Source: Odiellus spinosus
Taxonomy: Eukaryota > Arthropoda > Arachnida > Opiliones > Phalangiidae
Assembly (NCBI GenBank): GCA_963920705.1
Contig: OY987225.1
Location: forward strand, 16,881,492 to 16,945,491
Direction: 5' to 3'
Length of the DNA: 64,000 bases
The position numbers and the translations under genes were made by a program. Below, in pieces: positions 1 through 64,000 of this stretch (the first letter of the stretch is position 1; every line of letters starts with the position of its first letter). The notes under the pieces were generated by a model, which searched no databases, was not told where the DNA came from, and worked only from the letters and a program-made list of their open reading frames with translations.

Positions 1-166
1 TTTTTCGAAAATAAAAGTGACCCGAACGTGATTCGAAAACGTAGCCTTTTGATCTGGAGCCAAACGCGCTATCATAGCGCTATCGGGCCATGGGGTGCCT
101 ACTGCCTTACATGTAGTTCACATTTATTACCAAAAAATCGAAAAGTACTACTTTTTGAAATAAAAG

Positions 167-238
167 TGACCCGAACGTGATTCGAACACGCAGCCTTTTG
201 ATCTGGAGTCAAACGCGCTACCATTGCGCCATCGGGCC
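167..238 (-). tRNA. tRNA-Trp(CCA), structurally intact copy
   Basis: Full cloverleaf by eye: 7-bp acceptor with one G-U pair and discriminator A, 4-bp D stem, anticodon stem TTTGA/TCAAA around CTCCAGA (anticodon CCA at 34-36), T stem GCGTG/CACGT around TTCGAAT. A box reads TGGCGCAATGG, the B box region GTTCGAATC. No CCA is encoded. A TTTT run starts 1 nt past the 3' end, a normal Pol III stop. It matches the consensus of the array, so it could be an active gene or a homogenised satellite unit. Confidence 0.8.
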
Positions 239-760
239 ATGGGGTGTCAGCTACCTTACATGTAGTTCATATTTATTACTAAAAAATCGAAAAGTACTAC
301 TTTTTCGAAAATAAAGGTGACCCGAACGTGATTCGTACACGCAGCCTTTTGATCTGGAGTCAAACGCGCTACCATTGCGCCATCGGGCCATGAGGTGTCT
401 GGTCCCTTACATGTAGTTCAGATTTATTACTAAAAATCTAAAGCCTTCATTTTGAAATAAAAGTCACCCGAACTTGATTCGAAAACTAAACCTTTCAATC
501 TGGAGTTTAACGAGCTACCATAGAGCCTTCATGCCACAAGGTATTAGCTTCCTTACATGTAGTACGCATTTATTACCTAAAAATCGAAAAGTACTTTTTC
601 GAAAATAAAAGTGACCCGAACGTGATTCGAAAACGTAGCCTTTTGATCTGGAACCAAACGCCCTATCATAGCGCTATCGGGCCATGGGGTGCCTACTGCC
701 TTACATGTAGTTCACATTTATTACCAAAAAATCGAAAAGTACTACTTTTTGAAATAAAAG

Positions 761-832
761 TGACCCGAACGTGATTCGAACACGCAGCCTTTTGATCTGA
801 AGTCAAACGCGCTACCATTGCGCCATCGGGCC
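761..832 (-). tRNA. tRNA-Trp-like copy with anticodon UCA
   Basis: Same intact cloverleaf and A/B boxes as the class A consensus, but the anticodon loop is CTTCAGA instead of CTCCAGA, giving anticodon TCA. A UCA anticodon on a Trp body would pair with UGA (and UGG by wobble), as in mitochondrial tRNA-Trp and opal suppressors. This is the only change I found from the consensus in the 72 nt. Expression is unknown; it may be a neutral satellite variant. Confidence 0.7.
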
Positions 833-3800
833 ATGGGGTGTCAGCTACCTTACATGTAGTTCATATTTATTACTAAAAAATCGAAAAATACTACTTTTTC
901 GAAAATAAAAGTGACCCGAACGTGATTCGTACACGCAGCCTTTTGATCTGGAGTCAAACACGCTACCATTGCGCCATCAGGCCATAGGGTGTCTGCTCCC
1001 TTACATGTAGTTCAGATTTATAACTAAAAAAACGAAAAGTACTAATTTTTGAAATAAAAGTCACCCGAACGTGATTCGAAAACGCAACCTTTTAATACGG
1101 AGTACAACGCGCTACCATTGCGCCATCATACCACAAAGTATTAGCTTCCTTAGATGTAGTACGCATTTATTACCTAAAAATCGAAAAGTACTTTTTCGAA
1201 AATAAAAGTGACCCGAACGTGATTCGAAAACGTAGCCTTTTGATCTGGAATCAAACGCGCTACCATAGCGCCATCGAGCCGTGGGGTGCCTACTCTCTTA
1301 CATGTAGTTCACATTTATTACCAAAAAATCGAAAAGTACTACTTTTTGAAATAAAAGTCACCCGAACGTGATTCGAAAACGCAACCTTTTAATCTGGAGT
1401 ACTACGCGCTACAATAGAGCTTTCATGCCACAAGGTATTAGCTTCCTTACATGTAGTACGCATTTATTACCTAAAAATCGAAAAGTACTTTTTCGAAAAT
1501 AAAAGTGACCCGAACGTGATTCGAACACGCAGCCTTTTGATCTGGAGTCAAACGCGCTACCATTGCGAAATCGGGCCATGGGGTGTCCGCTCCCTTACAT
1601 GTAGTTCACATTTATTACTAAAAAAACGAAAAGTACTACTTTTTCGAAAATAAAAGTGACCCGAACGTGATTCGAACACGCAGCCTTTTGATCTGGAGTC
1701 AAACGCGCTACCATTGCGCCAAGGGGCCATGGGGTGTCTGTTCCCTTGCATGTAGTTCACATTTATTACTAAAAAATCGAAAAGTACTACTTTTTCGAAA
1801 ATAAAAGTGACCCGAGCGTGATTCGAACACGCAGCCTCATGATCTGGAGTCAAACGCGCTACTATTGCGCCATCGGGTGTCTGCTCCCTTACATGTAGTT
1901 CAGATTTATAACTAAAAAAACGAAAAGTACTAATTTTTGAAATAAAAGTCACCCGAACGTGATTCGAAAACGCAACCTTTTAATACGGAGTACCACGCGC
2001 TACCATTGCGCCATCATGCCACAAAGTATTAGCTTCCTTACATGTAGTACGCATTTATTACCTAAAAATAGAAAAGTACTTTTTCGAAAATAAAAGTGAC
2101 CCGAACGTGATTCAAAAACGTAGCCTTTTGATCTGGAGCCAAACGCGCTATCATAGCGCCATCGGGCCATGGTGTGCCTATTCCCTTACATGTAGTTCAC
2201 ATTTATTACCAAAAATCGAAAAGTACTACTTTTTGAAATAAAAATCACCCGAACGTGATTCGAAAACTTTACCTTTTAATCTGGAGTACATCGCGCTACC
2301 ATAGAGCCTTCATGCCACAAAGTATTAGCTTCCTTACGCATTTATTACCTAAAAATCGAAAAGTTTTTTTTCGAAAATAAAAGTGACGCGAACACGCAGC
2401 CTTTTGATCTGGAGTCAAACGCGCTACCATTGCGCCATCGGGCCATGGGGAGACCAGCTCCCTTACATGTAGTTCACATTTATTACTAAAAAAAAGAAAA
2501 GTACTACTTTTTCTAAAATAAAAGTGACCCGGACGTGATTCGAACACGCAGCCTTTTGATTTGGAGTCAAACGCGCTACTATTGCGCCAAGGGGCCATGG
2601 GGTGTCTGCTCCCTTACATGTAGTTCAGATTTATTACTAAAAAATCGAAAAGTACTAATTTTTGAAATAAAGGTCACCCGAACGTGATTCGAAAACGCAA
2701 CCTTTTAATCCGGAGTACAACGCGCTACCATTTAGCCTTCATGCCACAAGTTATTACCTTCCTTACATGTAGTACGCATTTATTATATAAAATCAAAAAG
2801 TACTTTTTCTAAAATAAAAGTGACCCGAACGTGATTAGAACACGCAGCCTTTTGATCTGGAGTCAAACGCGCTACCATTGCGCCATCTGGCCATGGGGTG
2901 TCTGTCCCTTACATGTAGTTCACATTTATTACTAAAAATTCGAAAAGTACTACTTTTTCGAAAATAAAAGTGACCCGAACGTGATTCGAACACGCAGCCT
3001 TTTGATCTGGAGTCAAACGCGCTACCATTGCGCCATCGAGCCATGGGGTATCTGCTCCCTTACATGTAGTTCAGATTTATTACTAAAAAATCGAAAAGTA
3101 CTACTTTTTCGAAAATAAAAGTGACCCGGACGTGATTCGAAAACGCAACCTTTTAAACCGGAGTACAACGCTCTACCATTGAGCCTTCATGCCATAAATT
3201 ATTACCTTCCTTACATGTAGTACGCATTTATTACCTAAAAATCGAAAAGTACTTTTTCGAAAATAAAAGTGACCCGAACGTTATTCGAACACGCAGCCTT
3301 TTGATCTGGAGTCAAACGCGCTATCATTGCGCCATCGAGCCATGGGGTATCTGCTCCCTTACATGTAGTTCAGATTTATTACTAAAAAATCGAAAAGTAC
3401 TAATTTTTGAAATAAAAGTCACCCGAACGTATTTCGAAAACGCAACCTTTTAATCCGGAGTACAACGCGCTACCATAGAGCCTTCATGCCACAATGTATT
3501 AGCTTCCTTACATGTAGTACGCATTTATTACCTAAAAATCGAAAAGTACTTTTTCGAAAATAAAAGTGACCCGTACGTGATTCGAACACGCAGCCTTTTG
3601 ATCTGGATTCAAACGCGCTACCATTGCGCCATCGGGCCTGGGGTGTCTGCTCCCTTACATGTAGTTCACATTTATTACTAAAAAATCGAAAAGTACTACT
3701 GTTTCGAAAATAAAAGTGACCCGAACGTGATTCGAACACGCAGCCTCTTGATCTGAAGTCAAACGCGCTACCATTGTGCCATCGAGCCATGGGGTAACTG

Positions 3801-6800
3801 CTGCCTTACATGTAGTTCAGATTTATTACTAAAAAATCGAAAAGTACTACTTTTTCGAAAATAAAAGTGACCCGAACGTGATTCGAAAACGCAACCCTTT
3901 AATCCGGAGTACAACGCGCTACCATTGAGCCTTCATGCCACAAGTTATTACCTTTCTTACATGTAGTACGCATTTATTACCTAAAAATCGAAAAGTACTT
4001 CTTCGAAAATAAAAGTGACCCGAACGTGATTCGAACACGCAGCCTTTTGATCTGGAGTCAAACGCGCAACCATTTCGCCATCGGATGTCTGCTCTTTTAC
4101 CTGTAGTTCACATTTATTACTAAAAAATCGAAAAGTACTACTTTTTGAAATAAAAGTCACCCGAACATGATTCGAAAACGTAACCTTTTAATGCGGAGTA
4201 CAACGCGCTACCATAGAGGCTTCATGCCACAAGATATCAGCTTCCTTACATGTAGTACGCATTTATTACCTAAATATCGAAAAGTACTTTTTCGAAAATA
4301 AAAGTGACCCGAACACGCAGCCTTTTGATCTGGAGTCAAACGCGCTACCATTTCGCCATCGGGTGTCTGCTCCCTTACATGTAGTTCACATTTATTACTA
4401 AAAAATCGAAAAGTACTACTTTTTCGAAAATAAAAGTGACCAGAACGTGATTCGAAAACGCAACCTTTTAATCTGGAGTACAACACGCTAACATTGCGCC
4501 TTCGGGCCATGGGGTGTCTGCTCCCTTACATGTAGTTCAGATTTATTACTAAAAAATCGAAAAGTACTAATTTTTGAAATAAAAGTCACCCGAACGTGAT
4601 TCGAAAACGCAACCTTTTAAACCGGAGTACAACGCTCTACCATTGAGCCTTCATGCCATAAGTTATTACCTTCCTTACATGTAGTACGCATTTATTACCT
4701 AAAAATCGAAAAGTACTTTTTCGAAAATAAAAGTGACCCGTACGTGATTCGAACACGCAGCCTTTTGATCTGGATTCAAACGCGCTACCATTGCGCCATC
4801 GGGCCTGGGGTGTCTGCTCCCTTACATGTAGTTCACATTTATTACTAAAAAATCGAAAAGTACTACTTTTTCGAAAATAAAAGTGACCCGAACGTGATTC
4901 GAAAACGCAACCCTTTAATCCGGAGTACAACGCGCTACCATTGAGCCTTCATGCCACAAGTTATTACCTTTCTTACATGTAGTACGCATTTATTACCTAA
5001 AAATCGAAAAGTACTTCTTCGAAAATAAAAGTGACCCGAACGTGATTCGAACACGCAGCCTTTTGATCTGGAGTCAAACGCGCAACCATTTCGCCATCGG
5101 GTGTCTGCTCTTTTACCTGTAGTTCACATTTATTACTAAAAAATCGAAAAGTACTACTTTTTCGAAAATAAAAGTGACCCGAACGTGATTCGAAAACGCA
5201 ACCTTTTAATCTGGAGTACAACACGCTACCATTGCGCCTTCGGGCCATGGGGTGTCTGCTCCGTTACATGTAGTTCACATTTATTACCAAAAAATCGAAA
5301 AGTACTACTTTTTGAAATAAAAGTCACCCGAACGTGATTCGAAAACGCAACCTTTTAATCTGGAGTACAACGCGCTACCATTGAGCCTTCATGCCACAAG
5401 TTATTACCTTCCTTACATGTAGTACGCATTTATTACCTAAAAATCGAAAAGTACTTTTTCGAAAACAAAAGTGACCCGAACGTGATTCGAACACGCAGCC
5501 TTTTGATCTGGAGTCAAACGCGCTACCATTTCGCCATCGGGTGTCTGCTCCCTTACATGTAGTTCACATTTATTACTAAAAAATCGAAAAGTACTACTTT
5601 TTCGAAAATAAAAGTGACCCGAACAAATTCGAAAACGCAACCTTTTAATCTGGAGTACGCTACCATTGCGCCTTCGGGCCATGGGGTGTCTGCTCCCTTA
5701 CATGTAGTTCACATTTATTACCAAAAAATCGAAAAGTACTACTTTTTGAAATAAAAGTCACCCGAACGTGATTCGAAAACGCAACCTTTTAATCTGGAGT
5801 ACAACGCGCTACCATTGAGCCTTCATAAAACAAGTTATTACCTTCCTTACATGTAGTACGCATTTATTACCTAAAAATCGAAAAGTACTTTTTCGAAAAT
5901 AAAAGTGACATGAACGTGATTCGAAAACGCAGCCTTTTGATCTGGAGTCAAACGCGCTACCATTGCGCCATCGAGCCTGGGGTGTCTGCTCCCTTACATG
6001 TAGTTCACATTTATTACTAAAAATTCGAAAAGTACTACTTTTTCGAAAATAAAAGTGACCCGAACGTGGTCCGAACACGCACCCACTTGATCTGGAGTCA
6101 AACGCGCTACCATTGCGCCATCGGGCTATTAGGAACGCGTTCCCTTTCATGTGGTACTCATTTATTATTTAAAAATCGAAGAGTACTACTTTTTGATATA
6201 AAAGTCACCCTAACGTGATTCGAAAACGAAGCATTTTAATCTGGAGTAAAACGTGCTTCAAGAGAATCTTCTGCCACAAGGTATCATTACTTAAACATGG
6301 AAAAGTACTTTTACGAAAATAGAAGTGACCCGAACGTGACTCCAACACGCAGCCTTTTGATCAGTAGTCAAACGCGCTACCGTTGCACCATCGGGCCATG
6401 GGGTGTCAGCTCCCTTACATATAGTTCACATTTATTACTAAAAAATCTAAAATTACTAATTTTTGAAATAAAAGTCACCCTAACGTGATTCGAAAACGCA
6501 ACCTTTTAATCCGTAGTACAACGCGCTACCATAGAGCCTTCATGCAACAAGGTATTAGCTTCCTTACATGTAGTACGCATTTATTACCTAAAAATCGAAA
6601 AGTACTTTTTCGAAAATGAAAGTGACCCGAACAAGCAGCCTTTTGATCTGGAGTCAAACGCGCTACCATTGCGCCAACGGGCCATGTGGTGTGTGCTCCC
6701 TTACATGTGGTTCACATTTACTACTAAAAAATCGAAAAATACTACTTTTTCGAAAATAAAATTGACCCGAACGTGATTCGAACACGCAGATTTTTGATCT

Positions 6801-7032
6801 GGAGTCAAACGCGCTACCATTGCGCCATCGGGCCATAAGAATATTTTCCCTTTCATGTGGTACTCATTTATTATTTAAAAATCGAAGAGTACTACTTTTT
6901 GAAATAAAATTCACCCTTACGTGACTCGATAACGAAGCATTTTAATCTGGAGTAAAACGCGCTTCAAGAGAATCTTCAAGCCACAAGCTATCATTACTTA
7001 AACATGGAAAAGTACTTTTACGAAAATAGAAG

Positions 7033-7104
7033 TGACCCGAACGTGACTCGAACACGCAGCCTTTTGATCAGTAGTCAAACGCGCTACCGTTGCACCATCG
7101 GGCC
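7033..7104 (-). pseudogene. tRNA-Trp-derived copy with anticodon ACU
   Basis: Anticodon loop CTACTGA gives ACT (would read AGU, Ser) with an intact anticodon stem. The A box is altered to TGGTGCAACGG, weakening the D stem. A sister copy at 6326-6397 has the same loop plus a T-loop mutation. Best read as tRNA pseudogenes. Confidence 0.6.
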
Positions 7105-8616
7105 ATGGGATGTCAGCTCCCTTACATGTAGTTCACATTTATTACTAAAAAATCTAAAAGTACTAATTTTTGAAATAAAAGTCACCCTAACGTGATTCGA
7201 ATACGCAAATTTTTATACCGGAGTAAAACGCGCTACCATAGAGCCTTCATGCCACAAGGCATCAGCTTCCTTACATGTAGTACGTATTTATTACCTAAAA
7301 ATCGAAAAGTACTTTTTCGAAAATAAAAGTGACCCGAACGTGATTCGAAAACGTAGCCTTTTGATCTGGAGCCAAACGCGCTATCATACCGCCATCGGGC
7401 CATGGTGTGCCTACTCCCTTACATGTAGTTCACATTTATTACCAAAAAATCGAAAAGCATTACCATACAGCCCTCAACCCACAAGGTATTAACTTCCTTA
7501 CATGTAGTACGCATTTATTACCTAAAAATCGAAAAGTACTTTTTCGAAAATAAAAGTGACCCGAACGTGATTCGATCACGCAGCCTTTTGATCTGGAGTC
7601 AAACGCGCTACCATAGCGCCATCGGGCCATGGGGTCTCAGTTACCTTACATGTAGTTCAATATTTATTACTAAAAAGTCGAAAAGTACTACTTTTTCGAA
7701 AATAAAAGTGACCCGAACGTGATGCGAACACGCAGCCTTTTGATCTGGAGTCAAATGCGCTACCATTGCGCCATCGGGCCATGTGATGTGTGCTCCCTTA
7801 CATGTAGTTCACATTTATTACTAAAAAATCGAAAAGTACTACTTTTTCGAAAATAAAAGACACCCGAACGTGATTCGAACACGCAGCCTTTTGACCTGGA
7901 GTCAAACGCGCTACCATAGCGCCATCGGGCCATGGGGTGTCAGTTACCTTACATGTAGTTCAATATTTATTACTAAAAAATCGAAAAGTACTACTTTTTC
8001 GAAAATAAAAGTGACCCGAACGTGATTCGTACACGCAGCCTTTTGATCTGGAGTCAAACGCGCTACCATTGCGCCATCGGGCCATAGGGTGACTACTCTC
8101 TTACATGTAGTTCACATTTATTACCAAAAAATCGAAAAGTACTACTTTTTGAAATAAAAGTCACCCGAACGTGATTCGAAAACGCAACCTTTTAATCTGG
8201 AGTACTACGCGCTACAATAGAGCTTTCATGCCACAAGGTATTAAGTTCCTTACATGCAGTACGCATTTATTACCTAAAAATCGAAAAGTACTTTTTCGAA
8301 AATAAAAGTGACCCGAACGTGATTCGAACACGCAGCCTTATGATCTGGAGTCAAACGCGCTACCATTGCGCCATCAGGCCATGGGGTGTCTGCTCCCTTA
8401 CATGTAGTTCACATTTATTACTAAAAAATCGAAAAGTACTACTTTTTCGAAAATAAAAGTGACCCGAACGTGATTCGAACACGCAGCCTTTTGATCTGGA
8501 GTGAAACGCGCTACCATTGCGCCATCGGGCCATGAGGTGTCTGCTCCCTTACATGTAGTTCAGATTTATAACTAAAAAATCTAAAGCCTTCATTTTGAAA
8601 TAAAAGTCACCCGAAC

Positions 8617-10256
8617 TTGATTCGAAAACTAAACCTTTCAATCTGGAATTTAACGAGCTACCATAGAGCCTTCATGCCACAAGGTATTAGCTTCCTTACA
8701 TGTAGTACGCATTTATTACCTAAAAATCGAAAAGACTTTTTCGAAAATAAAAGTGACCCGAACGTGATTCGAAAACGTAGCCTTTTGATCTGGAACCAAA
8801 CGCGCTATCATAGCGCTATCGGGCTATGGAGTGCTTACTCCCTTACATGTAGTTCACATTTATTACCAAAAAATCGAAAAGTACCACTTTTTGAAATAAA
8901 AGTGACCCGAACGTGATACGAACACGCTGCCTTTTGATCTGGAGTCAAACGCGCTACCATTGCGCCATCGGGCCACGGGATGTCAGCTACCTTACATGTA
9001 GTTCATATTTATTACTAAAAAATCGAAAAGTACTACTTTTTCGAAAATAAAAGTGACCCGATCGTGATTCGTACACGCAGCCTTTTGATCTGGAGTCAAA
9101 CGCGCTACCATTGCGCCATCAGGCCATGGGGTGTCAGCTCCCTTACATGTAGTTCAGATTTATAACTAAAAAAACGAAAAGTACTAATTTTTGAAATAAA
9201 AGTCACCCGAACGTGATTCGAAAACGCAACCTTTTAATACGGAGTACAACGCACTACCATTGCGCCATCATGCCACAAAGTATTAGCTTCCATACATGTA
9301 GTACGCATTTATTACCTAAAAATCGAAAAGTACTTTTTCGAAAATAAAAGTGACCCGAACGTGATTCGAAAACGTAGCGTTTTGATCTGGAGCCAAACGC
9401 GCTATCATAGTGCCATCGGGCCATAGGGTGCCTACCCTCTTACATGTAGTTCACATTTATTACCAAAAAATCGCAAAGTACTACTTTTTGAAATAAAAGT
9501 CACCCGAACGTGATTCGAAAACGCAACCTTTAAATCTGGAGTACTACGCGCTGCAATAGAGCTTTCATGCCACAAGGTATTAGGTTCCTTACATGCAGTA
9601 CGCATTTATTATCTTAAAAATCGAAAAGTACTTTTTCGAAAATAAAAGTGACCCGAACGTGATTCGAACACGCAGCCTTATGATCTGGAGTCAAACGCGC
9701 TACCATTGCGCCATCGGGCCATGGGGTGTCTGCTCCCTTACATGTAGTTCACATTTATTACTAAAAAATCGAAAAGTACTACTTTTTCGAAAATAAAAGT
9801 GACCCGAACGTGATTCGAACACGCAGCCTTTTGATCTGGAGTCAAACGCGCTACCATTGCGCCATCGGGCCATGAGGTGTCTGCTCCCTTACATGTAGTT
9901 CAGATTTATTACTAAAAAATCTAAAGCCTTCATTTTGAAATAAAAGTCACCCGAACTTGATCCGAAAACTAAACCTTTCAATCTGGAGTTTAACGAGCTA
10001 CCACAGAGCCTTCATGCCACAAGGTATTAGCTTCCTTACATGTAGTACGCATTTATTACCTAAAAATCGAAAAGACTTTTTCGAAAATGAAAGTGACCCG
10101 AACGTGATTCGAAAACGTAGCCTTTTGATCAGGAACCAAACGCGCTATCATAGCGCTATCGGGCTATGGAGTGCCTACTCCCTTACATGTAGTTCACATT
10201 TATTACAAAAAAATCGAAAAGTACTACTTTTTGAAATAAAAGTGACCCGAACGTGA
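8617..10256 (-). repeat. Higher-order duplication, offset ~1340 bp
   Basis: The multi-monomer stretch starting near 8617 recurs from about 9957 with only scattered changes, an offset of 1340 bp (about nine monomers). It shares the same class order, including an unusual monomer whose plus-strand spacer reads AAATCTAAAGCCTTCATTTTG. This shows unequal exchange or amplification in multi-monomer blocks. Confidence 0.75.
9800..9871 (-). tRNA. tRNA-Trp(CCA), structurally intact copy
   Basis: Identical to the class A consensus over all 72 nt: all four stems pair, anticodon CCA, A and B boxes unbroken, TTTT directly downstream. Neighbouring monomers 9649-9720 (anticodon-stem mismatch) and the following class B unit are degenerate. 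Confidence 0.8.
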
Positions 10257-10799
10257 TTCGAACACGCAGCCTTTTGATCTGGAGTCAAACGCGCTACTGT
10301 TGCGCCAACGGGCCATGGGTTGTCAACTCCCTTACAAAAATTTCACATTTATTAATAAAAAATCGAAAAGTACTACTTTTTCGAAAATAAAAGTGACCCG
10401 AACGTGATTCGAACACGCAGCCTTTTGATGTGGAGTCAAACGCGCTACCATTGCGCCATCGGGCCATGGGGTGTGTGCTCCCTTACATGTAGTTCACATT
10501 TATTACTAAAAAATCGAAAAGAACTACTTTTTCGAAAATAAAAGTGACCCGAACACGCAGCCTTTTGATCCGGAGTCAAACGCGCTACTGTTGCGCCAAC
10601 GGGCCATGGGTTGTCAACTCCCTTACATAAAGTTCACATTTATTAATAAAAAATCGAAAAGTACTACTTTTTCGAAAATAAAAGTGACTCGAACGTGACT
10701 CGAACACGCAGCCTTTTGATCTGGAGTCAAACGCGCTACCGTTGCGCCATCGGGCCTTGGTTTGTCAGATCCCTTACATGTAGTTCACATTTATTACTA

Positions 10800-11953
10800 A
10801 AAAATCTAAAAGTACTAATTTTTGAAATAAAAGTCACCCTAACGTGATTCGAAAACGCAACCTTTTAATCCGGAGTACAACGCGCTACCATAGAGCCTTC
10901 ATGCAACAAGGTATTAGCTTCCTTACATGTAGTACGCATTTATTACCTAAAAATCGAAAAGTACTTTTTCGAAAATGAAAGTGACCCGAACAAGCAGCCT
11001 TTTGATCTGGAGTCAAACGCGCTACCATTGCGCCATCGGGCCATGTGGTGTGTGCTCCCTTACATGTAGTTCTCATTTATTACTAAAAAATCGAAAAGTA
11101 CTACTTTTTCGAAAATAAAAGCGACCCGCACGTTACTCGAACACGCAGCCTTTTGATCTGGAGTCAAACGCGCTACTGTTGCGCCAACGGGCCATGGGTT
11201 GTCAACTCCCTTACATAAAGTTCACATTTATTACTAAAAAATCGAAAAGAACTCCTTTTTCGAAAATAAAAGTGACCCGAACACGCAGTCTTTTGATCTG
11301 GAGTCAAACGCGCTACCATTGCGCCATCGGCCCATTAAAAATGTTTTCTCTTTCATGTGGTACTCATTTATTATTTAAAAATCTAAAAGTACTAATTTTT
11401 GAAATAAAAGTCACCCTAACGTGATTCGAAAACGCAACCTTTTATTCCGGAGTACAACGCGCTACCATAGAGCCTTCATGCAACAAGGTATTAGCTTCCT
11501 TACATGTAGTACGCATTTATTACCTAAAAATCGAAAAGTACTTTTTCGAAAATGAAAGTGACCCGAACAAGCAGCCTTTTGATCTGGAGTCAAACGCGCT
11601 ACCATTGCGCCATCGGGCCATGTGGTGTGTGCTCCCTTACATGTAGCTCTCATTTATTACTAAAAAATCGAAAAGTACTACTTTTTCGAAAATAAAAGCG
11701 ACCCGCACGTTACTCGAACACGCAGCCTTTTGATCTGGAGTCAAACGCGCTACTGTTGCGCCAACGGGCCATGGGTTGTCAACTCCCTTACATAAAGTTC
11801 ACATTTATTACTAAAAAATCGAAAAGAACTCCTTTTTCGAAAATAAAAGTGACCCGAACACGCAGTCTTTTGATCTGGAGTCAAACGCGCTACCATTGCG
11901 CCATCGGGCCATTAGAAATGTTTTCTCTTTCATGTGGTACTCATTTATTATTT
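10800..11953 (-). repeat. Higher-order tandem duplication, 577-bp unit x2
   Basis: The segment 10800-11376 is repeated almost exactly at 11377-11953 (four monomers, about 144 bp each). The two copies share private features, such as a missing 11-nt T-arm piece and the plus-strand text CATAAAGTTCAC, so the duplication is recent. Confidence 0.85.
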
Positions 11954-12109
11954 AAAAATCGAAGAGTACTACTTTTTGAAATAAAAGTCAACCTAACGTG
12001 ATTCGAAAACGAAGCATTTTAATCTGGAGTAAAACGCGCTTCAAGAGAATCTTCATGCCACTAGGTATCATTACTTAAACATGGAAAAGTACTTTTACGT
12101 AAATAGAAG

Positions 12110-12181
12110 TGACCCGAACGTGACTCGAACACGCAGCCTTTTGATCTGGAGTCAAACGCGCTACCGTTGCGCCATCGGGCC
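12110..12181 (-). tRNA. tRNA-Trp(CCA), intact copy with AACGGTA D loop
   Basis: All stems pair and the anticodon is CCA. The D loop reads AACGGTA and the T loop TTCGAGT, both closer to the general animal tRNA-Trp pattern as I know it than the array consensus (AATGGTA, TTCGAAT). It sits downstream of a class D monomer, so its 3' trailer differs: CTTCTATTTAC, with only three Ts before a C, a weaker Pol III stop. Confidence 0.75.
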
Positions 12182-13537
12182 ATGGGCTGTCAGCTCCCTT
12201 ACTTGTGGTTCACATTTATTACTAAAAAATCGAAAAGTACTACTTTTTCGAAAATAAAAGTGACCCGAACGTGATTCGAACACGCAGCCTTTTAATCTGG
12301 AGTCAAACGCGCTACTATTGTGCCAAGGGGCCATGGGGTGTCAGCTCCCTTACATGTAGTTCACATTTATTACTAAAAAATCTAAAAGTACTAATTTTTG
12401 AAATAAAAGTCACCCTAACGTGATTCGAATACGCAACCTTTTATACCGGAGTAAAACGCGCTACCATAGAGCCTTCATGCCACAAGGCATCAGCTTCCTT
12501 ACATGTAGTACGTATTTATTACCTAAAAATCGAAAAGTACTTTTTCGAAAATAAAAGTGACCCGAACGTGATTCGAAAACGTAGCCTTTTGATCTGGAGC
12601 CAAACGCGCTATCATACCGCCATCGGGCCATGGTGTGCCTACTCCCTTACATGTAGTTCACATTTATTACCAAAAAATCGAAAAGCACTACCATACAGCC
12701 TTCAACCCACAAGGTATTAACTTCCTTACATGTAGTACGCATTTATTACCTAAAAATCGAAAAGTACTTTTTCGAAAATAAAAGTGACCCGAACGTGATT
12801 CGATCACGCAGCCTTTTGATCTGGAGTCAAACGCGCTACCATAGCGCCATCGGGCCATGGGGCTCAGTTACCTTACATGTAGTTCAATATTTATTACTAA
12901 AAAGTCGAAAAGTACTACTTTTTCGAAAATAAAAGTGACCCGAACGTGATGCGAACACGCAGCCTTTGATCTGGAGTCAAACGCGCTACCATAGCGCCAT
13001 CGGGCCATGGGGTCTCAATTACCTTACATGTAGTTCAATATTTATTACTAAAAAGTCGAAAAGTACTACTTTTTCGAAAATAAAAGTGGCCCGAACGTGA
13101 TGCGAACACGCAGCCTTTTGATCTGGAGTCAAATGCGCTACCATTGCGCCATCGGGCCATGTGATTTGTGCTCCCTTACATGTAGTTCACATTTATTACT
13201 AAAAAATCGAAAAGTACTACTTTTTCGAAAATAAAAGTGACCCGAACGTGATTCGAACACGCAGCCTTTAGATCTGGAGTCAAACGCGCTACCATAGCGC
13301 CATCGGGCCAATGGGTGTCAGTTACCTTACATGTAGTTCAATATTTATTACTAAAAAATCGAAAAGTACTACTTTTTCGAAAATAAAAGTGACCCGAACG
13401 TGATTCGAAAACGCAACCTTTTAATCCGGAGTACAACGCGCTACCATAGAGCCTTCATGCCACAAGGTATTTGCTTTCTTACATGTAGTACGCATTTATT
13501 ACCTAAAAATCGAAAAGTACTTTTTCGAAAATAAAAG

Positions 13538-13609
13538 TGACCCGAACGTGATTCGAACACGCAGCCTTTTGATCTGCAGTCAAACGCGCTACCATTGCGC
13601 CATCGGGTG
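13538..13609 (-). pseudogene. tRNA-Trp-derived copy with anticodon GCA
   Basis: Anticodon loop CTGCAGA gives GCA (Cys-type). D, anticodon and T stems pair, but the 5' end belongs to the subclass in which the flank CCATGGG is lost, so the 1-72 acceptor pair is mismatched. Likely a pseudogene. Confidence 0.55.
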
Positions 13610-15419
13610 TCTGCTCTCTTACATGTAGTTCTCATTTATTACTAAAAAATCGAAAAGTACTACTTTTTCGAAAATAAAACTGACCCGAACGTGATTCGAA
13701 CACGCAGCCAATTGATGTGGAGTCAAACGCGCTACCATTGCGCCATCGAGCCATGGGGTGTTTGCTCCCTTACATGTAGTTCACATTTATTACTAAAAAA
13801 TCGAAAAGAACTACTTTTTCGAAAATAAAAGTGACCCGAACACGCAGTCTTTTGATCTGGAGTCAAACGCGCTACCATTGTGCCATCGGGCCATTAGAAA
13901 TGTTTTCCCTTTCATGTGGTACTCATTTATTATTTAAAAATCGAAGAGTACTACTTTTTGAAATAAAAGTCAACCTAACGTGATTCGAAAACGAAGCATT
14001 TTAATCTGGAGTAAAACGCACTTCAAGAGAATCTTCATTCCACTAGGTATCATTACTTAAACATGGAAAAGTACTTTTACGTAAATAGAAGTGACCCGAA
14101 CGTGACTCTAACACGCAGCCTTTTGATCTGGAGTCAAACGCGCTACCGTTGCGCCATCGGGCCATGGGTTGTCAGCTCCCTTACTTGTAGTTCACATTTA
14201 TTACTAAAAAATCGAAAAGTACTACTTTTTCGAAAATAAAAGTGACCCGAACGTGATTCGAACACGCAGCCTTTTAATCTGGAGTCGAACGCGCTACTAT
14301 TGCGCCAAAGGGCCATGGGGTGTGTGCTCCCTTACATGTAGTTCAGATTTATTACTAAAAATTCGAAAAGTACTACTTTTTGAAATAAAAGTCACCCGAA
14401 CGTGATTCGAAAACGAAACCTTTTAATCCGGAGTACAACGCGCTACCATAGAGCCTTCATGCCACAATGTATTTGCTTTCTTACATGTAGTACGCATTTA
14501 TTACCTAAAAATCGAAAAGTACTTTTTCGAAAATAAAACCGACCCGAACGTGATACGAACACGCAGCCTTTTGATCTGGAGTCAAACGCGCTACCATTGC
14601 GCCATCGGGTGTCTGCTCCCTTACATGTAGTTCTCATTTATTACTAAAAAATCGAAAAGTACTACTTTTTCGAAAATAAAAGTGACCCGAACGTGATTCG
14701 AACACGCAGCCAATTGATGTGGAGTCAAACGCGCTACCATTGCGCCATCGGGCCATGGGGTGTGTGCTCCCTTACATGTAGTTCAGATTTATTACTAAAA
14801 AATCGAAAAGTACTAATTTTTGAAATAAAAGTTACCCGAACGTGATTCGAAAACGCAACATTTTAATCCGGAGTACAAAGCGCTACCATTGCGCCATCAT
14901 GCCACAAGGTATTAGCTTTCTTACCTGTAGTATGCATTTATTACCTAAAAATCGAAAAGTACTTTTTCGAAAATAAAAGTTACCCGAACGTGATTCGAAA
15001 ACGTAGCTTATTGATCTGGAGCCAAACGCGCAATCATAGCGCCATCGGGCCATGGTGTGCCTAGTCCCTTACATGTAGTTAACATTTATTACCAAAAAAT
15101 CAAAAAGTACTACTTTTTGAAATAAAAATCATCCGAACGTGATTCGAAAACGCTACCTTTTAATCTGGAGAACAACGCGCTACCATACAGCCTTCATGCC
15201 ACAAGGTATTAGCTTCCTTACCTGTAGTATGCATTTATTACCTAAAAATCGAAAAGTACTTTTTCGAAAATAAAAGTGACCCGAACGTGATTCGAACACG
15301 GAGCCTTTTGATCTGGAGTCCAACACGCTACCAATGCGCCATCGGGTGTCAGCTCACTTACATGTAGTTCATATTTATTACTAAAAAATCGAAAAGTACT
15401 GCTTTTTCGAAAATAAAAG

Positions 15420-15491
15420 TGACCCGAACGTGATTCGAACACGTAGCCTTTTGATCTGGAGTCAAACGCGCTACCATTGCGCCATCGGGCC
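15420..15491 (-). tRNA. tRNA-Trp(CCA), structurally intact copy
   Basis: Complete cloverleaf with CCA anticodon. Position 49 is A instead of G, so the T stem is ACGTG/CACGT and the G-U pair of the consensus becomes a Watson-Crick A-U. A and B boxes are intact and TTTT follows the 3' end. Confidence 0.78.
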
Positions 15492-17055
15492 ATGGGGTGC
15501 GTGCTCCCTTACATGTAGTTCACATTTATTACTAAAAATTCGAAAAGTACTAATTTTTCGAAAATATAAATTACCCGAACGTGATCCGAACACGCAGCCA
15601 CTTGATCTGGAGTCAAACGCGCTACCATTGCGCCATCGGGCTATTAGGAATGTGTTCCCTTTCATGTGGTACTCATTTATTATTTAAAAATCGAAGAGTA
15701 CTACTTTATGATATAAAAGTCACCCTAACGTGATTCGAAAACGAAGCATTTTAATCTGGAGTAAAACACGCTATCATAGCGCCATCGGGCCATGGGGTGC
15801 CTACTCCCTTACATGTAGTTCACATTTATTACCAAAAAATCGAAAAGTACTACTTTTTGAAATAAAAGTCACCCTAACGTGATTCGAAAACGAAGCATTT
15901 TAATCCGGAGTATAACGCGCTACCATAGAGCCTTCATGCCACAAGGTATTAGATTCCTTACATGTAGTACGCATTTATTACCTAAAAATCGAAAAGTACT
16001 TTTTCGAAAATAAAAGTGACCGAACGTGATTCGAACACGCAGCCTCTTGTTCTGGAGTCAAACGCACTACTACTGCGCCATCGGACCATGGGGTGGCTGC
16101 TCCCTTACATGTAGTTCAGATTTATTACTAAAAAATCGAAAAGTACTAATTTTTGAAATAAAAGTCACCCGAACGTGATTCGAAAACGCAACCTTTTAAT
16201 CCGGAGTACAACGCGCTACCATTGCGCCATCATGCCACAAGGTATTAGCTTCCTTACATGTAGTATGCATTTATTACCTAAAAATCGAAAAGTACTTTTT
16301 CGAAAATAAAAATGACCCGAACGTGATTCTAACACGCAGCCTTTTGATCTGGAGTCAAACGCGCTACCATAGCGCCATCGGGCCATGGGGAGTCAGTTAC
16401 CTTACATGTAGTTCAACATTTATTACCAAAAAATCGAAAAGTACTACTTTTTGAAATAAAAGTCACCCGAACGTGATTCGAAAACGCAACCTTTTAATCT
16501 GGAGTACAACGCGCTACCATTGAGCCTTCATGCCACAAGTTATTACCTTTCTTACATGTAGTACGCATTTATTACCTAAAAATCGAAAAGTACTTTTTCG
16601 AAAATAAAAGTGACCCGAACGTGATTCGAACACGCAGCCTTTTGATCTGGATCCAAACACGCTACCATTGCGCCATTGGGCCATGGAGTATCAACTCCCT
16701 TACATGTAGTTCATATTTATTACTAAAAATCGAAAAGTACTACTTTTTCGAAAATAAAAGTGACCCGAACGTGATTCGAACACGTTGAATTTTGATCTGG
16801 AGTCAAACGCGCTACCATTGCGCTATCGGGCCATGGGGTCTCTGCTCCTTTACATGTAGTTCACATTTATTACTAAAAAATCGAAAAGTACTACTTTTTC
16901 GAAAATAAAAGTGACCCGAACGTGATTCGAACACGCAGCCTTTTGATCTGGAGTCAAACGCGCTACCATTGCGCCTTCGGGCCATTAGGAATGTTTTTCC
17001 TTTCATGTGGTACTCATTTATTATTTAAAAATCGAAGAGTACTACTTTTTGATTT

Positions 17056-17553
17056 TACAAAAAAGAGGTTGCTTCGCACCCTTAAAAAAAACTCTTTATC
17101 TAACTCGAATCAAACCCGTGAAGGGACAGAAATTATTTGTTAGAGAAAGAGCAATTTCATATCTTTAAAATTATAGTTAGTAGATTTAGTCTACTACTTC
17201 AAAGATTTTATTACTATTATATATTTTCCAAAAAAACGGATAAAGACGACCTAGGACTAAAGATAAATATATATACATTAAAGGAACTTCATCTTTAGCT
17301 AATTTTATTAGCGATACTGATAGAATTTAAAATAAACATCAATGCGAGAGGAAGGTTAACTAGGTCGTCTTTATCCGTTTTTTGGAAAATATATAATAGT
17401 AATAAAATCTTTGAAGTAGTAGACTAAATCTACTATAATTTTAAAGATATGAAATTGCTCTTTCTCTAACAAATAATTTCTGTCCCTTCACGGGTTTGAT
17501 TCGAGTTAGATAAAGAGTTTTTTTTAAGGGTGCGAAGCAACCTCTTTTTTGTA
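17056..17553. repeat. Large inverted repeat (foldback), ~195-bp arms
   Basis: Left arm 17056-17254 and right arm 17360-17553 are near-perfect reverse complements separated by a 105-bp AT-rich loop. The only clear difference I see is a 4-bp indel in the region TATAGTTAGTAG. Such a structure could be a foldback transposon end, a template-switch product, or the source of a hairpin RNA processed by Dicer. Confidence 0.88.
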
Positions 17554-17718
17554 TAATTTCTGTCCTTTTTTCACCAAAAATATACACCTTTTCCACATTT
17601 CACTATTATGCTTTATAGGTTTATTGAACCTTAATTCTTACTAATGCTGAATAAAAATTAAAGCGTTTAATTGAGGCTTCAATCTATTCGTAATTGAGAC
17701 CCTGGTACAAATCTCGAA

Positions 17719-18140
17719 AGGCAGAGATTAACTAACCTAACCTTACCTAAGTTGTAAAACAGGGATGGGCTAGTTCAATTGATTAACTAACCTAAACTAA
17801 TCTTACCTAAAATACTACAAGAGGAACGGGTTAGCCCGAGTTATAGGGATTACCTAGTTGGAGGGATGGGCTATTTCCAGGGTTTAATTAACCTAATTTA
17901 ACCTTAAAGATTACTTGATGGAATGGGTGACCCGAGGGATTAACTAGTTGGAGCGATGGGCTAATTCGAGGAATTAACTAACCTAACCTAGCCTTACCTA
18001 AAATATTACAAATTGCCCGAGCTAAGGATTAACTAGTTGGAGGGATTACCAGATGGACGGGGGAGGTAGAGGGATTAACTAACCTAGCCTTTCCTAAAAT
18101 ATTACAAGAGGGACGGGCTAGACCGAGCTAGAGATTAAAT
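17719..18140. repeat. Degenerate tandem repeat with TAACCTAACC and GGGATGGGCTA motifs
   Basis: Recurring phrases AACTAACCTAACC, TTACCTAAAATA, GGATTAACTAGTTGGAG and GACGGGCTA follow each other irregularly several times. The AACCTAACC pieces resemble diverged TTAGG-type repeats on the opposite strand. No coding potential is seen. Confidence 0.6.
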
Positions 18141-18682
18141 TTATAATATTGAATCGCATCGACAAAAAATTAGCATGGAAAGCGAAACAATTCTTTAAAG
18201 CAAGAGAACATAATTATGGAGACCAGAAGTATGTGGCCGTTTATTTAACTCGCCGACATCAATTTTCGTTTCGTATATCCTATTTAACATTCTAAATCTT
18301 TATTTTTTATTATAATTAAGTTAGACGTGCTTTAGATACAGCCTTCAATAATTGGCCAACTACTTAATAGCTACGTTATTACGTAGTTGTAATGACGAAG
18401 CTATTGGATCTAAAGCACATCCTAGTCGCAAAACTCAAGTATTTTAAAAAATAAAGTAGAGATTGAGAACGTTAAACTATAAATTTCATGTGTAATCGAG
18501 CACTTGGCAGGATATGAAGTCTAACTCAAGTACCTGAAAAAAAAAAAATAAAAATAAAAATTAATGTCCATCTATATCGTTCATTTCATTAGCTTTTCTA
18601 TGTAATATTTACCGCTGCTTTTCTTCTGTATAAATATCATGTAAAGATGCAGCCCGTTCCTCTTCTGCTCGCCTTTTACACA

Positions 18683-18730
18683 CAGGCCATTCATCTAGTG
18701 CTCGTGACCTTCCACTAGATGAATGGCCTG
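18683..18730. repeat. Perfect 18-bp stem hairpin over the FLYWCH ORF end
   Basis: Arms 18683-18700 and 18713-18730 are exact reverse complements with a 12-nt loop. The left arm supplies the TAG stop of the FLYWCH-like frame on the minus strand. Confidence 0.9.
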
Positions 18731-18895
18731 ATTTGCCTCTCCACTCATTCTTGACTTTGCGTTGCAGTCATTCCTAGGGCATTTCAAATAAACAATGCCG
18801 TTGATATTCCTAGCTCCAGCTTTTCGGTACGCAAAGTTTCTCGAAATATACACCTTCGAGCCTTTTCTCTCTCCTAATTCTTGAGTTAATTCCAT
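18695..18895 (-). CDS. Short FLYWCH-type zinc finger ORF (fragment)
   Basis: A 66-aa ATG-initiated frame. It shows an N-terminal GSKVYISRNFAYRK stretch, then YLKCPRNDCNAKSRM, then HLVEGHEH at the C-terminus. The C-x4-C plus terminal H-x-H arrangement with a preceding aromatic-rich strand matches the FLYWCH zinc finger, a DNA- or protein-binding domain found in insect regulators and next to MULE transposases. The domain is only about 60 aa, so this is a single finger. Its stop codon lies inside a perfect 18-bp inverted repeat (18683-18730), which suggests the reading frame was cut by a local inverted duplication. It may be a transposon-captured exon, a pseudogene or a tiny real gene. No introns or promoter can be assigned. 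Confidence 0.55.
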   Translation of the reverse strand: MELTQELGERKGSKVYISRNFAYRKAGARNINGIVYLKCPRNDCNAKSRMSGEANQAIHLVEGHEH

Positions 18896-19124
18896 GAAAA
18901 CTATATTAGGAGTATATTAGTTATAAGCTAACTAATGAAAGGGGGTATTTTAAAAGTTGAAATATTACATTTTAAACGCTAACGTATACCACGCATTGGT
19001 ACAGTGCATCTGTGAGTACTGAATCTGCAAATCTCGTTTATATAGGCCGAGAAGAGATATATTATTAAAGTTAAAAAATCAAATGATAAGAAAATCATGC
19101 CAACTTTTTAATTAAGGTGAATTA

Positions 19125-19257
19125 GGGTGAATATAATGGGATACTCATGATATGACATAATAGTCAAAATTAGACGGCTGAAGAGGGCTACCCTAGTAAA
19201 AGAACCCAATAAATGCAATTTTCCGTTAACGATAAAAAATGCCATTAAAAAAAACTT
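19125..19257 (+). repeat. Dispersed repeat shared with 47628-47760
   Basis: Text such as AATGGGATACTCATGATATG, TAATAGTCAAAATTA and GGCTGAAGAGGGCTACCC recurs with modest divergence at 47628-47760 in element V, in the same orientation. No ORF; a short interspersed element or a piece shared between the host elements. Confidence 0.7.
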
Positions 19258-19261
19258 ATCA

Positions 19262-19690
19262 ACTGTTTAATAAAATCAATTTTTGTTTATCAATTTAAAG
19301 CCAATTAATAAAGCTCGGCTAGTTATATGTTTTACTCTTTTCGTCACCCATACAGGCATCTGTCTCTCTATTAACTCGAATTCGATGGATATTCATTATC
19401 ATTCTAAGGTTTAAGAAATAAAATTTTGTTTACCATTTTGAAGCAATTAATAAAGCTCGGCTAAGCTTATGATTTCACCCTTTTGTAACCCATTCAGGCA
19501 CCTTTCTTTCTATTAACTCGAATTCGATGGATATTCCTTATCATTCTACTGTTTAAGAAATAAAATTTTTGTTTATCATTTTGAAGCAATTAGTAACGCT
19601 CGGCTAAGCTTAAGATCTCACCCTTTTGCAACCCATTCAGGCACCTTACTTTCCATTACTTCGTATACTTAATCAACATTTCATTATTGG
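19262..19690 (+). repeat. Tandem repeat, ~142-144 bp x3
   Basis: The motif CAATTAATAAAGCTCGGCT starts at 19302 and 19444, and a variant at 19588 (periods 142 and 144). Each unit also contains CACCC-TTT..CCCAT-CAGGCA and TTAACTCGAATTCGATGGAT. It is unrelated in sequence to the tRNA satellite although the period is similar. Confidence 0.82.
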
Positions 19691-19802
19691 AATCTTTGTT
19701 TAACTAGAGATACTCTTGTACCCGAACGAAGTCTTATCAAATTTTTTCAAAAGTACCTTTGTCTGTATTAATTCGAATTCAGTGGACGGTGGGAAGAGGG
19801 AA

Positions 19803-19821
19803 ACGACGACGACGACGACGA
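19803..19821 (+). repeat. (ACG)n microsatellite
   Basis: Six ACG units in a row inside element I. Confidence 0.85.
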
Positions 19822-19856
19822 TTTCAGTTTCTGATGAAATTCGAGTTTAGATAAAG

Positions 19857-19883
19857 GGATAAACACGACCGTGTTTATCCTAA
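19857..19883 (+). repeat. Terminal hairpin plus CTAA of element I
   Basis: Stem GGATAAACACG / CGTGTTTATCC with a 2-nt loop; the last C of the stem begins CTAA, then host T. This is the Helitron-like 3' signature used to place the element end. Confidence 0.6.
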
Positions 19884-22203
19884 TATAAAAGTCACCCTAA
19901 CGTGATTCGAAACGAAGCATTTTAATCTGGAGTAAAACGCGCTACAAGAGAATCTTCATGCCACAAGGTATCATTACTTAAACATGGAAAAGTACTTTTA
20001 CGAAAATAGAAGGGACCCGAACGTGATTCGAACACGCAACCTTTTAATCCGGAGTACAAGGCGCTACCATAGAGCCTTCATGCCACAAAGTATTAGCTTC
20101 CTTACATGTAGTATGCATTTATTACCTAAAAATCGAAAAGTACTTTTTCGAAAATAAAAGTGACCCCAATGTGATTCGAACCGGCAGCCTTTTGGTCTGG
20201 AGTCCAACACGCTACCAATGCGCCATCGGGTGTCAGCTCACTTACATGTAGTTCATATTTATTACTAAAAAATCGAAAAGTACTGCTTTTTCGAAAATAA
20301 AAGTGACCCGAACGTGATTCGAACACGTAGCCTTTTGACCTGGAGTCAAACGCGCTACCATTGCGCCATCGGGCCATGGGGTGCGTGCTCCCTTACATGT
20401 AGTTCACATTTATTACTAAAAATTCGAAAAGTACTAATTTTTCGAAAATATAAGTGACCCGAACGTGATCCGAACACGCAGCCACTTGATCTGGAGTCAA
20501 ACGCGCTACCATTGCGCCATCGGGCTATTAGGAATGTGTTCCTTTTCATGTGGTACTCATTTATTATTTGAAAATCGAAGAGTACTACTTTTTGATATAA
20601 AAGTCACCCTAACGTGATTCGAAAACGAAGCATTTTAATCTGGAGTAAAACACGCTATCATAGCGCCATCGGGCCATGGGGTGCCTACTCCCTTACATGT
20701 AGTTCACATTTATTACCAAAAAATCGAAATGTACTACTTTTTGAAATAAAAGTCACCCTAACGTGATTCGAAAACGAAGCATTTTAATCTGGAGTAAAAC
20801 GCGCTTCAAGAGAATCTTCATGCCACAAGGTGTCATTACTTAAACATGGAAAAGTACTTTTACGAAAATAGAAGTGACCCGAACGTGACTCGAACACGCA
20901 GCCTTTGATCTGGAGTCAAACGCGCTACCGTTGCGCCATCGGGCCATGGTTTGTCAGCTCCCTTACTTGTAGTTCACATTTATTACTAAAAAATCGAAAA
21001 GTACTACTTTTTGAAATAAAAGTCACCCAACGTGATTCGAAAACGCAACCTTTTAATCCGGAGTACAACGCGCTACCATTGCGCCATCATGCCACAAGGT
21101 ATTAGCTTCCTTACATGTAGTATGCATTTATTACCTAAAAATCGAAAAGTACTTTTTCGAAAGTAAAAGTGACCCGAACGTGATTCGAACCGGCAGCCTT
21201 TTGATCTGGAGTCAAACACCCTACCATTGCGCCATTGGGCCATGGGGTAGCAGCTCCCTTACATGTAGTTCAGATTTATTACTAAAAAATCGAAAAGTAC
21301 TAATTTTTGAAATAAAAGTCACCCGATCGTGATTCGAAAACGCAACCTTTTAATCCGGAGTACAACGCGCTACCATTGCGCCATCATGCCACAAGGTATT
21401 AGCTTCCTTACATGTAGTATGCATTTATTACCTAAAAATCGAAAAGTACTTTTTCGAAAATAAAAATGACCCGAACGTGATTCGAACACGCAGCCTTTTG
21501 ATCTTGAGTCAAACGCGCTACCATAGCGCCATCGGGCCATGGGGTGTCAGTTACCTTACATGTAGTTCAACATTTATTACCAAAAAATCGAAAAGTACTA
21601 CTTTTTGAAATAAAAGTCACCCGAACGTGATTCGAAAACGCAACCTTTTAATCTGGAGTACAACGCGCTACCATTGAGCCTTCATGCCACAAGTTATTAC
21701 CTTTCTTACATGTAGTACGCATTTATTACCTAAAAATCGAAAAGTACTTTTTCGAAAATAAAAGTGACCCGAACGTGATTCGAACACGCAGCCTTTTGAT
21801 CTGGAGCCAAACACGCTACCATTGCGCCACTGGGCCATGGAGTATCAACTCCCTTACATGTAGTTCATATTTATTACTAAAAATCGAAAAGTACTACTTT
21901 TTCGAAAATAAAAGTGACCCGAACGTGATTCGAACACGTAGAATTTTGATCTTGAGTCAAACGCGCTACCATTGCGCCATCGGGCCATGGGGTGTCTGAT
22001 CCCTTACATGTAGTTCACATTTATTACTAAAAAATCGAAAAGTACTACTTTTTCGAAAATAAAAGTGACCCGAACGTGATTCGAACACGCAGCCTTTTGA
22101 TCTGGAGTCAAACGCGCTACCATTGCGCCTTCGGGCCATTAGGAATGTTTTTCCTTTCATGTGGTACTCATTTATTATTTAAAAATCGAAGAGTACTACT
22201 TTT
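19884..22203 (-). repeat. tRNA-Trp-derived satellite, block 2 (~16 monomers)
   Basis: Same 144-149 bp monomers, minus-strand tRNA sense. It starts mid-monomer (TATAAAAGTCACCC), continuing the unit broken by element I, and ends in the T run before element II. Classes A to E alternate. It includes the two CAA-anticodon copies (21467-21538 and 21915-21986) and a near-intact CCA copy at 22066-22137 with A instead of T at position 8. Confidence 0.92.
21915..21986 (-). tRNA. tRNA-Trp-like copy with anticodon CAA
   Basis: Acceptor, D, anticodon and T stems pair and both internal promoter boxes are intact. The anticodon loop is CTCAAGA, giving CAA (would read UUG, Leu), and the variable region is altered. 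A second CAA copy at 21467-21538 has an A box change at position 14. Trp synthetase recognises the CCA anticodon, so charging with Trp is doubtful; a pseudogene is most likely. Confidence 0.6.
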
Positions 22204-22204
22204 T

Positions 22205-22238
22205 ACCTCCCCGACTGAACTTTAGTTCAGGGGGAGGT
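22205..22238 (+). repeat. Terminal hairpin of element II
   Basis: ACCTCCCC, bulge GA, CTGAACT, loop TT, AGTTCAG, GGGGAGGT: an 8-bp outer and 7-bp inner stem. Homologous hairpins in other copies keep the pairing while changing bases. Confidence 0.88.
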
Positions 22239-22256
22239 TTTACACTGGTCGTATCT

Positions 22257-22272
22257 GTGTGTGTGTGTGTGT
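22257..22272 (+). repeat. (GT)n microsatellite
   Basis: Dinucleotide run directly after the terminal hairpin. The same position is (GT)n, longer and interrupted, in the other copies. HINE/DINE-like elements typically carry a microsatellite. Confidence 0.85.
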
Positions 22273-22984
22273 CACTTCCTGTGTAACCGGATATCCTGTG
22301 TACGCGGATATCACGTGACCTAGCTCGTAGAGCCAAAAGTCTAGAGACATTATCATACCAGCTTATCCGTTTAACGGGAATTACCTCCTTTAAGCGTGGC
22401 TGCAACATTAAGTTTCAAGTGTCGTGCAATGATATGCAACAGGACGTCTCCAATTGCATATTATCACCTTCCACCATCCACTTTACGGTCAAACCTCGAT
22501 GCTGGACAGTTGAAGGCGATTATACGCAATGGGACGTCTCCCACTGTTATAATCACCTCCGACCATCACGCACCAAGGTCCAACCACTAGTGTCGGATGT
22601 CAGCGAGGCGTCCCTCACTAATATGGTCCACATCGACCCTCCACTCTCCAAACATCGCCCCCCAAGGGTAAATTGGCCGACACTAAGGGTTACGACAATT
22701 GTCTGAGCATTGATAAGGTGGGATCTCCACCAGATCTTATCACAATGGGATACTGTATAATGGCATTCGATTCGCTTATATAGTCTCTTTGGAAGTATAG
22801 TACATTGTAGCATTATGGCGTGATATCTTTTAGTGAATTGAAACATAATATTAATTTAAAATATAATTCAAAATATTATAATTATGTCTCTTAATCTTAT
22901 TAATAATGTAGCTGAAAATTAAATTTTAAATTGGCGATAGTTTTGAAGATATTTAAGAAATTCTCTATATATTTGACCGTTTAA

Positions 22985-23262
22985 TAGCAGCTTGAGTTGA
23001 CAGCACGCGCTAAGCTATTTTCCATATATCATTTAGTTAAAATAGCAAAGGTATAAAGGGCCGTATAGGCTTAGGCTTGCTGCAAACTCGGGGTGGATTG
23101 AAAAATTTAAGCCAATTTCTATACTAATACCAGCTTGAGTTGACAGCAAGCGCTAAGCTATTTTCCATATATCATTTAGTAAAAAAAAGCCGAGGTATAA
23201 CGGGCAGTATAGGTTTTGGCTTTCTGCAAACTCGGGGTGGATTGAAGAATTTAAATAACATT
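22985..23262 (+). repeat. Internal 143-bp direct duplication
   Basis: CTTGAGTTGACAGCA starts at 22991 and again at 23134. Both copies run through GCTAAGCTATTTTCCATATA to CAAACTCGGGGTGGATTGA. It is present in elements II and III but single-copy in the diverged relatives near 49150-49250 and 59305-59415. Confidence 0.85.
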
Positions 23263-23358
23263 ATAGACCAATTTGTATACTTTTGTTTTTTATCTATTTT
23301 TGGTTAAAAAGTAGACTAGATATATTTTTTAACTTTGTATAAGCATCGCTTCTCGGGG

Positions 23359-23368
23359 TATAAATAAG
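23359..23368 (+). promoter_or_regulatory. Candidate TATA box inside the element
   Basis: TATAAATAAG in the context CTTCTCGGGG-TATA-AGCGAGA. The equivalent position holds TATATAA-type boxes in the diverged copies at 59574 and, on the minus strand, 49004-49013, so it looks conserved. Confidence 0.4.
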
Positions 23369-24186
23369 CGAGATTATCATTTTTCCCACTCAATGATAAC
23401 CTTGTGTAGGGCGAGGAGAGGTTCACGTTAGGCTTTCACGCTAGCGGTGTTGCCTCATTGATTCGGCAACGGCTCTTGGTTGCTAAGGCGGTGGTAAAAC
23501 GCACCTATTATCACATATTTTGAGTAGTGTGTTTAAATAAGGCACGTACTTCTTGCAAGAACCCTTTGCAAGTACCTATTTTTCGGCGACTTGATTCGCA
23601 ATTCTTAGACTGAAAGGCAAGTATGACTTTACAATAGGGAAAAAAAATACGATCAAGTTGGACATCCTACACCAAGTGCTCAATTATACTTAAAATCCTA
23701 ATCTCTACTTTATTTATAAATGTATTTGAGTCCCGCGACTAGGATGTGCTATAGAGTATAGACCCAGACTTTAATAAATGGACAACTACTCAATAGCAGC
23801 CCCATTCCTACTACTAGGATAGGCTATACGGTAATTAAGGTAGGCAAGTTCAATAAGCCGCCACACACTTCCGGTCTGCAATTAGTTCACTAGAGTACTT
23901 GTTCGATTTGCGAACTTGCTTTAAGTTGTACAAACTTCGCAACTGTGATCCCGCGAAAAGATCGAGCCGGTTTACACTCGACAAGTTGCAAAAATTCTAT
24001 AAGCGGATGCACATTGAAGTTGTTCGAGAAATCAAATATGCTTAAAACTCGCGCGAGGGTTTAAATTTCGCGTGTGTCAGGAGAAGCGCTGGATTTGCAG
24101 TATAGTCCTGGTCGATTTCCAAAACCGGAAGTCTAGAGACCCTCGCGAAAATTTTGGCGGGGAAAACTTTTGTCACGTGATCGTCC

Positions 24187-24341
24187 GCCATCTTTTTGTA
24201 GTGTGAATATAGCGACAGACTAACCAACGCCTCCTATATTTTATCATATCGGAGGTGTTGGACTAACAACTTGAATTTGGTTTGTGGGAAATAAAATTAG
24301 AAATAGTCTGGCAACCTGTTACTGCAAAAAGATGGCGGCGC
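24187..24341. promoter_or_regulatory. Captured promoter-like segment with two divergent YY1-type motifs
   Basis: AAAAAGATGGCGG occurs divergently: minus strand at about 24186-24198 (followed there by ACGATCACGTGAC, an E-box) and plus strand at 24326-24341 (AAGATGGCGGCG). AAGATGGCGGC is the YY1 consensus found at animal transcription starts. Short frames open from both ATGs but show no recognised domain. In element III the plus-strand site is mutated to AAGATGTCGGC. This may be a host bidirectional promoter captured by the element. Confidence 0.4.
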
Positions 24342-25653
24342 GGCTATGAGACAAGCGCCCATTTCCGGCAAATCGACGAAAGTCGCGCGAAGAACCAGGC
24401 CTTAAATATTTTGAAAAATATTCTAGTTAGTTTGTCGTCATATGACGTTGTTTCCCAACTTGGTGTAATTTTACTCTGATCTGTCCTGCCTACTACTTTT
24501 TGAAATAAAAGTCACCCTAACGTGATTCGAAAACGAAGCATTTTAATCTGGAGTAAAACGCGCTTCAAGAGAATCTTCATGCCACAAGGTATCATTACTT
24601 AAACATGGAAAAGTACTTTTACGAAAATAGAAGTGACCCGAACGTGACTCGAACACGCAGCCTTTTAATCTGGAGTAAAACGCGCTATCATAGCGCCATC
24701 GGGCCATGGGGTGCCTACTCGCTTACATGTTGTTCACATTTATTACTAAAAAATCGAAAAGTGCTACTTTTTCGAAAATAAAAGTGACCCGAACGTGATT
24801 CGAACACGCAGCCTTTTAATCTGGAGTCAAACGCGCTACTATTGCGCCAAGGGGCCATGGGGTGTCTGCTCCCTTACATGTAGTTCAGATTTATTACTAA
24901 AAAATCGAAAAGTACTAATTTTTGAAATAAAAGTCACCCGAACGTGATTCGAAAACGCAACCTTTTAATCCGGAGTACAACGCGCTACCATTGCGCCATC
25001 ATGCCACAAGGTATTAGCTTCCTTACATGTAGTATGCATTTATTACCTAAAAATCGAAAAGTACTTTTTCGAAAATAAAAGTGACCCGAACGTGATTCGA
25101 ACCGGCAGAATTTTCATCTGGAGTCAAACACCCTACCATTGCGCCATTGGGCCATGGGGTGGCAGCTCCCTTACATGTAGTTCATATTTATTACTAAAAA
25201 ATCGAAAAGTTCTACTTTTTCGAAAATAAAAGTGACCCGAACGAGATTCGAACACGTAGCCTTTTGATCTGGAGTCAAACGCGCTACCATGCGCCATCGG
25301 GCCATGGGGTGTGTGCGCCCTTACATGTAGTTCACATTTATTACTAAAAATTCGAAAAGTACTACTTTTTCGAAAATAAAAGTGACCCGAACGTGATCCG
25401 AACACGCAGCCACTTGATCTGGAGTCAAACACACTACCATTGCGCCATTGGCCTATTCGGAATGCGTTCCCTTTCATGTGGTACTCATTTATTCTTTAAA
25501 AATCGAAGAGTACTACTTTTTGATATAAAAGTCACCCTAACGTGATTCGAAGACGAAGCATTTTAATCTGGAGTAAAACGCGCTCCAAGAGAATCTTCAT
25601 GCCACAAGGTATCATTACTTAAACATGGAAAAGTACTTTTACGAAAATAGAAG

Positions 25654-25725
25654 TGACCCGAACGTGACTCGAACACGTAGCCTTTTGATCTGGAGTCAAA
25701 CGCGCTACCATTGCGCCATCGGGCC
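25654..25725 (-). tRNA. tRNA-Trp(CCA), structurally intact copy
   Basis: All stems pair; T stem ACGTG/CACGT, T loop TTCGAGT, anticodon CCA, intact A box. It follows a class D monomer, so its immediate trailer is CTTCTATTTTCG, with the first T4 run about 6 nt past the tRNA end. Confidence 0.77.
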
Positions 25726-28269
25726 ATGGGGTGTCAGCTCCCTTACATGTAGGTCACATTTATTACAAAAAAATCGAAAAGTACTAATTTTTGAAATAAA
25801 AGTCACCCTAACGTGATTCGAAAACGCAACCTTTTAATCCGGAGTATAATGCGCTACCATAGAGCCTTCATGCCACAAGGTATTAGCTTCCTTACATGTA
25901 GTACGCATTTTTTACCTAAAAATCGAAAAGTACTTTTTCGAAAATAAAACTGACCCGAACGTGATTCGAAAACGTAGCCTTTTGATCTGGAGCCAAACGC
26001 GCTATCATAGCGCCATCGGGCCATGGGGTGCCTACTCCCTTACATGTAGTTCACATTTATTACCAAAAAATCGAAAAGTACTAATTTTTGAAATAAAAGT
26101 CACCCGAACGTGATTCGAAAACGCAACCTTTTAATCCGGAGTACAACGCGCCATCATCCCACAAGGTATTAGCTTCCTTACATGTAGTATGCATTTATTA
26201 CCTAAAAGTCGAAAAGTACTTTTTTGAAAATAAAAGTGACCCGAACGTGATCCGAACCGGCAGCCTTTTGATCTGGAGTCAAAGACGCTACCATTGCACC
26301 ATCGGGCCATTAGGTGCTATCTTACATGTAGTTCATATTTATTACTAAAAAATCGAAAAGTACTACTTTTTCGAAAATAAAAGTGACCCGAACGTGATTC
26401 GAACACGACGCCTTTTGATCTGGAGTCAAACGCGCTACCATTGCGCCATCGGGCCATCGGGTGTCTGCTCCCTTACATGTAGTTCACATTTATTACTAAA
26501 AATTCGAAAAGTACTACTTTTTCGAAAATAAAAGTGACCCGAACGTGATTTGAACACGCAGCCTCTTGTTCTGGAGTCAATCGCACTACTACTGCGCCAT
26601 CGGGCCATGGGGTGGCTGCTCCCTTACATGTAGTTCAGATTTATTACTAATTTTTGAAATAAAAGTCACCCGAACGTGATTCGAAAACGCAACCTTTTAA
26701 TCTGGAGTACAACGCGCTACCATTGCGCCATCATGCCACAAGGTATTAGCTTCCTTACATGTAGTATGCATTTATTACCTAAAAATCGAAAAGTACTTTT
26801 TCGAAAATAAAAGTGACCCGAACGTGATTCGAACACGCAGCCTTTTGACCTGGAGTCAAACACGCTACCATTGCGCCTTCGGGCCATTAGGAATGTTTTT
26901 CCTTTCATGTGGTACTCATTTATTATTTAAAAATCGAAGAGTACTACTTTTTGATATAAAAGTCACCCTAACGTGATTCGAAACGAAGCATTTTAATCTG
27001 GAGTAAAACGCGCTACAAGAGAATCATCATGCCACAAGGTATCATTACTTAAACATGGAAAAGTACTTTTACGAAAATAGAAGGGACCTGAACGTGATTC
27101 GTACACGCAGCCTTTTGATCTGGAGTGAAACGCGCTACCATTGCGCCATCGGTCCATGGGGTGTCAGCTCCCTTACATATAGGTCACATTTATTACTAAA
27201 AAATCGAAAAGTACTAATTTTTGAAATAAAAGTCACCCTAACGTGATTCGAAAACGTAACCTTTTAATCCGGAGTACAAGGCGCTACCATAGAGCCTTCA
27301 TGCCACAAAGTATTAGCTTCCTTACATGTAGTATGCATTTATTACCTAAAAATCGAAAAGTACTTTTTCGAAAATAAAAGTGACCCCAATGTGATTCTAA
27401 CCGGCAGCCTTTTGATCTGGAGTCCCACACGCTACCAATGCGCCATCGGGTGTCAGCTCACTTACATGTAGTTCATATTTATTACTAAAAAATCGAAAAG
27501 TACTGCTTTTTCGAAAATAAAAGTGACCCGAACGTGATCCGAACACGTAGCCTTTTGTTCTGGAGTCAAACGCGCTACCATTTTGCCATCGGGCTATTAG
27601 GAATGTGTTCCCTTTCATGTGGTACTCATTTATTATTTAAAAATCGAAGAGTACTACTTTTTGATATAAAAGTCACCCTAACGTGATTCGAAAACGAAGC
27701 ATTTTAATCTGGAGTAAAACGCGCTATCATAGCGCCATCGGGCCATGTGGTGCCTACTCCCTTACATGTTGTTCACAATTATTACTAAAAATTCGAAAAG
27801 TACTAATTTTTCGAAACTATAAGTGACCCGAACGTGATCCGAAAACGCAGCCACTTGATCTGGAGTCAAACGCGCTACCATTGCGCCATCGGGCTATTAG
27901 GAATGTGTTCCCTTTCATCTGGTACTCATTTATTATTTAAAAATCGAAGAGTACTACTTTTTGATATAAAAGTCACCCTAACGTGATACGAAAACGAAGC
28001 ATTTTAATCTGGAGTAAAACGCGCTATCATAGCGCCATCGGGCCATGGGGTGCCTACTCGCTTACATGTTGTTCACATTTATTACCAAAAAATCGAAAAG
28101 TACTACTTTTTGAAATAAAAGTCACCCGAACGTGATTCGAAAACGCAACCTTTTAATCTGGAGTACAACGCGCTACCATAGAGCCTTCATGCCACAAGGT
28201 ATTAGCTTCCTTACATGTAGTACGCATTTATTACCTAAAAATCGAAAAGTACTTTTTCGAAAATAAAAG

Positions 28270-28341
28270 TGACCCGAACGTGATTCGAACACGCAGCCTT
28301 TTGATCTGGAGTCAAACGCGCTACCATTGCGCCATCGGGCC
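28270..28341 (-). tRNA. tRNA-Trp(CCA), structurally intact copy
   Basis: Exact class A consensus with complete cloverleaf, CCA anticodon, intact A and B boxes and TTTT directly after the discriminator region. It lies just outside the 1583-bp higher-order repeat seen on both sides of element III. Confidence 0.8.
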
Positions 28342-29399
28342 ATGGGGTGTCTGCTCCCTTACATGTAGTTCACATTTATTACTAAAAAATCGAAAAGTAC
28401 TACTTTTTCGAAAATAAAAGTGACCCGAACGTGATCCGAACACGCAGTCACTAAATCTGGAGTCAAACACGCTACCATTGCGCCATCGGGCCAGTAAGAA
28501 TGTGTTCCCTTTCATGTGGTATTCATTTATTATTTAAAAATCGAAGAGTACTACTTTCTGATATAAAAGTCACCCTAACGTGATTAGAAAACGAAGCTTT
28601 TTAATCTTGAGTAAAACGCGCTACAAGAGAATCATCATGCCACAAGGTATCATTACTTAAACATGGAAAAGTACTTTTACGAAAATAGAAGTGACCCGAA
28701 CACGCAGCCTTTTGATCTGGAGTCAAACGCGCTACCATTGCGCCATCGGGCTATAGGGTGTCCACTCCCTTACATATAGGTCACATTTATTACTAAAAAA
28801 TCGAAAAGTATTAATTTTTTAAATAAAAGTCACCCTAACGTGATTCGAAAACGCAACCTTTTAATCCGGAGTACAACGCGCTACCATAGAGTCTTCATGC
28901 CACAAGGTATTAGCTTCCTTACATGTAGTATGCATTTATTACCTAAAAATCGAAAAGTACTTTTCCGAAAATGAAAGTGACCCGAATGTGATTCGAACAC
29001 GTAGCCTTTTGATCTGGAGTCAAACGCGCTACCATTGCGCCATCGGGCCGTGGGTTGTGTGCTCCCTTACATGTAGTTCACATTTATTACTAAAAATTCG
29101 AAAAGTACTACTTTTTGGAAAATAAAAGTGACCCGAACGTGATCTGAACACGCAGCCACTTGATCTGGAGTCAAACGCGCTACCATTGCGCCATCGGGCT
29201 ATTAGGAATGCGTTACCTTTCATGTGGTACTCATTTATTATTTAAAAATCGAAGAGTACTACTTTTTGATATAAAAGTCACCCTAACGTGATTCGACAAC
29301 GAAGCATTTTAATCTGGAGTAAAACGCGCTTCAAGAGAATCTTCATGCCACAAGGTATCATTACTTAAACATGGAAAAATACTTTTACGAAAATATTAG

Positions 29400-29471
29400 T
29401 GACCCGAACGTGATTCGAACACGTAGCCTTTTGATCTGGAGTCAAACGCGCTACCATTGCGCCATCGGGCC
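29400..29471 (-). tRNA. tRNA-Trp(CCA), structurally intact copy
   Basis: Complete cloverleaf with A at position 49 and CCA anticodon. The 3' trailer is CTAATATTTTCG, so the T4 run is about 7 nt downstream. The same unit recurs at 34589-34660 in the duplicated higher-order repeat. Confidence 0.77.
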
Positions 29472-29834
29472 ATGGGGGTCAGCTCCCTTACATGTAGATC
29501 ACATTTATTACTAAAAAATCGAAAAGTACTAATTTTTGAAATAAAAGTCACCCTAACGTGTTTCGAAAACGCAACCTTTTAATCCGGAGTATAACGCGCT
29601 ACCATAGAGCCTTCATGCCACAAGGTATTAGCTTCCTTACATGTAGTACGCATTTATTACCTAAAAATCGAAAAGTACTTTTTCGAAAATAAAAGTGACC
29701 CGAACGTGATTCGAAAACGTAGCCTTTTGATCTGGAGCCAAACGCGCTATCATAGCGCCATCGGGCCATGGGGTACCTACCCCCTTACATGTAGTTCACA
29801 TTTATTACCAAAAAATCGAAAAGTACTACTTTTT

Positions 29835-29868
29835 ACCTCCCCGACTGAACTTTAGTTCAGGGGGAGGT
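29835..29868 (+). repeat. Terminal hairpin of element III
   Basis: Same sequence and stems as the hairpin of element II. Confidence 0.88.
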
Positions 29869-29882
29869 TTTACACTGGTCGT

Positions 29883-29926
29883 GTCTGTGTGTGTGTGTCT
29901 GTCTGTGTGTGTGTGTGTGTGTGTGT
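29883..29926 (+). repeat. (GT)n microsatellite, interrupted
   Basis: GT run with CTGTCT interruptions, longer than in element II; the main length difference between the two copies in this area. Confidence 0.85.
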
Positions 29927-31029
29927 AACCGGATATCCTGTGTACGCGGATATCACGTGACCTAGCTCGTAGAGCCAAAAGTCTAGAGACATTATCATAC
30001 CAGCTTATCGTTCAATTCCGTTTAACGGGAATTACCTCCTTTAAGCGTGGCTGCAACATTAAGTTTCAAGTGTCGTGCAATGATATGCAACAGGACGTCT
30101 CCAATTGCATATTATCACCTTCCACCATCCACTTTACGGTCAAACCTCGATGCTGGACAGTTGAAGGCGATTATACGCAATGGGACGTCTCCCACTGTTA
30201 TAATCACCTCCGACCATCACGCACCAAGGTCCAACCACTAGTGTCGGATGTCAGCGGGCCATACTAGCGAGGCGTCCCTCACTAATATGGTCCACATCGA
30301 ACCTCCACTCTCCAAACATCGCCCCTCAAGGGTAAATTGGCCGACACGTGAGCACTCAGGGTTACGACAAACGTCTGAGCATTGATAAGGTGGGATCTCC
30401 ACCAGATCTTATCACAATCGGATACTGTATAATGGCATTCGATTCGCTTATATAGTCTCTTTGGAAGTATAGTACATTGTAGCATTATGGCGTGATATCT
30501 TTTAGTGAATTGAAACATAATATTAATTTAAAATAAAATTCAAAATATTATAATTATGTCTCTTAATCTTATTAATAATGTAGCTGAAAATTAAATTTTA
30601 AATTGGCGATAGTTTTGAAGATATTTAAGAAATTCTCTAAATATTTGACCGTTTAATAGCAGCTTGAGTTGACAGCACGCGCTAAGCTATTTTCCATATA
30701 TCATTTAGTTAAAATAGCAAAGGTATAAAGGGCCGTATAGGCTTAGGCTTGCTGCAAACTCGGGGTGGATTGAAAAATTTAAGCCAATTTCTATACTAAT
30801 ACTAGCTTGAGTTGACAGCAAGCGCTAAGCTATTTTCCATATATCATTTAGTAAAAAAAGCCGAGGTATAACGGGCAGTATAGGTTTTGGCTTTCTGCAA
30901 ACTCGGGGTGGATTGAAGAATTTAAATAACATTATAGACCAATTTGTATACTTTTGTTTTTTATCTATTTTTGGTTAAAAAGTAGACTAGATATATTTTT
31001 TAACTTTGTATAAGCATCGCTTCTCGGGG

Positions 31030-31039
31030 TATAAATAAG
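31030..31039 (+). promoter_or_regulatory. Candidate TATA box inside element III
   Basis: TATAAATAAG, same context as 23359-23368 in element II. Confidence 0.38.
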
Positions 31040-32372
31040 CGAGATTATCATTTTTCCCAGTCAATGATAACCTTGTGTAGGGCGAGGAGAGGTTCACGTT
31101 AGGCTTTCACGCTAGCGGTGTTGCCTCATTGATTCGGCAACGGCTCTTGGTTGCTAAGGCGGTGGTAAAACGCACCTATTATCACATATTTTGAGTAGTG
31201 TGTTTAAATAAGGCACGTACTTCTTGCAAGAACCCTTTGCAAGTACCTATTTTTCGGCGACTTGATTCGCAATTCTTAGACTGTAAGGCAAGTATGACTT
31301 TACAATAGGGAAAAAAAATACGATCAAGTTGGACATCCTACACCAAGTGCTCAATTATACTTAAAATCCTAATCTCTACTTTATTTATAAATGTATTTGA
31401 GTCCCGCGACTAGGATGTGCTATAGAGTATAGACCCAGACTTTAATAAATGGACAACTACTCAATAGCAGCCCCATTCCTACTACTAGGATAGGCTATAC
31501 GGTAATTAAGGTAGGCAAGTTCAATAAGCCGCCACACACTTCCGGTCTGCAATTAGTTCACTAGAGTACTTGTTCGATTTGCGAACTTGCTTTAAGTTGT
31601 ACAAACTTCGCAACTGTGATCCCGCGAAAAGATCGAGCCGGTTTACACTCGACAAGTTGCAAAAATTCTATAAGCGGATGCACATTGAAGTTGTTCGAGA
31701 AATCAAATATGCTTGAAACTCGCGCGAGGGTTTAAATTTCGCGTGTGTCAGGAGAAGCGCTGGATTTGCAGTATAGTCCTGGTCGATTTCCAAAACCGGA
31801 AGTCTAGAGACCCTCGCGAAAATTTTGGCGGGGAAAACTTTTGTCACGTGATCGTCCGCCATCTTTTTGTAGTGTGAATATAGCGACAGACTAACCAACG
31901 CCTCCTATATTTTATCATATCGGAGGTGTTGGACTAACAACTTGAATTTGGTTTGTGGGAAATAAAATTAGAAATAGTCTGGCAACCTGTTACTGCAAAA
32001 AGATGTCGGCGCGGCTATGAGACAAGCGCCCATTTCCGGCAAATCGACGAAAGTCGCGCGAAGAACCAGGCCTTAAATATTTTGAAAAATATTCTAGTTA
32101 GTTTGTCGTCATATGACGTTGTTTCCCAACTTGGTGTAATTTTACTCTGATCTGTCCTGCCTTAAAAGAATATATTTTATTCTTCACTCACAGCCTTAAT
32201 CCACAAAGAAGGTTAACTTAAAAAAAGGTTACTTAAAACTTTCTGTACAGACAAGTAGAGTATATGTAGACCGAGTAGCGCAAATAAGCGAAATTTTACA
32301 TCGTAATTTTTAGTTTAACCTGATATACGGAAAGCCAATGCGTTAGTTGTTTATTGATAGGTTTATTAGGGT

Positions 32373-33150
32373 TGTGTTGTATACTGAAGCCATCTATAGG
32401 TTCAATGTGATATAACATTTTGCCTTTTCACGTTACTTGGTCTACAAATACTCTACAACCGTCAAAATTCTGATATGGTTTTAAAAGAAGAACCTTGACC
32501 TTGTGTATTTAATCTCATATCGAGATTAAATGTTTTTCGCATCTAATTTTAATTGGTTTATCAATATGTTATTTGTATATATATTTTTTTAAGATTTTAT
32601 ATTTTTTAGATTATAATAAATTTATTATTCAGGAAGATTTTGTAGAATCTAGTTCTCGGGATTACCGGTGTTGAAAATTTATTTTGCTAATGTTATCTTG
32701 ATGTCTGTGTTTTCTGCGCGCTATTTGGTAGTGGTAAGATTAATATTTTTCATTTTAATTAATTGACTTATTTGGCGTTTATTTGATAATTTGCTTTACT
32801 TAAATTGTTCGTGTAAGGGCTATTTTACATATTACCAAAGGTTGCTAATTTCAGTTGTCTTAATTCTGACTTTTTTATTTTAATACTGAATTATGGACTG
32901 GATTATTTATCTTGAAATCTATGTGGTTATATCTTATTTATTTTCCTTTTTTTCTCTAGTTAGGTTTGGTTTTAAGTAGAGAATTATTTAGGGTTGTGTT
33001 GGTATACTGAAGAAATGCTTATAGGTTCAATGTGATATAATATTTTGCCTATTGGCGTTACTTGGTCTGCAAAAACTCTAGAGCCTTCAAAATTATTATA
33101 TGGTTTTAAAAGAAGAACCTTGACCTTGCTTATTTTACTCGATACGCATT
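32373..33150 (+). repeat. Internal direct repeat in the 3' part of element III
   Basis: A segment beginning GGTTGTGTTG-TATACTGAAG, with TAGGTTCAATGTGATATAA, GTTACTTGGTCTRCAAA and ATGGTTTTAAAAGAAGAACC, occurs at about 32373-32530 and again at about 32995-33145. Related copies lie at 60120-60260 and 60735-60870, and on the minus strand near 51640-51770, 52180-52290 and 48740-48850. Confidence 0.8.
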
Positions 33151-33869
33151 TATATTAAAATTAATTCATTATTCAGCAAATTTTTTTCCGACTCTGGTTC
33201 TCAAAATTTTATTTTGAATTAAGTTTGATTCTTTTGCATTCAAATTTATCTTGATAAGAAGTATATTTTTGATCTGAATTATTGGTTTAATATATTTAGT
33301 GTTTAATTGAGATATTATTTCTTTTTGCTTTCAATCTTCGTCTTCCACAAATGCCATAAATTTTAATATTTTAGGTAAGGTTAGGTTAGTTAACATCACG
33401 TGGTTGTCGGGGAGGTATTATTTTGGTTTCCCAACTTGTTGAAATAAAAGTCACCCGAACGTGATTCGAAAACGCAACCTTTTAATCTGGAGTACAACGC
33501 GCTACCATAGAGCCTTCATGCCACAAGGTATTACCTTCCTTACATGTAGTAAGCATTTATTACCTAAAAATCGAAAAGTACTTTTTCGAAAATAAAAGTG
33601 ACCCGAACGTGATCCGAACACGCAGTCACTAAATCTGGAGTCAAACGCGCTACCATTGCGCCATCGGGCCAGTAAGAATGTGTTCCCTTTCATGTGGTAT
33701 TCATTTATTATTTAAAAATCGAAGAGTACTACTTTCTGATATAAAAGTCACCCTAACGTGATTCGAAAACGAAGCTTTTTAATCTGGAGTAAAACGCGCT
33801 ACAAGAGAATCTTCATGCCACAAGGTATCATTACTTAAACATGGAAAAGTACTTTTACGAAAATAGAAG

Positions 33870-33941
33870 TGACCCGAACGTGATTCGAACACGCAGCCTT
33901 TTGATCTGGAGTCAAACGCGCTACCATTGCGCCATCGGGCC
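33870..33941 (-). tRNA. tRNA-Trp(CCA), structurally intact copy
   Basis: Exact class A consensus: all stems pair, anticodon CCA, A and B boxes intact. Its counterpart in the left duplicate, near 28684-28745, has lost 11 nt of the T arm. Its counterpart in the next repeat, from about 35453, carries A at position 37. Confidence 0.8.
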
Positions 33942-34588
33942 ATAGGGTGTCTACTCCCTTACATATAGGTCACATTTATTACTAAAAAATCGAAAAGTAC
34001 TAATTTTTTAAATAAAAGTCACCCTAACGTGATTCGAAAACGCAACCTTTTAATCCGGAGTACAACGCGCTACCATAGAGTCTTCATGCCACAAGGTATT
34101 AGCTTCCTTACATGTAGTACGCATTTCTTACCTAAAAATTGAAAAGTACTTTTCCGAAAATGAAAGTGACCCGAATGTGATTCGAACACGTAGCCTTTTG
34201 ATCTGGAGTCAAACGCGCTACCATTGCGCCATCGGGCCGTGGGTTGTGTGCTCCCTTACATGTAGTTCACATTTATTACTAAAAATTCGAAAAGTACTAC
34301 TTTTTGGAAAATAAAAGTGACCCGAACGTGATCTGAACACGCAGCCACTTGATCTGGAGTCAAACGCGCTACCATTGCGCCATCGGGCTATTAGGAATGC
34401 GTTACCTTTCATGTGGTACTCATTTATTATTTAAAAATCGAAGAGTACTACTTTTTGATATAAAAGTCACCCTAACGTGATTCGAAAACGAAGCATTTTA
34501 ATCTGGAGTAAAACGCGCTTCAAGAGAATCTTCATGCCACAAGGTATCATTACTTAAACATGGAAAAATACTTTTACGAAAATATTAG

Positions 34589-34660
34589 TGACCCGAACGT
34601 GATTCGAACACGTAGCCTTTTGATCTGGAGTCAAACGCGCTACCATTGCGCCATCGGGCC
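34589..34660 (-). tRNA. tRNA-Trp(CCA), structurally intact copy
   Basis: Same sequence as the 29400-29471 copy, 5189 bp downstream, in the duplicated block on the other side of element III. Complete cloverleaf, CCA anticodon, intact internal promoter boxes. Confidence 0.77.
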
Positions 34661-37600
34661 ATGGGGGTCAGCTCCCTTACATGTAGATCACATTTATTAC
34701 TAAAAAATCGAAAAGTACTAATTTTTGAAATAAAAGTCACCCTAACGTGTTTCGAAAACGCAACCTTTTAATCCGGAGTATAACGCGCTACCATAGAGCC
34801 TTCATGCCACAAGGTATTAGCTTCCTTACATGTAGTACGCATTTATTACCTAAAAATCGAAAAGTACTTTTTCGAAAATAAAAGTGACCCGAACGTGATT
34901 CGAAAACGTAGCCTTTTGATCTGGAGCCAAACGCGCTATCATAGCGCCATCGGGCCATGGGGTACCTACCCCCTTACATGTAGTTCACATTTATTACCAA
35001 AAAATCGAAAAGTACTACTTTTTGAAATAAAAGTCACCCGAACGTGATTCGAAAACGCAACCTTTTAATCTGGAGTACAACGCGCTACCATAGAGCCTTC
35101 ATGCCACAAGGTATTACCTTCCTTACATGTAGTACGCATTTATTACCTAAAAATCGAAAAGTACTTTTTCGAAAATAAAAGTGACCCGAACGTGATCCGA
35201 ACACGCAGTCACTAAATCTGGAGTCAAACGCGCTACCATTGCGCCATCGGGCCAGTAAGATTGTGTTCCCTTTCATGTGGTATTCATTTATTATTTAAAA
35301 ATCGAAGAGTACTACTTTCTGATATAAAAGTCACCCTAACGTGATTCGAAAACGAAGCTTTTTAATCTGGAGTAAAACGCGCTACAAGAGAATCTTCATT
35401 CCACAAGGTATCATTACTTAAACATGGAAAATTACTTTTACGAAAATAGAAGTGACCCGAACGTGATTCGAACACGCAGCCTTTTGATTTGGAGTCAAAC
35501 GCGCTACCATTGCGCCATCGGGCCATAGGGTGTCTACTCCCTTACATATAGGTCACATTTATTACTAAAAAATCGAAAAGTACTAATTTTTTAAATAAAA
35601 GTCACCCTAACGTGATTCGAAAACGCAACCTTTTAATCCGGAGTACAACGCGCTACCATAGAGTCTTCATGCCACAAGGTATTACCTTCCTTACATGTAG
35701 TACGCATTTCTTGCCTAAAAATTGAAAAGTACTTTTCCGAAAATGAAAGTGACCCGAATGTGATTCGAACACGTAGCCTTTTGATCTGGAGTCAAACGCG
35801 CTACCATTGCGCCATCGGGCCGTGGGTTGTGTGCTCCCTTACATGTAGTTCACATTTATTACTAAAAATTCGAAAAGTACTACTTTTTGGAAAATAAAAG
35901 TGACCCGAACGTGATCTGAACACGCAGCCACTTGACCTGGAGTCAAACGCGCTACCATTGCGCCATCGGGCTATTAGGAATGCGTTACCTTTCATGTGGT
36001 ACTCATTTATTATTTAAAAATCGAAGAGTACTACTTTTTGATATAAAAGTCACCCTAACGTGATTCGAAAACGAAGCATTTTAATCTGGAGTAAAACGCG
36101 CTTCAAGAGAATCTTCATGCCACAAGGTATCATTACTTAAACATGGAAAAGTACTTTTACGAAAATAGAAGTGACCCGAACACGCAGCCTTTTGATCTGG
36201 AGTCAAACGCGCTACCGTTGCGCCATCGGGCCAAGGGTTGTCAGCTCCCTTACATGTAGTTCACATTTATTACTAAAAAATCTAAAAGTACTAATTTTTT
36301 AAATGAAAGTCACCCTAACGTGATTCGAAAACGCAACCTTTTAATCCGGAGTACAACGCGCTACCATAGAGAATTCATGCCACAAGGTATTAGCTTCCCT
36401 ACATGTAGGACGCATTTATTACCTAAAAATCGAAAAGTACTTTTTCGAAAATAAAAGTGACCCGAACACGCAGCCTTTTGATTTGGAGTCAAACGCGCTA
36501 CCATTGCGCCATCGGGCCATTAGGAATGTTTTTCCCTTTCATGTGGTATTCATTTATTATTTAAAAATCGAAGAGTACTACTTTTTGAAATAAAAGTCAC
36601 CCTAACGTGATTCGATAACGAAGCATTTTAATCTGTGGTAAAACGCACTTCAAGAGAATCTTCAAGCCACAAGGTATCACTACTTAAACATGGAAAAGTA
36701 CTTTTACGAAAATAGAAGAGACCCGAACGTGATTCGAACTCGTAGCCTTTTGATCTCGAGTCAAACGCGCTACCATTGCGATATTGGGCCATGGGGTGTC
36801 AGCTCCCTTACATGTAGTTCATATTTATTACTAAAAAATCGAAAAGTACTGCTTTTTCGAAAATAAAAGTGCCCCGAACGTGATTCGAACACGTAGAATT
36901 TTGATCTGGAGTCAAACGCGCTACCATTGCGCCATCGGGTCATGGGGTGTCAGCTCCCTTACATGTAGTTCATATTTATTACAAAAAAATCGAAAAGTAC
37001 TGCTTTTTCGAAAATAAAAGTGACCCGAACGTGATTCGAACACGTAGCCTTTTGATCTGGAGTCAAAGGCGCTACCATTGCTCCATCGGGCCATGGGGTG
37101 TGCTCCCTTACATGTAGTTCATATTTATTACAAAAAAATCGAAAAGTACTGCTTTTTCGAAAATAAAAGTGACCCGAACGTGATTCGAACACGTAGCCTT
37201 TTGATCTGGAGTCAAACGCGCTACCATTGCCCCATCGGGCCATGGGGTGTGCTCCCTTTCATGTGGTACTCATTTATTATTTAAAAATCGTAGAGTACCA
37301 CTTTTTTATACAAAGGTCACCCTAACGTGATTCGAAACGAAGCATTTTAATCTGGAGTAAAACGCGCTACAAGAGAATCTTCATGCCACAAGGTATCATT
37401 ACTTAAACATGGAAAAGTACTTTTACGAAAATAGAAGTGACCCGAACGTGATTCGAACACGTAGCCTTTTGATCTGGAGTCAAACGCGCTACCATTGCGC
37501 CATCGCGCCATGTGGTGTCAGCTCCCTTACATGTAGGTCACAATTAATACTAAAAAATCGAAAAGTACTAATTTTTGAAATAAAAGTCATCCTAACGTGA

Positions 37601-40600
37601 TTCGAAAACGCAACCTTTTAATCCGGAGTATAACGCGCTACCATAGAGCCTTCATGCCACAAGGTATTAGCTTCTTTACATGTAGTACGCATTTATTACC
37701 TAAAAATCGAAAAGTACTTTTTCGAAAATAAAAGTGAAACGAGCGTGTTTCGAAAACGTAGCCTTTTGATCTGGAGCCAAACGCGCTATCATAGCGCCAT
37801 CGGGCCAGGGGGTGCCTACTCCCTTACATGTTTTTCACATTTATTACCAAAAAATCGAAAAGTACTACTTTTTGAAATAAAAGTCACCCGAACGTGATTC
37901 GAAAACGCAACCTTTTAATCTGGAGTACAACGCGCTACCATTGAGCCTTCATGCCACAAGTTATTACCTTACTTACATGTAGTACGCCTTTATTACCTAA
38001 AAATCGAAAAGTACTTTTTCGAAAATAAACGTGACCCGAACGTCATTCGAACACGCAGCCTTTGGATCTGGAGTCAAACGCGCTACCATCGCGCCATCGG
38101 GCCATGGGGCGTCTGCTCTCTTACATGTAGTTCACATTTATTACTAAAAAATCGAAAAGTACTAATTTTTGAAATAAAAGTCACCCGAACGTGATTCGAA
38201 AACGCAACCTTTTAGTCTGGAGTACAACGCGCTACCATAGAGCCTTCATGCCACAAGGTATTAGCTTCCTTACATGTAGTACGCATTTATTACCTAAAAA
38301 TCGAAAAGTATTTTTCGAAAATAAAAGTGACCCGAACGTGATTCGAACACGCAGCCTTTTGATCTGGAGTCAAACGCGCTACCATAGCGCCATCGGGCCA
38401 TGGGGTGTCTGCTCCCTTACATGTAGTTCAGATTTATAACTAAAAAATCGAAAAGTACTAATTTTTGAAATAAAAGTCACCCGAACGTGATTCGAAAAGG
38501 CAACCTTTTAATCCGGAGTACAACGCGCCATCATCCCACAAGGTATTAGCTTCCATACATGTAGTATGCATTTATTACCTAAATGTCGAAAAGTACTTTT
38601 TCGAAAATAAAAGTGACCCGAACGTTATTCGAACACGCAGCCTTTTGATCTGGAGTCAAATGCGCTACATTGCGCCATCGGGCCATGGGGTGTCTGCTCC
38701 CTTACATGTAGTTCACATTTATTACTAAAAAATCGAAAAGTACTACTTTTTGAAATAAAATTCACCCGAACGTGAATCGAAAACGCAACCTTTTAATCTG
38801 GAATACAACGCGCTACCATTGAGCCTTCATGCCACAAGTTATTACCTTCCTTACATGTAGTACGCATTTATTACCTAAAAATCTAAAAGTACTTTTTCGA
38901 AAATAAAAGTGACCCGAACGTGATTCGAACACGCAGCCTTTTGATGTGGAGTCAAACGCGCTACCATTGCGCCATCGCGCGATGGGGTGTCAGCTCCCTT
39001 ACATGTAGGTCACATTTATTACTAAAAAATCGAAAAGTACTAATTTTTGAAATAAAAGTCATCCTAACGTGATTCGAAAACGCAACCTTTTAGTCCGGAG
39101 TATAACGCGCTACCATAGAGCCTTCCTGCCACAAGGTATTAGCTTCCTTACATGTAGTACGCATTTATTACCTAAAAATCGAAAAGTACTTTTTCGGAAA
39201 TAAAAGTGAAACGAACGTGATTCGAAAACTTAGCCTTTTGATCTGGAGCCAAACGAGCTATCATAGCGCCATCGGGCCAGGGGGTGCCTTATCCCTTACA
39301 TGTTTTTCACATTTATTACCAAAAAATCGAAAAGTACTACTTTTTGAAATGAAAGTCACCCGCACGTGATTCGAAAACGCAACCTTTTAATCTGGAGTAC
39401 AACGCGCTACCATTGAGCCTTCATGCCACAAGTTATTACCTTACTTACATGTAGTACGCATTTATTACCTAAAAATCGAAAAGTACTTTTTCGAAAATAA
39501 ACGTGACCTGAACGTCATACGAACACGCAGCCTTTTGATCTGGAGTCAAACGCGCTACCATTGCGCCATCGGGCCATGGGGTGTCTGCTCCCTTACATGT
39601 AGTTCACATTTATTACTAAAAAATCGAAAAGTACAACTTTTTCGAAAATAAAAGTGACCCGAACGTGTTTCGAACACGCAGCCTTTTGATCTGGAGTCAA
39701 ACGCGCTACCATAGCGCCATCGGGCCATGGGGTGTCTGCTCCCTTACATGTAGTTCAGATTTATAACTAAAAAATCGAAAAGTACTAATTTTTGAAATAA
39801 AAGTCACCCGAACCTGATTCGAAAAGGCAACCTTTTAATCCGGAGTACAACGCGCCATCATCCCACAAGGTATTAGCTTCCTTACATGTAGTATGCATTT
39901 ATTACCTAAAAGTCGAAAAGTACTTTTTCGAAAATAAAAGTGACCCGAACGTGATTCGAAAACGTAGCCTTTTGATCTGGAGCCAAACGCGCTATCATAG
40001 CGCCATCGGGCCATGGGGTGCCTACTCCCTTACATGTAGTTCACATTTATTACCAAAAAATCGAAAAGTACTACTTTTTGAAATAAAAGTCACCCGAACG
40101 AGATTCGAAAACGAAACCTTTTATTCTGGAGTACAACGCGCTACCATTGAGCCTTCATGCCACAAGTAATTACCTTCCTTACATGTAGTACGCATTTATT
40201 ACCTTAAAATCGAAAAGTACTTTTTCGAAAATAAAAGTGACCCGAACGTGATTCGAACACGCAGCCTTTGATCTGGAGTCAAGCGCGCTACCATTGCGCC
40301 ATCGGGCCATGGGTGTGTGCTCCCTTACATGTAGTTCATATTTATTACTAAAAAATCGAAAAGTACTACTTTTTCGAAAATAAAACTGACCCGAACGTGA
40401 TTCGAACACGCAGCCTTTTGATCTGGAGTCAAACTCGCTACCATTGCACCATCGGGCCATGGGTGTGTGCTCCCTTACATGTAGTTCACATTTATTACTA
40501 AAAATTCGAAAATTACTACTTTTTCGAAAATAAAAGTGACCCGCACGTGATTCGAACACGTAGCCTTTTGATCTGGAGTCAAACGCGCTACCTTTGCGCC

Positions 40601-41021
40601 ATCGGGCTATTAGGAATGCGTAGCCTTTCAAGTGGTACTCATTTATTATTTAAAAATCGAAGAGTACTACTTCTTGCAATAAAAGTCGCCCTAACGTGAT
40701 TCGAAAACGCAACCTTTTAATCCGGAGTACAACGCGCTACCATAGAGCCTTCATGCCACAAGGTATTAGCTTCCTTACATGTAGTACGCATTTATTACCA
40801 AAAAATCGAAAAGTACTTTTTCGAAAATAAAAGTGACCCGAACGTGATTCGAACACGCAGCCTTTAGATCTGGAGTCAAACGCGCTACCATTGCGCCATC
40901 GGGCCACGGGGTGTCAGTTACCTTACATGTAGTTCAATATTTATTACTAAAAAATCGAAAAGAACTACTTTTTCGAAAATAAAAGTGACCCAAACGTGAT
41001 TCGAACACGCAGCCTTTTGAT

Positions 41022-41170
41022 TATTACGTAGTGAACTCGCTCCTAGGTGGCAGGTCAGCGCATGAGAGTTGACCTATGAAGTAACATGTATGACAAGGGA
41101 TCATAGGAATGATCGCGCTCAATAAACGAGGTTTAATCTTCAATCGTCTTTAGTTCATTTAAACCTAACA
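41022..41170 (+). repeat. 5' LTR of Ty3/gypsy element 1 (149 bp)
   Basis: Begins TATTACGTAG and ends CCTAACA; identical over 149 bp to 45989-46137. It contains AATAAA at about 41111-41116, a possible polyadenylation signal. Confidence 0.93.
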
Positions 41171-41184
41171 TGGCGCAATTCATG
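41171..41184 (+). promoter_or_regulatory. Probable primer binding site
   Basis: TGGCGCAATTCATG immediately follows the 5' LTR. TGG complements the CCA tail of a primer tRNA; I cannot name the tRNA. It is not complementary to the 3' end of the local tRNA-Trp. Confidence 0.6.
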
Positions 41185-41310
41185 CCCTTAATTAAAATCA
41201 TAAATTAAAAGCCTGTCAATTAATAATAGTACGGTATACGGTCATATTTCCGGTAAGCCTTGTCAGGGTCAAACTTCCCTCGTCTCGACATAGACTCACC
41301 CGTCATTACC

Positions 41311-41673
41311 ATGGCAACGTTTCGCGCACCGTCAGCTTTCATACCTGGCGATACTCCAGCTGACGCCTGGGAGGCTTGGAAGGAGGAATTCGAGATTTTC
41401 GCCAAAGCAACAGAATTAGCCAAGAAGTCCATTGAAACGCAAATCAACACATTTTTGCACATAATTGGAGCCGAAGGACGTAAGCTTTATAAAATTTTGG
41501 ATTTTCCTATACTTACGGGCACAACAGAACGGCAATTAGAAGATATTTATTCGGCTTACTCAACGTATTACAAACCGTATAAACATTTAACGCTATCTCG
41601 CCACTTATTTTTTGCATCACGCCAAGGCCCAACTCAATCTTTTGATGCATTTGTTGCCGAACTCAAAATTTAG
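41311..41673 (+). CDS. gag: gag N-terminal part, Ty3/gypsy element 1
   Basis: 120 codons from the first ATG downstream of the primer site, in good context (ACCATGGC). The sequence has the tryptophan-rich helical start of a retrotransposon capsid (DAWEAWKEEFEIF) and ends FDAFVAELKI followed by TAG. Clear capsid-type sequence continues without a gap in another frame right after the stop (KFCELEPLNDSLICTQIVEGI in the next ORF), so gag is split by a one-base frame change. The overlap requires a -1 shift; the local AAAATTTAG run is slippery-like, but its phase does not fit the canonical X-XXY-YYZ heptamer. It is either a recent one-base lesion or an unusual shift site. Role: structural coat protein of the element. 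Confidence 0.85.
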   Translation: MATFRAPSAFIPGDTPADAWEAWKEEFEIFAKATELAKKSIETQINTFLHIIGAEGRKLYKILDFPILTGTTERQLEDIYSAYSTYYKPYKHLTLSRHLFFASRQGPTQSFDAFVAELKI

Positions 41674-44600
41674 TGAAATTCTGTGAACTGGAACCACTTA
41701 ATGACTCTTTAATATGTACACAAATAGTAGAAGGTATTCGAAATCCTGAACTACGGCAGAAACTCATCGAAATTCGAAATTTAACACTTACCGAAGTCAT
41801 TAGTATCTGTCGAGGAAATGAACTTGCGGGATCACACGCTAGACAAATATCAAGTAGATCGACGTCAAACTCAAATCCATTAATACCATCTACACCATCG
41901 ATTATGTTGGATGCCATTAATTCTGAATTTCGCCGTCCAACATATCGTCGAGGATTTCCCAACCGACCTAACAGACGTCCCTATTCGTCATCTCCGGCTC
42001 CCAGAGCTAATAACTCCCACACTGCAACCAGATCTTCGTCGACAACCTTTCCAAATCGATACACCACACGCCAATTTAATCGTAACTCCTCAAATAATTT
42101 CAATACCCGTAATCAGACTGGACCGCCCTGTGTCAGATGTGGTCTTCTCCATTTACATCGTGCCTGTCCAGCAAATGGCTCAACCTGCTCTAAATGTGGA
42201 GGACAAAACCACTGGGCAAGAGCTTGCATATCTACGTTTTCACTACAGGAGGTATCAGACTATTCAGATCAATATTATTCAGACCGGCAGCCACAGTATC
42301 CTGACCTAGAAGAGAATACTGGCTACTTTTCACCGGCTCAATATTCTATCGCTGAACAACAAGAAGTAGCCCACTATTTTTCCCCGGATGAAGACGCATT
42401 CCAAGAAATCGATCCATTCTTTTTGAATCTGATTACGGTAGATGCAACGATGCTAGAGAATATTTACCAAGATTGGATCACAAGAATCTGGATTGGAAAA
42501 ATACTGGTGAGCGTCAAGATGGACACGGGTTCTCAAATTAATGTTTTACCAAAAACTACATACGACAAGTTAAAAAATCCACCCCCTATTATCCCAACAC
42601 GACGAAGAGTGATGTCATATTCCGGGCATAGTGTACCAATGCTGGGTCTCATCAACATAATAACTACGTCAGAAAACGCTATACGAAACTGTACCTACTA
42701 CGTGACTTCACAAAATACAATTCCGATTTTAGGAGCATCATCATTAATCGACTTAGGCCTAATACAAAGACTCGATTTTACAGAAATGAACGATACACGG
42801 GAAGCAAAAGAACAGAAAGTACCGAATCAGAGAAATAACTACATACAGTCACTCGGACTTGCCCAGTTGGACCAGCTATCAATGAAAGATAACCCAAGAC
42901 ATTTGATCGCACAATATCAAGACGTATTTGGACCTATGGGGTGTCATCCGGGAGTTCATCATATCACACTGAAGGAAGATGCACATCCAAAGGTAGTACC
43001 TGCTCGCACCATACCGCATGCTTTTAGAGAATCACTTAGGCAAGAGCTTATACGTATGCAGGAACTAAAGGTCATTCTACCAGTAACAGAACCCACCGAT
43101 TGGGTACATCCTCTTGTAATCGTACCGAAGGCAGGACATAAGAGTGATTCATTAAAGGAAGCAGGAGTAAAGACACCAGAGATACGGGTTTGCCTGGACC
43201 CCCGTAATTTAAATAAATCTATAAAACGTGAGCACTATAAAGTTCCTACATCCCAAGAAATATTCAGTAACCTGAAAGACTGTAAAGTATTCTCAGTTCT
43301 CGATGCGACTTCAGCATTTTGGCAGATTAAATTAGACGAGGCTAGTTCTCGCCTGTGTACTTTCTCGACACCGTACGGCCGATACAGATTCCTTCGAATG
43401 CCCTATGGAATCTCAAGTGCTTTAGAAATTTGCCAGCGCATCATGAACGAGATTTTTGGAGATATTCCAGGGGTATATATCTCTACGGATGACTTGGTCA
43501 TCGCTGCCATAAACATGAAGGAACATAATGAAAAACTACGAGCAGTTCTAGATCGTGCACGCACTGCTGGAATTACTTTTAGCAAGAAGAAGCTCCAATT
43601 GGCTGTTCCAACAATAGTATATCTCGGTCACAAAATATCACAGCTCGGTATCCAAGTGGATGATAAGAAAATTAATGCCATTAAAGCCTTAGTCCCACCA
43701 GTAAACAAAAAAGAACTACAACGATTTCTTGGAATAATTAACTATTTAAGCAAATTCATCCCGCACCATTCAGAGAAAGCCGCTCCTCTTCGCGAATTGT
43801 TGAAATCCAACGTTGAATTCAGATGGGAAATGATACATCAAAACCGTTATGATCAGCTAAAAGAGGATATAATGCGAGCCCCAGTACTCTCATTTTACGA
43901 TCCAACTAAAAGAAACGTCGTGTCGGTAGATGCCAGCCAAACTGGGATTGGGGCTGTGCTTTTGCAAGAGGGTCATCCAGTTCAATATGCTTCTACAACC
44001 TTAACTGAGGCCCAGCAACGATATGCACAGATAGAAAAAGAACTTTTGGCGATCGTCTACGCGGTTGAACACCTTCACTACTATCTTGTTGGAACAAGAT
44101 CAGTCGTTGAAACCGACCATAAACCTTTGTTGGCCATCGTAGAAAAGCCCTTGAATGTATTGTCGCCAAGATTGCAGCGATTGGTCTTGAGATTAACCAG
44201 ATTCGACGTTACACTTACTTACGTTCCAGGTCCTCAGATGTATATAGCGGATGCTCTTTCACGATCGCCATCCCTAACTATGGATGCTCAAACTGAGGAC
44301 TTGGAAGGTCCAACGGCTAGCTTACATTCAATGACAGTTATATCCAACAGCAAGCTAATACAGTTCCAAGCTGCCACAGAAGAGGACGAAGAGATGAAGG
44401 GTATTCTACAACACATCAGGAGCGGATGGCCACGATATCAAACGGCATTAAGATCAGACCTAAAGAAATATTGGCCAATAAAAGAGGAAATTTACTCTGA
44501 AGATGGGTTACTCTTTCGCGGAAACCGACTTATTATACCCACGAACCTAAGGCCAGAAACCATAAAGCAGCTTCATGGAGCCCATCAGGGTATCAATTCA

Positions 44601-45929
44601 TGTCTCAGGAAGGCTAGAGTACATGTATTCTGGCCCGGAATGACGTTGGATATCACAAAATATATCCAGGCATGCATAGTGTGTCGGACAAAAGATCGAG
44701 CCAATATCAGCACTTGTAGTACTCCCCATCCAGTACCCACTAGACCATGGGAAACCATAGCAATGGACTTTTTTCATCAAGATCAGAAAACGATGCTTCT
44801 TTGCGTGGATTACTATTCTAAATTTGTAGAAATCGATGAAATGCAGAAAACTGATGCCAAATCTTTGATAAAGGTCTTAAAGCCACATTTTGCGAGGCAT
44901 GGAATACCCCAAACCATCATTTCCGATAATGGCCCTCCCTTCAACTCGGCTGAATTTTCGCAGTTTCTAACACAATGGGGCGTTCACCATTTCACCTCCA
45001 GCCCGCACTTTCCGCAGTCCAACGGGATGGCAGAAAGACACGTTCAAACAATAAAGAACTTATTGGACAAGGCAAAACAAGCTGGTGTTGATCCGTACTA
45101 TGTCCTACTCGAATACAGGGCAACACCATTGGAAAACCTTCCTTCGCCATCTGAAATGCTAATGGGCCGGCTAATAAGAACACCGAATGCTGTGACAGCT
45201 CAATCTTTAATACCCAGATATTCAACAAACGAAATACGGCAGACCCTGGAACATCGAAGAAATAAAATAATCAAGAAAGACATGAGAGGAGCGAATCGAC
45301 AGGAATTTCAAATAGGAGCAACCGTTCGGTATTATGCAGCACCAAGAATATGGTTTCCTGCAAAAATAACGGCTAGAGCAAAAGAACCTGACTCGTACAT
45401 AATTACAACAATGGAGGGAGCGACTTATCGGCGAAATAAATTTCACCTACGACCAATGATTGAAGCAGGAAGTGTAGAACCTCAAAGGAAGAATGAACGG
45501 GGCACGCAGAAAATACCAACTTACAAGAAAGAAAAATTTAATTCTACATGTGATGTACGGATGGCAATAAACTTTCAAAATCACTCAAACCATCTACCAG
45601 GAATAATAGAGGTACATAACCGTCAAGTAACCCCTTCGATTCAACCTTCTGCACCGCTGGGCTTAAGATTAAACACGTTGTCGCCCACTCGAGAGGTCCA
45701 ATCCGCATTAGAAAACTCACATCCTACTCGGCCATTACAGGAAGAAATTATACGCAAGAGTCCCATACCACAAGTCACCCAGGGGACCGGAATTGGACCG
45801 CTTAAAGCTTCAGTATCAGCTGAATTTCAAAAGGAACAACAGCCCTTGAACACAAGACCACAGAGAATAACTAAAAGGCCGCAGCGATTTAATGATTACA
45901 ACAAAAAAAAATTATATATAATGTTTTAA
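41674..45929 (+). CDS. pol: gag C-terminal part plus pol polyprotein, Ty3/gypsy element 1
   Basis: About 1418 codons without a stop and no own ATG at the start. Visible in order: remainder of capsid; zinc-knuckle-like cysteines (CVRCGLLHLHRAC, CSKCGGQNHWARAC) at residues ~153-185; aspartic protease with DTGS at ~284; reverse transcriptase at ~470-650 with VLDATSAFWQ and the catalytic DD at ~606-607 in the variant context ISTDDLV; RNase H with SVDAS at ~753; integrase with HHCC zinc finger at ~965-1000 and the catalytic triad D~1031, D1085, E1121 (35 residues between the last two). A basic tail follows. All catalytic residues appear present. The frame depends on the gag break for expression. 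Confidence 0.93.
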
Positions 45930-45948
45930 AACTTTGTTCAATGTTCTG

Positions 45949-45953
<5 letters not shown>

Positions 45954-45985
<32 letters not shown>

Positions 45986-45988
45986 ACA
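45954..45988 (+). promoter_or_regulatory. Poly(A) run and polypurine tract
   Basis: 27 A followed by GAGGAACA directly before the 3' LTR. It serves as the plus-strand primer site in Ty3-type elements; the A run is unusually long. Confidence 0.75.
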
Positions 45989-46137
45989 TATTACGTAGTG
46001 AACTCGCTCCTAGGTGGCAGGTCAGCGCATGAGAGTTGACCTATGAAGTAACATGTATGACAAGGGATCATAGGAATGATCGCGCTCAATAAACGAGGTT
46101 TAATCTTCAATCGTCTTTAGTTCATTTAAACCTAACA
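45989..46137 (+). repeat. 3' LTR of Ty3/gypsy element 1 (149 bp)
   Basis: Identical to the 5' LTR; followed by the target duplication TTGAT at 46138-46142. Confidence 0.93.
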
Positions 46138-46250
46138 TTGATCTGGAGTCAAACGCGCTACCATTGCGCCATCGGGCCATTAGGAATGTTTTCCCTTTCA
46201 TGTGGTACTCATTTATTATTTAAAAATCGAAGAGTACTATTTCCTGAAAT
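46138..46250 (-). repeat. tRNA-Trp satellite stub between two insertions
   Basis: The remaining half of the tRNA-Trp monomer broken by Ty3/gypsy element 1 (CTGGAGTC...GGGCC at 46143-46180) plus a class E type spacer, ending CTGAAAT before element V. Confidence 0.9.
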
Positions 46251-46642
46251 ACAAGTTGGGAAACCAAAATATAACCTCCCCGACCCCGACGTTAAGGGAA
46301 CATAATCTAACCTAACCCTACCTAAAATAAATGATGAAAAGTAATGTAGAGTATTGGAAGAGTAGAATATTCACATTGATTCACACTTCTTTATTTCCCA
46401 TCCACGTTACGAAGTATAAGTATTTTCCTTTAACCTCAAGGATCCAGAAAATGCAAAAGAGTGTGCTGCATTACTCATAATTATATGCGGCAGGTCGTAG
46501 ACTTTTTAATAGACACACCAAATGATATGTCCTTCGTTAACTATAATTATATGCGGCATGGCGTAGACTTCTTAATAGACACACCAAATGAACTGTTTAT
46601 TTTCAAAGTAAATATGTAAAATACAAATTCTTGTAATATAAG

Positions 46643-47180
46643 TTAACACTTGAGCATAGGCTGTACTGTGTGATTATCTTTGATAAAGACGAAGTATTTA
46701 GTCTGGGATGGCAAGGAAGACAAGGAATTAAAACGTCGAAGATATGGTAGCAAGTTCCTCTTGGACAAACCAGAAAATATTATAGGCTGAATGTTCCATT
46801 CACAACCCATTGTCGGTAGATGACTGGCAATTTCTTTCGGTATAGTTTTCGTCTGAAGTTCTTGTTTGACGACCATTACTGATATTTCATCATACGAGAG
46901 ATCCCAGTCATTGGAAGAATCCAAGGATGGAGCTGGTCGAGAGGTTATTTTCCAAACCGGCTGACAAGACGTTAGTTTCCACTCCTATGATAAAAAAAAA
47001 TATCTTAAAGACTGAATGTAGACTAGTTTCCATACCGTTAATATTTATACTTGAATAGCTCCTTTTATGTTTAGAATAACGAGGCATATGAAGAACTGTC
47101 GAACTTTTACTGACTGTAGGTATCTCATAAGTCGAGTCCGAAAACACTGTAGGTATCTCATAAGTCGAGTCCGAAAACAC
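46643..47180 (-). pseudogene. Two overlapping short frames, possible captured exons
   Basis: On the minus strand a 90-codon frame (46908-47180) overlaps a 93-codon frame (46643-46924). Between them lies splice-like text: donor AACG|GTATGG near 47032 and a pyrimidine run ending ATCATAG near 46988, so a very short intron is conceivable, but the joined frame still stops after GFFQ. The downstream frame has EWNIQPIIFSGLSKRNLLPYLRR. I recognise no family. The 90-codon frame holds an in-frame 33-bp duplication (repeat STYEIPT). It may be a captured gene fragment or chance. Confidence 0.25.
47115..47180. repeat. 33-bp tandem duplication
   Basis: TGTAGGTATCTCATAAGTCG and its continuation occurs at 47115 and 47148, an exact 33-bp (11-codon) direct duplication. 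Confidence 0.9.
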
Positions 47181-47439
47181 TAACTGCTTGCATGTGTCAA
47201 TTCTTCATAGCCAGGTCGTCTCTTTCTTGTGATAAATGAAAGCCGTGTCCTTGCTCTGTTGACTTCAAATGGTGATGACATTCTGCGCTGGTTGATTATC
47301 TCACTAAAGTTATTAGCGCGTTCTTTCGTCTCCGGGTCTGCTAACGAAGATCACTGAACACGGCTACTTTTGCTTATGAAAATTATCGAAAATGTTTCTT
47401 GGTTTTATAGCGGAGAAACTGAAGCCTATTTTTTTTCAA

Positions 47440-47625
47440 CATCAGATATCCACTTTTTATTCAAAATTGTTGTTTTTTAAACACGGGAAACCTACTGTAC
47501 TTCCGTTCAATTAGAGTTTTCCCGATTATAATTTTTAACATTTTGTATCAATCAGCCTCAGCTTTAGATCTTATGTCGTTTCTATTTTGGATGCCCGTGT
47601 AAACGCACCTTCATTTAAGGTCAAT
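47440..47625 (+). repeat. Paralogue of the Ty3/gypsy 2 insertion locus (empty form)
   Basis: Text CACGGGAAACCTACTGTACTTC..AGAGTTTTC...TTTAACATTTTG...CAGCCTCAGCTT...CCCGTGTAAACGCACCTT aligns with 53680-53759 joined to 58279-58440. It gives the locus without the retrotransposon. Confidence 0.75.
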
Positions 47626-47627
47626 TT

Positions 47628-47760
47628 AATGGGATATTCATGATATAATATAATAGTCAAAATTAAAGGGCTGAAGAGGGCTACCCGAGTAGAAGAACCC
47701 AGTGAATCTAATTTTCAGTTATCGATAAAGATACCATTATCAAAATTAGAATTCAAGCGA
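47628..47760 (+). repeat. Dispersed repeat shared with 19125-19257
   Basis: Same order of motifs as the copy in element I, including AATGGGATATTCATGATATA and GGCTGAAGAGGGCTACCC. Confidence 0.7.
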
Positions 47761-47972
47761 TTGAAAATAGCAATCTTCAGTAAATATTTGGTACAGATAT
47801 AATAAGAATATCTCAATTAAACACTAAATACAACAATTAAATAATTGAAAGGAAAAATTAATTTGTTACCGAGAATAAGTTGAATTCGATGAATTCGAAG
47901 AATCCAAAATTTCATAGAGGGAATTTTTATGTAAACTAGCATGATCAAGAAGTAAATAAATTATAGCTATGT

Positions 47973-48246
47973 ACCCATTTCGCCCAAAATATTTCGCCCA
48001 AAATGATCTATTCCCATTTCGCCCAAGGCATTTTTTGCCCAAAATTATCTATTCCCATTTCGCCCAATCCTACTTTGCCCAATCGCTTTATCATTTGGCC
48101 CTAAATTATCTCTTCCCATTTTGCCCAAAGTAAAAATTCCTTTTCTCAATTCGCCCAATCCCAATTTGCCCAATCGTTTTATCAGTTAGCCTAGAATTAT
48201 CTATTCCCATTTCGCCCAACCCAAAAATGTCTCTTCCCTTTTCGCC
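47973..48246 (+). repeat. TTTCGCCCAA minisatellite, left arm
   Basis: Irregular repeats of CCCATTTCGCCCAA and ATTATCTATTCCCATTTCGC. It is the reverse-complement orientation of the array at 48390-48686. Confidence 0.85.
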
Positions 48247-48315
48247 TAAAACGATTAAAGCTTAAATCTTTTAAAATTTAAAGTCTTAGTAGGCCAATAA
48301 AGTGACTTATTTAAT

Positions 48316-48365
48316 TTAGGTTAGGTTAGGTTAGGTTGGGTTAGGTTAGGTTAGGTTAGGTTGGG
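48316..48365 (+). repeat. Interstitial TTAGG array (10 units)
   Basis: Ten 5-bp units: eight TTAGG and two TTGGG in a 4+1 pattern repeated twice. TTAGG is the arthropod telomere motif. It is flanked by the inverted minisatellite arms, so it is an internal tract and not a chromosome end in this window. Confidence 0.9.
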
Positions 48366-48389
48366 GGAAAAAAGTGGAAAAATGTGACT

Positions 48390-48686
48390 TGGGCAAAATG
48401 AGATTGGTCCAAATCACAATTGGGCGAAACGAGATTGGGCGAGAAGACATTAGGCCAAATGGGAATTGGGCCAAATGGGAATTGGGCCAAATGGGAATTG
48501 GGCCAACGGGAATTGGGCGAAAAGAAATTGGGCGAAAAGAAATTGGGCCAAATGGGATTTGGGCGAAAAGAAATTGGGCGAAATGGGAATTGGGCGAAAT
48601 GAAATTGTGCGAAAAGAAACTGGGCGAAATGGGAATTGGGCGAAATGAAATTGGGCGAAAATAAATTGGGCGAAATGAGGGTAGAC
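48390..48686 (+). repeat. TTGGGCGAAATGGGAA minisatellite, right arm
   Basis: About 17 units of a 16-17 bp repeat (AATTGGGCGAAATGGG and variants with GGCCAAAT). All three forward frames and the reverse stay open because the unit lacks stops, giving spurious repetitive ORFs. Confidence 0.9.
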
Positions 48687-48980
48687 CAAATTATAGATTA
48701 AGCAAGTCTTTCAAGAATTAAAATCAATTAAAAAGAAAAAAAGGTCAAGGTTCCTCTGATAAAACCATATGGGAAATACGGTACTAGAGTATTTGTAAAC
48801 CAAGTAACGCCAATAAGCAAAACTTTATATGCATGACTTCGGAATAGTTGACACAATCCTAAGCAAACCTATTCAATAAACAATAAACACATTTTCTTTC
48901 CGCGTGTGAGGCTAAAACAAGGCTTATGGCGTAAAATTTCGGTTTTTGGTGATACTCGGTCTATAGATACGCAATTAAAT

Positions 48981-49014
48981 GACGGCCGAATCAGTATTTC
49001 GCGCTTATATATGC
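48981..49014 (-). promoter_or_regulatory. Conserved TATA block of the element family
   Basis: On the minus strand CATATATAAGCGCGAAATAC then TGATTCGGCCGTCA. The same block is at 59573-59608 (CATATATAAAAGCGTGAAAT then ACTATTTCGGCCGTCA) in otherwise diverged copies, so a TATA box and downstream start region seem preserved. Confidence 0.5.
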
Positions 49015-49969
49015 GCCGAGAAACGATAAACTAATTAAAAAATTCAATCCCATGATAAAAGAAACACCTACAATTTTAACAACGGTGGCTAAGCTAAAAA
49101 ATTAAATCAATCTATCAAAATTATATACAAGAGTATAGACATTTGTATAAAACTTGTATTAGATTTTCAATCCACCCTGAGTTTGCAGCAAGCCTAAGCC
49201 TAGAGTACCGTTATACCTATGCTTTTTGAACTAAATGGTATCATAACGCTCATTTTTCTTTAAATTTAGGACTATTTCTTAAATATCTTCTAAACTATCT
49301 CCAATTTTAAATTTAATTTTCAACTAAATTATAAATTACATTAAGTGAAACAATTGTAATATTTTTAATTACATTTTAAATTAATATTACGTTTCAATTC
49401 ACCAAAAGATATCTCGGCATAAGGCAACTTTACACTTTACGCTTCCAAAGAGACTATAAAAGCGAATCGAATGCCATTATATAGTATCCGATTGTGGTAA
49501 GCTCTGGTGGACACCCCACCTTATCAAAGCTCAAAGGTTCTGGCATTGAGTGTTCACGTCTCTTGGGGAGAGTGGATGGTTGACGTGGACTAGGGAGGGA
49601 CGCCTCGCTAGTATGGCCCGCTGAGATCGGAAACTGGAGGTTGGACCTTGGTGTGTGGATGGTCGGAGGTGATTATAACAGTGGCTATAATCGCCTTCAG
49701 CTGTCCGGCATCGAGGTTCGACCATGATGTGGATGGTGGAAGGTGATAATATGCAATGGGAGACGTCCGGTTGCATAATATTGCACGACACCTGAAGCTC
49801 AATTTGGCAGCCAGATAATAGGCATTCCCGTTGAACGATAAGAAGGCATGATTACGTCACTAGACTTTTGATCCGATTATTAAGGTCACGTGATATCCGG
49901 TTACACCGGAAATTGTGTACACCGGAAGCCACAAACAGACACACACACAGACTGAACGACGTAAGTAAT

Positions 49970-50001
49970 ACCTCCCCGTGAACTAGTTCATTCGGGGAGG
50001 T
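49970..50001 (-). repeat. Terminal hairpin of element V
   Basis: Minus strand: ACCTCCCC, GA, inner ATGAACTAGTTCAC, GGGGAGGT. The inner palindrome is TGAACTAGTTCA with one A-C mismatch; it differs in sequence from elements II/III but keeps the fold. Confidence 0.85.
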
Positions 50002-50002
50002 A

Positions 50003-51018
50003 AAAAGTCACCCTAACGTGATTCGATAACGAAGCATTTTAATCTGGAGTAAAACGCGCTTCAAGAGAATCTTCAAGCCACAAGGTATCATTACTTAAAC
50101 ATGGAAAAGTACTTTTACGAAAATAGAAGTGACACGAACGTGACTCGAACACGCAGCCTTTTGATCTGGAGTCAAACGCGCTGCCGTTGCGCCATCGGGC
50201 CATGTGTTGTCGGCTCCCTTACATGTAGTTCACATTTATTACTAAAAAATCTAAAAGTACTAATTTTTGAAATAAAAGTCACCCTAACGTGATTCGAAAA
50301 CGCAACCTTTTATAACGGAGTACAACGCGCTACCATAGAGCCTTCATTCCACAAGGCTTCAGCTTCCTTACATGTAGTACGCATTTATTACCTAAAAATC
50401 GAAAAGTACTTTTTTGAAAATAAAAGTGACCCGAACGTGATTCGAAAACGTAGCCTTTTGATCTGGAGCCAAACGCGCTATCATAGCGCCATCGGGCCAT
50501 GGTGTGCCTACTCCCTTACATGTAGTTCACATTTATTACCAAAAAGTCGAAAAGTACTACTTTTTGAAATAAAAATCACCCGAATGTGATTAAAAAACGC
50601 TACCTTTTAATCTGGAGTACAACGCGCTACCATAGAGCCTTCATGCCACAAGGTATTAGCTTCCTTACATGTAGTACGCATTTATTACCTAAAAATCGAA
50701 AAGTTCTTTTTCGAAAATAAAAGTGACCCGAACGTGATTCGAACACGCAGCCTTTTGATCTGGAGTCAAACGCGCTACTGTTGCGACAACGGGTCATGGG
50801 TTGTCAGCTCCATTACATGTAGTTCACATTTATCACAAAAAAATCGAAAAGTACTACTTTTTCGAAAATCATAGTGACCCGAACGTGATTCGAACACGCA
50901 GCCTTTAGATCTGGAGTCAAACGCGCTACCATTGCGCCATCGGGCCATTAGGAATCTTTTTCCTTTCATGTGGTACTCATTTATTATTTAAAAATCGAAG
51001 AGTACTACTTTATGAAAT
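50003..51018 (-). repeat. tRNA-Trp-derived satellite, block 6 (~7 monomers)
   Basis: Seven monomers between two reversed family elements, mostly degenerate: a D-like start, a near-A copy with anticodon-stem or A-box damage at 50130-50201, and B and C classes. It ends TATGAAAT before element VI. Confidence 0.92.
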
Positions 51019-52864
51019 ACAAGTTGGGAAACCAAAATAATACCTCCCCGACAACCAGTACGTGATGTTAACTAACCTAACCTTACCTAAAATATTAAAA
51101 TTTATGGCATTTGTGGAAGACGAAGATTGAAAGCAAAAAGAAATAATATCTCAATTAAACACTAAATATATTAAACCAATAATTCAGATCAAAAATATAC
51201 TTCTTATCAAGATATATTTGAATGCAAAAGAATCAAACTTAATTCAAAGTAAAATTTTGAGAACAAAAAAGTCAGAATTAAGACAACTGAAATTAGCAAC
51301 CTTTGGTAATATGTAAAATAGCCCTTACACGAACAATTTAAGTAAAGCAAATTATCAAATAAACGCCAAATAAGTCAATTAATTAAAATTAAAAATATTA
51401 ATCTTACCACTACCAAATAACGGGCAGAAAACACAGACATCAAGATAACATTAGCAAAATAAATTTTCAACACCGGTAATCCTGAGAACTAGATTCTACA
51501 AAATCTTCTGGAATAATAAATTTATTTTAATCTAAAAAATATAAAATCTTAAAAAAATATATATACAAATAACATATTGATAAACCAATTAAAATTAGAT
51601 GCGAAAAACATTTAATCTCGATATGAGATTAAATACACAAGGTCAAGGTTCTTCTTTTAAAACCATATCAGAATTTTGACGGTTGTAGAGTATTTGTAGA
51701 CCAAGTAACGTGAAAAGGCAAAATGTTATATCAAATTGAACCTATACATGGCTTCAGTATACAACACAAGTTGTGAAACAAACGTTATTTTACGTGACTA
51801 CACACTAGCTAAAACATCACCGAAAATAAACGACAGTAGGCATTAATAACTCTTTTACGAAAACAAAAAATTACTACAGAGAAAAATGAGTCAGAAAAAA
51901 AAACCTTTTGATTTCCAAACTAATATTTCAGTCACAACTCAGTAATAAAAATTAGAGTTCAGGTCAATGAAAATATACCAAAAATGTCCAAACAAATAAT
52001 AAACGCATCAAATAAATGATTCAAATTCAAAATTACTTCCTTACCAATAAATTGTATTCAAACGAATGAAACTTAATTTAAAATTTCAACGAGTCAAATC
52101 TCTAGAGAACAAACTTCGTCGAAGATTTCAAAAGAAATGAAACGATTTTACGTTCAATAAATTAAAATTTAGATAAGCAAGGTCAAGGTCCCTCAGTAAA
52201 ATCATATCGGCGTTAAGAAAACTAGAGTATTTGTAGACCAAGTAACGTCATTAGGCAAAATATTTGATCAAAATCAAGTTATGACCTCGGTATCGTCATA
52301 TAACCGTAAATAAACATATTCAATAAACAATTAACGAATAAGCTTTCCGCATAACACGCTAAACTACGAACTGTGACGTACAATTTCGCTTTTTGGTGCT
52401 ACACGACCTACAGATACCTCATAAGCCTACGTCTAAAAACACGTTTTTTGGTGATAATGCTGTGAGTAAAGAATAGATGTTTCTCTTTTGGCCCTACCAT
52501 AAATTTTTTATATTTTTTTTTTTCTGACAGGGCAGGCCTGAGTAAAAATGTACCAAGTTGTGAAACAAACGTCATTTTACGTGACTCCACACTAGCTAAA
52601 ATGTTACCGGAAATACACGACAGTAGGCATTAAAAGCCTGGTTCTATTATACTTAATTGGGATTAACATTAAATTCATGTATGAAAAAGTGTGAAACTAA
52701 AACTAGCAGTCATCACGAGATCCAATCACGTGATTCTTTTCCTCACTCTGTCTACATTTCACTCTTGGGTCAACCATATCATACATGACTATTAAAACAC
52801 GAGAAATTTCAATGTCAATCCGGTTTAAGAAAGTTCGTCAATTGTTAATTGTGACATAACTAAA

Positions 52865-53391
52865 GCCGGATTCACACAGACCTATTTTCACGCTTTTCAC
52901 GGTCACGCGCGAGGGGCAATGGGCAAACCACTCTTGGAATCAGGTGTACAAACTAAATGGAATCACGCGAATCGATTCGGAATCAGGAGAATCGATACGG
53001 AATCACGCGAATCGATTCGGAATCACGCGAATCGATTCGGAATCAGGAGAATCGATACGGAATCACGCGAATCGATTCGGAATCACGCGAATCGATTCGG
53101 AATCACGAGAATCGATACGGAATCACGCGAATCGATACGGAATCACGCGAATCGATTCGGAATCACGCGAATCGATTCGGAATCACGAGAATCGATTCGG
53201 AATCACGCGAATCACGAATCAATTCGGAATCACGCGAATTGATTCGGAATCACTGACAATCAAATGAATCTGGAATCAGGTGTACAAAATTTTTCTAGAG
53301 TGGTTTGCACCTCGCTCGCGCGTGCTAATGGTACTTCTATGAGTTCACGAGCGTGAAACGCGTAAAAACAGGTCTGTGTGTATCCGCGTTA
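52865..53391. mobile_element. MITE with ~34-bp terminal inverted repeats
   Basis: Ends CGGATTCACACAGACCTATT and, reversed, CGGATACACACAGACCTGTT pair over about 34 bp through ...CGY.TTTCAC with a few mismatches. Further inside, GCAAACCACTCT and AGAGTGGTTTGC are exact inverted repeats near CACGCGCGAGG/CTCGCGCGTG. The centre is an expanded 20-bp minisatellite. No transposase. The target duplication is unclear and I cannot assign the superfamily. Confidence 0.65.
52957..53256 (+). repeat. 20-bp minisatellite (AATCACGCGAATCGATTCGG), ~14 units
   Basis: Tandem 20-bp units with a palindromic GAATCGATTC core; variants replace CGCG with GGAG/CGAG and ATTC with ATAC. It lies at the centre of the MITE. 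It leaves all three forward frames open, so the ORFs there are artefacts. Confidence 0.93.
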
Positions 53392-53759
53392 ACCTGGTTC
53401 GCTCTGCGCATGTACACAATTTCGCACGAAATACATTTGCGAAACGCGCGAAAATTATAAAAAAATTAATTTGAAAATCCGTGCCAGTAATTAAAACCAA
53501 ATACGCCACTGTTTGCAAGTTTGCCAGAAGATTACGATATTTCCCCATACATGAAGCTGATTCTCCCAAGAATATCAAAAAAAATCACATTGATATTTTC
53601 CATGCGTAAAGAGGTTTCCGACTTCAAATTTAGTGGTCTACACATACTCGCGTGCTGGCGAACTCGATTTTACACGTGTCACAAATACACTGGAAACCTA
53701 CTCTACTTCTGTTCGAGGAGAGTTTTCACGACTATCATTTTTCTTAAGTGGTTTAACAT

Positions 53760-53932
53760 TGTAATATTGTGAAAATATTATACTAGGTGGAGCCAGTAGC
53801 TCCACTCCTTAGAAAATCTGTACCTAGCGCGTGACAAGAGGTAAAGGAGTTAGTTCCCACGCGAGAGGGGAAGAATAAAGAATGTTTATAAAAGTGCGGC
53901 CAATTTTCATGGTTTAGGCCCACAACACTACA
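53760..53932 (+). repeat. 5' LTR of Ty3/gypsy element 2 (173 bp)
   Basis: Begins TGTAATATTG and ends CACTACA; standard TG...CA ends. AATAAA at about 53875 and TATAAAA at about 53887 are candidate polyadenylation and promoter signals. Confidence 0.93.
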
Positions 53933-53935
53933 TTT

Positions 53936-53951
53936 TGGCGACGGAGATGGG
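53936..53951 (+). promoter_or_regulatory. Probable primer binding site
   Basis: TGGCGACGGAGATGGG lies 3 nt after the 5' LTR; TGG pairs with a tRNA CCA tail. The tRNA identity is not determined. Confidence 0.6.
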
Positions 53952-53977
53952 ATATTTTCTTTTCGCTTTTCTTCATT

Positions 53978-56900
53978 ATGGCTTCGCTCACTCTACCGTC
54001 GTTCCCGTGTTTTGATCCGCATACTGAATCTACTTCAATGGCCTTGCGCTGGACAAAATGGCTCGCTCGCTTCGCAATTTTTCTTGAAGCAATGGCGGTC
54101 TCAAATGACGCCAGACAACGGGCGCTCCTCCTCCATTTCGCCGGGGAAGAGGTGTATGACATATTTTCTACGCTGCCGGGAACGGGCACGACCTATGCGG
54201 AGGCGGTCGATAAACTCACGGCTTATTTCGCGCCGCAAAAAAACGTCGAGTACGAAATTTACACGTTCAGGCAGGCTACACAAACGCCCACGGAATCGTT
54301 GGATGACTTTCACACCAGATTGAGGAAGTTATCGACTTTTTGCGTTTTTCATGATGTGGATAAAGAAATCAAGTCTCAGATTATTCAAGGTACAACAATG
54401 AATCGTCTCAGAAAAAACGCACTAAGGGATCCAACACTTACACTCGATAAAATGCTAGAAGCTGGCCGATTATATGAGACATCCGAAAAACAAGCTTCTC
54501 AAATGGTGAGAACGGAACATACGGATACCCACCACGCTGAAAAAATCAAGGTGGTTCGGCCACGAAAATCGAGCAACTACGGAAAGGGAACGAACCAAAC
54601 TGTAGCGTCAAATATCAAAAACAACGGAGCTTCAAATAAAAAGTCTACCGATGGTAACTCACGTAAGTGCTATAACTGTGGGCTAGACTGGCCTCACCAA
54701 GGGAAATGCCCAGCCCTGGGAAAGACATGCTCCAATTGCCAAAAGAAGAATCACTTTAAAAGGTGCTGTCAGGGTACGAAATCTAAGAGCACGAACAAGG
54801 TGCAGAGGATCAAGGTTGAAGAGTCCGGTGAAGACTCGGAAGTCGCCACCGCCAGCTTTTTCAGTATTGAAACGGGCATTCAGGAATCACCTAAGACTAC
54901 GATTCATGTCAATGGCAGAGAGTTGGTTATGACGATTGACTCGGGCGCCACAGTAAATGTCATAAGCACGAATACGCACACCCTTCTCAATTTGCCGGTG
55001 TTACAAAAAACAACAATACGTTTGAAAGCTTATGGCTCCGACAGATTCCTACCGGTTTCCGGAAGATGCAAGGTATGGATGAGTAAAGGACATAGGGGAG
55101 TAGAAACCTACCTTTACGTGGTTGATTGCAAAAGTACTCCGTTGCTTGGGTATAAAACGGCAATGGACTTGAAGATTCTACAAGTAATAGGTCAAGTTGA
55201 GTCAAAGGCAACTCAGGGAGATTCTAAGTCCATATGGAAGACTAAATACCCCAAACTATTCAATGGTGTTGGTAAACTAAAGGGCTATAAGGCCCATTTA
55301 CACATTGACGAATCAGTACCGGGAAAAATTCAACCACATCGAAGAATACCTTTTGCTCTGAGAAAGAAAGTCGAACAGGAACTGGAAAAACTCGAAGAAG
55401 CAGATATAATTGAAAAGGTTTCAGGTCCCACGCCATGGGTTTCCCCAATTGTGGTAGCTCCAAAGCTGAAAGAACCAGACGCTATTAGAATGTGTATTGA
55501 TATGCGTGAAGCTAATAAAGCTATCAAACGAGAACGACACATAACGCCTACGGCGGAAGATATCTTGAGTGCCGTTAATGGTTCAGTCATGTTCTCGAAA
55601 ATTGATTTGAATATGGGGTACCACCAAGTAGAATTGGACGAAGCGTCTAGGGTGGTCACGACCTTCACTACACACATGGGACTGAGGCGCTACAAGAGAC
55701 TATTTTTCGGTATATCCTCAGCTGCTGAGCTATTTCAAGACATTATAGCAGAAGTAGTGTCCGGTATTCCGGGCGTTCTTAATGCAAGTGATGACATTCT
55801 AGTTTACGGGCAATCGGTTGATGACCATGACTCGTCACTAAATGCAGTTTTAAAGAGGCTCGAAGAATCTGGGCTTACAGTAAATGAGAAAAAATGTCAA
55901 TTTCGACAAACAAGCCTTCTCTTCTATGGCTTTTGGTTAACGGATAAGGGCGTGTCGGCAGATCCAGCTAAAATTAAAGCGTTTACTGAGCTGCACGCAC
56001 CTTCAACTGTAGAAGAAGTACATAGTCTTCTAGGAATGATACAGTACTGTGGCCGCTTTATTCCTGATCTGGCTACCATTACCTTTCCCATACGTCAACT
56101 ATTGAAAAAAGACTCGAAGTGGGGGTGGACCACAAAGCACCAGGGCGCATTTGACACACTCAAAAAGCTGCTGGCTGACAACATACAATTGTCCTACTTC
56201 AACCCTTCACTTCCAACCAATCTTGTAGTTGATGCTAGTCCAGTTGGACTGGGGGCTCTTCTTAGCCAAGAGAAAGAAAATAAAGAAATCTACATAGTGG
56301 CGTATGCAAGTAAAGCATTGTCGGAGGTAGAAAGACGTTACTCTCAAATTGAAAGAGAGTTGCTGGCAGTTACGTGGGGAATGGAACATTTCCATCTCTT
56401 TGTGTATGGGACAAAATTCATTGTTTACACGGATCACAAGCCGCTAATCCCTATCTTGAAGAAACCACATATGCGCACTTCAGCGAGACTTGAGCGGTTA
56501 TGCCTACGAACGCAACAATATGATTTCGAACTAGTTTATCAGAGAGGAAAAGACAACCCGTCTGATTATCTTTCAAGGCATCCCATACATTCCACGAACC
56601 AAGATGATTTGGAAGAGTATGTAAACTTCGTAGTGAAGCAGGCCACACCAATTGCGTTATCCAATGAAGACATCGTCAGAGCTACTCTCGCTGATGTCAC
56701 ATTAAATGCAATATCGAAAGCACTCCGAAACACCGGGACCAGCGACAAAGCGTGGAATTCTGCCACACTGAGACCGTTCAAACCCGTTCGCCATGAGTTA
56801 TCGGTACACAAGTCGGGTATTGTCCTCAGAGGATCTCGCATAATCATACCCGAAACCTTTCAAGCGCGATGCCTCGAACTGGCCCACGTGGGTCATCAGG

Positions 56901-58027
56901 GCATAGTGAAGACAAAGGCACTTTTGAGAGAAAAGATCTGGTTCCCGGGAATAGACGACGCAGTAGAGAAACTGATCAAGAATTGTCTTGCCTGTCAGTC
57001 TACGGTGAAAGAAAACCGCACGGTTCCTCTAAGCATGACACCCTTACCACAGAAAGCTTGGCAAAACCTGACCTTGGACTTTGCTGGACCTTTTCCAGAT
57101 GGGCGATATCTAATGGTTCTAATTGACGAACACTCGCGTTACCCAATAGTTCATGTCATAAATTCACTTACATGTTCGAATGTGGTAGGCAAATTGGAGA
57201 CAACTTTCGCGTTGTTTGGATTTCCGGAAAGTATCAAAACAGACAACGGACCTCCATTTAACGCCACGGCCTTTTCGAGTTGTATGAAAAACCTGGGATG
57301 CTATCACCATAAAATAACTAAACTTTGGCCTCAGGCGAATGGTGAAGTCGAAAGATTTATGCGAACATTAAATAAGTTTGTTCAGATCGCCAACTTGCAA
57401 GACCAATCCTGGAGTAAAGAGTTGCGATTGTTTCTAATTTCCTACAGAAGTACCCCACATTCAACAACGGGCAAATCTCCCAGTGAACTAATATTTGGTA
57501 GAACGATGAGAACCTGGTTTCCGGATACGGAAACAGCGAGACCGAAAGCTGAGGTAGACATCCGTCCAAAGGATCATGAACGGAAAGTCAAGATGAAGGC
57601 ATATGCGGATGAGAAAAGACATTCAAAATCCCATGATCTGAACGTAGGTGATTGGGTAATCGTCCGTCAACCAAAGAGAACCAAGCTCACTTCGTACTAT
57701 GACCCAAAACCCTATCGGATAACTGATGTAAAAGGCTCTTGGATAAAGGCAACTCGCAACGACCATTCGATTGAAAGGAATTGTTCGTTTTTCAAGAAAT
57801 TATCTCGAGAAGCGGCGGGCAAATGGATAACGGAAAACGAGGATGACGATCAAAACTGGGTCTCAAACAACAACGATATCCCAATTGCACCAGACCCTCC
57901 AAACATGGCAGTGTCACCTGAACGTCCGATATTAAGAGATCGAAGACTTCCTGCCAGAATCACAAGAGGGCAACTCCCCAAAAGATATGAGGGATTTGAA
58001 ATGAGACATTCAAGGCAACGTGAATGA
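53978..58027 (+). CDS. gag-pol: gag-pol polyprotein, Ty3/gypsy element 2
   Basis: A 1349-aa single ORF from ATG 53978, 45 nt past the LTR. Visible: capsid region at residues 1-220; zinc-knuckle cysteines CYNCGLDWPHQGKC and CSNCQKKNHFKRCC at ~231-270; aspartic protease with DSGA at 321; reverse transcriptase with FSKIDLNMGYHQ and catalytic DD at 605-606 (context ASDDILVYG); RNase H with VVDAS at ~752; integrase HHCC zinc finger from ~970 (HVGHQG ... CLACQ); triad D1034, D1089, E1125 (35 residues between the last two); basic C-terminal tail. It looks full length and catalytically complete. Domain order and motifs resemble the K02A2.6-type Ty3/gypsy elements widespread in invertebrates. Unlike element 1, gag and pol share one frame. 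Confidence 0.95.
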   Translation: MASLTLPSFPCFDPHTESTSMALRWTKWLARFAIFLEAMAVSNDARQRALLLHFAGEEVYDIFSTLPGTGTTYAEAVDKLTAYFAPQKNVEYEIYTFRQATQTPTESLDDFHTRLRKLSTFCVFHDVDKEIKSQIIQGTTMNRLRKNALRDPTLTLDKMLEAGRLYETSEKQASQMVRTEHTDTHHAEKIKVVRPRKSSNYGKGTNQTVASNIKNNGASNKKSTDGNSRKCYNCGLDWPHQGKCPALGKTCSNCQKKNHFKRCCQGTKSKSTNKVQRIKVEESGEDSEVATASFFSIETGIQESPKTTIHVNGRELVMTIDSGATVNVISTNTHTLLNLPVLQKTTIRLKAYGSDRFLPVSGRCKVWMSKGHRGVETYLYVVDCKSTPLLGYKTAMDLKILQVIGQVESKATQGDSKSIWKTKYPKLFNGVGKLKGYKAHLHIDESVPGKIQPHRRIPFALRKKVEQELEKLEEADIIEKVSGPTPWVSPIVVAPKLKEPDAIRMCIDMREANKAIKRERHITPTAEDILSAVNGSVMFSKIDLNMGYHQVELDEASRVVTTFTTHMGLRRYKRLFFGISSAAELFQDIIAEVVSGIPGVLNASDDILVYGQSVDDHDSSLNAVLKRLEESGLTVNEKKCQFRQTSLLFYGFWLTDKGVSADPAKIKAFTELHAPSTVEEVHSLLGMIQYCGRFIPDLATITFPIRQLLKKDSKWGWTTKHQGAFDTLKKLLADNIQLSYFNPSLPTNLVVDASPVGLGALLSQEKENKEIYIVAYASKALSEVERRYSQIERELLAVTWGMEHFHLFVYGTKFIVYTDHKPLIPILKKPHMRTSARLERLCLRTQQYDFELVYQRGKDNPSDYLSRHPIHSTNQDDLEEYVNFVVKQATPIALSNEDIVRATLADVTLNAISKALRNTGTSDKAWNSATLRPFKPVRHELSVHKSGIVLRGSRIIIPETFQARCLELAHVGHQGIVKTKALLREKIWFPGIDDAVEKLIKNCLACQSTVKENRTVPLSMTPLPQKAWQNLTLDFAGPFPDGRYLMVLIDEHSRYPIVHVINSLTCSNVVGKLETTFALFGFPESIKTDNGPPFNATAFSSCMKNLGCYHHKITKLWPQANGEVERFMRTLNKFVQIANLQDQSWSKELRLFLISYRSTPHSTTGKSPSELIFGRTMRTWFPDTETARPKAEVDIRPKDHERKVKMKAYADEKRHSKSHDLNVGDWVIVRQPKRTKLTSYYDPKPYRITDVKGSWIKATRNDHSIERNCSFFKKLSREAAGKWITENEDDDQNWVSNNNDIPIAPDPPNMAVSPERPILRDRRLPARITRGQLPKRYEGFEMRHSRQRE

Positions 58028-58093
58028 ATAGACTTTCAATTTAAGACAATTTCAGTATCTAGTGTATATATATAAAAAAAAAAAAAAATTGTT

Positions 58094-58100
58094 GAAGGGA
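58094..58100 (+). promoter_or_regulatory. Polypurine tract
   Basis: GAAGGGA directly before the 3' LTR; short but in the expected position. Confidence 0.6.
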
Positions 58101-58273
58101 TGTAATATTGTGAAAATATTATACTAGGTGGAGCCAGTAGCTCCACTCCTTAGAAAATCGGTACCTAGCGCGTGACAAGAGGTAAAGGAGTTAGTTCCCA
58201 CGCGAGAGGGGAAGAATAAAGAATGTTTATAAAAGTGCGGCCAATTTTCATGGTTTAGGCCCACAACACTACA
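58101..58273 (+). repeat. 3' LTR of Ty3/gypsy element 2 (173 bp)
   Basis: Matches the 5' LTR with one visible substitution; followed by AACAT. Confidence 0.93.
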
Positions 58274-58502
58274 AACATTATGCATAAATCCGCCTCAGCT
58301 TCAAATCTTATACACCAATTCCCCTTGAACTGGTTAAAAATTCACCGAGTATAATCGAAGTTATTATTGTCTTATCTCTTATCTAAATTATGTTGTTTCA
58401 ATCTTCCATACCCGTGTAAACGCACCTTTATTTAAGTTCTTCAATCCACCCCAAGTTTGCACCAGAGATAAGCCTATACTGCCCGTTATACCTTTGCTTT
58501 TT

Positions 58503-58534
58503 ACCTCCCCGAGTGAACTTGTTCACGGGGAGGT
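58503..58534 (+). repeat. Terminal hairpin of the nested element
   Basis: ACCTCCCC, GA, GTGAAC, TT, GTTCAC, GGGGAGGT. The first inner pair is G-C where elements II/III have C-G. Confidence 0.88.
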
Positions 58535-59572
58535 TTTACGTTCGTCGTGTCTGTGTGTCTGTGTGTGTGTGTCTGTCACTTCCGGTGTAAGCGGATATCC
58601 TGTGTACACTATTTCCGGATATCACGTGACCTAGCACGTAGAGCAAAAATCTTGGGACTCAAGACGTAAACATGCCATCTTATCGTTCAATTCCGTTCAA
58701 CGGGAATTCCTATAATCAGGCTGCCACATGGATAAGCTTCAGGTGTCGTGCGATTTTATGCAACCGTGGACGTCTCCCATTGCATATTATCGCCTTCCAC
58801 CATCCACATCAAACCTGGGCAGTTGAAGGCGATTATACACAATGGGACGTCTCCCACTGTTATAATCACCTCCGACCATCCTAACGCACCAAGGTTCAAC
58901 CTCCAGTTTCCGATCTCAGCGGGCCATATTAGCGAGGCGTCCCTCACTAATATGGTCCACATCAATCATCAACTCGCCCCCTCTACGGGTCAGATTTTCG
59001 TTCGTAGCTACACTGAGCGCCTGGTGTAATAACTACCTCCACAGCTTTAAGTTACAGATACCTAATAATGTTTTTCGATCGCCTTATATACCACTTTTTT
59101 TACACTAACGCGTTGTAGCCTTATGGCGTGGTATCTTTCAGTGAATTGAAACGAAATGTTCATTTAAACTATAATTAAAATTTCTTAAATTACTTAACTT
59201 AGTCTAATTAATAATTTCGCTGAAAATTAAATTAAAATTAAATGTTATTTTAGAAGATATTTAAGAAATTGTCTAAGAATTTTGTGAAATTTGTGTGTTC
59301 AATACCAGCTCGAGTTGGCAGCACGCGTTAAGCTATTTTCCATGTACCATTTAGTCCAAAAACATAGGTATAAAGGTATTGTAGGCTTAGGCTTGCTGCA
59401 AACTCAGGGTGGATTGGAAAACTAATACAGTTCAACTTCTACGCATATGGAAGTAGTCTTGTTTTTTAACTATTTTAATTGATTGATTTAATTTTTTAGC
59501 TTAGCCTCAGTTATTAAAATGTGTAGGTGTTATTTTTTTATTTTGTTTATCGCATATATAAAAGCGTGAAAT

Positions 59573-59608
59573 ACTATTTCGGCCGTCAGAGAATAAGCTG
59601 GGATCGAA
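59573..59608 (+). promoter_or_regulatory. Conserved TATA block of the element family
   Basis: CATATATAAAAGCGTGAAAT then ACTATTTCGGCCGTCA; counterpart of 48981-49014 on the minus strand. Confidence 0.5.
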
Positions 59609-62052
59609 GAGCTGGTTACCTTTTCGCTCGCCGTACCAATTCACTAGTGTGATGGTAATTCGACAGCGGCTCTTAGCTGCTTCGACTGGCGTTTCTCTCC
59701 GTGGAGTGATACCTCCTTTACCTCGGTGTCGAGGAGAACTAATACACGTGTGTTTGGGCTTCGTACTTGTACATAACCTTAAGGCCTGCGTAAAAGCCTC
59801 ATATAATGTAAGGTCTTATACGTGATTTGCACTTGACTTTTGGAGCGAATGTACCCGTATATCTAACTTAAACTTCTCCATTACCTACTTTGATTTTCAT
59901 GTACTTGAGTTCCGTGACTGGAATGTGCTTTAAACCCAATCTTTAATAATTCGCCATTGAATAACAAACCAACTATTACCACGTAGGATAGGAGACATGA
60001 TAATGGAGGTCTATATGTTGAATAACCTGCCACAAACTTGTTAATGCCTGTCGTTTATTTTCGGTGACATTTTAGCTAGTGTGTAGTCACGTAAAATAAC
60101 GTTTGTTTCACAACTTGTGTTGTACACTAAAGCCATGTATAGGTTCAATTTGATATAACATTTTGCCTTTTACGTTACTTGGTCTACAAATACTCTACAA
60201 CCGTCAAAATTCTGATATGGTTTTAAAAGAAGAACCTTGACCTTGTGTATTTAATCTCATATCGAGATTAAATGTTTTTCGCATCTAATTTTAATTGGTT
60301 TATCAATATGTTATTTGTATAGATATTTTTTTTAAGATTTTATATTTTTTAGATTAAAATAAATTTATTATTCAGGAAGATTTTGTAGAATCTAGTTCTC
60401 AGGATTACCGGTGTTGAAAATTTATTTTGCTAATGTTATCTTGATGTCTGTGTTTTCTGCCCGCTATTTGGTAGTGGTAAGATTAATATTTTTCATTTTA
60501 ATTAATTGACTTATTTGGCGTTTATTTGATAATTTGCTTTACTTAAATTGTTCGTGTAAGGGCTATTTTACATATTACCAAAGATTGCTAATTTCAGTTG
60601 TCTTAATTCTGATTTTTTTGTTTTAATACTGAATTATGGACTGGATTATTTATCTTGAAATCTATGTGGTTATATCTTATTTATTTTCCTTTTTTTCTCT
60701 AGTTAGGTTTGGTTTTAAGTAGAGAATTATTTAGGGTTTTGTTGGTATACTGAAGAAATGCATATAGGTTCAATGTGATATAATATTTTGCCTATTGGCG
60801 TTACTTGGTCTGCAAATACTCTAGAGCCTTCAAAATTATTATATGGTTTTAAAAGAAGAACCTTGACCTTGCTTATTTTACTCGATACGCATTTATATTA
60901 AAATTAATTCATTATTCAGCAAATTTTTTTTCCGACTCTGGTTCTCAAAATTTATTTTGAATTAAGTTTGATTCTTTTGCATTTAAATTTATCTTGATAA
61001 GAAGTATATTTTTGATCTGAATTATTGGTTTAATATATTTGGTGTTTAATTGAGATATTATTTCTTTTTGCTTTCAATCTTCGTCTTCCACAAATGCCAT
61101 AAATTTTAATATTTTAGGTAAGGTTAGGTTAGTTAACATCACGTGGTTGTCGGGGAGGTAATATTTTGGTTTCCCAACTTGTTCGAGTAAATGATATATA
61201 TTGAAAATAGCTTAGGCGCATGCTGTCAACTAAAACTGCCATTAATCGGTCAAATTTCTTTAAATTTTTGCATAAATTCTCAAATAACTTCTAAACTATC
61301 TCGAATTTTAAATTAATTTTTCGACTTTCTAATTAATTAGATTAAGATGAACCATTTTAATATTTTTAATTATAATATAAATTAATATTGCGTTTCATTG
61401 CCCTAAACAATATCAAACAAAATCACCCCATGAGGCTAATTTGCATACGTTCCAAAAAGATACTATATAAACCTTTCGAAAGGCTATATTAATCGAAGTA
61501 ACCGTGCGTGATGGCCATGAAGTTAGGGGGAAAACCCCCCCCCCCCTTTCAATGTCTTGCTGATTCTTGATCTCTAGGCGCTTGGCGACGCAATTTACCC
61601 ATTGGTGGGGCGATGTTTGGAGTCAGTGGAAGGTTGATGTGAACTGTACTAGTGGGGGACGCCTCGCTAGTATGGAACGCTGAGATCGGAAACTGGAGGT
61701 TGGACCTTGGTGCGGGGATGGTCGGAGGTGATTATGACAGTGGGAGACGTCCCATTGCTTGTAATCGCCTTCGGCTGTTCAGCATCGAGGTTCGACAGTA
61801 AAGTGGATGATGGAATGCGATGATGTGCAATGGGAGACGTCCTGTTGTATGTCTTTGCACGACACTTGAAACTCAATGTGGCAGCCACGCTTAAAGGAGG
61901 TAATTCCCCGGAATTGAACGATAAGCTGGTATGATTACGTCTCTAGACTTTTGGCTCCACGAGCTAGGTCACGTGACTTCCGTTTACACAGGATATCCGC
62001 TTACACACACAGACAGACACACAGACAGACACACAGACACGACCAGTGTAAC

Positions 62053-62086
62053 ACCTCCCCCTGAACTAAAGTTCAGTCGGGGAGGT
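62053..62086 (-). repeat. Terminal hairpin of element VI
   Basis: Exact reverse complement of the element II/III hairpin; adjoins host AAAAGTCACCC. A CA/GT microsatellite lies just before it (about 62003-62040). Confidence 0.88.
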
Positions 62087-62624
62087 AAAAAGTCACCCTA
62101 ACGTGATTCAAAAACGAAGCATTTTAATCTGGAGTAAAACGCGCTACAAGAGAATCTTCATGCCACAAGGTATCATTACTTAAACAAGGAAAAGTACTTT
62201 TACGAAAATAGAAGTGACCCGAACGTGACTCGAACACGCAGCCTTTTGATCTGGAGTCAAACGCGCTACTGTTGCGCCAACGGGCCAAGGGTTGCCAGCT
62301 CCATTACATGTAGTTCACATTTATTTCTAAAAAATCGAAAAGTACTACTTTTTCGAAAATAAAAGTGACCCGAACGTGATCCGAACACGCAGCCACTTGA
62401 TCTGGAGTCAAACGCGCTACCATTGCGCCATCGGGCTATTAGGAATGCGTTCCCTTTCATGTGGTACTCATTTATTATTTAAAAATCGAAGAGTACTACT
62501 TTTTGATATAAAAGTCACCCTAACGTGATTCGAAAACGAAGCATTTTAATCTGGAGTAAAACGCGCTTCATGCCACAAGGTATCATTACTTAAACATGGA
62601 AAAGTACTTTTACGAAAATAGAAG

Positions 62625-62696
62625 TGACCCGAACGTGACTCGAACACGCAGCCTTTTGATCTGGAGTCAAACGCGCTACCGTTGCGCCATCGGGCC
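62625..62696 (-). tRNA. tRNA-Trp(CCA), intact copy with AACGGTA D loop
   Basis: All stems pair, anticodon CCA, D loop AACGGTA and T loop TTCGAGT. With the 12110 copy it is the closest here to the general animal tRNA-Trp pattern and could be nearest to the founder gene. Trailer is CTTCTATTTTCG. Confidence 0.78.
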
Positions 62697-63220
62697 ATGG
62701 GTTGTCAGCTCCCTTACATGTAGTTCACATTTATTACTAAAAAATCTAAAAGTACTAATTTTTGAAATAAAAGTCACCCTAACGTGATTCGAAAACGCAA
62801 CCTTTTAATCCGGAGTACAACGCGCTACCATAGAGCCTTCATGCCACAAGGTATTAGCTTCCTTACATGTAGTACGCATTTATTACCTAAAAATCGAAAA
62901 GTACTTTTTCGAAAATAAAAGTGACCCGAACGTGATTCGAAAACGTAGCCTTTTGATCTGGAACCAAACGCGCTATCATAGCGCTATCGGGCCATGGGGT
63001 GCCTACTCCCTTACATGTAGTTCACATTTATTACCAAAAAATCGAAAAGTACTACTTTTTGAAATAAAAGTGACCCGAACGTGATTCGAACACGCAGCCT
63101 TTTGATCTGGAGTCATACGCGCTACCATTGCGCCAACGGGCCATGGGGTGTCAGCTACCTTACATGTAGTCATATTTATTACTAAAAAATCGAAAAGTAC
63201 TACTTTTTCAAAAATTGAAG

Positions 63221-63292
63221 TGACCCGAACGTGATTCGAACACGCAGCCTTTTGATCTGGAGTCAAACGCGCTACCATTGCGCCATCGGGCC
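63221..63292 (-). tRNA. tRNA-Trp(CCA), structurally intact copy
   Basis: Exact class A consensus over 72 nt with complete cloverleaf and CCA anticodon. The trailer is altered (CTTCAATTTTTG), with a T5 run about 6 nt past the tRNA. Confidence 0.8.
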
Positions 63293-63942
63293 ATGGTATG
63301 TCAGCTCCCTTACATGTAGTTCACATTTATTACTAAAAAATCTAAAAGTACTATTTTTTGAAATAAAAGTCACCCTAACGTGATTCGAAAACGCAACCTT
63401 TTATACCGGAGTACAACGCGCTACCATACAGCCTTCATGCCACAAGGCTTCAGCTTCCTTACATGTAGTACGCATTTATTACCTAAAAATCGAAAAGTAC
63501 TTTTTTGAAAATAAAAGTGACCCGAACGTGATTCGAAAACGTAGCCTTTTGATCTGGAGCCAAACGCTCTATCATAGCGCCATCGGGCCATGGTATGCCT
63601 ACTCCCTTACATGTAGTTCACATTTATTACCAAAAAGTCGAAAAGTACTACTTTTTGAAATAAAAATCACCCGAACGTGATTAAAAAACGCTACCTTTTA
63701 ATCTGGAGTACAACGCGCTACCATAGAGCCTTCATGCCACAAGGTATTAGCTTCCTTACATGTAGTACGCATTTATTACCTAAAAATCGAAAAGTTCTTT
63801 TTCGAAAATAAAAGTGACCCGAACGTGATTCGAACACGCAACCTTTTGATCTGGAGTCAAACGCGCTAACATTGCACCATCGGGCCATTGTACATGTAGT
63901 ACATTTTTGTTGTTAGAAAATCGAAGAGTACTACTTATTGAA

Positions 63943-64000
63943 ACAAGTTGGGAAACCAAAATATAACCTCCCCGACCCCGACATTAAGGTAATCGAACCT
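63943..64000 (-). mobile_element. Start of a further family element (VII), cut by the window end
   Basis: ACAAGTTGGGAAACCAAAAT then ATAACCTCCCCGACCCCGAC, matching the left end of element V (46251). The junction is again beside the T run of the monomer, here GAA|ACAAGTTG, with 2 bp of host apparently lost. Confidence 0.7.

What the first reader, a model, noticed from the sequence alone, without database searches (positions are those of the whole stretch)
1..17052. A megasatellite built from tRNA-Trp(CCA) genes
Seven blocks totalling about 35 kb are tandem 144-149 bp monomers, each a minus-strand tRNA-Trp body plus T-run terminator plus AT-rich spacer; about 240 copies in this window, and the array runs off the left edge. 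A subset keeps a perfect cloverleaf, A and B boxes and CCA anticodon, while whole degenerate classes are also amplified. Animals usually have a few to tens of tRNA-Trp genes. The array could supply tRNA, tRNA fragments or Pol III-driven chromatin function (tRNA genes act as insulators and bind TFIIIC), or be a selfish satellite.
Basis: partly seen in the sequence, partly recalled or inferred. Interest (0 to 1): 0.92.

Follow-up and report, generated by a model that had tools for sequence, protein, structure and literature searches.

The report
tRNA-Trp satellite array in a harvestman
A harvestman chromosome carries hundreds of head-to-tail copies of a tryptophan tRNA gene, some intact and many decayed, beside a similar array of another tRNA gene, so in this arachnid ordinary translation genes have been turned into satellite-like DNA.

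Summary
The window has 249 tRNA-Trp-derived units, all minus strand, in seven pieces (about 35 kb); ARAGORN makes 114 tRNA-Trp(CCA) calls there. The host is the harvestman Odiellus spinosus. The array runs on leftwards: 901 units, about 130 kb, within C1:16741347-16945437, next to a tRNA-Thr array.

Of 901 units, 125 keep every stem, conserved tertiary base and the CCA anticodon, and 83 share one exact 72-nt body; 251 form a badly decayed class amplified together with the good ones. Consensus units score like two dispersed chromosome-7 genes (69 bits) and differ from them by six pairing-preserving stem changes. So a working isodecoder was amplified and has evolved largely as a satellite; signs of selection are mixed.

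It is not alone: Ala, Cys, Lys, Thr and Ser-like arrays exist in this genome, which has 7,784 B-box matches against 310 for a control. Tandem tRNA arrays are known in Entamoeba, Hydractinia and Nippostrongylus. No function was shown.

The parts
1..17077 (-). Array piece 1, continuing left of the window (the same piece starts at C1:16869291; 200 units in all)
17078..19876 (.). Insert I9; a long inverted repeat with 126-nt (99%) and 58-nt (100%) arms lies at 17052-17557
19877..22203 (-). Array piece 2, 17 units
22204..24490 (.). Insert I10, mobile element with a hairpin end (...GTTCAGTCGGGGAGGTA)
24491..29834 (-). Array piece 3, 38 units
29835..33433 (.). Insert I11; its first 2.3 kb is 97.4% identical to insert I10
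33434..41043 (-). Array piece 4, 53 units (the profile match overruns the start of the LTR element by about 20 bp)
41022..46138 (+). Ty3/gypsy-type LTR element inside an array unit; 150-nt direct repeats 100% identical at its ends; reverse transcriptase, RNase H and integrase domains in the ORF 41646-45929
46138..46256 (-). Array piece 5, a 119-bp remnant with two partial unit matches after the LTR element
46257..50002 (.). Insert I13, same kind of element ends, at CTTTT|ATTTC just 3' of a tRNA body
50003..51024 (-). Array piece 6, 8 units
51025..62087 (.). Insert I14 (11,063 bp), nested; contains a second LTR element (173-nt repeats at 53760-53932 and 58101-58273, 99% identical; ORF 53918-58027)
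62088..63946 (-). Array piece 7, 14 units, ending at another element end of the same kind
35453..35524 (-). Best-scoring tRNA-Trp unit in the window (70.9 bits)

Best explanation
A functional tRNA-Trp(CCA) isodecoder on chromosome 1 of the harvestman Odiellus spinosus, with about 75 bp of flank, was duplicated in tandem and expanded into a satellite-like array of at least 901 units. Shown: head-to-tail units on one strand; higher-order blocks that carry intact and decayed units together; multi-kilobase duplications inside the array; and an array consensus whose differences from the dispersed genes all preserve pairing. Inferred: expansion was by unequal sister-chromatid exchange or break-induced replication, which copied good and bad units alike; the array is tolerated because each good unit is self-contained (internal promoter plus T-run terminator); some of the 125-174 intact or near-intact copies are probably transcribed, while most copies are not needed. 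The same kind of array has formed from at least five other tRNA isotypes in this genome, so the cause is more likely a genome-wide tendency than a need for tRNA-Trp.
For: 901 units, one strand. TRF periods 148-151 and a dimer of 297-300. Mean unit identity is highest at an offset of 4 units (0.872; next neighbours 0.830; mean over 499 offsets 0.855), and duplications of 11.4 kb (96.3%), 10.6 kb (97.1%) and 7.6 kb (96.4%) lie in the locus. Class strings repeat d-B-A blocks. Strictly intact 125 of 901; at most one mispair 174 of 901, all 174 with a T4 run within 28 nt. 83 exact copies of the consensus 72-nt body, 5 of them in the window. Array consensus against the chr7 genes: 6 of 6 differences are in stems and keep pairing, including two double changes (model pairs 7:65 and 27:41); 6 random changes keep all 21 pairs with simulated probability 0.022. 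Array consensus units and chr7 genes both score 69.0 bits. Distinct stem alleles in class A keep pairing 16 of 76 times (0.211; expected 0.214). Other isotype arrays.
Against: In class A the body is less diverged (0.057) than its upstream spacer (0.12), in class B about equal (0.047 against 0.038-0.062), in class d more diverged (0.105 against 0.023-0.056). Pairing-keeping stem alleles in A sit in more distinct units (6.75 against 2.53 per allele), the reverse of d (2.40 against 7.10). This is what selection or gene conversion on good bodies would give. Classes are defined partly by body columns, so it is not decisive. The exchange mechanism was not observed.
Confidence: 0.68

Rival explanations
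1. The array is kept by selection as a high-output source of tRNA-Trp or tRNA-Trp fragments, for example at a stage of heavy synthesis.
For: 125 strictly intact units and 174 near-intact, all 174 with terminators. Class A bodies are conserved relative to spacers. Only 3 of 250 exact anticodon-arm matches in the genome lie outside the 255-kb region examined.
Against: Two dispersed canonical genes exist on C7. 251 of 901 units are in a class averaging 6.9 mispairs and were amplified too. Distinct new stem alleles look neutral. Cys and Trp, usually the rarest codons (recalled), are among the arrayed isotypes, so copy number does not seem to follow demand; codon usage was not measured.
Confidence: 0.17
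2. A chromatin role: dense TFIIIC sites acting as insulator, boundary or chromosome-folding element; the tRNA product is incidental.
For: A human tRNA gene repeat at 1q23.3 binds CTCF and is implicated as a boundary (abstract). Five array loci (Thr/Trp on C1, Lys on C4, Lys on C5, Cys on C16, Ala on C17) lie at 0.38-0.61 of contig length.
Against: B-box position 53 is T instead of G in 397 of 825 near-full units. The Ser-like array lies at 0.23 of C1. No occupancy data.
Confidence: 0.1
3. A tRNA-derived SINE family that happens to be clustered.
For: Many units are decayed tRNAs with an AT-rich tail.
Against: All 901 units are head to tail on one strand. The matches of a unit that one search listed all lie in this locus; it counted 436 and listed only the best. 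The unit consensus shows no poly-A or LINE-type tail by eye. Target-site duplications were not looked for.
Confidence: 0.03
4. An assembly artefact that inflates a short array.
For: Long similar segments, such as the 10.6-kb pair at offset 35,156.
Against: HiFi, about 54-fold, QV 60.6. The longest repeated segments are 96-97% alike, not identical; insert copies I6 and I7 differ (99.5%).
Confidence: 0.02

Closest known systems
tRNA arrays of the nematode Nippostrongylus brasiliensis (VeCTRs; PMC5765664, abstract and passages read)
   Same: Close to 150 copies of a roughly 200-bp repeat with a tRNA-Trp gene, and 90 copies of tRNA-Ser with an 80-bp spacer; species-specific flanking sequence. Trp and a Ser-like tRNA are also arrayed here.
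   Different: Here 901 Trp units of 149 bp, higher-order blocks with amplified decayed classes, mobile-element interruptions, six isotypes, and an arachnid host. Uniformity of the nematode copies was not stated in the passages read.
tRNA arrays of Hydractinia (PMC11067881, passages read)
   Same: Tandem arrays of tens to hundreds of copies; there for tRNAs of all 20 amino acids.
   Different: [quoted passage not shown] here spacers near 65-90 bp and strong internal decay in the Trp array. Not all isotypes were tested here.
Entamoeba tRNA gene arrays (PMC2652664, passages read)
   Same: Long tandem arrays of tRNA genes; function unclear.
   Different: There 25 unit types with up to 5 genes each, most copies uniform within an isolate, over 10% of the genome; here one isotype per array in the pieces read and mixed intact and decayed units.
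Human 1q23.3 tRNA repeat (PMC4041453, abstract read)
   Same: Tandem tRNA-containing repeat.
   Different: 7.3-kb GC-rich units with tRNA genes, 9-43 copies per allele.
Survey of eukaryotic tDNA clusters (PMC2888827, abstract and passages read)
   Same: Clusters arise independently many times; Nematostella has over 17,000 tDNAs, 89% clustered.
   Different: Mostly heterogeneous pairs in Nematostella; no harvestman in the passages read.

Membership tests
Tandem tRNA gene array (Entamoeba / Hydractinia / Nippostrongylus kind) | Head-to-tail units on one strand, tens to hundreds of copies | tested here: met
   901 of 901 units on one strand
Tandem tRNA gene array (Entamoeba / Hydractinia / Nippostrongylus kind) | Units contain predicted functional tRNA genes | tested here: met
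   443 Trp(CCA) ARAGORN calls in 255 kb; 125 of 901 units strictly intact
Tandem tRNA gene array (Entamoeba / Hydractinia / Nippostrongylus kind) | Copies nearly uniform within the array (reported for Entamoeba and Hydractinia) | tested here: not met
   Mean identity between units about 0.855; 323 distinct bodies among 836 units with at most 3 body gaps. For that reason it is filed as a variant, not as a typical member
Satellite DNA with higher-order repeats | Periodicity above the monomer | tested here: met
   297-300 bp dimer, offset-4 maximum, d-B-A strings
Satellite DNA with higher-order repeats | Core better homogenised than edges | tested here: inconclusive
   Strictly intact units: 85 of 592 in the two longest pieces, 9 of 132 in the six pieces to their right, 31 of 177 in the seven pieces to their left
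Functional nuclear tRNA gene | Cloverleaf, A and B boxes, T-run terminator | tested here: met
   For 125 strict and 174 near-intact units by pairing, tertiary bases, anticodon and T-run; boxes judged through those conserved bases
Functional nuclear tRNA gene | Transcribed, processed and charged | not testable with these tools
   No RNA data could be searched
tRNA-derived SINE | Dispersed copies across the genome | tested here: inconclusive
   Listed matches of a unit all lie in one locus, but only the best of 436 were listed
tRNA-derived SINE | Target-site duplications and a LINE-type tail | not tested
   No such tail seen by eye in the consensus

The most novel reading that the evidence does not exclude
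In this harvestman most tRNA genes live in satellite DNA: thousands of tRNA units in isotype arrays with private spacers of about 65-90 bp and unit lengths near one nucleosome, in which intact genes ride inside higher-order repeats together with amplified pseudo-tRNAs, and translation depends largely on satellite copies.
Probability: 0.3. Interest if true: 0.75.

Novelty: new variant of a known kind. Interest (0 to 1): 0.55.

Why it matters
It adds an arachnid to the few lineages reported with massive tRNA gene arrays, and unlike the near-uniform arrays described for Entamoeba and Hydractinia it shows good and decayed units amplified together in higher-order blocks. That makes an open question testable: whether tRNA arrays are kept for dosage or chromatin, or are satellites that expand because tRNA genes provoke unequal exchange. 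The array isodecoder differs from the dispersed gene at six positions, so RNA sequencing alone could tell which is used.

Tried and rejected
Mobile elements aiming at tRNA genes: several inserts sit just 3' of tRNA bodies (model positions 69-93), which looked like Pol III targeting. One search shows the same element ends beside A-runs in other places too, including a Thr unit and non-array sequence, so a preference for A4/T4 explains it; some inserts are also copies of one event (I6, I7 and the shared part of I8). The elements resemble Helentrons (no clear target-site duplication, hairpin end), but that label is recalled and was not tested.

Centromere idea: five array loci lie at 0.38-0.61 of their contigs, but the Ser-like array does not (0.23 of C1), and nothing else supports it.

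Selection test by downstream spacer looked strong (A-A body/spacer ratio 0.27, d-d 0.87), but class follows the upstream spacer better, so that test was misphased and one search is used. At cell level, stem changes in A kept pairing 0.437 against 0.275 expected (B 0.261 against 0.281, d 0.299 against 0.325); by distinct alleles the A excess vanishes (0.211 against 0.214).

First guesses at the host (an insect, from TTAGG telomeres) were dropped after the COX1 match and the genome note. The first long-duplication search returned nothing because its seed was too long; repeated.

Not done: read depth, RNA evidence, tRNAscan-SE, other harvestmen, the array beyond 1.1 kb right of its last unit, codon usage, and an initiator-Met control (asked ten times, never answered).
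Full report
WHAT IS THERE. An iterated nucleotide profile built from one unit finds 901 tRNA-Trp-derived units in the 255 kb examined (C1:16690001-16945491), all on the minus strand, covering about 130 kb of C1:16741347-16945437; 249 are in the window. Median spacing is 149 bp. A unit is a 72-nt tRNA body, a T-run (CTTTTATTT) and about 75 bp of AT-rich spacer. ARAGORN makes 443 Trp(CCA) calls in the 255 kb and 114 in the window. Fourteen interruptions longer than 500 bp break the locus. Right of the window the sequence leaves the array at another element end and does not return within the 1.1 kb I could read, so the right limit is unknown.

HOST. The mitochondrial COX1 is 99% identical over the 485-residue query to that of Oligolophus tienmushanensis, a phalangiid harvestman (only the 7,999 candidates sharing most words were scored).

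CLASSES. By diagnostic columns the 901 units are 430 A, 111 B, 251 d and 109 other. A units average 1.1 mispairs; 228 have none, and 125 of these also keep all checked tertiary bases and the CCA anticodon. B units have T instead of G at B-box position 53 (part of how they are defined), plus two D-loop changes in 108 of 111. d units average 6.9 mispairs, and 118 of 251 have CCG at the anticodon. The T-run is present in 430 of 430 A, 111 of 111 B and 248 of 251 d units. Class is tied more to the spacer upstream than downstream, so upstream spacer plus body is the natural unit.

ORIGIN. The pair of tRNA-Trp genes around C7:10400217 and C7:10401202 scores 69.0 bits, the same as the five window units with the consensus body. 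The array consensus differs from them at six positions, all in stems, all keeping pairs, with two compensatory pairs. Of 250 exact matches to a Trp anticodon-arm pattern in the genome, 247 are in the 255-kb region, two are the C7 genes and one was not located. The founder was therefore very probably a working isodecoder.

SATELLITE BEHAVIOUR. There are dimers of 297-300 bp, a best match at an offset of four units, and internal duplications of up to 11.4 kb. Distinct stem alleles in class A are as disruptive as chance predicts: 16 of 76 keep the pair, 0.211 against 0.214. Against this, A bodies are more conserved than their spacers while B bodies are about equal and d bodies less so, and pairing-keeping alleles in A are the more widespread ones; that could be weak selection, or conversion among good copies.

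NOT ALONE. A tRNA-Thr array with AGT, CGT and TGT genes in blocks of about 643 bp has exact-core matches from C1:16526781, none listed between 16547863 and 16651849, and runs to 16741135, about 0.2 kb from the first Trp fragment. Ala: about 160-bp units at C17:8320150 onward. Cys: about 154 bp at C16:6172533 onward. Lys: 146-149 bp on C4 and C5. Ser-like: about 161 bp, in several clusters over C1:8.12-8.24 Mb; the isotype is read by eye from 700 bases, where ARAGORN called Phe and Cys on two decayed units. Exact core patterns count Thr 416, Lys 259, Trp 250, Cys 136 and Ala 128 in the whole genome; for Thr, Lys, Cys and Ala only about the first 100 places were listed, so I cannot say that all of the rest lie in arrays. 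A few are outside the arrays, for example a pair of Cys genes on C3 with different spacers. The B-box pattern GGTTCGANTCC occurs 7,784 times against 310 for its reversed control; Trp and most Thr units here do not match that pattern, and SINEs or other tRNA-like sequences could contribute. Spacers of the different arrays show no obvious shared motif by eye. A family search for tRNA scored only 63 of 60,283 candidates, so other isotypes remain unexamined.

LITERATURE. Tandem tRNA arrays are known in Entamoeba, Hydractinia, Nippostrongylus, including Trp, and at human 1q23.3; clusters recur across eukaryotes. Ten searches of the held library showed no paper on tRNA arrays in a harvestman among the rows listed; several listings were cut, most listed papers were not opened, and the library lacks most subscription journals.

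VERDICT. A real, large tRNA-Trp array, derived from a functional gene and evolving largely as a satellite, in a genome where several other tRNA isotypes have done the same. Whether the intact copies are used is unknown.

Noticed in passing
C1:16526781-16741135 (L009-L014 hold 16690001-16750000): tRNA-Thr array with three isoacceptors interleaved in blocks of about 643 bp, switching strand near 16700.3 kb, beside the Trp array.
   Followed up: partly
L041, L043, L044, L045, L067: Ala, Cys, Lys (two chromosomes) and Ser-like tRNA arrays elsewhere in the genome.
   Followed up: partly
window 22204-24490, 29835-33433, 46257-50002, 51025-62087: Mobile elements with ends ACAAGTTGGGAAACC and TCGGGGAGGTA (hairpin), preferring A4/T4, some copied together with the array.
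   Followed up: partly
window 41022-46138: LTR element with 100% identical 150-nt end repeats inside an array unit, so probably a recent insertion.
   Followed up: partly
window 17052-17557: Long near-perfect inverted repeat (126-nt and 58-nt arms) at the end of array piece 1.
   Followed up: no
window 47974-48679 and 52959-53253: Minisatellites (TTGGGCGAAATGG-type and a 20-bp unit) inside the inserts.
   Followed up: no
G000:C17:1112807-4393978: Several partial COX1 matches with mitochondrial stop usage on a 13.7-Mb contig, probably nuclear mitochondrial copies.
   Followed up: no
L050, L051, L052, L053: TTAGG telomere repeats at the right ends of C1 and C17; a short satellite at the left end of C17 and mixed TCAGG/TTAGG at the left end of C1.
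   Followed up: no
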